Positions 1 to 30,429 of a DNA stretch of 30,429 bases are shown here, in pieces. Source of the stretch: a virus. The stretch spans positions 1-30,429 of IMG/VR virus record IMGVR_UViG_3300021964_000318; one strand, 5' to 3'. Position numbers and translations under genes: made by a program. Each line of letters begins with the position of its first letter. Positions within the stretch are counted from its first letter, which is position 1. The notes beneath the pieces were generated by a model. It saw nothing but the letters and a program-made list of their open reading frames with translations, was not told the origin of the DNA and did not search any database.

Positions 1-1
1 A

Positions 2-155
2 ACGTTCACTCAAAGAGAGAAAAAACTGCATGAGCTTTATGCAAGGATCTATACCCTATTTGAATCAGCGCACCTTTGAGGGCTTCATTGAACTAATGGA
101 GCAAGACAAGGATAGAGAACCCACACATCCCTCAGGAGGTCCTACAGATATCTAA
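2..155 (+). CDS. 3' end of an unknown gene, possibly joined by a +1 frameshift
   Basis: No family recognised. The frame starting at base 2 is open from the window edge and encodes a helical stretch ending in residues FESAHL, then stops at TGA (77-79). The frame starting at base 3 is open up to TAA (153-155). The stop context is CTT TGA G. If the ribosome slips +1 after CTT, as at the bacterial release-factor-2 shift site, the product reads on without a break as FESAHLEGFIELMEQDKD and ends in a Pro/Thr/Gly-rich tail. The alternative is two overlapping genes, the second starting at ATG 30 (42 residues). An assembly indel is also possible. The 5' part lies outside the window. Confidence 0.45.
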   Translation, partial: RSLKERKNCMSFMQGSIPYLNQRTFEGFIELMEQDKDREPTHPSGGPTDI

Positions 156-165
156 AACAATAATT

Positions 166-324
166 ATGACAGAAGAATTTAACGAATGGATGAAACGTAT
201 TAGAAATGAATACTATTCAGACAATGCAAAAATGACAAACGCTTTTGAAAAACTAAGAGAAATATCAAAAAATAAAGATTATGAAGATAATAGCAAGCAT
301 AATACTATGGCTAGTCGTAGCTAG
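166..324 (+). CDS. small hypothetical protein, 52 aa
   Basis: ATG at 166 follows an A/T-rich leader (the usual start context in this genome) 10 nt after the previous stop, and the frame ends at TAG 322-324. The product is charged and probably helical, with many Lys, Glu and Asn residues (it begins MTEEFNEWMKRIRNEYYSD). No motif, signal or membrane segment is seen. It sits in a run of small genes just upstream of the helicases, a usual place for phage accessory proteins. Function is unknown. Its 3' end overlaps the next small gene in another frame. Confidence 0.45.
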   Translation: MTEEFNEWMKRIRNEYYSDNAKMTNAFEKLREISKNKDYEDNSKHNTMASRS

Positions 325-397
325 ATTATTTATATGGTTAGGTAAGTTTATCTGGCCAGAAGATAATAATGATGACTTTCACAACTTAAAATATTAG
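281..397 (+). CDS. tiny membrane protein candidate, 38 aa
   Basis: ATG 281 opens a 38-codon frame that overlaps the previous gene by 44 nt in a different frame and ends 2 nt before the next ATG. Residues 2-25 form one hydrophobic segment (KIIASIILWLVVARLFIWLG...), followed by a short acidic tail, as in a single-pass membrane micropeptide. The tight fit between neighbours supports a real gene, but its size and overlap keep confidence low. Function is unknown. Confidence 0.4.
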   Translation: MKIIASIILWLVVARLFIWLGKFIWPEDNNDDFHNLKY

Positions 398-399
398 TT

Positions 400-675
400 A
401 TGAAAAAGAGGAAGTGGATAAACATCAATGGTAAATGGCGCATAGTACATGATAGGCAAGAAGCAATAAAAGGTGCAAAGTTCATTCCTTGTGATGAAGG
501 CAGTCAGATTTATAGCTGGCAGAGAACTCACAAGAAAGCATGGCAGAACTATGATAAAGGACCAACAGGTGCATATGTGCCACGAAGCATTGAAGATGTT
601 AAGAATCAAATGAAAAAGAAGAACAAGAACAAGAACATAGGTGGGCCAAGCTTAAATGATGACTATCCTTTTTAA
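400..675 (+). CDS. hypothetical protein, 91 aa
   Basis: No family recognised. The protein is basic at its N-terminus (MKKRKWININGKW) with aromatic and charged residues through the middle. It ends in a low-complexity Lys/Asn stretch (about residues 70-78) and an acidic DDYPF tail. ATG 400 is 2 nt after the upstream stop and the stop is 11 nt before the helicase gene, so it looks like part of the same transcript. It has no signal peptide or membrane segment. A nucleic-acid-binding accessory protein would fit the basic tail, but that is only a guess. Confidence 0.65.
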   Translation: MKKRKWININGKWRIVHDRQEAIKGAKFIPCDEGSQIYSWQRTHKKAWQNYDKGPTGAYVPRSIEDVKNQMKKKNKNKNIGGPSLNDDYPF

Positions 676-686
676 AACAAAAACAT

Positions 687-1751
687 ATGAGTTTTGAATT
701 ACTAAAGAAAGAAGTACAGAAAGGTATTGATGGACGTAATGGTGGCATACCTATGGGCTTTGACAGGCTCAATAGGTATGTAGGCATTAGGAAATCTATG
801 TACTATCTTATTGGTGGTCTAACAGGCTCAGGTAAGACTAGTTTTATTGATGACGCATTTGTACTTAATCCTGTAGATTGGGCTCTATCACAAGAAGGTA
901 GAGCTTCAGGTATTAAGGTGAAAGTGTGGTATAGATCTATGGAGCGTAGTAGAACTTACAAGCTTGCTAAGTGGACCTCACGTAAAATATTTCTAGACCA
1001 GGGTGTAATAATACCAGTTAATAAACTACTTGGTTGGACAGAGAAGATGACTAAAGATGAGCATGACTTGTTTCTGATGTATGAAAACTATATGAATGAA
1101 CTATCAGAGCTTGTAACAATCATTGATGGTCCTGAGAATCCTGTAGGTATTGCTAAAGAGCTCAAAGCTTATGCACTAGAGCGTGGTGAGATAGTACAAG
1201 AGGACAAGTATAACAAAATATATGTTCCAAACAATCCTAATGAGATAACTCTTGTTGTATTGGATCATATTGGTCTACTTAAGACTACTAGAGACCAACC
1301 AACTAAGAAACAGGCTATTGATAAGATGAGTGATGAGCTCAGGTATGCACGTGACTTCTATGGTCATAGTCCTGTTGTTGTTAGTCAGTTCAACAGATCT
1401 ATATCTAATCCCATCAGGATAAAGAATGGTGATGTTGAACCTCAGCTAGAGGATTTTGCAGATAGCTCAAGCACGCAGAACGATAGTGATGTATGTATGG
1501 CACTATTTGATCCTATGAGATATAATGTTGAAGACCCATCAGGATACAACCTCAACAAGCTAAGAGATGACTATGGTGGTAAGTATTTTAGAAGCTTACG
1601 ACTAATTAAGAACAGCTATGGTGAGGATGATATCAGAATTGGTCTTGCATTTCTTGGCCAGATTGGTATGTTCAAAGAACTACCTAGACGTAGAAACATA
1701 ACTGATGCAGACTATGAGTCTGTAGTAAACAAATCATTTTTTATATCATGA
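687..1751 (+). CDS. DnaB-type replicative helicase (RecA-fold core only)
   Basis: Likely the replicative 5'-3' DNA helicase, an ATP-driven hexameric motor that unwinds the phage fork. The 354-residue protein has a Walker A motif at about 44-51 (GLTGSGKT), a Walker B motif at about 189-193 (LVVLD, followed by HIG), and the DnaB-type VVSQFNRS segment near 230-238. It starts almost directly with the DnaB C-terminal fold. The usual N-terminal primase-interacting domain is absent, so the protein is shorter than bacterial DnaB (about 450-470 aa). It overlaps the SF2 helicase gene by 4 nt (ATGA), implying translational coupling. Confidence in the family is high; its exact role relative to the next helicase is inferred. 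Confidence 0.85.
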   Translation: MSFELLKKEVQKGIDGRNGGIPMGFDRLNRYVGIRKSMYYLIGGLTGSGKTSFIDDAFVLNPVDWALSQEGRASGIKVKVWYRSMERSRTYKLAKWTSRKIFLDQGVIIPVNKLLGWTEKMTKDEHDLFLMYENYMNELSELVTIIDGPENPVGIAKELKAYALERGEIVQEDKYNKIYVPNNPNEITLVVLDHIGLLKTTRDQPTKKQAIDKMSDELRYARDFYGHSPVVVSQFNRSISNPIRIKNGDVEPQLEDFADSSSTQNDSDVCMALFDPMRYNVEDPSGYNLNKLRDDYGGKYFRSLRLIKNSYGEDDIRIGLAFLGQIGMFKELPRRRNITDADYESVVNKSFFIS

Positions 1752-2833
1752 CACTAAGGGATAAACGACAAGCAGAATTTGCTGATGTATGGTGGAATCA
1801 TGGAAAGTTTGGTATCCTAAACTTATGTCCTAGATTTGGTAAGATAAGAACTACAATCAACATCTTGAAGAAGATGAAACCTGATTGTGAGATATTGATT
1901 GCCTATCCTGACAACAAGATCAAACAGTCTTGGATAGAGGACTTTGAGGAGATGAACTATGAGAATGATAACATTACATACACAACACATCTATCCATAC
2001 ATAAACATACAGGAACAGAGTTTGACATAGTTGTTATTGATGAGATACATCTACTATCAGAAGCACAAATAGGTGCATGTGTAGACTTATTTTCTATCAA
2101 CGATAACATACTTGGTCTCACTGGTACACTGTCTAGATGGACAAAGCGTACACTTAATGAAGACTTAGGACTTCACGTGTTAGCTGAGTATCCTATAGAG
2201 AAAGCTATTGAGGAGGGTGTTATTGTAGACTACCAAATCACTGTAGTGAAGGTGTCACTAGATAACATTGTTCATAATGAGTATGGAAAGAAAAAGATTA
2301 AAAAGACAGAGTTGCAACAGTTTAACTATTTGAGCAGCACAATAAATAGAATGATGTACAGTGGTGGAAACACTATGTTTATGAGACTAGCAAGGATGCG
2401 TCTCATCCAGAGTAGCTTAGCTAAGCTAAACAAAACCAAACAGCTGCTACAGCAGTATAAGGATGAGCGTGTTCTTGTATTTTGTGGCACTACAAAGGTG
2501 GCTGATAGCTTAGGTATACCATCTCATCACAGCAAGTCTAAAGACAAAGAAGCCTTTAATAGATTTGCTGAAGGAGAGGGTAAGCATATGGCTGTTGTGA
2601 AGATTGGTAATACAGGAATCACATACAAACCACTGAACAAGGTAATCATAAACTACTTTGATAGCAATGCAGAGAATCTAGCACAAAAGATAAACAGATG
2701 TATGGCCATGGAATACAACACACCTGATAAGAAAGCTGACATATATATCATCTCTTCTAATGAAGGTGTGGAGGCAAAATGGCTTAATAAAGCACTAGAA
2801 TTCTTTGATAAAAAGAAGATTATATTCTTATAA
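1748..2833 (+). CDS. SF2 (DEAD/DEAH-like) helicase
   Basis: A superfamily-2 helicase or translocase of 361 aa with two RecA-like lobes. Visible motifs are motif I at 27-35 (CPRFGKIRT), motif II DEIH at 98-101, motif III-like LTGT at 124-127, a segment VLVFCGTT in lobe 2, and motif VI Q313...R317 (QKINR). Motif I is unusual: the P-loop Gly-Lys is kept but is followed by Ile rather than Thr/Ser. Phage relatives such as T4 UvsW act in recombination and fork remodelling, and that role is inferred here. It is coupled to the DnaB-like gene, and its 3' end lies next to a promoter for the Sak4-like gene. Confidence 0.8.
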   Translation: MTLRDKRQAEFADVWWNHGKFGILNLCPRFGKIRTTINILKKMKPDCEILIAYPDNKIKQSWIEDFEEMNYENDNITYTTHLSIHKHTGTEFDIVVIDEIHLLSEAQIGACVDLFSINDNILGLTGTLSRWTKRTLNEDLGLHVLAEYPIEKAIEEGVIVDYQITVVKVSLDNIVHNEYGKKKIKKTELQQFNYLSSTINRMMYSGGNTMFMRLARMRLIQSSLAKLNKTKQLLQQYKDERVLVFCGTTKVADSLGIPSHHSKSKDKEAFNRFAEGEGKHMAVVKIGNTGITYKPLNKVIINYFDSNAENLAQKINRCMAMEYNTPDKKADIYIISSNEGVEAKWLNKALEFFDKKKIIFL

Positions 2834-2838
2834 TTTTG

Positions 2839-2846
2839 TATATTTG
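2839..2846 (+). promoter_or_regulatory. Bacteroidota-type -7 box (TATATTTG) before the Sak4-like gene
   Basis: TATATTTG matches the Bacteroidota -7 consensus TAnnTTTG exactly and lies 40 nt before the ATG at 2887. It is preceded directly by TTTTG, as at 11978 and 23489. No TTG is seen at the usual -33 spacing. It is flanked by weak inverted arms, TCTTATA (2825-2831) and TGTAAGA (2844-2850). Confidence 0.55.
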
Positions 2847-2886
2847 TAAGACTATATTAATAACTACATAATAAATAAAAAAGCAA

Positions 2887-3555
2887 ATGAGTTCAAAATT
2901 AATTGGAGTTGTTGGTGAAACTGGAACAGGTAAATCAACAGCTATTAAACACTTAGATCCAAAAGAAACTTACATTATCAACGTTGCAAGCAAAGAATTG
3001 CCTTTCAAAGGATCAGGCAAGCTTTACAATGAAGATAATAGAAACTACAAAGAGATCGATGATCCAACAGAGATTACACGTTTACTTAAAACTATATCTG
3101 AGAAAGCCCCACATATTAAGAATATTGTCATAGAAGACAGTAATTATCTAATGGGCTTTAGAATGGTAGAGAAAGCTATGGAAACAGGCTTTACTAAGTT
3201 TAGTGTAATGGCTAAAGACATGGTTGACATGTTCAGAACTGCACGCTCATTACGAGATGATTTGTGTATATTCTACTTCTCTCATCCAGAAACTATTGAA
3301 GATGCTGGTGAGATTGTAGGATACAAAATCAAAACTGCAGGGAAGCTTATTGATAACCAAGTCTTACTTGAAGGCTTACTAACTGTTTGTTTGTACACGG
3401 ATGTTGAAGAAACCAAAGATGGTGTAATATACAGCTTCCTTACAAACAGATATAGAAAGAAGCCTGCTAAGAGTCCTGATGGTATGTTTCACGAAACAAA
3501 AATACCTAATGATTTACAATATGTAAAAGACCATGTAATAGAATACTATAATTAA
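2887..3555 (+). CDS. Sak4-like AAA/RecA-fold ATPase (single-strand annealing recombinase type)
   Basis: The 222-residue protein has a Walker A at residues 10-18 (GETGTGKST) close to the N-terminus and a Walker B-like segment NIVIEDSNYL near residue 80. This layout matches phage Sak4-type (AAA_24) ATPases, which load on single-stranded DNA and promote annealing or recombination, usually with a cognate SSB. The next gene is a putative SSB, which fits that pairing. It is the first gene after the promoter at 2839. Gp4-like or other P-loop ATPases are an alternative. The recombination role is inferred from family and context. Confidence 0.75.
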   Translation: MSSKLIGVVGETGTGKSTAIKHLDPKETYIINVASKELPFKGSGKLYNEDNRNYKEIDDPTEITRLLKTISEKAPHIKNIVIEDSNYLMGFRMVEKAMETGFTKFSVMAKDMVDMFRTARSLRDDLCIFYFSHPETIEDAGEIVGYKIKTAGKLIDNQVLLEGLLTVCLYTDVEETKDGVIYSFLTNRYRKKPAKSPDGMFHETKIPNDLQYVKDHVIEYYN

Positions 3556-3580
3556 TAATTAATAATTAAAATTTAAATTT

Positions 3581-4462
3581 ATGAGTACAATTGGAGGAGT
3601 AAAAAGAGAATCCGCAGTTAACAGTGAGAACACAGCTTACCCAAAAAAGGTGGGCTTATTTGAAGCTAACATTATAGCTATCAATCCAACTATTGAAGAG
3701 TATAGCACTGTTCTTGGTATGGACCTTAATCCAGATAGTAAAGCTACTGAATATCTAGGAACAACTAAAGATGGTAATACCTATCTTCGTGTAGATGTTT
3801 GGTTAGAATCAATTAAGACTAATGATAACTTCAAGGTGAGCTTCTTCTTAGAAGATAGAGAAAGAGAAAACCGTGATGGGACTAAGAAACAATATATAAA
3901 CAGCGTAGGGGTAACTTCTTGGGCTGCTGATGAGAATGATTTATTTGATTGGTTTACCAATGAACGTGACTATCGTGTTGCATATGTTGGTGAAGAAGAT
4001 TTATATGAGTTCATTCGTACATGGTTAGGTAAACTAGACTATCGTCATGCAGATACAGTTCTTCAACTAGATTGGAAGAAACTTATGCGTGGTAACATCT
4101 CTGATCTCAAAAGTGAGGTTGGTGGTGAGTGGTGTAACTCTGTTGTAGCGCTAGCAACTGTTGTTGTTAAAGAGCGTGATGGAGAAACTAAAGAATACCA
4201 AGGAATCTATAACAAAGGGTTCTTATCTGGATATACTATGAAGCAATTTAGATTGGTAGACTACACTGATAACCGTACACTAAACAGCTTGAAAGGAAGA
4301 AAGCCTCGTGAACTTAAACCACATGAAAGATTTGTTGTACAAGTTACAGGTGAATATGGATGTAAAGATTATTACATTCTTAAAGAGCTTGAGGAGTACA
4401 ACCCTGGAGATAATTTGGTAGCATCTGATAGTTACATTTCAGATGATGGATCAGATTATTAA
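3581..4462 (+). CDS. putative ssDNA-binding protein
   Basis: A 293-residue protein without a well-known motif that I can name with certainty. The alternating beta-strand pattern, repeated aromatic and basic residues, position right after a Sak4-like ATPase and before the primase, and an acidic C-terminal end (SDSYISDDGSDY) resemble phage single-stranded-DNA-binding proteins, whose acidic tails recruit partners. It would coat ssDNA at the fork and in recombination. The N-terminal IGGVKR peptide and its DNA are repeated at the start of the primase gene. A hairpin terminator follows, so this gene ends a transcription unit. Confidence 0.6.
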   Translation: MSTIGGVKRESAVNSENTAYPKKVGLFEANIIAINPTIEEYSTVLGMDLNPDSKATEYLGTTKDGNTYLRVDVWLESIKTNDNFKVSFFLEDRERENRDGTKKQYINSVGVTSWAADENDLFDWFTNERDYRVAYVGEEDLYEFIRTWLGKLDYRHADTVLQLDWKKLMRGNISDLKSEVGGEWCNSVVALATVVVKERDGETKEYQGIYNKGFLSGYTMKQFRLVDYTDNRTLNSLKGRKPRELKPHERFVVQVTGEYGCKDYYILKELEEYNPGDNLVASDSYISDDGSDY

Positions 4463-4482
4463 GCAAGTTAATGTTTAACAAT

Positions 4483-4516
4483 AAAGGTCCCTTACGTTAT
4501 GTTTGGGGCCTTTTTT
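4483..4516 (+). terminator. intrinsic terminator after the ssb-like gene
   Basis: A 9-bp stem, AAAGGTCCC (4483-4491) with GGGGCCTTT (4505-4513) including one T-G wobble, has a 13-nt loop and runs into T6 (4511-4516). It lies just after the ssb-like stop and before the primase ATG. Confidence 0.85.
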
Positions 4517-4529
4517 ATTATATAAAACT

Positions 4530-5537
4530 ATGATTGGAGGAGTAAAGAAAACAAGAGTGACTGCAGAAGCTATTCTCTCTAAAATTTCTGAGTATGATAT
4601 TTTCAGGTTTTATATGCCTAGTAAAGATTGGAAACTAGGACAGGCAACTTATTCTCCATTTAGAGATGAAAGAAATCCTTCATTTCTAATTGGTGTTAGA
4701 GGAGATTCTATAAACTTTATTGATTTTGGTGACACTAGCATGAAAGGAGATTGTTTTGAGTTTGTAAAGAAGCTCTATAACGTTCTCACCTTTAATGAAG
4801 TGCTTATAAAGATTGATAATGATTTTAGTCTTGGGATAGGTACAGGAGTTAGTTCACAAGAATATAAAAGGATAATTAAAGAATATGCTCAACCAGAGAT
4901 GGTGGCTAAAGACTATTCTTTTATTCAGGTGAAGACGAGAAACTTCACACATGAAGAGCTAGCTTATTGGAATGAATACTATCAAGACATTGAGGATCTC
5001 AAAGTTAACAACATCTTTTCTATTGCTGAGGTGTATCTAAACAAGAAGCGTATTGTTATACCAGACAATGAGCTTAGGTTTGGATATCTCTATGATGGTC
5101 ATTGGAAGATATATAGACCATTCTCTGATAGAAGATGGAAGTGGATGCCTAATAATGTACCAATTACTGCTATGGATGGTAAAGATGATATCACAGATTG
5201 TGATGTTGCATTCATCAATAAGAGCAAGAAGGACTACATGGTTATGAAGAAACTATATCCGTGTTGTTGTGCTGTTCAGAATGAGGGTATGGGATGTTTC
5301 TCTGATGAGAACGTGCAATACCTACTAGACAATTCTAGAAAACAGATACTATCATTTGATAGTGATGAGACAGGCGTATCAAACAGTAAAAAGATTACTG
5401 AAATGTTTGGATTTGACTATTGTAATGTACCCAGAAAGTTCCTTAAAGAAGGAATTAAAGATTGGGCAGACCTTGCAAAAGTTCACGGACTTAAAGTGAT
5501 CGAAGAATATTTAATAAATAAAAATATAATACAATAA
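4530..5537 (+). CDS. DnaG-type DNA primase with degenerate zinc-binding and TOPRIM motifs
   Basis: A likely primase that makes RNA primers for lagging-strand synthesis. The 335-aa protein has an N-terminal zinc-domain relic at 42-52 (SPFRDERNPSF), which aligns with the family's CPFHxExxPSF but lacks the cysteines. In the TOPRIM region it has INKSKKD near 229-235 where the catalytic Glu is normally found, a QNEG segment, and DSDETG at 277-282 (metal-binding Asp pair). A KDWADLAK segment follows. ATG 4530 is chosen because a more upstream TTG (4503) lies inside the terminator stem. Loss of canonical residues suggests a divergent enzyme; similar changes occur in phage and plasmid primases, to my recollection. 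Confidence 0.7.
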   Translation: MIGGVKKTRVTAEAILSKISEYDIFRFYMPSKDWKLGQATYSPFRDERNPSFLIGVRGDSINFIDFGDTSMKGDCFEFVKKLYNVLTFNEVLIKIDNDFSLGIGTGVSSQEYKRIIKEYAQPEMVAKDYSFIQVKTRNFTHEELAYWNEYYQDIEDLKVNNIFSIAEVYLNKKRIVIPDNELRFGYLYDGHWKIYRPFSDRRWKWMPNNVPITAMDGKDDITDCDVAFINKSKKDYMVMKKLYPCCCAVQNEGMGCFSDENVQYLLDNSRKQILSFDSDETGVSNSKKITEMFGFDYCNVPRKFLKEGIKDWADLAKVHGLKVIEEYLINKNIIQ

Positions 5538-5539
5538 AA

Positions 5540-6337
5540 ATGGAAAATACAGTAATTCACAACACTGCACAAGCTAAAAACACAATGCTGAGTGCACCAG
5601 TACCCCAACAAACTAAAACCTATAAACCTGTAAGTCATAGACAGCTTATGGATTTAACACTAGAGAGTATATACCAATCAGGTTTTACTATTGAGAGTCA
5701 AAACTATTCAACAGCTAGAAGTGGTAATATTGCTACAGCTCGATATGCAATTAGTAATGTTGCAGACAATGAGATGAAGCTACAGATAGCCTGGCAGAAT
5801 AGCTACGATAGAACAGCCTCTCTAAAGTTTGCTATGGGTGTAAAGATTATGGTGTGTAGTAATGGTATGGTGTCAGGAGACATGGGATCTTTTAGAAAGA
5901 TTCACAGAGGAGACATACAAACATTTACACCAGGAGCCATCACTGAATATATTAAACAGGGTGGAGATGCATTCAAGTGTATACAAGATGACAGAGAGAT
6001 TATGAAGACTATCGATGTATCTGAACAAGGACAAGCAGAACTATTAGGTAGACTATTTATTCAGGAGAATATTATTAACACTAAGCAGCTGAACATAGCC
6101 AAGCGTGAGTTGAGCACACCAACGCATGACTATGGTCATCCTAACAGTTTATGGGAGCTATACAATCATGTTACATTTGCAATGAAAGAAACTCACCCAA
6201 CAGACTGGATGAGCAGCCATATTAAAACACATGAGTTTTTCAAGAACTATGGCAATCTTGCAACAGAGAATATGCAAGCAGATGCAGATATGTTTGCAGC
6301 TGTACTTAGTAATCAATTAGATATGTTTGAATCATGA
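5540..6337 (+). CDS. DUF932 family protein
   Basis: A 265-aa protein resembling the DUF932 phage/plasmid family. The key segment is near residues 88-116, an Asn-Ser-Tyr-Asp-Arg stretch followed by LKFAMGVKIMVCSNGMVSGD with the conserved CSNG. A second conserved block reads SLWELYNHVTFAMKETHP. The biochemical function of DUF932 is not established; it is common in replication regions of phages and plasmids, often beside recombination genes. It starts 3 nt after the primase stop and overlaps the next gene by 4 nt, so it is part of the same operon. Confidence 0.7.
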   Translation: MENTVIHNTAQAKNTMLSAPVPQQTKTYKPVSHRQLMDLTLESIYQSGFTIESQNYSTARSGNIATARYAISNVADNEMKLQIAWQNSYDRTASLKFAMGVKIMVCSNGMVSGDMGSFRKIHRGDIQTFTPGAITEYIKQGGDAFKCIQDDREIMKTIDVSEQGQAELLGRLFIQENIINTKQLNIAKRELSTPTHDYGHPNSLWELYNHVTFAMKETHPTDWMSSHIKTHEFFKNYGNLATENMQADADMFAAVLSNQLDMFES

Positions 6338-6567
6338 CAGTTAATGAATATGTAAACAACCTTACACAGTTGTTAAAGAAAGATCCTGAGATAGCTGAAT
6401 TAGAAGTAATCTATTCTCAGGATGATGAGGGTAATACTTATCAGAAGGTACATTTTCATGCATCACTTGTGAAGACAAAGGGACTGAAGAATCAGTATGT
6501 TGAGGTGCTAATAAATGTAGATGAAGATGAGATAGACAAAGGTAGAACTGCATTATGTATTAACTGA
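6334..6567 (+). CDS. hypothetical protein, 77 aa
   Basis: No family recognised. A small acidic protein (MTVNEYVNNLTQLLKKDPE...) with an N-terminal helix and then predicted beta strands around YQKVHFHASL and YVEVLINVDEDE. Its ATG overlaps the stop of the DUF932 gene (ATGA), showing translational coupling. The following zinc-ribbon gene begins one base after its stop. No membrane or signal segment is seen. Confidence 0.7.
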   Translation: MTVNEYVNNLTQLLKKDPEIAELEVIYSQDDEGNTYQKVHFHASLVKTKGLKNQYVEVLINVDEDEIDKGRTALCIN

Positions 6568-6568
6568 T

Positions 6569-6709
6569 ATGAGAAAATTTAAATACGAATACTATTGTAA
6601 TGATTGTGGTGATGATTTTGTTAGTGAGAAAAAAGAAACGCTGTGTACACAGTGTCTCTCATCTAATATAAAGAACACAGCAATTGTACAATGGGAAGAA
6701 AAAGAATAA
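6569..6709 (+). CDS. small zinc-ribbon protein, 46 aa
   Basis: ATG 6569 to TAA 6707-6709 encodes 46 residues with two CxxC pairs: C10-x2-C13 (YYCNDCGDDF) and C26-x2-C29 (LCTQCLS). This is the layout of a rubredoxin-like or FmdB-like zinc ribbon that binds one Zn ion. Such micro-proteins often bind nucleic acid or protein partners; the actual partner is unknown. The gene fits exactly between its neighbours, starting one base after the upstream stop and ending one base before the glycosylase ATG, which supports it being real. Confidence 0.7.
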   Translation: MRKFKYEYYCNDCGDDFVSEKKETLCTQCLSSNIKNTAIVQWEEKE

Positions 6710-6710
6710 T

Positions 6711-7433
6711 ATGAACTGGGATAATTTTAAAGAACACTTCCACCCATCGTGGCATGATAAAATGAAACCATTTATAGAGAGCAATGAATGTGATGAGATA
6801 TATGCATTCTTGAAGAAAGAGAGTAAGAGGGGTAAAGAAATTGCCCCTCTGTCATCTCAGGTCTATAGATGTTTCAAAGAGACACCACTGGATGAAGTGA
6901 AGGCAGTGATTGTGGGCATGTGTCCCTATCACACATTTAAGAACGGATTACCTGTAGCAGATGGTTTGCTTATGGGATGCTCAATAACAGGCTATGTACA
7001 ACCTTCGTTGAAGCAATTTTACAATGCACTAGAGACTGAGTTTCATAGAGGACTCAATCTAAGTTATGATCCATCTCCTGATGTAGCGTATCTAGCAGAG
7101 CAGGGAATACTAATGCTTAACGTAGCACTCACCACTGAGAAGAACAAAGCTGGTAGTCACATAGATGTATGGGAACCATTCACAAAGTATTTGTTTGAAG
7201 AGGTTCTTAATCCACTAGGTGTACCATATGTCTTTCTTGGTAAAGATGCTGGTAGGTATACAAGATATGCAGGAATCTTTGCTCACACATTTGTTGTGAG
7301 TCATCCAGCTAGTGCTTCCTATAAGGGAGTTGATTGGGATAGTGAGGGCGTGTTCACAAAGGTGGACACATTAATTTATGAAAACAACGGATTTAGCATC
7401 AACTGGTTGAAAGATGCAGAAGGTCCATTTTAA
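6711..7433 (+). CDS. uracil-DNA glycosylase family protein with Asp-to-Cys active-site change
   Basis: A 240-aa homologue of family 1-type uracil-DNA glycosylases, which remove uracil from DNA. The segment VIVGMCPYHTF (Cys at residue 71) aligns with the water-activating motif GQDPYH, where Asp is the general base. Here it is Cys (codon TGT 6921-6923). The later motif SHPASAS (His198) aligns with HPSPLSA, and a segment ADGLLMGCS and the block PSLKQFY are also typical. ATG 6711 is preferred over the in-frame TTG 6684, which lies inside the zinc-ribbon gene. The fold assignment is fairly sure. Whether it is active, altered or a uracil-DNA binder cannot be told from sequence. Confidence 0.75.
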   Translation: MNWDNFKEHFHPSWHDKMKPFIESNECDEIYAFLKKESKRGKEIAPLSSQVYRCFKETPLDEVKAVIVGMCPYHTFKNGLPVADGLLMGCSITGYVQPSLKQFYNALETEFHRGLNLSYDPSPDVAYLAEQGILMLNVALTTEKNKAGSHIDVWEPFTKYLFEEVLNPLGVPYVFLGKDAGRYTRYAGIFAHTFVVSHPASASYKGVDWDSEGVFTKVDTLIYENNGFSINWLKDAEGPF

Positions 7434-7444
7434 AAACAGAAACA

Positions 7445-7786
7445 ATGATAAGAGGAACATTAACAGAAGATCCTGGTGTATTACAACCAGGAGATGAGAT
7501 TATTACTAACCAAAACTCAGAGATGAGATGTTATGTGGTGGAAGAAATACCACGAGTTAGTAAGTTAAAAACATGGTACAACGGTAAAACACGATACATA
7601 GCTGTAAAATGCAGAGCTGCTCTAACCATGAAGACAACAACAGGTACAAGTTCTTATAATAATAGAACTTGGACTAATACTTATAAAACTTATGAGTTTA
7701 GAATACCTAATGAAAATGATCCAATAGTAAAAGTGGATCTAAACTTTAAACAAATGTATATAATCAATAAATTTAACAATGGATAA
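7445..7786 (+). CDS. hypothetical small beta-rich protein, 113 aa
   Basis: No named family. An opening LQPGDEIIT segment, central TGTSSYNNRTW and closing VKVDLNFKQMYII suggest a small beta-barrel or SH3-like fold. The next gene shares the same plan (LQVGDEVIV near the start, VRFDFEWKSIWLV near the end), so the two look like diverged copies. It overlaps the next gene by 8 nt. The gene is in the replication operon between the glycosylase and rIIA. Function is unknown. Confidence 0.7.
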   Translation: MIRGTLTEDPGVLQPGDEIITNQNSEMRCYVVEEIPRVSKLKTWYNGKTRYIAVKCRAALTMKTTTGTSSYNNRTWTNTYKTYEFRIPNENDPIVKVDLNFKQMYIINKFNNG

Positions 7787-8063
7787 CACAGTAAACAGAC
7801 CGATTAATATGCAAGATCTCCAAGTAGGAGATGAAGTGATTGTACGAGGTTTAGACCTCAACTACATGCAAATTGTAAGACCACCAAAACAGCGAACATC
7901 TAAAGACTATCAAGGGAACCCTTGTACAGTGTGGACATCAGCTGTATGTAATAGACTCAACAGTAAGTTTGAGCACAAGTATAACATGGATGATAAAGAA
8001 AACGTAAGATTTGATTTTGAATGGAAGTCAATTTGGCTAGTAAAACGAGGAGATAATAATTAA
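7779..8063 (+). CDS. hypothetical small beta-rich protein, 94 aa (likely paralogue of the preceding gene)
   Basis: No named family. The layout parallels the upstream gene: LQVGDEVIVRG near residue 14, a middle segment TVWTSAVCNRL, and FDFEWKSIWLVKRG near the C-terminus. The GDE turn followed by beta strands suggests an SH3-like or OB-like barrel, which is inference. The ATG lies within the 3' end of its neighbour (8-nt overlap) and the stop is 15 nt before rIIA. Confidence 0.7.
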   Translation: MDNTVNRPINMQDLQVGDEVIVRGLDLNYMQIVRPPKQRTSKDYQGNPCTVWTSAVCNRLNSKFEHKYNMDDKENVRFDFEWKSIWLVKRGDNN

Positions 8064-8078
8064 TAAATAAGAACAGAA

Positions 8079-10367
8079 ATGAGATTAGAAAATCAAAAAC
8101 AATCAAACGTCCTAGCAACAGGACCAGCTAACAAGAGTATAGGAATGTCCCTAGACTTAGATTCTGCACAGGTATTGATGCAGATGTTAAGTAAGAATCT
8201 CTATTCAGATGCAATAGGCTCTACAGTTAGAGAGTGTGCCAGTAATGCACTGGACAGTCATAGAAGAGCAGGAGTAAATAAACCTATTCTAGTGTCTCTT
8301 GTAAGAAATGACAGTAACAACTATGAATTCTCTGTTGAGGATTTTGGTATTGGTTTGGACGCAAATGATGTGGAGAAGATTATCAGTAAGTATGGTAAGT
8401 CTACTAAGCGTGACAGTGATACAGAGCTTGGTATGATGGGTCTTGGTTTCAAAGCCCCTCTAGCTTATGCTAGTAGCTTCTACTTCAGATGTAGAAAGGA
8501 TGGTGTAGAGCGTAAGTATATGATGTATGAAGGTGAGGACACTAACACTATTGATCTAATATATGAAAAACCAACAACAGAAAGTAATGGCGTAAAAGTG
8601 ATTATACCTATCAAATGGTCGGACCGTTGGGACTTTACAAAGAAGATTAAAGAACAGCTGGCTTATTTTGAGCATGTGTATTTTAATGTAGATGATATAG
8701 ATAACAACTTTGTGATTCACAGATCCAACTTGTTTCAGTTCTCTGAACTATCTTCTGATAGCTATCTACATGTGTGTCTTGATGATGTATATTATCCACT
8801 AGACTTTAAGAAGCTTGGTATAGATAGGATAGAAATACCTGTAGGATTGAGACTTAACTTAACAGATGGTGTATTTCCTACACCAAACCGTGAGGCTCTT
8901 AGATACACACCTGAAGCAAAGAAAGCTATTCTAGAAAAGATTACACGCTTTGCTAATGTGATGACACAACGTTATAACCAGTCAGTCACTGTAAATAGTG
9001 ATGTGTATGCTGTATTGAAATACTATACATCTAACAGTAGATATATCAACATGTTTGGTCAAGAGTTTGACTACAATCAGCTTGCTGCATTTGCTACAGC
9101 TAGAATTGCTACACCTAAGATACCTGGTGTAGATACATTAGAGCTACATACGCTTGACAGACATACATTTGGTTCACTCCTTACTAACTACAGACGTTCT
9201 TACAAGTATGAAAATGGTAGAATGTATGAGATAAAATATGATGATAATTGGAGTTCAGGTGTAGAATGGCGTGAAAAAAATAGAAGACACTATCTACTTA
9301 ATGGTGACATGCGAGGGCATAAGAAAGCCTATCTTAGAGAACTTGCAGAAGACCATGAAGACAGAACTGTGTATTTTATCAAAGAGAGAACTAAACAATC
9401 AACTAGAATGCAACTTAAAGGAAGCAAAGGGTACAAGGTGTTTCTAAAGCTTAACAACTATCCTAAGGATCAATGGAGAACTGTAATTAAAGAGTGGCAG
9501 CACATTGAGAGTCTTCTACTTGCTGATGTCATTAATGCTGATGCTATTGAGGTGCCTCAAGATTGGATAGATGCTAGAAAGCAAACCACGGTGGCTAAGA
9601 TGAAAGCAACTAAAGCTGCTAAAGGTGCAAAGCTTGAAGGTGATTTCAATTGTAAGAAAGCTGAAGACCTTCTTAGGTATAATGATGGTAGAAACTGTAA
9701 GTTTGTTGCTGGTCGTCTTAATGTTCAAACAATAGAAGAGGGTAACACTCTTTATGTTTATACACATCATGATGACTTTATGAAGATTGATAAGATGTAT
9801 GAGGATACCAAAAAGATGGGTATTGAATACATTACACTATCACAACGTGAACTTGATGTTATAGAAGAGTCAGGAGAGACAGTGGACAATCTAGTATCTT
9901 ATGATGATTTTGTTAAGGGTCATGAGAAGTTTGTTCAGATAGTTACAGCTGTACGTATTCACAGATTCTGTAATAAGTATAGTGATGTGTTTGATAAAAG
10001 AAGTTATATTAAAGAAGTGTACTCTGAATTAACAACTGATCTACAAACTCTTACAGACTATCGAGCGGTCTACCTATATCCTAGTGCTCATAGTAGTTTT
10101 GGAGATCTTGATGCTTTGATGAAAATAGCTGAAGAGAACAACTTGTTTGATGATACATATTATCAACTACAAGAAAAGGTTCATCAAATACTAAAGACTC
10201 ACTACTATTTCAATACACTTGCAAAGGTGATGAATTATTCTCATACATCTAGTGAACTTCTAGATTGCATGGCACAACTAATGACTTGTAATGGGCTGGA
10301 AGTGAATGAAGAGTATAAGTATCACTATCTAAAGAAAGCGCTGAAGGACAGCGAGGAAACAGAGTAA
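8079..10367 (+). CDS. rIIA: rIIA-like protein with GHKL ATPase domain
   Basis: A 762-aa protein with an N-terminal GHKL (gyrase/Hsp90/histidine kinase/MutL) ATP-binding fold. The N-box is at 51-60 (RECASNALDS, with Glu52 and Asn56), the G1 box at 87-93 (EDFGIGL), and the G2 box at about 116-124 (ELGMMGLGF). T4 rIIA shares this architecture and works with rIIB in rapid-lysis inhibition and protection against exclusion systems; its exact mechanism is unresolved. The next gene is rIIB-like, the classical neighbour order. A strong terminator directly follows, so rIIA and rIIB are separately terminated. The C-terminal half has no motif I recognise. Confidence 0.78.
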   Translation: MRLENQKQSNVLATGPANKSIGMSLDLDSAQVLMQMLSKNLYSDAIGSTVRECASNALDSHRRAGVNKPILVSLVRNDSNNYEFSVEDFGIGLDANDVEKIISKYGKSTKRDSDTELGMMGLGFKAPLAYASSFYFRCRKDGVERKYMMYEGEDTNTIDLIYEKPTTESNGVKVIIPIKWSDRWDFTKKIKEQLAYFEHVYFNVDDIDNNFVIHRSNLFQFSELSSDSYLHVCLDDVYYPLDFKKLGIDRIEIPVGLRLNLTDGVFPTPNREALRYTPEAKKAILEKITRFANVMTQRYNQSVTVNSDVYAVLKYYTSNSRYINMFGQEFDYNQLAAFATARIATPKIPGVDTLELHTLDRHTFGSLLTNYRRSYKYENGRMYEIKYDDNWSSGVEWREKNRRHYLLNGDMRGHKKAYLRELAEDHEDRTVYFIKERTKQSTRMQLKGSKGYKVFLKLNNYPKDQWRTVIKEWQHIESLLLADVINADAIEVPQDWIDARKQTTVAKMKATKAAKGAKLEGDFNCKKAEDLLRYNDGRNCKFVAGRLNVQTIEEGNTLYVYTHHDDFMKIDKMYEDTKKMGIEYITLSQRELDVIEESGETVDNLVSYDDFVKGHEKFVQIVTAVRIHRFCNKYSDVFDKRSYIKEVYSELTTDLQTLTDYRAVYLYPSAHSSFGDLDALMKIAEENNLFDDTYYQLQEKVHQILKTHYYFNTLAKVMNYSHTSSELLDCMAQLMTCNGLEVNEEYKYHYLKKALKDSEETE

Positions 10368-10369
10368 AT

Positions 10370-10404
10370 ATGTGGGGGATTGTTTGACAGTCTCCCATAT
10401 TTTT
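10370..10404 (+). terminator. intrinsic terminator between rIIA and rIIB
   Basis: GGGGGATTG (10374-10382) pairs with CAGTCTCCC (10388-10396) around loop TTTGA, allowing two G-T wobbles. The stem extends by four more base pairs (10370-10373 with 10397-10400) and is followed by T4 and C. Confidence 0.85.
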
Positions 10405-10436
10405 CGTATATTAATAAATAAATAAAAATTAAAAAC

Positions 10437-11951
10437 ATGAGTAAATTTCTAAGTTTGGATTGGTTCAAAGATAAAGTGGATCATTCAGTAGAGAAGGTGA
10501 TTGAGAAGAAACTTGATGCCTTAATTAACCAGCAAGATGAAGAGGCTGGACAACCATTTAGCAGCGCTAAGCTTGTAAATGATGTACTAACTATTGTGAT
10601 GAACGATGGTTCTGTAATTACTAAGATGGATGCTACAGAAGACCACTATGCAGCTGTACAGCTAGCAAAGAATGTAGCAGATTTGTATTCTATTGTTAGT
10701 GACCCTAGTGTTGTTAGTGAGAAAATTCAAGAAGAGAGAAAGATCGCAAGACTGTTAGCTCTTCGTGAGGGACTCTCTATTCTTAGAGAAAGTGGTGAGT
10801 TCACAATTGATGGAGATAGTGTATACTTCAAAGGTATATCTAGATCTCTACCACAACTACTGGTTGAAGAACTTATTGATGCTGTAGCAGATGCTAAATC
10901 TTTAAACATGCCACTTAATGAGCATGAAGAGTATACATCTCTTAAACGCTTCTTTATGTGGTGTGCACTTAATCCAAGAGCTGAGGTGGCACATGAGCTG
11001 TACAGATTCTTGAAAGAGAACAGTTTCCGTATCACCAAGCAAGGGTTCTTTGTAGCACTACGTAATGTTGTTACACTACATGGATCTCCAGAGCTTGTAC
11101 ACTTTATTTCTAACACTTACAACAAGGTGAAAGCTGTCTGGAAGAAGAGTCCAGATGACTATAGTGTGTTTCTAGAAAATGGTGAATACAAGCTTGTACA
11201 CAACGATAGTCTGTTCCGTGAGGAAACACACACTAGTACAACTTGTAAAGACTGTTATGGTGAAGGTGGATATTATGATGATGGTGATTATTATGAAGAT
11301 GAAGATGAGTGGAATGAAGGAGACTGGATAGATTGTGACACTTGTGATGGATCAGGTGAAGTGGAAGAGTATGAGTATACAACAAGTGTTAAGGTGGACC
11401 ATGGAGAAGAGATAGGTAAACTTACAGAGCTCTATCTAGATCTACCTAATAGACATGAGAATCGCTTCACAGATGATTGGACTAAAACATTTGACATACG
11501 TGTAGGTAAGGTGGTTAACATGCCTAAAGAACAATGTAACTGGTCAACACAAGATTGTGCTGCAGCTGGTTTACATTTCACTTCTGACCAGATACACTAT
11601 GTAGGATGTGGTGATCAGTCTGTTCTAGTTCTTATCAATCCAATGAAAGTGGTTGGTATTGGTACACACAAGGGTAGATGCTATGAGTATTTACCAATCA
11701 TGACTGTACCAAGAGATGAGGCTACAACTATTCTTCATGACAATCAGTTTGACACTCTACAACTTGATGAGGAGTATGCAATCCGTGAACTTGAGGATCT
11801 TGAGATTAAAGTTCAGGAAGGATTCGTAGCTGAAAGTTCTAAGTATGAATTCAATTTACCAAATGTTAGCAGCGCTGACATACGTAATATTGTAGGAAGC
11901 CTAGAAGATATGAAGGCTAAGATACAAGACAGAGTTGTATCTTTAGATTAA
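10437..11951 (+). CDS. rIIB: rIIB-like protein with inserted DnaJ-type zinc motif
   Basis: A 504-aa protein resembling rIIB. It has a C-terminal block with the family pattern of a Cys, a GLH motif (CAAAGLHFTS, Cys374, His380), and a middle segment SFRITKQGFFVALRNVV like the rIIB 'dGxFiAyK' region. Residues 270-303 carry two CxxCxGxG-like knuckles (C270/C273 and C300/C303, the second reading CDTCDGSG) separated by a very acidic, Tyr-rich spacer. This is the layout of a DnaJ zinc finger reduced to one pair of knuckles. T4 rIIB lacks such a finger to my knowledge. Its role with rIIA is inferred from family. Confidence 0.75.
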   Translation: MSKFLSLDWFKDKVDHSVEKVIEKKLDALINQQDEEAGQPFSSAKLVNDVLTIVMNDGSVITKMDATEDHYAAVQLAKNVADLYSIVSDPSVVSEKIQEERKIARLLALREGLSILRESGEFTIDGDSVYFKGISRSLPQLLVEELIDAVADAKSLNMPLNEHEEYTSLKRFFMWCALNPRAEVAHELYRFLKENSFRITKQGFFVALRNVVTLHGSPELVHFISNTYNKVKAVWKKSPDDYSVFLENGEYKLVHNDSLFREETHTSTTCKDCYGEGGYYDDGDYYEDEDEWNEGDWIDCDTCDGSGEVEEYEYTTSVKVDHGEEIGKLTELYLDLPNRHENRFTDDWTKTFDIRVGKVVNMPKEQCNWSTQDCAAAGLHFTSDQIHYVGCGDQSVLVLINPMKVVGIGTHKGRCYEYLPIMTVPRDEATTILHDNQFDTLQLDEEYAIRELEDLEIKVQEGFVAESSKYEFNLPNVSSADIRNIVGSLEDMKAKIQDRVVSLD

Positions 11952-11955
11952 TTAA

Positions 11956-11985
11956 TTGGGGGATAGCATTTATTTTGTATATTTG
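11956..11985 (+). promoter_or_regulatory. promoter for the HNH-nrd operon (TTG-N19-TATATTTG)
   Basis: TTG at 11956-11958 and TATATTTG at 11978-11985, spaced by 19 nt, match the Bacteroidota -33/-7 consensus. The -7 box is immediately preceded by TTTTG. It sits 23 nt upstream of the HNH gene ATG, and part of it lies in the loop of the hairpin at 11958-11994. Confidence 0.75.
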
Positions 11986-11994
11986 TTATCCCCC
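11958..11994 (+). terminator. hairpin after rIIB overlapping the promoter
   Basis: GGGGGATAGCA (11958-11968) pairs with TGTTATCCCCC (11984-11994) over 11 positions with one G-T wobble. The loop is 15 nt and contains TTTTGTATATT, part of the promoter. It is followed only by TTTAATTT, so it is a weak terminator but a strong structure; it probably ends or attenuates transcripts from rIIB. Confidence 0.65.
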
Positions 11995-12008
11995 TTTAAT
12001 TTAAACTT

Positions 12009-12410
12009 ATGGCAAAGAAATCAATAAAAAAACCTAGAGTGACTAGGACTAGGAATGCTGGTACAATGACAGAAGCAGCGTTCTGGTCTATGATAAGAAG
12101 CGCTCTTAGGCAAAAGAGCAGATGGTGGAAACCAATTGCTCAATGTAAACAGCTTGCAAAGAAAGCATACAAAGGCAATAATAAAAGACAGCGGTGGGAA
12201 TATCAATGCAACAAATGTAAAGGATGGTTTAAAAGTGATGAGGTGAATGTGGATCACGTAGAACCAGCAGGTAGTCTCAACAATGCACAAGATCTTCCTG
12301 CATTTGTAGAAACACTCTTCTGTGAGGTGAATAACTTACAGGTGTTGTGTAAGACTTGCCATGATGTCAAAACCAAGTTGGAGAAACAATTAAAACAATT
12401 TAAGAAGTAA
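12009..12410 (+). CDS. HNH endonuclease
   Basis: A 133-aa HNH nuclease: a beta-beta-alpha-metal fold that cuts DNA with a divalent metal. Zinc-knuckle cysteines are C67/C70 (QCNKC) and C114/C117 (LCKTCH), with catalytic DHVEP at 82-86 and a closing NLQVLC block. The N-terminal 60 residues are strongly basic and may bind DNA. It is the first gene after the promoter at 11978 and overlaps the next by one base (TAATG). Free-standing HNH genes in phages are either homing endonucleases or host-DNA/packaging nucleases; this one gives no evidence for homing. Confidence 0.85.
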   Translation: MAKKSIKKPRVTRTRNAGTMTEAAFWSMIRSALRQKSRWWKPIAQCKQLAKKAYKGNNKRQRWEYQCNKCKGWFKSDEVNVDHVEPAGSLNNAQDLPAFVETLFCEVNNLQVLCKTCHDVKTKLEKQLKQFKK

Positions 12411-12637
12411 TGGACAGAGAACTATTAAGAGCGCTCACAAAGCCTGAGCACTATGATTCACAAACTAATATAGATGTAATAGACATATGTCATATATATA
12501 ATACATCATTCTCTCGTGGTAACATAATTAAATATGTTATCAGGGCAGGTAAGAAGAATGATGAACTGAAAGATCTATATAAGGCTTTAGATTACTTACA
12601 ACGAGAAATAGAATACATTAAAAACCAATCAGAATGA
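12410..12637 (+). CDS. DUF3310 protein (so-called phage nucleotide kinase)
   Basis: A 75-residue protein with the DUF3310 pattern: HY near residues 14-15, a stretch near 37-50 (GNIIKYVIRAGKKN), and the C-terminal DLYKALDYLQRE. Members are often called nucleotide kinases in phage annotation, but the length is too small for a P-loop kinase and the evidence is weak. The fold is instead like MazG-type all-alpha proteins, in my view. It starts inside the HNH stop codon and overlaps the nuclease gene by 4 nt, so the three genes are coupled. Confidence 0.75.
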   Translation: MDRELLRALTKPEHYDSQTNIDVIDICHIYNTSFSRGNIIKYVIRAGKKNDELKDLYKALDYLQREIEYIKNQSE

Positions 12638-13689
12638 TAAAGGGACAAACAAATACAGAAGCGAACTATAGAGCTGTCATGTTGGACAGCTCTAGTTCTT
12701 TAAAAGACTTTTCACTTGATAGAAAGAAATATTACAGAAAGTATATTCTTAATGAACCAATCAATGAGAAGGAAACAAGTGCAGCTAACATGGGCAGACT
12801 AGTAGAAACACTACTATGGGAACCAGAACTCTTTGATGAGAAGTTCTTTCTGTCATCTTGTGCAACAGAACCAACAGGACTCATGCTTGAGTTTGTTGAA
12901 GCGTTATATAGAGTGACTAGAGATTCTACAGATGAGTCTGGAGAGGTGACTAGAGACTTTGAGAGCTTGTCAAGAGAAGCATATGATATATCTTCTTTCA
13001 AGATAAAGTATGAAGCTGTTATTAAGAAGTTCGTAGGTAGTGATGCAGAGCTATTCTACCATGAGATTAGAAAGGTGAGAGCAAACAACTTAACTGTTGT
13101 GAGTAACTTAGATGTAACTATGGCTGAAAAGATTGTACAAACTCTAAAAAGCAGTAGTGTAACATCAAAACTTGTCAATCTTGTTAGCAGTAATAGATAT
13201 AGTGTGTTTTCTCAGCTACAAGTTGAGGACTATACTGTAGATGGTCATTCATTTAAGTCTATGATGGACTGGGTAGTAGTAGATCATGATGCTAAAACCA
13301 TTCAAGTGTATGATTTGAAGTGCACATGGAATGTAGAGAACTTCTTTGAGGAATACTATTTGTACAGAAGAGCATACATCCAAGCATTCTTATATAAGAA
13401 AGCTGCACAACATGTAGCTAATGATGACATGCTTGAATACTATGGTTATGAGGTACTCAACCCTAGGTTTATTGTTTGTGATAGTGCAAACTTCTACAGT
13501 CCAATAATATACACACTGTCTGATGAAGACATGAGTAATGCTTACCTTGGTTTTGATTACAAGGGTAGAACTTACACTGGTGTCAAGAGTTTGATTAGTG
13601 ACTTAAAATGGGCAACAGATAATAATATGTGGGACGTTAGCCAAGGAACATTTGAGGCTAATGGAATAGTTAACATACGAAATAGATAG
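12634..13689 (+). CDS. PD-(D/E)XK-family exonuclease-like protein
   Basis: A 351-aa protein with the motif series of PD-(D/E)XK nucleases in its second half: D212 (in MMDWV), D227-x-K229 (YDLK), and Q250-x3-Y254 (IQAFLY). This matches RecE/RecB-type or lambda-exonuclease-like phage nucleases that degrade one DNA strand in recombination. The N-terminal part has a helical lead-in with a MGRLVETLLW segment typical of the family. It overlaps the DUF3310 gene. With the Sak4-like ATPase and the ssb-like gene it could form a recombination set. The enzyme class is fairly sure; its direction and substrate are not. Confidence 0.8.
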   Translation: MIKGQTNTEANYRAVMLDSSSSLKDFSLDRKKYYRKYILNEPINEKETSAANMGRLVETLLWEPELFDEKFFLSSCATEPTGLMLEFVEALYRVTRDSTDESGEVTRDFESLSREAYDISSFKIKYEAVIKKFVGSDAELFYHEIRKVRANNLTVVSNLDVTMAEKIVQTLKSSSVTSKLVNLVSSNRYSVFSQLQVEDYTVDGHSFKSMMDWVVVDHDAKTIQVYDLKCTWNVENFFEEYYLYRRAYIQAFLYKKAAQHVANDDMLEYYGYEVLNPRFIVCDSANFYSPIIYTLSDEDMSNAYLGFDYKGRTYTGVKSLISDLKWATDNNMWDVSQGTFEANGIVNIRNR

Positions 13690-13691
13690 TA

Positions 13692-14261
13692 ATGACAATT
13701 AAAAAAACAATAACCAGTATATTTATGGTGCCTTCTCTAAGAGTTCCAAAAAATGCATTGCGAGACAATGGATTTATAAATGGTTATGTTGAAGATGCAG
13801 AGAGAGATTTTCAGTACCCAGGTGCTGTCTATCTCTTATTTCTGCCTGAAGACATACTAAAGTTTAGAGAGTTCCTTGATGAGGAGTATGAAAGAACAGA
13901 ACAAATCATTGAGGATTATGATTATGAAGGAGGCTTTGTAGTTGTTGTATACAAGCTAGATACTAGATGGAATAAAGATTTTGATCTTGTTAAGCAGGGT
14001 AGATATTCTGCAACATCATCTAGTTTTCAGAAGCTATTCCCAAAGGTTGTTAAAATCAAGAAGAACGGACTGCACAGAGATGAGATATCTTTACAATACA
14101 GAATCTTCAATAAGACAGAAGATATGGTTGAGTATTGGGAAAAGAAAATAGGTATTGAGTGGGAAGGTGACTTTGAGGTGTGGGATGGATATGATGAAGA
14201 CAAAGAGATACTTCGTATCAATGAGTTAAAAGAAAGTGTAACTACAGTAAATAATAAATAA
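13692..14261 (+). CDS. hypothetical protein, 189 aa
   Basis: No family recognised. Acidic and rich in aromatic residues, with probable beta strands around VYLLFLP and FVVVVYKLD and a charged C-terminal part with WDGYDEDKE. No signal peptide or membrane segment is seen. It sits two bases after the nuclease gene and one base before the next gene, so it belongs to the same transcript. Confidence 0.7.
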   Translation: MTIKKTITSIFMVPSLRVPKNALRDNGFINGYVEDAERDFQYPGAVYLLFLPEDILKFREFLDEEYERTEQIIEDYDYEGGFVVVVYKLDTRWNKDFDLVKQGRYSATSSSFQKLFPKVVKIKKNGLHRDEISLQYRIFNKTEDMVEYWEKKIGIEWEGDFEVWDGYDEDKEILRINELKESVTTVNNK

Positions 14262-14262
14262 T

Positions 14263-14667
14263 ATGGATGCAAAACAATTAATGCAGGATTATCCTCTAGC
14301 AAAAAATAGGCTGAAGGGGTGGTTCTTAGACAAATTAACAGCCAATATGGAAAACTTTGAGGAGGATGAAGCCTTCAAGAAGTTTATGATTGAATCAGGA
14401 ATAACAGATGACCAGATAGAAAACATCTTCAAAGAAGGAGGTAGAGCTTGTCTAGATATGTTTGATGAATACAATCTATATGTTTCAATTATCTATTCTG
14501 ATGGTGGATTTAAATCCATGATTAACGATGAGAGTATTGGAACATCGTTCCCAAATAGAAAGTCTGCAGAGAGTGCTGTATTAGAGCAGTGTGTAAAGAT
14601 GCTCGAAGACTTATTAACTGAACAATTAACCAAAAATGAGGACACAAATGACAACTCAGAGAATTAA
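14263..14667 (+). CDS. hypothetical protein, 134 aa
   Basis: No family recognised. Mostly helical and strongly acidic (ENFEEDEAFKKF, and a C-terminal EDTNDNSEN tail). ATG 14263 follows the upstream stop by one base. Its last 32 nt overlap the start of the DnaA-domain gene, so the two are likely coupled. Confidence 0.65.
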   Translation: MDAKQLMQDYPLAKNRLKGWFLDKLTANMENFEEDEAFKKFMIESGITDDQIENIFKEGGRACLDMFDEYNLYVSIIYSDGGFKSMINDESIGTSFPNRKSAESAVLEQCVKMLEDLLTEQLTKNEDTNDNSEN

Positions 14668-15034
14668 AGAACTAGTAGAAGATTATTTCAATGTAGATTT
14701 ATCAGAGAAAGTTAGGAATAGAGAACTAGTTCATATAAGATTTTTATATTATAACTTAGCTTATCACCATGCAGAAGATGGTATGAGCCTAACTGCTGTA
14801 GGTAAAACTATTGGTGGTTTTGATCATGCCACTGTATTATATGGTCTTAGACAGTATAAGAATCTGTATGAGTTCGATAAACCTTTTAGACGTACAGTTA
14901 ATCCATTTCTAAATGAAATAGAAGAGGAGCTCAATGATAGTAATATTGAGAGTAAAAAAACTATACATGGACAGATAAGACGACTGAAGGAAAGAATCTT
15001 ACAAATGGAAAAACAATTAGAAGAGATAGATTAA
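14636..15034 (+). CDS. stand-alone DnaA domain IV (dsDNA-binding) protein with coiled coil
   Basis: A 132-aa protein resembling only the C-terminal DNA-binding domain of DnaA. The signature GGFDHATVLYG at 60-70 corresponds to DnaA's GGRDHTTVLHA, preceded by the LTAVGKTIG helix. The ATPase core of DnaA is absent. Residues about 105-132 form a basic coiled-coil-like tail (RRLKERILQMEKQLEEID). It may bind a DnaA-box-like site, at a phage origin or to interfere with host initiation, which is inference. A start at the internal ATG 14648 is also possible. It is upstream of small genes and nrdB. Confidence 0.78.
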   Translation: MRTQMTTQRIKELVEDYFNVDLSEKVRNRELVHIRFLYYNLAYHHAEDGMSLTAVGKTIGGFDHATVLYGLRQYKNLYEFDKPFRRTVNPFLNEIEEELNDSNIESKKTIHGQIRRLKERILQMEKQLEEID

Positions 15035-15049
15035 ATTTTACAAATAATT

Positions 15050-15229
15050 ATGAGAACAATTGAAAAAATTATAGTAGATTTGCTCTCCAGCAATCACATT
15101 TCAGCTGACGAAGCTGAGTTAATGATCACCAAGCTTTCACAAACACCTAGCTCCTTAGGCTTCAAACCTAAGCGAACTGCTGATTCCTATTGGTATCAAA
15201 CAAATACAATGAACGATGAGAACAGCTAA
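15050..15229 (+). CDS. small hypothetical protein, 59 aa
   Basis: ATG 15050 follows an A/T-rich leader and the frame runs 59 codons to TAA 15227-15229. The product has an N-terminal helix (EKIIVDLLSS) and a helix-turn stretch SADEAELMITKL, then a Ser/Thr/Asn-rich tail. No motif recognised. The 3' end overlaps the next gene by 14 nt, the usual pattern here for a real gene. Confidence 0.6.
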   Translation: MRTIEKIIVDLLSSNHISADEAELMITKLSQTPSSLGFKPKRTADSYWYQTNTMNDENS

Positions 15230-15548
15230 AGAATTCAACCAGACGTACGAACTAATTTTGGACGGACCAGGGTTAGTTATAGATGTTCCTGCAGTGATTC
15301 ATTATATGAATCAAGTGTTTGATGACCTATTAAAGATAGAAGGTTTTAAGTGCAAAGAGATTTCAACCATTCGTGGATTACCAAGAGTGGATACAAATCT
15401 TGATGAGCTTTTACCTTTTGTTGGACGCATCATTAACCAAGAGTTAGAAGAGAAACTAAGCATCATCCTTAAAGTGGAATTTGAGGTTGAGCAGAGATTG
15501 TTGTCTTTAAATTTAGATAAACACGGTAAACCTATAAACAATGAATAA
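15216..15548 (+). CDS. hypothetical protein, 110 aa
   Basis: No family recognised. The N-terminal part (YELILDGPGLVIDVPAVIHY) looks beta/alpha, and the C-terminal half is helical with an acidic, hydrophobic pattern. It overlaps its upstream neighbour by 14 nt and the nrdB start by 8 nt, so it is embedded in the nrd operon. A role in RNR or nucleotide metabolism is suggested only by position. Confidence 0.65.
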   Translation: MRTAKEFNQTYELILDGPGLVIDVPAVIHYMNQVFDDLLKIEGFKCKEISTIRGLPRVDTNLDELLPFVGRIINQELEEKLSIILKVEFEVEQRLLSLNLDKHGKPINNE

Positions 15549-16521
15549 GAACATTTTTATGCCAAGGGTCAATATTCTCCCATATGAATATCCACAATTA
15601 CTAGAATACAAGGACGCAATCAGACACTCGTATTGGATTGATACAGAGTTTAACTTCACTGAAGACATACAAGACTTCAAGGTGACAATTAGTGACCAAG
15701 AGCGTGATGTTATCAAGAAGACTATGCTTGCTATAGCTCAGATTGAGGTGAATGTAAAAACCTTTTGGGGTGACTTGTATAAACGTATGCCTATCACAGA
15801 GATAGGTGATGTGGGATTCACATTTGCTGAATCAGAAGTGAGACATAAAGATGCGTATGCCAGACTGTTAAGAATTCTTGGACTAGAAGAAGAGTTTCAG
15901 AATGTAATTGAGGTGCCTGCTATTGAAGGTAGAATCAAGTACCTGAAGAAATATCTAGATGGTACAAGATCTAGAGATGACAAGATGTACACAAAGTCTG
16001 TGCTGTTGTTTTCTTTATTTATAGAGCACGTTAGCCTGTTTAGTCAATTCTTGATTATGATGAGCTTTAACAAAGAGAAGAATGTTCTGAAGGGAATATC
16101 TAATGTTGTTGAAGCTACAAGTAAAGAAGAAGAGATACACGGTAACTTTGGAGCAGAGCTTATCAATATTATTAAGAAAGAGAACCCTGAGTGGTTTGAT
16201 GAAGAGTTTGAACAACTTATCTATTCAGCATGTAAGAAAGCTTATGAGGCTGAGTGTGGTATATTAGATTGGATCTTTGAGCAAGGAGAGCTTGATTTCC
16301 TACCTAAACAAACAATAGAGCACTTCATTATGAACCGTTTCAACAACTCACTTAAGAGAATTGGAATGGATTCACTGTTTGATGTTGACGCTGAGTTATT
16401 AGCATCAACTAAATGGTTTGATATCGAGATCACTGCTACTAAAGAGGGAGACTTCTTTTACAAGAAGCAGGTGGATTATAACAAAAAGAGTAAGAGTATA
16501 ACTGTAGATGATTTATTTTAA
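15541..16521 (+). CDS. nrdB: class Ia-type ribonucleotide reductase small subunit (beta)
   Basis: A 326-aa radical-generating subunit that houses the di-metal/tyrosyl cofactor for dNTP synthesis. Metal ligands visible are E69, E99-x2-H102 (in FAESEVRH), E162 (IEHVSLF) and E197-x2-H200 (EEEIH). Tyr106, four residues after H102, is in the position of the E. coli Tyr122 radical. The C-terminal VDDLF is the docking tail that binds the large subunit. It is immediately followed by nrdA (3-nt spacer). An Fe/Fe centre is assumed; Mn or an NrdF-like metal cannot be ruled out from sequence. Confidence 0.93.
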   Translation: MNKNIFMPRVNILPYEYPQLLEYKDAIRHSYWIDTEFNFTEDIQDFKVTISDQERDVIKKTMLAIAQIEVNVKTFWGDLYKRMPITEIGDVGFTFAESEVRHKDAYARLLRILGLEEEFQNVIEVPAIEGRIKYLKKYLDGTRSRDDKMYTKSVLLFSLFIEHVSLFSQFLIMMSFNKEKNVLKGISNVVEATSKEEEIHGNFGAELINIIKKENPEWFDEEFEQLIYSACKKAYEAECGILDWIFEQGELDFLPKQTIEHFIMNRFNNSLKRIGMDSLFDVDAELLASTKWFDIEITATKEGDFFYKKQVDYNKKSKSITVDDLF

Positions 16522-16523
16522 AA

Positions 16524-18152
16524 ATGGAATATAAAAGATATTACTGGATCAATGAAGACAGTAGAACATTCTTGTCTAGAGGATATCTAGATGAGTCTCC
16601 TGAACAAAGGATACGAGATATAGCAAATGTAGCTGAGAAGTATCTAAACATGCGTGACTTTGCACACAAGTTTGAAGACTACATGTCTAGAGGCTTCTAT
16701 AGCTTATCAACACCTGTTTGGATAAACTTTGGAAAAAGCAAAGGTTTACCAATTAGCTGCTATGGATCTAATGTAGATGATACACTAGATAGCATTCTAA
16801 ATGCAGGACGTGAGATAGGAATGATGTCAAAGTATGGTGGTGGTACTTCTGCTTACTTAGGGAACATTAGACCAAGAGGTACTAATATTAGTACAGGAGG
16901 TAAGGCTGATGGACCAATACATTATGCTAGAATGTATGACACAGTTGTAGATGTATGTAAACAATCTGCAGCAAGACGTGGTGCATGTGCTGTATATCTA
17001 CCTGTAGAGCATGCAGACATAGAAGAGTTTCTAGACATTGGTACAGAGGGTAATCCTATTCAGAATCTTCAGTATGGTATCACAGTGAGTGATGCCTGGT
17101 TGAAGAGTATGAAAGCTGGTAGCAAAGAGAAGCGTAAGATATGGGCTAAAATCATTCAAAGACGTAATGAGTTTGGTTTTCCATACATTATGTTTAAGGA
17201 CAACTCAAACAATGAGACATCTCCTTATAAAGAGCTGGGGTATGAAATTACAGCAAGCAACTTATGTAGTGAGATACAGCTTCCTACAGACACCTTTCAT
17301 AGTTTTGTATGCTGTCTAGGGTCTATTAACTTGTTGCATTGGGACGAGATTATAGAAACAGATGCAATAGAAACTTATGTATTGTTCTTAAATGCTGTCA
17401 TGAATGAGTTTGTCCAGAAAGCAGAGCATCTTCCAGGGATGAGAAGAGCTTATAGATTTGCAAAAGAACACAGAGCTATTGGTGTTGGTGTTTTAGGTTA
17501 CCACTCTCTATTTCAGTCTAAGCTTATAGAGTTTGAATCCCTAGAAGCAAAACAGATGAACCACAAAATCTTTAGTACGTTAAAAGAACGCACTGAAGCA
17601 GCATCTAGATGGTTGCATGATGCTAAGGGATACAAGTCTATTAGAGAAGGCTATGCTAACACCACACTTATGGCTATAGCACCAACTAAGTCTAGTTCAT
17701 TCATTCACGGTCAGGTGAGTATGGGTATTGAGCCTATCAAGTCTAACTATTTCATCAAGGATCTTGCTAAGAGTAAGACAGTGTATAAGAATCCGTTCTT
17801 AGAAGCTGAGCTTGAGAAGTATGATATGAATAACGATGAGACTTGGGAGTCTATTCTTAAGAAGGATGGATCTGTACAGCATTTGAAGTTTCCAACTAAA
17901 GCTGTATTCAAGTCCTTTATAGAGATTAGTCCTAAGGAGATAGTGCTACAAGCTGCTCAAAGACAGAAGTTTATTGATCAGTCACAGAGTTTGAACCTAA
18001 TGATACACCCAACTGTATCTGCTAAGGATATCAACTTACTCTATCTCTATGCACATGAAGAAGGTGTCAAAACCTTATATTATCAGTTTAGCCAGAGCTC
18101 TGCACAAGCGTTTGCAAGAAACATTCTTGAGTGTGCTAGCTGTGAAGGCTAA
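16524..18152 (+). CDS. nrdA: class Ia-type ribonucleotide reductase large subunit (alpha), no ATP cone
   Basis: A 542-aa catalytic subunit that reduces NDPs to dNDPs. Active-site residues visible are C79 (ISCYG), N246/C248/E250 (NLCSEI), C263 as the partner cysteine, Y519-Y520 (radical-transfer TLYYQF), and C-terminal C537/C540 (ECASCEG) for thiol reduction. The N-terminal ATP-cone domain, present in E. coli NrdA (761 aa), is missing, so dATP inhibition at that site is probably lost; this is common in phage enzymes. Gene order is nrdB-nrdA, the reverse of the usual bacterial order. It ends the operon, followed by a structured intergenic region. Confidence 0.93.
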   Translation: MEYKRYYWINEDSRTFLSRGYLDESPEQRIRDIANVAEKYLNMRDFAHKFEDYMSRGFYSLSTPVWINFGKSKGLPISCYGSNVDDTLDSILNAGREIGMMSKYGGGTSAYLGNIRPRGTNISTGGKADGPIHYARMYDTVVDVCKQSAARRGACAVYLPVEHADIEEFLDIGTEGNPIQNLQYGITVSDAWLKSMKAGSKEKRKIWAKIIQRRNEFGFPYIMFKDNSNNETSPYKELGYEITASNLCSEIQLPTDTFHSFVCCLGSINLLHWDEIIETDAIETYVLFLNAVMNEFVQKAEHLPGMRRAYRFAKEHRAIGVGVLGYHSLFQSKLIEFESLEAKQMNHKIFSTLKERTEAASRWLHDAKGYKSIREGYANTTLMAIAPTKSSSFIHGQVSMGIEPIKSNYFIKDLAKSKTVYKNPFLEAELEKYDMNNDETWESILKKDGSVQHLKFPTKAVFKSFIEISPKEIVLQAAQRQKFIDQSQSLNLMIHPTVSAKDINLLYLYAHEEGVKTLYYQFSQSSAQAFARNILECASCEG

Positions 18153-18183
18153 TTAAATTAAGTAAAAAACATTCAAATCTAAC

Positions 18184-18214
18184 TTGCATATGTTATATAT
18201 CTTACATATATTTG
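18184..18214 (+). promoter_or_regulatory. promoter in the nrdA-recA gap (TTG-N20-TATATTTG)
   Basis: TTG at 18184-18186 and TATATTTG at 18207-18214, spaced by 20 nt, match the Bacteroidota consensus. No ORF of any size begins between here and the terminator at 18271, so it may drive a small RNA. Confidence 0.6.
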
Positions 18215-18219
18215 ACAAA

Positions 18220-18306
18220 GTACAAACCTAATGATTTGAATTAAATATTTCTGTTCTGTTTTTAATTGTGAAAAGGGGCCTTGGAGAAATCTAGGGCCTT
18301 TTTTTT
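18220..18306 (+). ncRNA. candidate small RNA between nrdA and recA
   Basis: The interval runs from about 6 nt after a consensus -7 box to the T-tract of a hairpin terminator, a length of about 87 nt. It has no ORF longer than two codons (ATG ATT TGA at 18231). No known RNA family is recognised. It could instead be a terminated leader of recA or an unused promoter; the 5' end is an estimate. Confidence 0.35.
18271..18306 (+). terminator. intrinsic terminator before recA
   Basis: AAAAGG (18271-18276) pairs with CCTTTT and CCT with AGG across a small internal loop, followed by a T-run of eight (18299-18306). It is imperfect but has a strong T tract, and lies before the next promoter box. Confidence 0.7.
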
Positions 18307-18340
18307 GCTTTAAACACTATGGAAATTGAATAAAAATAAC

Positions 18341-18348
18341 TATATTTG
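18341..18348 (+). promoter_or_regulatory. Bacteroidota-type -7 box (TATATTTG) for recA
   Basis: TATATTTG matches TAnnTTTG 25 nt upstream of the recA ATG at 18373, right after the terminator at 18271-18306. No TTG is at the -33 spacing, so it may be a weaker or differently recognised promoter. Confidence 0.5.
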
Positions 18349-18372
18349 TAAGTAACAATTAAACAATTAAAA

Positions 18373-19482
18373 ATGGCAAAAAAACAAGAAACAACCGTAG
18401 ACAAGTTCCAGGAAGCACTGGAGAAATTAAACAAACAGTATGGTAAGGGAACTGTACTAGCATTAGACAGTAAGACAGAAGACAGTTATGATGCAATCAG
18501 TACAGGGTCAATTGGATTTGACTGGATTACATTAGGTGTAGGAGGATTTGTAAAAGGTAAAATGTATGAACTTATGGGCTGGGAAGGCACAGGTAAATCT
18601 ACAATATGTGGACATGCTGTAGCTAGCTGTCAGTCTAAAGGAGGGAAGGTAGTATATATTGATGGCGAGCATGCTGTTGATACAAACTACTTCAGAGCAC
18701 TTGGTGTAGACACATCAGAGATGCTTATCGCTCAACCATCATCTGGTGAAGAAGGATTTAACATTGCTGTAGAGATGATGCAAACAGGAGAAATAGATCT
18801 ATTGATTATAGATTCAGATTCATCACTTATTCCTAAGGCTGTATTAGATGGTGATGTTGGAGATCACGCAATTGGTAAGAAAGCTAGACTAAATAGTGGT
18901 GCCTACCCTAAGATTAAGAGTATTGCACATGGTACAAACACTTGTGTTATTGTAATCTCTCAGTATCGTGAGAAGATTGGTGTTATGTTTGGTAACCCAA
19001 CCACTACACAAGGTGGTCATGCACTTAAGTTTTATTCTGATTGTAGAATAGAAGTGAGTAGATCTTTAATCAAAGATGGTCAGGATGTTTCTGGTAACTT
19101 AACAAAGGTGAAAGCTACCAAGAATAAAATGAGTCCTCCATATAGAAAATCAGAGTTTGAGATAGTTTATGGTGTAGGTATTGATAGAGTTAATGAAGTT
19201 CTACAACTGTTACATGAGTTTGAACTAGGTCGTAAGTATGGTAAGACATACACATTTGACGATGTTAAGTATGATCTAGAAGAGTTTAAAGAAATGATAT
19301 TAGAAGATGCTGATTTCTTTGATAAACTCAAAGGCAAAATTGTACAGGCTATCTGTGGTATAGAAGAGCAAGAGGTTGAAAAAAAAACTGAAGCCACCAT
19401 TGAAGTGGTAAATTATGAAGCAGCTAAGTCAATAAATGTCGTTGAACCTCAAGAAGTTACACCAGACCTATTTGATTTATGA
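18373..19482 (+). CDS. recA: RecA-family recombinase
   Basis: A 369-aa strand-exchange recombinase that forms a filament on ssDNA. Visible are Walker A at 69-77 (GWEGTGKST), the catalytic DGEH segment at 97-100 (E99 as general base), Walker B LLIID near 142-146, and the L2-type loop MFGNPTTTQGGHALKFY, which closely matches bacterial RecA. The C-terminal tail is acidic (ending PDLFDL), a typical RecA/partner-docking end. It is the first gene of its transcription unit and overlaps the HNH gene by 4 nt. With the Sak4-like gene this phage carries two RecA-fold recombination ATPases. Confidence 0.92.
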   Translation: MAKKQETTVDKFQEALEKLNKQYGKGTVLALDSKTEDSYDAISTGSIGFDWITLGVGGFVKGKMYELMGWEGTGKSTICGHAVASCQSKGGKVVYIDGEHAVDTNYFRALGVDTSEMLIAQPSSGEEGFNIAVEMMQTGEIDLLIIDSDSSLIPKAVLDGDVGDHAIGKKARLNSGAYPKIKSIAHGTNTCVIVISQYREKIGVMFGNPTTTQGGHALKFYSDCRIEVSRSLIKDGQDVSGNLTKVKATKNKMSPPYRKSEFEIVYGVGIDRVNEVLQLLHEFELGRKYGKTYTFDDVKYDLEEFKEMILEDADFFDKLKGKIVQAICGIEEQEVEKKTEATIEVVNYEAAKSINVVEPQEVTPDLFDL

Positions 19483-19892
19483 AATGTATAGTGTGTGGAA
19501 GGAATTCAGAATCTGAATATTGCTTCCAACATAAAGCTAGAGCTAAACTGTCTGGCAACAGGGGATTAAAAAAGCCAACGCTAACTAAGAAATCCAAAGT
19601 TAGTGTTGGTAAATCCCAACCAAATACAGACCATATAACATTCAAAGAGATTTGGAAGGAAAGACCTCACAAATCTGAAATAAGTGGAACCTATCTAGGC
19701 AAAGAAGCACTGAGTTTATATTTTCATCACATACTTCCTAAAAGTAAATACCCACAATTTAGGAATCTTAAAGAAAATATTATACTTTTGACAGCTAATG
19801 AACATGCTAACGTAGAGAGTGACATCTATAGGTATGAAAAAATAAATGAGATACGAGAGTATCTAGTTAACAAATATAAACTAAACATATGA
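19479..19892 (+). CDS. HNH nuclease with N-terminal zinc motif
   Basis: A 137-aa protein. The N-terminus has C3/C6/C15/H18 (MKCIVCGRNSESEYCFQH), a small zinc site. A basic linker follows. The HNH core is HHILPKS at 83-89, N100 with IILL, and EH at 108-109 (His109), the order expected for His-Asn-His metal nucleases. It overlaps recA by 4 nt and the next gene by 4 nt. Free-standing HNH genes can be homing endonucleases inserted near conserved genes such as recA, but here it is translationally coupled, so it may be a stable operon member. Confidence 0.75.
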   Translation: MKCIVCGRNSESEYCFQHKARAKLSGNRGLKKPTLTKKSKVSVGKSQPNTDHITFKEIWKERPHKSEISGTYLGKEALSLYFHHILPKSKYPQFRNLKENIILLTANEHANVESDIYRYEKINEIREYLVNKYKLNI

Positions 19893-20197
19893 AAAACCAA
19901 TTCTTTTACACACGTAAAGAGCCCATACAGGATACAGATCCTGTAGAGTACAAAGATTACACGGACAGTATCAATCTTAACAAAGTGATTCGTAGCGTTC
20001 AGATGAATGATGACACACTAGTTGTGTTGTTAGATGACATGCATGAGCGTACTACAGAGGTGCCTAACATCAATCCTAAAACTAATAAGGTGATTGGTAC
20101 TAAGAAGAAGGTGGATGTATACCAGACAGAAGCCTATCTATATGGAGAAGATATAAAGAGATTTACAGAACTAACAAATATTGAAAACAATGGCTAA
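19889..20197 (+). CDS. hypothetical protein, 102 aa
   Basis: No family recognised. Charged and probably mostly beta/loop (KVIRSVQMNDDTLVVLLDD), with a Thr/Lys-rich turn and a C-terminal YLYGEDIKRFTEL. Overlaps of 4 nt upstream and 8 nt downstream (with the ATG at 20190) place it in the recA operon. It has no signal or membrane segment. Function is unknown. Confidence 0.65.
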   Translation: MKNQFFYTRKEPIQDTDPVEYKDYTDSINLNKVIRSVQMNDDTLVVLLDDMHERTTEVPNINPKTNKVIGTKKKVDVYQTEAYLYGEDIKRFTELTNIENNG

Positions 20198-20486
20198 AAA
20201 ACCGTACAAAGCATTATTAGGAAACAGAATTTATGTTGAGATTCCTAAGAAAGAAGAAAGTAAACTTATAGTTGACGAGAACACTAAAGAAGAATTACAA
20301 CGTCAGATGTTAAAGAAGATGTCTAGACTCACTGTATTTGATGTTGGGGACATAGTAACTAACATTAAAGCAGGTGATTCAGTATTAGTAGATCCAGGAA
20401 AGTTAAAAGATGCTATGGTGATTCCTTTGTCTGATGATAAAGATGTACTACTTGTATCCCCATTTGATGTAATACATGTTTGGTAA
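20190..20486 (+). CDS. GroES-like (Cpn10-type) small protein
   Basis: A 98-aa protein. The pattern ALLGNRIYVEIP, then ESKLIVDE, a VGDIVTNIKAGDSVLVD segment, and DVLLVSPFDVIHVW matches the beta-barrel co-chaperonin layout: N-terminal LxxRIxVxIP, central VG..V..IK.GD.VL.D, and terminal DI. Phages such as T4 (gp31) encode a GroES substitute for capsid folding with host GroEL. ATG 20190 is chosen over the in-frame TTG at 20181, which lies in the upstream gene. The mobile-loop region is not clearly identified, so the family call is moderate. A generic small barrel protein is the alternative. Confidence 0.5.
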   Translation: MAKKPYKALLGNRIYVEIPKKEESKLIVDENTKEELQRQMLKKMSRLTVFDVGDIVTNIKAGDSVLVDPGKLKDAMVIPLSDDKDVLLVSPFDVIHVW

Positions 20487-21250
20487 TGAGCTCTCTCCCT
20501 TTTATATCGTGCAAGTGCATCACGTACGGACGAGTTGATACACTAGAAGAAGCATTGTATAGCTTTCTCATACAAGACTATCCAAAAGATAAGTGTGAAT
20601 TAGTTATAGTGAATGATTACCCTGAACAAAAGTTGGTCTATGACCATCCTCAGGTGACTATTTACAATCTGGATAGTACATTTCCTTTAATAGGAGAGAA
20701 AGAGAACTATGCTATTGAGCGATGTAAAGGGGAGCTTATTGCTGTTTGGGATGATGATGATGTAGCAATGTCTAATCATCTACAGAACATAGCTAAACAC
20801 TGGAAGCCAGACACTAACATTATACACTGGGAAACAGGTGTGTTCTACAATGAGCCATCTATCACATCTATAAGTGGTGTAGGTAACTCAGGAATAGTGT
20901 ATAGTAAAGATGTGTGGGAGAAGATAGGTAAGAGTCCACTAGAGAATGCTGGTGGAGATATGACCTTGACAAATAGAATACATGCACTAGGAGGCAAACT
21001 TAATGTAAAGATGCCACCAGACCAAGCTTCTTGGTTTTATATGTGGGGTGGCAGAGGATATCACCAATCAGGTCAAGGAACAGACGATGGATCTAGACCT
21101 AATATTATTCAAAGACACTCAGCACACATAGAACAACTTAGAGCACAAGGGAAGATTCCTACAGGAGAGATACAACTTATGCCTAAGTGGAAGAAAGACT
21201 ACGCACAAATGTTAAAAGATTATGTCTCAAATTCATTTATTTCTAGTTAA
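20486..21250 (+). CDS. GT-A-type glycosyltransferase (GT2-like)
   Basis: A 254-aa family-2-like transferase. N-terminal SCKCITYGRVDTLEEAL and a segment LVIVNDYPEQ resemble the GT2 nucleotide-sugar site, and residues 88-92 (WDDDD) contain the DxD that binds metal and nucleotide-sugar. A GG.D-type segment ENAGGDMTLT follows. It probably transfers one sugar to a phage or host acceptor; the acceptor is unknown. It overlaps the GroES-like stop (TAATG, ATG 20486) and the next glycosyltransferase by 29 nt, so the pair acts in one unit. Confidence 0.8.
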   Translation: MSSLPFISCKCITYGRVDTLEEALYSFLIQDYPKDKCELVIVNDYPEQKLVYDHPQVTIYNLDSTFPLIGEKENYAIERCKGELIAVWDDDDVAMSNHLQNIAKHWKPDTNIIHWETGVFYNEPSITSISGVGNSGIVYSKDVWEKIGKSPLENAGGDMTLTNRIHALGGKLNVKMPPDQASWFYMWGGRGYHQSGQGTDDGSRPNIIQRHSAHIEQLRAQGKIPTGEIQLMPKWKKDYAQMLKDYVSNSFISS

Positions 21251-21863
21251 TAGAAACCTCTTAGAGACAACCAAAAACACTGTAGAATTCTTACGTAAAG
21301 AAGAAAAAGTCAAGATACATATACTTGATCAAGCATCTACATACCCTCCCCTATTAGAATGGTATAAAACTATACCAGAAGATATTATCTATTGTGGTAA
21401 TGAAGGACCATATTCATGTTGGGATCCAAAATATAAAGACTTTAGAAGAAACTACTTTATTGTAGCAGATAGTGACTGTATATACAATGGAGTTCCTGAT
21501 GATTGGTTAGACGTGATGCTTAATGCACTAGACCACTCAGGAGCATTCAAGGTGGGATTCTCTCTAGAGATAGATGACTTACCCAACAGTGAACTCGGTA
21601 GAGAAGCACACGCACATGAGAGTAAGTATTGGGAAAAGAAAACACCTTATGGGTGGGATGCTCACATAGATACTACATTTGCTCTGTATAAGAGCTATTC
21701 ACCCTTCTCTTACGATGCACTTAGATTAGATAGGCCATACACTATACAACATGCACCGTGGTATTTAGATCCCTTTTCTTTACCAGAAGAGTGGAAATAC
21801 TATTTAGAACACGCAAGTGGTGTATCCACTTGGGGAAGTAAGATTAAAAACAAAGAGAAATAA
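21222..21863 (+). CDS. GT-A-type glycosyltransferase-like protein
   Basis: A 213-aa protein with a Rossmann-like start (MSQIHLFLVNRNLLETTKNT) and VADSD at 81-85, whose DSD motif (83-85) fits GT-A transferases. A segment KVKIHILDQAS precedes it. The rest is aromatic and acidic. It overlaps the preceding glycosyltransferase by 29 nt. Length is below that of many GT2 enzymes, so it may need the neighbour. The acceptor is unknown. Confidence 0.65.
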   Translation: MSQIHLFLVNRNLLETTKNTVEFLRKEEKVKIHILDQASTYPPLLEWYKTIPEDIIYCGNEGPYSCWDPKYKDFRRNYFIVADSDCIYNGVPDDWLDVMLNALDHSGAFKVGFSLEIDDLPNSELGREAHAHESKYWEKKTPYGWDAHIDTTFALYKSYSPFSYDALRLDRPYTIQHAPWYLDPFSLPEEWKYYLEHASGVSTWGSKIKNKEK

Positions 21864-21886
21864 AAAAAGCCCCAATTAAGGGGCTT
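21861..21886. terminator. bidirectional terminator between convergent operons
   Basis: AAGCCCC (21867-21873) pairs with GGGGCTT (21880-21886) around AATTAA. An A-run on the left (21862-21868) acts as a T-run on the minus strand. It lies between the last + gene (stop 21863) and the last - gene (stop 21890). Confidence 0.75.
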
Positions 21887-21889
21887 ATA

Positions 21890-22198
21890 TTATTTACATC
21901 CATACTTACACTTTCCCATCTTAGCACCTTTCTTAGCATATCCCATTTTGTTACGGACAGCTTTAGGTAGCTTCTTAAGGCCCACTTGGCTAGGTTTAGG
22001 AGTTCTTAGTCCAGCTTTTGCTTTTTTCATTTTGGACTTAGGTGGTACCATAGAGGCAGCTTTGCCACCATAGCCCATCTTTTTAACTTTCTTACCAGCT
22101 TTGGCTTTCATAGACTTACCATAACCAGCTTTCTTTACTTTGGATCCAGACATAGCTTTTTTCTTTTTAGCTCCGCCTGCTTTATACTTACGCATCAT
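21890..22198 (-). CDS. very basic small protein with Lys/Gly repeats, 102 aa
   Basis: Read from ATG 22198. Extremely rich in Lys, Gly and Ala, with repeated KKxGYG-like units (KKAGYGKS, KKMGYGGK) and a C-terminal block LKKLPKAVRNKMGY, ending GKCKYGCK. Short lysine-rich proteins of this type recur near structural genes of marine and freshwater phages. Their high positive charge suggests DNA binding or head-associated packaging, which is inference. It is the last gene of the - operon, before the bidirectional terminator. Confidence 0.7.
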   Translation of the reverse strand: MMRKYKAGGAKKKKAMSGSKVKKAGYGKSMKAKAGKKVKKMGYGGKAASMVPPKSKMKKAKAGLRTPKPSQVGLKKLPKAVRNKMGYAKKGAKMGKCKYGCK

Positions 22199-22217
22199 AA
22201 TTGTATAATTTGAGAGT

Positions 22218-22517
22218 TTAACATTTCCACCTACGTCTAGCTTGTCTTATTCTAGAGTTAGGATTATTTCTAGTTTTTGCACTACTTCTTTTTAACTGTC
22301 CCAAACTACGAGCGCAATAAGACTTACGTCTATTTGCAGCTTTAGATCCCTTCTTCACCTTTCCTGTTACAGCAGTCTTTAACTTACTTCCAGGATTAGC
22401 TTTTCTATAGGCTTTTACACCTTTTGCTGTCATACCAGCACCCTTCTTGGTAGGTCTGTAGTTAGCACCTTTACCCTTAGTGGTTTTTCTGATAGGATTT
22501 TCTTTCTTACGAGCCAT
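22218..22517 (-). CDS. DUF6321-type basic protein, 99 aa
   Basis: Starts at ATG 22517. The sequence MARKKENPIRKTTKGKG, then MTAKGVKAYRKANPGSKLKT, and the RRWKC C-terminus match, from memory, the DUF6321 family of small marine-phage proteins. Composition is about one-third Lys+Arg. No known biochemical role; DNA or RNA binding is likely from charge. It is flanked by other basic genes within 1-20 nt. Confidence 0.75.
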   Translation of the reverse strand: MARKKENPIRKTTKGKGANYRPTKKGAGMTAKGVKAYRKANPGSKLKTAVTGKVKKGSKAANRRKSYCARSLGQLKRSSAKTRNNPNSRIRQARRRWKC

Positions 22518-22519
22518 GG

Positions 22520-22789
22520 TTATTTCTTCTTTTTAGTAGACTTACGCTTTCTAAGCGCACTAGTCCTCCTACCCATGCCCACTCTTTTCTTTTCAGCTAC
22601 AACAGCAGCTTTACGTTTACCAACACCTTTCCATGTAACAGGTGTTTTACTGCTAACTTTCTTGCTAGGACGACATTTCTTCACGCCTTTATTCTTGGAA
22701 GATCCACAGGGGTTACCCTTTTCATCCTTCCACTTTTCCTTAAACCAACGTTTAAGAGCAGCGCCTTTCTTTGTCTTCCTTACAGCCAT
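22520..22789 (-). CDS. DUF5872-type basic protein, 89 aa
   Basis: ATG 22789 begins MAVRKTKKGAALKRWFKEKW, followed by NPCGSSKNKGVKKCRPS and KTPVTWKG, which resembles the DUF5872 family known from aquatic viruses. A longer frame up to 22825 would need a GTG start and adds an unlike segment, so the ATG is preferred. The protein is lysine-rich with two Cys. It is followed by 2 nt and then the DUF6321-type gene. Function is unknown; possible chromatin- or head-associated protein. Confidence 0.7.
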   Translation of the reverse strand: MAVRKTKKGAALKRWFKEKWKDEKGNPCGSSKNKGVKKCRPSKKVSSKTPVTWKGVGKRKAAVVAEKKRVGMGRRTSALRKRKSTKKKK

Positions 22790-22873
22790 TAGTGTATCAC
22801 TGTTTAAGTTTACACCACCCAACACATACAGTCTTGAAGGTGGTATAGTATATTAGTTTACATATGAACTTCT

Positions 22874-22963
22874 TCATGATGTTTGCTTTAAGTGTGATCC
22901 ATCACAATATCCATTAGGATCTTGCGTGTTTCCACACCCACATTTTGGTCTTTCAGTTTTCAT
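22874..22963 (-). CDS. 29-residue CDGSH-type iron-sulfur motif protein
   Basis: ATG 22963 to TGA 22874-22876 encodes a 29-residue protein with C8-x-C10, then P and Y-C20-D-G-S-H24 (residues CGCGNTQDPNGYCDGSH). This fits the CDGSH iron-sulfur pattern, whose 3 Cys/1 His ligand set binds a [2Fe-2S] cluster in mitoNEET-type proteins. It starts 1 nt after the stop of the basic gene at 22965-23183. It is shorter than any typical single CDGSH domain (about 40 aa), so metal binding or redox activity is a hypothesis. A zinc knuckle is the alternative. Confidence 0.6.
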   Translation of the reverse strand: MKTERPKCGCGNTQDPNGYCDGSHLKQTS

Positions 22964-22964
22964 A

Positions 22965-23183
22965 TTATTTCTTTTTTCCTGCTCCACGTTTTCTACATTT
23001 TGCAATAGCACCACTGGCATAAGCAGAAGGAAACACCTTATACTGTGCTTTTACCTTGTGGTAACAAGCATCATGATTAGGTTTAGAAGATTTACCCTTT
23101 TTAGCTTTGGGTACACTCTTCTTGGCTACTGTCTTACGAGTAGTAGCTTTTCTTCCTCCTGCCTTAGATTTTCTAACTGCCAT
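22965..23183 (-). CDS. small basic protein with marine-phage YxVFPSAYASGAIxKCRK motif, 72 aa
   Basis: Read from ATG 23183. The N-terminal half is Lys/Arg/Ala-rich, resembling a histone tail. Then comes a conserved block CYHKVKAQYKVFPSAYASGA followed by IAKCRKRGAG, which I have seen in small proteins of aquatic phages. The two Cys and the Tyr/Pro-rich core may fold around a metal or a partner. Function is unknown. It is the second gene after the promoter at 23489, starting 11 nt past the gene at 23195-23455. Confidence 0.7.
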   Translation of the reverse strand: MAVRKSKAGGRKATTRKTVAKKSVPKAKKGKSSKPNHDACYHKVKAQYKVFPSAYASGAIAKCRKRGAGKKK

Positions 23184-23194
23184 GTGCTTTTGTT

Positions 23195-23455
23195 CTAGTC
23201 TTGGACTACTTCCAATGGACGTGTTTCAGCAGTGGGTTCTTCTGGTGATTCCTTAATGGTGTCATTTTCAACACCTTTAGCCATCAAGTTTTCAATAACA
23301 TTGTTAGCTTGCATCATTAGTTGGTACTTAGCAGCTTCTTCAGAAGCTAAGAACGTTCTAACTGTGTTAAGGATTAGTCCAAATTCTTGTCCAGATAGTT
23401 CAAATTTGTCTTCTGGAGCCCATGTGTAACGCTTGTTTGGATCGTACTGTGCCAT
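23195..23455 (-). CDS. hypothetical protein, 86 aa
   Basis: ATG 23455, first gene after a consensus promoter. The N-terminal YTWAPEDKFELSGQEFGLIL and NTVRTFLASEEAAKY segments form a helical core, then an acidic Pro/Glu-rich tail (ESPEEPTAETRP). Similar small proteins occur in phages near structural genes; I cannot name the family. No membrane or signal segment. Confidence 0.65.
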   Translation of the reverse strand: MAQYDPNKRYTWAPEDKFELSGQEFGLILNTVRTFLASEEAAKYQLMMQANNVIENLMAKGVENDTIKESPEEPTAETRPLEVVQD

Positions 23456-23488
23456 AATTTTTAATTTATTGGTTTATATTAATTCTAA

Positions 23489-23520
23489 CAAATATACAAA
23501 ATATCTGTTAGCTGTCCAAA
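23489..23520 (-). promoter_or_regulatory. promoter inside the - operon (TTTG-N20-TATATTTG)
   Basis: On the minus strand TTTG (23520-23517) is 20 nt before TATATTTG (23496-23489), both matching the Bacteroidota consensus. The start is 34 nt before the ATG at 23455. The -7 box is preceded by ATTTTG and flanked by CTAACA/TGTTAG arms. Confidence 0.75.
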
Positions 23521-23795
23521 TCTATCTTGAACACAATAGTCCCTGTGGACTTTATGCTCTTGGATATATCTAGCTTTATTCTAAACATGTTATGGAGCTT
23601 AAGAATTTCTTCTAACAGCATGTTGTTATATTTTGGTACACTGGGTGCCAATCTAAATATGTATGCGTTGTTAGTCCTAGTTATCTGTAAGCTAGAGTAT
23701 TCATCAACAGAACCTATCACACCTTCAAGATGTGCAAAGTATGTTTTTTCATTCTCTAACAAGATTTCAGGAAAGAACTTCTTGCTTATCTCCAT
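23508..23795 (-). CDS. hypothetical protein, 95 aa
   Basis: No family recognised. Starts MEISKKFFPEILL, has beta-like strands around SSLQITRTNNAYIFRL and an amphipathic helix LLEEILKLHNMFRI, and ends in a charged strand TIVFKIDLDS. No membrane or signal segment. It begins 11 nt after the poly-Thr gene stop (23807) and is followed by the promoter at 23489. Confidence 0.65.
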   Translation of the reverse strand: MEISKKFFPEILLENEKTYFAHLEGVIGSVDEYSSLQITRTNNAYIFRLAPSVPKYNNMLLEEILKLHNMFRIKLDISKSIKSTGTIVFKIDLDS

Positions 23796-23806
23796 TTATG
23801 ATAGAG

Positions 23807-24013
23807 TTATATAGCTGTTGTAGTGGTCGTTGTTGTTGGTGCAGCTGTAGTAGTTGTGGTAGTGGTAGGATTGCAGCACTCATAGCCAACAATCTCTTGC
23901 CAATTACCAACCTTAGGCATTTTACGTCTAAGAACTAAGCTACCTGGAACTACTCTGCCAGATCCATCGAATCTTACATAAGCTTTTAAATCACGTTTGT
24001 TAATGCTTCCCAT
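23807..24013 (-). CDS. small protein with poly-Thr tail, 68 aa
   Basis: ATG 24013. The N-terminal part (INKRDLKAYVRFDGSGRVVPGSLVLRR) looks like a small beta fold, then CC and a tail of two seven-threonine runs separated by AAP. Codons for Thr are mixed (ACC, ACT, ACA, ACG), so protein-level selection rather than slippage is likely. It is one of two poly-Thr genes flanking the glycosyltransferase at 24032, and a virion-surface or glycosylated tail is an inference. Confidence 0.7.
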   Translation of the reverse strand: MGSINKRDLKAYVRFDGSGRVVPGSLVLRRKMPKVGNWQEIVGYECCNPTTTTTTTAAPTTTTTTTAI

Positions 24014-24031
24014 TTTAAATAATGTTAAATG

Positions 24032-25051
24032 TTAATAGTTTAGGTTATACTTTTGTTTTATGTTATTCACTGCACTAGCATAATACCATGTGCAATGCTT
24101 TTTACTCTCTTCGCTGTTTAACACAACGTCTAGATGAGGATCTTTCATAGGATCTGCACCAGAGTGATACTTTCCTTTATAGAAGCAAGGATATCCTCCT
24201 TGTTCTGTTGCTACAATACCAGCGTTGTGGTATATTGAGCATCTATCTAGTTTAGATATAGGGTCTGGTCCCCATGCAAATTCAAGTTCAGGAACCACCT
24301 TTGTTTCTTGTTCTCTAAGCCATAAGTTCCAAAGCACCGCCCACATGTCTGCACACCATGATTGGTAACCTTCGCTCTCACTCTTGAAGAACTCTCTGTT
24401 GATCTTCTGCAGATAGGTTCTAATGAGTATACAATCATTCATCACCTTACTCCAGAATGTAGAGTCTACGTTTTTCAACAAATATTGTGCCCCACCAGAG
24501 TGTTCGTTGTTAACTTCAGCTATCTCTCTAGTTATTCCTATGACACTTGCAATTTCTGCTAAGACATCTCTGTGCTTATATTCTTCAAGCTTCTCAGGAA
24601 GCACCTGATTCACCTTACTGTCAAAGTACTTAGCGTTTATGTAGCTATTGGTATCTGACAGATAGTTTACATCATCTTCTAAGAACTTACTTATGTCAAA
24701 CTTGTCTGTAAACAATATGTCTGAGTCACAGTAGAACACTGCTTTGTTTGACATTTCTGGATTCTCCTTGAAGTATTTCCAGAGTAACCACGGACGTAAT
24801 ACAGGAATGTATATACCTAGTAGTTTACTTACATCATTCTCTTCATCTTTGTAGAAGTTGAACTCAGCTTCTGGATATAGGTCTACAATCTTTTGCCACT
24901 TGTCATTGAATGGTCTGGTGGCAGGTGTAAATATCAGAACAATTGCGTTCTCTATTTGACCCATCTCTTTTAAACTTTCTAGCCAAAGATGTACTTGCCA
25001 TGTATAGTAAGTATCATCTGGCTGTGCACAGATAAACTTTAAATCTCTCAT
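24032..25051 (-). CDS. GT-A-type glycosyltransferase
   Basis: A 339-aa protein starting MRDLKFICAQPDDTYYTWQV. The nucleotide-sugar motif is VFYCDSDILF (D109-S-D111), the DxD metal site of GT-A enzymes. Conserved hydrophobic segments (PWLLWKYF) precede it. A C-terminal HNAGIVATEQG block with Trp/His fits an acceptor side. It is a single gene between the two poly-Thr genes, so it might glycosylate them; this is inference. The sugar donor is unknown. Confidence 0.75.
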   Translation of the reverse strand: MRDLKFICAQPDDTYYTWQVHLWLESLKEMGQIENAIVLIFTPATRPFNDKWQKIVDLYPEAEFNFYKDEENDVSKLLGIYIPVLRPWLLWKYFKENPEMSNKAVFYCDSDILFTDKFDISKFLEDDVNYLSDTNSYINAKYFDSKVNQVLPEKLEEYKHRDVLAEIASVIGITREIAEVNNEHSGGAQYLLKNVDSTFWSKVMNDCILIRTYLQKINREFFKSESEGYQSWCADMWAVLWNLWLREQETKVVPELEFAWGPDPISKLDRCSIYHNAGIVATEQGGYPCFYKGKYHSGADPMKDPHLDVVLNSEESKKHCTWYYASAVNNIKQKYNLNY

Positions 25052-25075
25052 GTAGTTGTTGGTTTTTAATTATTA

Positions 25076-25213
25076 TTACGGAGCAGCTGTTGTCGTAGTG
25101 GTGGTGGTGTTTTGTGCACCAGTCACCTGAATCAGTCTCTCTAATTGCTTAGAGATTTGCCACAACAAGTTTTCTGTTGCTCCCCATCCGATTTGTTTGC
25201 TTTTAATTCCCAT
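25076..25213 (-). CDS. 45-residue protein with poly-Thr tail
   Basis: ATG 25213 to TAA 25076-25078. MGIKSKQIGWGATENLLWQI leads into an amphipathic helix SKQLERLIQVTG and then seven Thr followed by AAP. It matches a recurring short phage protein of this plan, to my recollection. It lies 3 nt after the stop of the beta-rich gene at 25217 and before the glycosyltransferase. Mixed Thr codons argue for selection. A virion tail or adaptor role is a guess. Confidence 0.7.
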   Translation of the reverse strand: MGIKSKQIGWGATENLLWQISKQLERLIQVTGAQNTTTTTTTAAP

Positions 25214-25216
25214 GTT

Positions 25217-25849
25217 TTAATATGTTTTAAATAATGTAAAGTATTCACTTTGAATACTACTTCCAGGATTTCCTGCAGCCCATGCAGCAGTGATGTCTAG
25301 TGTTGCATCCTTAGTTGTATCAAAGTTTGTATTTTCAATTGTTCCAAATTCAAATCCTTCCATACTTCCTGAAGAAGACTTTTGAAATGTCATAATTCCA
25401 ATAGTTGCTATCTCTGCAGTTCCTGCTGGTCCAATCTTTCTAATAGTAAAGTCAAGCTCTAAGGTGAAGGATTCGTCATTTAATACTGGAAGACTCTGAA
25501 GTGCACTGTCTGCTAGCGTAACTGTTACACCATTTAGTGATTCAACTCTTATTCTTAGAAAATCATTACCTCCAGCTGTAGAAATTACACCAGCCATTTT
25601 TGCAACAAAACTATCTCCCACCTTAAATGTATTTGCAGGAACAGTTAAAGAACCTACACCTGGTCCAACTAAATCTGATTCTACATTAGTGTCTACAATT
25701 TGTGTACCAGAAGCAATCTGAGAGTACAAACCGCTTGGAAGACTAGACACAGTTTTCTTAATAAGATTGTCTAAATTCAACCAATGCTTATAACCCTCAC
25801 AAGGGTCACATAGTTTCTGCCAAAAGCCTGCTTTTATAAAAGTTGCCAT
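25217..25849 (-). CDS. beta-rich virion-type protein, 210 aa
   Basis: The N-terminus ATFIKAGFWQKLCDPCEGYK followed by a helical LNLDNLIKK region recurs in phage small structural proteins. Then comes a beta-sandwich-like body with GVGSLTVPANTFKVGDSF, MAGVIS, LRIRVESLNGVTVTL and LELDFTIRKIG, and ends SIQSEYFTLFKTY. This body pattern is typical of phage/giant-virus surface or fiber-type domains, in my experience. No signal peptide. The location in the late region supports a virion protein, possibly host contact; this is inferred. Confidence 0.6.
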   Translation of the reverse strand: MATFIKAGFWQKLCDPCEGYKHWLNLDNLIKKTVSSLPSGLYSQIASGTQIVDTNVESDLVGPGVGSLTVPANTFKVGDSFVAKMAGVISTAGGNDFLRIRVESLNGVTVTLADSALQSLPVLNDESFTLELDFTIRKIGPAGTAEIATIGIMTFQKSSSGSMEGFEFGTIENTNFDTTKDATLDITAAWAAGNPGSSIQSEYFTLFKTY

Positions 25850-25938
25850 AATACAAAGTTATGAATTTTCCTAGACTTATCTTAATGTTGTTTTAAATTA
25901 AAATAATTAAAAGTGTTAAGTAGTTCTAACTAATTTAA

Positions 25939-26100
25939 TTAGAAGTCTAGCGTTATTGTTACTATAAAAAGATACAACCTAACAGTTGTATAATCGTGCT
26001 GTTCTGTTGGTTCTATAAACTCCCAACCTAGTGCAACTCTCTGGTGTGGCCAGTGAAATGCTATCTCTAATTCCCAATCATCTATATCGTAATCTCTCAT
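25939..26100 (-). CDS. 53-residue conserved small protein
   Basis: ATG 26100 to TAA 25939-25941. MRDYDIDDWELEIAFHWPHQ is followed by VALGWEFIEPTEQHDYTTVR and a hydrophobic end LYLFIVTITLDF. The last 13 residues look like a membrane-associated or buried strand. It overlaps the upstream gene by 4 nt (ATGA), supporting coupled translation. I recall similar short proteins in phages but cannot assign a function. Confidence 0.65.
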   Translation of the reverse strand: MRDYDIDDWELEIAFHWPHQRVALGWEFIEPTEQHDYTTVRLYLFIVTITLDF

Positions 26101-26222
26101 CTTCCTTGTCCTTTATATGGTTTTTTATATCCTGTTTGATTAATTGATGCATTTTTGCTGTGAACCCCTGTTCTTTTAGTTCTGGTTCGAGGTACGAATG
26201 ATGGTGCAAATTGTTTTGCCAT
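26097..26222 (-). CDS. 41-residue basic protein
   Basis: ATG 26222 to TGA 26097-26099. MAKQFAPSFVPRTRTKRTGVHSKNAS, then GYKKPYKGQGR at the end, a pattern (GVHSK...YKGQGR) that I recognise from small phage proteins. Strongly basic and probably disordered. It sits 3 nt after the outer-spanin candidate stop and overlaps the next gene by 4 nt. Confidence 0.65.
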   Translation of the reverse strand: MAKQFAPSFVPRTRTKRTGVHSKNASINQTGYKKPYKGQGR

Positions 26223-26225
26223 GGT

Positions 26226-26690
26226 TTAAAATATTTTATATTCAACTATAAAACCATATCCTCCAGGGTTGTTAGGTTGTGCAAACACTCTAGCACCCAA
26301 CGTAAACTTACTGATCTCCACTTCTGTTTGGAAGTAGAGCATTGGATCAATTAAAGATGCCTGATCAGTCTGTACACCTATAAAACCGTTAAAGGTTATT
26401 GGTTTCTTTGCATTAATGATGTCATCTTGTACATCAATGTATTCTTGTTGTGTGTCTATTATAGACTCTTTAGTGGCTATTCTTTTCTCTAGTAGGTCTT
26501 GTTTACTAGTTAGTATACTAACTCTTTGTTCTAACTTAGCATACAGTTCTTTTAGATTATCATATCTTACCAAATCTCTAGCAACCTCTCTAGCTTGACT
26601 CTCAGTTAGAATTACCACTGGGGTATCTGTCTGTGAAAAACTGCTGAAGCTCACTAATAGGCATGCTATCAACCACTTTAATTTGTACAT
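26226..26690 (-). CDS. secreted coiled-coil protein, outer-spanin candidate
   Basis: ATG 26690 gives a classical signal peptide (MYKLKWLIACLLVSFSSFSQ, likely cleaved near SFS-Q). A coiled coil follows through about residue 90 (LKELYAKLEQRVSILTSKQDL...). The C-terminal about 60 residues form several beta strands and end in GYGFIVEYKIF with a terminal Phe, as in outer-membrane proteins. The 5' end overlaps the inner-spanin candidate by 89 nt in another frame, the arrangement seen in Rz/Rz1-type pairs. A longer frame to 26756 adds no signal and is rejected. A LIAC near residue 10 is too early for a lipobox. The spanin role is inferred from position. Confidence 0.55.
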   Translation of the reverse strand: MYKLKWLIACLLVSFSSFSQTDTPVVILTESQAREVARDLVRYDNLKELYAKLEQRVSILTSKQDLLEKRIATKESIIDTQQEYIDVQDDIINAKKPITFNGFIGVQTDQASLIDPMLYFQTEVEISKFTLGARVFAQPNNPGGYGFIVEYKIF

Positions 26691-26943
26691 ATTCCTTTTC
26701 TTTGATGGTTTGTATTTCTTTAACAACATCTCTTTCAATAGAAGATAAGCTGTCAATCATATACTTTAGCTCTTTGTCTGTCTTCTTGTATTGCTCTATC
26801 TCTATCTCTAGTTTCTCAATAACTTTTTGATATATAGCAATCTCTGCATCAGAGTGTATTTGTATAAATATAAGCAAGATGATAATACCAAGAGCTAACC
26901 ATTGATCTCTTAAGAAGTCCCAGATTTGTTTAATTATCAACAT
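26602..26943 (-). CDS. inner-spanin candidate (TM plus coiled coil)
   Basis: A 113-aa protein starting at ATG 26943 (an upstream TTG is inside the amidase gene). One N-terminal membrane segment (about residues 16-30, LALGIIILLIFIQIH) is followed by a periplasmic coiled coil (YQKVIEKLEIEIEQYKKTDK) and an ISELQQFFTDRYPSG end. This is the architecture of type II membrane i-spanins, which span the periplasm and help rupture the outer membrane at lysis. It overlaps the amidase by 14 nt and the o-spanin candidate by 89 nt. Sequence similarity to Rz is not obvious, so the call rests on layout. Confidence 0.6.
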   Translation of the reverse strand: MLIIKQIWDFLRDQWLALGIIILLIFIQIHSDAEIAIYQKVIEKLEIEIEQYKKTDKELKYMIDSLSSIERDVVKEIQTIKEKEYVQIKVVDSMPISELQQFFTDRYPSGNSN

Positions 26944-27382
26944 AAAAATCAATTACATCTTTGTACTCTTTCTGTACATTAAAACTTGGACATGCTTTAT
27001 TAGCAAACTCATTGTGTCCGTGTAGTGTGGCACCATCATAACAAGCCATTAGTTCCATGAGTAGTTTCCATAGAGCTTCTTTCTGCTCAGGTGTTCTTGT
27101 GTCCTCAGCAGGAAACTTACCTCTTTTGTCTTTCACTCCAGATAATCCACCAACATAACATACACCGATGCTATGTTTATTGTGTCCTCTGACGTGAGCC
27201 CCTGGGATTTCAACAGGTCTTCCGTTATGTATACTTCCATCTAAATAAACTATATAATGATATCCAATATCACTCCAACCTCTTCCTTCAACATGCCATC
27301 TCCTAATCTCATCAACGTCAAAATGCTTCCCAGCAGGAGTAGCACTACAATGTAATATGATCTCATCTATTCTTCTCATCAT
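26930..27382 (-). CDS. N-acetylmuramoyl-L-alanine amidase (Amidase_2, T7 lysozyme-like endolysin)
   Basis: A 150-aa enzyme that cuts the bond between muramic acid and L-Ala in peptidoglycan. Zn ligands fit H11 (HCSAT), H123 (GHNE) and C131 (KACPSF), with K129 and Y41 as the T7 lysozyme-like catalytic Lys and Tyr. It has no signal peptide, so it needs a holin or other route. It lies directly after the holin-like gene (4-nt overlap) and before the spanin candidates. T7 lysozyme also inhibits T7 RNA polymerase; nothing suggests that here. Confidence 0.92.
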   Translation of the reverse strand: MMRRIDEIILHCSATPAGKHFDVDEIRRWHVEGRGWSDIGYHYIVYLDGSIHNGRPVEIPGAHVRGHNKHSIGVCYVGGLSGVKDKRGKFPAEDTRTPEQKEALWKLLMELMACYDGATLHGHNEFANKACPSFNVQKEYKDVIDFYVDN

Positions 27383-27579
27383 GAAGATGATCTTAATTTG
27401 AACAGTTTCTCAACAATATCTGTGAATCCTTGTATTGATATATAAGCTGTAGCAATTATCACCCAATCAGAAGATGTAATCACGCCAGAGAATAAACCAG
27501 ACGAGGCCACTACAAATACAGTGAGCTTTCTACTAATCCACTTTTTAAGAAAAAAGTCTATTTTCTCTCTTGTACTCAT
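27379..27579 (-). CDS. holin-like small membrane protein, 66 aa
   Basis: ATG 27579 (MSTREKIDFFLKKW...). Two hydrophobic stretches, about residues 19-33 (LTVFVVASSGLFSGV) and 38-55 (DWVIIATAYISIQGFTDI), with a charged N-terminus and a basic C-terminus. Two-TM small proteins next to an amidase are the usual phage holins. A longer frame to 27609 overlaps its neighbour and lacks a reason. Overlaps the amidase by 4 nt. Confidence 0.7.
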   Translation of the reverse strand: MSTREKIDFFLKKWISRKLTVFVVASSGLFSGVITSSDWVIIATAYISIQGFTDIVEKLFKLRSSS

Positions 27580-27580
27580 G

Positions 27581-27910
27581 TTATTTAATTTTAGGGTATA
27601 TGTTAGCAATCCACTGAATGATTAAGGCTCCAGCAGTAATGAGACCAACTGTCCAAGAAAACTTCTTTTTAAACTCTTCTTGTTTTTTGATTTGTGTCTC
27701 AAGCACTTCCATTTTTTTCTTGAGTTCATCAATATCATTAATAAACCCTCCTGTTTTTGTCAGGGAGTTTCCTAATATTGCATCAACTACTTGCGTTAAT
27801 TTTGTATCGATGGAGTTCATTTTTTCCTCCAACTCGTACAGACGTTGATCCATGTTTTTTAATTCTTGTTTTACTTGCTGCTGAAAAGCAGATAGATTAC
27901 TGGCGGCCAT
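27581..27910 (-). CDS. XhlA-like coiled-coil/TM protein of the lysis cassette
   Basis: A 109-aa protein. A long coiled coil (QQQVKQELKNMDQRLYELEE and ELKKKMEVLETQIKKQEEF) is followed by a C-terminal membrane segment (VGLITAGALIIQWIANI) and a basic tail. Bacillus PBSX XhlA has this plan and sits before holin xhlB and amidase xlyA; the same order occurs here. It is the first gene after the minus-strand promoter near 28030, with a long leader. Confidence 0.65.
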   Translation of the reverse strand: MAASNLSAFQQQVKQELKNMDQRLYELEEKMNSIDTKLTQVVDAILGNSLTKTGGFINDIDELKKKMEVLETQIKKQEEFKKKFSWTVGLITAGALIIQWIANIYPKIK

Positions 27911-27999
27911 AATAATTCTTTATTGAATAGATGTATAGTGCACACATATTGGTTTATGTGCCTAGGACAGGCTGTGATATAAGATTGTGTGCTGTAGTT

Positions 28000-28015
28000 A
28001 GTGTAGAATTACACT
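28000..28015 (-). other. 5'-end hairpin in the lysis operon leader
   Basis: AGTGTA (28000-28005) pairs with TACACT (28010-28015) around GAAT, within the first ~20 nt of the expected minus-strand transcript. A second weaker pair (GCACA/TGTGC at about 27943-27962) follows. This may stabilise the mRNA or control translation. Confidence 0.4.
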
Positions 28016-28025
28016 GTATAAGACA

Positions 28026-28033
28026 CAAATATA
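28026..28033 (-). promoter_or_regulatory. Bacteroidota-type -7 box for the lysis operon
   Basis: On the minus strand TATATTTG matches TAnnTTTG. No TTG at the usual -33 distance is seen. It lies about 115 nt before the first ATG (27910), so the transcript has a long leader. Confidence 0.5.
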
Positions 28034-28110
28034 ATTAAACTTTACAAGAAAAGAAAGCCCTTACACCAAATTATTTACATAATATAGCATAAACTTTTCA
28101 TTTATTTTGC

Positions 28111-28118
28111 TATCTTTG
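28111..28118 (+). promoter_or_regulatory. Bacteroidota-type -7 box for the fusion gene
   Basis: TATCTTTG matches TAnnTTTG and is preceded by TTTTGC. It lies 18 nt before the ATG at 28137, divergent from the minus-strand promoter at 28026. No clear -33 TTG. Confidence 0.55.
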
Positions 28119-28136
28119 TTTGTAAAATCAAATATT

Positions 28137-30429
28137 ATGCCTAGAAGCTGGACTGGATTCAAATCTAAGATAAAAGATTGGATAATTAATAATGTGCCTA
28201 CTAACAAAAGAGTGCTGGATGTGGGACCTGGTGTAGGAACATACTCAGATTTAATACGTCATAAGGGATACCAAATAGATGCTGTAGAGATCTTTCGTCC
28301 TTACATAGAAAAGTATGGGTTGATTGAGAAACATGACAATGTTTACTGTAATGATATACTCAATTTTGATATATCAGACTATGACTTTATTATTCTAGGA
28401 GATGTGCTAGAGCATATACCAGCAGACAAAGCTATAGAGCTTATAAATAAGATTATAAAATTAGGTAAAGAGTGTCTTGTTGCTGTACCATATATGATGG
28501 AACAGGGAGAATATCAAGGCAATGTACATGAGAGCCATCATCAGTCAGATCTTACAGTTGACGTGATGAAAGAGCGCTATCCTAAACTAGAGCTTCTATA
28601 TGGAAATAATGACTATGGATATTATGTCTATACAAAAGAGAAGATGCACAAGGCATATGTTCTTTATGCAAACTCTGCATATTATGATGTAGTGTGCATG
28701 GCTGTAAAGAGTATAAAAGAGGCAAGTAACATTCCTGTTATTGTATACATGGTCAATTCTGATTGGAAAGTGCCTGGTGCACAGACAGTTAAGTGGTCTC
28801 TACATGGTAATTATATAAAGAAAAGTAATTATATTGATAGGAATGATAAAAGAGTGTTTGAGTTTTTAGCACAAAGACCAGCCATCATTGCTGATGCACT
28901 AGATAATCATGCACATAGTGTAGCATACATAGACTCAGATACAATAGTAACACGATATATAGATAACATATTTAGTTATTATCCAGAACAATGCACACAC
29001 CCATACTTTGTACAGGGTATATATGACTATCTATTTATAAATGGACGTGGTGGTGTAGAGACAAGAGATGAGTTACATAAGAGTTTAGAGCATGCAGCTT
29101 GTGAACTCTTTGATGTAGATCAATCTGTAAGAGATAAATATAGACAAACAGGATACTTTGTTGCAGGACAACACTCACGCAAGTGGATTGATGAGTGGAT
29201 GTGGATGTGTAATCATCCAGCTGTTGTAAAGAATCCACAGCTCTATGCACCCTATCATGAAGAAACACTAGCTAATGTGCTTCTGTGGAAACATAATATA
29301 CAAGAGGGACTACCTCTAATGTATAGAAACTATAAAGGAGAGATTAGTGTTGATGATATAAAGTTTACAGGAGAGATGTATCATGAGTCAGAATGGGTGG
29401 CTATTCCTGCAAAGAAAGAAGAACTCATGGCGTTTCATGGAGAAAAAAACACCACTGTGATGCAACATTTATTAGATCAATTATGTAAGAAGGTGTTATT
29501 TTTAGCGCCCCATCTATCTACAGGTGGTATGCCTGAGTTCCTACTTAAGAGAATAAGATCTCTACATGGATTTCAGATATATGTTGTAGAATGGGCCAAC
29601 TATAGTGATGAGTATGTTGTACAAAAGAATCAGATAAAGAAACTTGTGTCCAACTTCTATACATTAGGAGAAGACAAGACAGAGCTCATAGATATTATCA
29701 AAGACAATAACATTGATATTGTACACATGGATGAGATGGCTGAGTGTCTAGGTGAACAGTCAGAAGAAGTACTTCCATTACTATATGCTAACGATAGAAC
29801 CTGGAAGATTATAGAGACATGTCATAATATTTCATTCAATGCTGATGCAGAAAAACAATATCATCCTGATGCATATGCATTCTGTACACCGTATCATCTA
29901 GAGACATTTGCTAATATGCCATCACATAAAGATGTTACAGAGTTTCCTATAGATCCTGTAATATATGACTGGCAATCTAAACTAAATGCTAAGTATGACT
30001 TAGAGCTTGATCCTAGTAAGAAACATGTTGTAAATATAGGACTGTGGACTAAGGGTAAGAATCAAGGAGAAGGATTAGCTCTAGCTAGAAAGTTTCCAGA
30101 TGTAGAGTTTCATTTTGTTGGTAATCAAGCAGTTAACTTCAAAGAATACTGGGAACCATTAATGAAAGATGTTCCAGATAATGTAACTATATGGGGTGAG
30201 CGCAGTGATACAGATAAGTTCTTACTAGCTGCAGATGTCTTCATGTTCAACTCTACGTGGGAATGTAATCCACTTGTGCTCAGAGAAGCTATATCATATG
30301 GCCTACCAATACTTGCACGCAACCTTCCACAGTATAAAAATATGTTTACAGCATACATAGAAGATCTACATCCTATGAAGATGAAGAATCAACTATCTAA
30401 GCTTTTAAGTACCAAGAGTACGTACAATG
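28137..30429 (+). CDS. methyltransferase / GT-A / GT-B glycosyltransferase fusion (3' end outside window)
   Basis: ATG 28137 opens a frame that is still open at base 30429, at least 764 codons. Residues about 1-170 are a SAM-dependent methyltransferase with motif I VLDVGPGVG (26-34) and a DVLEHIP segment at 89-95. Residues about 173-440 are a GT-A domain with AYIDSDT (D266/D268). Residues about 452-764 are a GT-B domain with VLFLAPHLSTGGMPE, VNIGLWTKGKNQGEG near 631-645, and the E709-x7-E717 motif (ECNPLVLRE). Its role is inferred: stepwise synthesis or capping of a methylated glycan on a virion or host surface. It has its own promoter, divergent from the lysis operon. Confidence 0.85.
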   Translation, partial: MPRSWTGFKSKIKDWIINNVPTNKRVLDVGPGVGTYSDLIRHKGYQIDAVEIFRPYIEKYGLIEKHDNVYCNDILNFDISDYDFIILGDVLEHIPADKAIELINKIIKLGKECLVAVPYMMEQGEYQGNVHESHHQSDLTVDVMKERYPKLELLYGNNDYGYYVYTKEKMHKAYVLYANSAYYDVVCMAVKSIKEASNIPVIVYMVNSDWKVPGAQTVKWSLHGNYIKKSNYIDRNDKRVFEFLAQRPAIIADALDNHAHSVAYIDSDTIVTRYIDNIFSYYPEQCTHPYFVQGIYDYLFINGRGGVETRDELHKSLEHAACELFDVDQSVRDKYRQTGYFVAGQHSRKWIDEWMWMCNHPAVVKNPQLYAPYHEETLANVLLWKHNIQEGLPLMYRNYKGEISVDDIKFTGEMYHESEWVAIPAKKEELMAFHGEKNTTVMQHLLDQLCKKVLFLAPHLSTGGMPEFLLKRIRSLHGFQIYVVEWANYSDEYVVQKNQIKKLVSNFYTLGEDKTELIDIIKDNNIDIVHMDEMAECLGEQSEEVLPLLYANDRTWKIIETCHNISFNADAEKQYHPDAYAFCTPYHLETFANMPSHKDVTEFPIDPVIYDWQSKLNAKYDLELDPSKKHVVNIGLWTKGKNQGEGLALARKFPDVEFHFVGNQAVNFKEYWEPLMKDVPDNVTIWGERSDTDKFLLAADVFMFNSTWECNPLVLREAISYGLPILARNLPQYKNMFTAYIEDLHPMKMKNQLSKLLSTKSTYN

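What the first reader, a model, noticed from the sequence alone, without database searches (positions are those of the whole stretch)
28137..30429. Three-enzyme glycan fusion: methyltransferase, GT-A and GT-B
One ORF has VLDVGPGVG (SAM site), DSD (GT-A) and ECNPLVLRE (GT-B E-x7-E). Such a chain could extend and methyl-cap a glycan on a single polypeptide. It is divergently transcribed and continues beyond the window, so more domains may follow.
Basis: partly seen in the sequence, partly recalled or inferred. Interest (0 to 1): 0.65.

Follow-up and report, generated by a model that had tools for sequence, protein, structure and literature searches.

The report
Phage multi-enzyme that glycosylates tail fibres
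This phage gene encodes one long protein that strings together a methyltransferase, two sugar-adding enzymes and (just past the window's end, seen in relatives) a fourth enzyme related to the bacterial TibC/AAH family that puts sugars directly on adhesin proteins; because it sits beside serine/threonine-rich tail-fibre genes in many phages, it probably builds a sugar coat on the phage's own fibres.

Summary
The ORF (ATG 28137, open at the record's end) encodes methyltransferase (MT), GT-A and GT-B domains without a stop; catalytic motifs are conserved and structure prediction confirms the GT-A fold. The syntenic relative L002 (79.5% identical) shows what the window cuts off: a fourth domain related to TibC/AAH autotransporter O-heptosyltransferases (BAHT; TIGR04414 268.7 bits, cut-off 200; TibC fold, target TM 0.85). 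At least 472 viral stretches encode relatives; of 56 non-redundant loci, 16 keep MT-GTA-GTB-BAHT and others drop or split domains. The catalytic Asp and four iron-finger cysteines are invariant, but TibC's adenine-contacting Arg and dodecamer thumb are missing. In 28 of 35 loci with enough flank, a convergent S/T-rich collagen-like (GTSGTSG) tail-fibre gene lies within 6 kb. Most likely the BAHT-like domain puts the first sugar on fibre Ser/Thr, GT-B and GT-A extend it, and MT caps it. Domain identities are firm; acceptor, donor and order are inferred. Chlorovirus A064R is precedent for GT-GT-MT chains; no paper found describes the BAHT fusion or fibre link. New variant of a known kind; the isolate Microcystis phage Mel-JY01 carries a related module and makes it testable.

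The parts
28137..30429 (+). Multi-domain gene MT-GTA-GTB, 3' end missing because the record ends; relatives continue about 390 codons into a BAHT-like domain
28137..28631 (+). Class I SAM-dependent methyltransferase domain (res 1-165), motif LDVGPG
   Evidence: Pfam Methyltransf_23 2e-10; conserved in 20 sequences, including a stand-alone huge-phage gene in L005
28638..29501 (+). GT-A fold glycosyltransferase domain (res 168-455), DSD at res 266-268
29502..30428 (+). GT-B (GT4-like) glycosyltransferase domain (res 456-764), ECNPLVLRE at 30261-30287
   Evidence: Pfam Glycos_transf_1 1.3e-10; GT4 structures among Foldseek hits of the full L002 model; motif conserved
24032..25051 (-). Neighbouring DxD glycosyltransferase-like gene (phrog_4417), same order in L002 and L003
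   Evidence: phrog_4417 6.8e-59; L002 476-1495 and L003 4706-5725; glycosyltransferase nature inferred from the CDSD motif only
20480..21250 (+). GT2 glycosyltransferase, possibly part of the phage's glycan set
   Evidence: Pfam Glycos_transf_2 3.2e-9

Best explanation
The gene encodes a phage-made, cytosolic multi-enzyme that assembles an O-glycan on the phage's own Ser/Thr-rich tail fibre. Its C-terminal BAHT-like domain, beyond the window, transfers the first sugar (a heptose or similar) to Ser/Thr in the GTSGTSG collagen-like or other S/T-rich repeats of the fibre encoded next door. The GT-B and GT-A domains then add sugars and the N-terminal methyltransferase caps the chain by O-methylation. 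Shown by computation: domain identities, conserved catalytic residues, fusion and fission across phages, positional link to S/T-rich fibre genes. Inferred: acceptor, donor sugars, order of action, methyl cap.
For: Domains and folds. Equivalents of TibC D110, T226, K230 and iron-finger Cys339/342/358/370 present in 56/56 loci (TibC residues from PMC4358343). Convergent GTSG fibre gene within 6 kb downstream in 28/35 non-redundant loci, all 28 on the opposite strand, against 5/40 upstream. Converse scan: TIGR04414 in 21/49 records with GTSG repeats against 1/31 random viral records (p = 6.7e-5), which have 0/31 GTSG; 13/21 lie within 10 kb where 5.4 are expected. Some loci without GTSG carry other S/T-rich long proteins, and L048 a PTNTPTPT repeat protein. 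GTSG proteins match tail-fibre and collagen-like minor-tail PHROGs. Loci L018, L022, L025 and L044 carry heptose-kinase-like and heptose-epimerase-like genes beside the gene. No strongly hydrophobic segment. The isolate Mel-JY01 has a GTSG gene two genes upstream of a GT4-BAHT gene.
Against: No biochemical or mass-spectrometry evidence. The window holds neither the BAHT-like domain nor the fibre gene; both come from relatives, the nearest syntenic. The adenine-contacting Arg286 of TibC is Thr in 51/56 loci, so the donor may not be ADP-heptose. The dodecamer thumb segment is 9-10 residues shorter in 56/56. Most BAHT phages encode no recognisable heptose pathway (kinase in 4/44). The random control is not matched for host or phage lineage, and shared ancestry reduces independence. 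GTSG-to-PHROG matches are partly low-complexity.
Confidence: 0.66

Rival explanations
1. The enzyme remodels host surface glycans (LPS, capsule or exopolysaccharide), for example to exclude competing phages, and lies beside the fibre gene because both sit in a host-interaction region.
For: GT-B resembles WaaG and other LPS/EPS glycosyltransferases; the BAHT-like domain has distant GT9/LPS-heptosyltransferase similarity; neighbours in relatives include sulfotransferase (NoeE-like) and NodU-like genes known from oligosaccharide decoration.
Against: TIGR04414 scores 232-336 bits in most phage matches while LPS heptosyltransferase models score under 35; the iron finger is a BAHT trait kept in 56/56; no flippase or membrane-anchored GT was recognised among the genes examined, though this was not searched systematically.
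Confidence: 0.17
2. It glycosylates another virion protein (capsid or tail tube) or a host protein, not the neighbouring fibre.
For: Mycobacteriophage Corndog has an O-methyltransferase and glycosyltransferases proposed to modify the capsid (PMC4351075); chloroviruses glycosylate the capsid (PMC9614988); 7 of 35 loci have no GTSG gene within 6 kb.
Against: Recurrent placement next to S/T-rich fibres.
Confidence: 0.12
3. It modifies DNA or a small molecule; the GT and MT domains are nucleic-acid or metabolite modification enzymes.
For: Phage GTs and MTs can modify DNA (general knowledge; no tool result here points to it).
Against: The recognisable domains resemble protein, polysaccharide or small-molecule GTs and MTs, and the C-terminal relative is a protein O-glycosyltransferase.
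Confidence: 0.03

Closest known systems
Bacterial autotransporter heptosyltransferases TibC/AAH (TIGR04414; PDB 4RAP, 4RB4; PMC4358343)
   Same: Homologous C-terminal domain in relatives: fold, catalytic Asp, Lys/Thr phosphate contacts, Trp305, four-Cys iron finger; gene next to a large repetitive adhesin or fibre
   Different: Fused to GT-B, GT-A and MT; Arg286 to Thr in 51/56; thumb segment shortened; partner is a phage fibre, not an autotransporter; donor unknown
Chlorovirus PBCV-1 A064R (GT-GT-MT) and A111/114R (three GTs) (PMC9614988, PMC7826918)
   Same: Single viral polypeptide adding successive sugars and, in A064R, a methyl cap on a virion glycan
   Different: A064R acts on an N-glycan already begun and has no protein-priming domain; MT is last, not first; eukaryotic host; homology not tested
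Mimivirus L230 (collagen lysyl hydroxylase/glucosyltransferase; PMC9614988)
   Same: Viral multi-domain enzyme that glycosylates viral collagen-like protein
   Different: Hydroxylysine-linked; different kinds of domain
Mycobacteriophage Corndog gp35-gp38 (O-MT, GTs, GlcNAc-T; PMC4351075)
   Same: Phage MT and GT set thought to decorate virion protein
   Different: Separate genes among capsid genes, no BAHT-like domain reported
A0A7S9XE01, Virus NIOZ-UU157 (985 aa)
   Same: 65% identical across the GT-A domain; length fits GTA-GTB-BAHT
   Different: Annotated only as GT family 1 domain protein; its BAHT domain not checked here

Membership tests
BAHT (TIGR04414, TibC/AAH) | Score above the family cut-off (200 bits) | tested here: met
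   L002 268.7, L003 263.9, L004 304.7, Mel-JY01 317.4 bits; not testable on the window itself, whose C-terminus is missing
BAHT (TIGR04414, TibC/AAH) | Catalytic Asp110, Thr226, Lys230 | tested here: met
   56/56 loci
BAHT (TIGR04414, TibC/AAH) | Iron-finger Cys339/342/358/370 | tested here: met
   56/56 loci; iron binding itself not testable
BAHT (TIGR04414, TibC/AAH) | Arg286 contacting adenine of ADP-heptose | tested here: not met
   Thr in 51/56, Arg only in L004; hence 'BAHT-like', not filed as an ADP-heptose-using BAHT
BAHT (TIGR04414, TibC/AAH) | Trp305 and residue 300 (Pro in TibC, Ser in AAH) | tested here: met
   Trp 55/56; Ser at 300 in 55/56, as in AAH
BAHT (TIGR04414, TibC/AAH) | N-terminal beta-barrel plus catalytic fold | tested here: met
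   L002 model aligns to TibC over 371 columns, target TM 0.85
BAHT (TIGR04414, TibC/AAH) | Beta-hairpin thumb for the dodecamer | tested here: not met
   Segment 24-25 residues against 34 in TibC, in 56/56
BAHT (TIGR04414, TibC/AAH) | Autotransporter partner | tested here: not met
   Partner position held by S/T-rich phage fibre genes
BAHT (TIGR04414, TibC/AAH) | Heptosyl transfer to Ser/Thr | not testable with these tools
   Needs biochemistry
GT-B / GT4 | Fold and E-x7-E | tested here: met
GT-A retaining glycosyltransferases (GT6/8/24-like) | GT-A fold with DxD | tested here: met
   CAZy family membership not established (TM about 0.5, 10-13% identity)
Class I SAM methyltransferase | Motif I and Methyltransf_23 profile | tested here: met
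Chlorovirus A064R-type GT-GT-MT | Same domain order | tested here: not met
   MT is first here, last in A064R (PMC9614988); works-like only
Chlorovirus A064R-type GT-GT-MT | Homologous domains | not tested
   No sequence or fold comparison with A064R was made

The most novel reading that the evidence does not exclude
A widespread, unrecognised phage system for making complex O-glycans on collagen-like tail fibres: a TibC-like domain primes Ser/Thr of GTSG triple helices and fused modules extend and methyl-cap the glycan, with optional heptose synthesis, sulfation and carbamoylation genes. A sugar-coated fibre shaft would affect stiffness, protease resistance or adsorption.
Probability: 0.55. 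Interest if true: 0.78.

Novelty: new variant of a known kind. Interest (0 to 1): 0.63.

Why it matters
It would move TibC-type protein glycosylation from bacterial adhesins to phage fibres, give a chemical reason for the very long GTSG fibres of environmental phages, and explain part of the unplaced glycosyltransferases in viral metagenomes. It also predicts that virion glycans in phages can be built by modular fusion enzymes, as in chloroviruses. It can be tested on one cultured phage, Mel-JY01.

Tried and rejected
Scan of bacterial and archaeal genomes with the full fusion found no relative; with the BAHT part only six distant ones, none of them examined for fusion, so cellular origin and host of the fusion were not resolved. 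The RIIA gene did not identify host lineage: best hits are diverse and below 60% identity. The window protein as a single query in public phages found only domain-level matches, and the GT-A part none. Heptose-pathway genes were tested as a general donor marker and rejected as general: kinase in 4/44, epimerase-like in 9/44 BAHT records, kinase 0/31 in random ones. Literature searches for GTSGTSG phage proteins, BAHT in phages and glycosylated tail fibres gave no matching paper; most subscription journals and all preprints are missing from the library. A dodecameric ring like TibC's was considered and set aside because the thumb segment is shortened.

Full report
Observation. The window is a complete 30,429-base virus record. 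One frame runs from ATG 28137 to the last base without a stop, 764 codons; a TTG 30 bases upstream is possible, but relatives start at the ATG (MP.S). Pfam finds Methyltransf_23 at residues 21-107 and Glycos_transf_1 at 628-739. The middle third has no family match but folds confidently (pLDDT 93.5) into a GT-A glycosyltransferase resembling GT24, GT6 and GT8 enzymes; the DSD aspartates are invariant in 38 sequences. Codon-position differences to the nearest relative (17/10/38%) point to protein-level constraint in all three domains.

What lies beyond the window. L002 (IMG/VR 3300025093_000023) encodes a full-length relative of 1154 residues, 79.5% identical over the shared part and preceded by the same gene order (phrog_4417 gene, amidase, small genes). 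Its extra C-terminal third scores 268.7 bits against TIGR04414, autotransporter O-heptosyltransferase, cut-off 200, hits TibC at 6.8e-52, and the predicted model aligns to TibC 4RAP over 371 columns with target TM 0.85. L003 has the same chain without the MT. The chain therefore has at least four enzymes; for the window itself the fourth is inferred.

Distribution and modularity. After removing near-duplicates, 56 loci show MT-GTA-GTB-BAHT (16), GTA-GTB-BAHT (16), GTB-BAHT (14) and BAHT with other or missing N-terminal parts (10). In L064, L072 and L074/L075 MT-GTA and GTB-BAHT are separate genes. Fusion and fission of the same set suggests that the domains work in one pathway. Interdomain placement in the full model is not confident (pTM 0.44), so they may be beads on a string.

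Active-site comparison. TibC residues come from PMC4358343. The equivalents of Asp110, Thr226, Lys230 and the four iron-ligating cysteines are present in 56/56, Trp305 in 55/56; residue 300 is Ser, as in AAH, in 55/56. Two TibC features are missing: Arg286, which contacts the adenine, is Thr in 51/56, and the thumb segment that joins TibC dimers into a ring is 24-25 residues instead of 34 in 56/56. I therefore call the domain BAHT-like: homologous and probably mechanistically similar, with unproven donor and probably different oligomerisation.

Link to fibres. In 28 of 35 non-redundant loci with at least 6 kb of downstream sequence, a gene with S/T-rich G-X-Y repeats (GTSGTSG) begins within 6 kb, always on the opposite strand; upstream the count is 5 of 40. 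In L002 and L003 these genes lie close downstream. They match tail-fibre and collagen-like minor-tail PHROGs, partly through low-complexity repeats. Independently, contigs found by a GTSG DNA pattern alone carry TIGR04414 in 21 of 49 records against 1 of 31 random viral records, which have no GTSG pattern; Fisher p = 6.7e-5, and 13 of the 21 lie within 10 kb where 5.4 are expected. The control is not lineage-matched. Several loci lacking GTSG within 6 kb have other S/T-rich long proteins nearby (L018, L022, L048), and L048 also a PTNTPTPT repeat protein.

Accessory genes. Between the BAHT gene and the fibre, L018, L022 and L044 encode homologues of heptose-7-phosphate kinase, and L018 and L022 of ADP-heptose epimerase, all below the curated cut-offs; L025 and L044 share the motifs, and L018 and L022 also have an HxGH nucleotidyltransferase-like ORF. 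This suggests heptose in at least that subgroup. Sulfotransferase-like motifs occur in 20 of the fetched loci (one confirmed by Pfam); APS-kinase and NodU-type carbamoyltransferase genes occur in some. Most BAHT records lack heptose genes, so the sugar may come from the host or be different.

Cultured example. Microcystis phage Mel-JY01 (PP395634.1) has a 1226-residue protein with GT4 and BAHT-like domains (317 bits), annotated 'methyltransferase FkbM'. On the same strand, two genes upstream, is an ORF of at least 1016 residues full of GTSG repeats, over which the deposited record places two antisense CDSs (VPEVPLVP repeats).

Mechanism. Most likely the BAHT-like domain primes fibre Ser/Thr, GT-B and GT-A extend, and MT caps. 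Only the enzyme identities and the gene association are shown. Host-surface remodelling and modification of another virion protein remain open.

Known comparisons. A064R of PBCV-1 (two rhamnosyltransferases and a methyltransferase in one chain) and A111/114R (three transferases) are precedents for single-chain virion glycan synthesis, and mimivirus L230 glucosylates viral collagen (PMC9614988). Corndog-type phages have separate MT and GT genes thought to modify the capsid (PMC4351075). No paper found links a BAHT-like fusion with GTSG fibres, within an open-access library only.

Noticed in passing
L282 (PP395634.1) 1-3052: Mel-JY01's deposited CDSs 1-651 and 739-2298 on the minus strand are antisense VPEVPLVP readings of a GTSG collagen-like gene on the plus strand; similar antisense ORFs accompany GTSG genes in L002 and L004, so such fibres may be misannotated in databases.
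   Followed up: partly
L018 7530-10469, L022 11135-14017: Phage gene cluster with heptose-7-phosphate kinase-like, HxGH nucleotidyltransferase-like, HAD-phosphatase-like and ADP-heptose epimerase-like genes beside a BAHT fusion.
   Followed up: partly
L018 10854-11696, L048 12474-12926 and other loci: Sulfotransferase and APS-kinase genes near BAHT fusions suggest sulfated glycans.
   Followed up: partly
L048 4720-6564: 615-residue PTNTPTPTLTPTNTATQT mucin-like repeat protein (35% S+T) divergent from the GTA-GTB-BAHT gene.
   Followed up: no
window 28100-28137: TATCTTTG just upstream of the ATG resembles the Bacteroidota -7 element (TAnnTTTG, from general knowledge); may hint at a Bacteroidota host, but the motif occurs 30 times in the window's plus strand.
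   Followed up: no
window 15541-18152: Phage ribonucleotide reductase, small then large subunit (phrog_86, phrog_84).
   Followed up: no
window 8079-11951: RIIA- and RIIB-like gene pair in a phage whose RIIA has no close relative in the public phage records searched.
   Followed up: no
L005 (LR756511.1) 5219-6564: Huge phage with a stand-alone homologue of the MT domain directly after a possible GT-A-like gene (no convincing family hit).
   Followed up: partly
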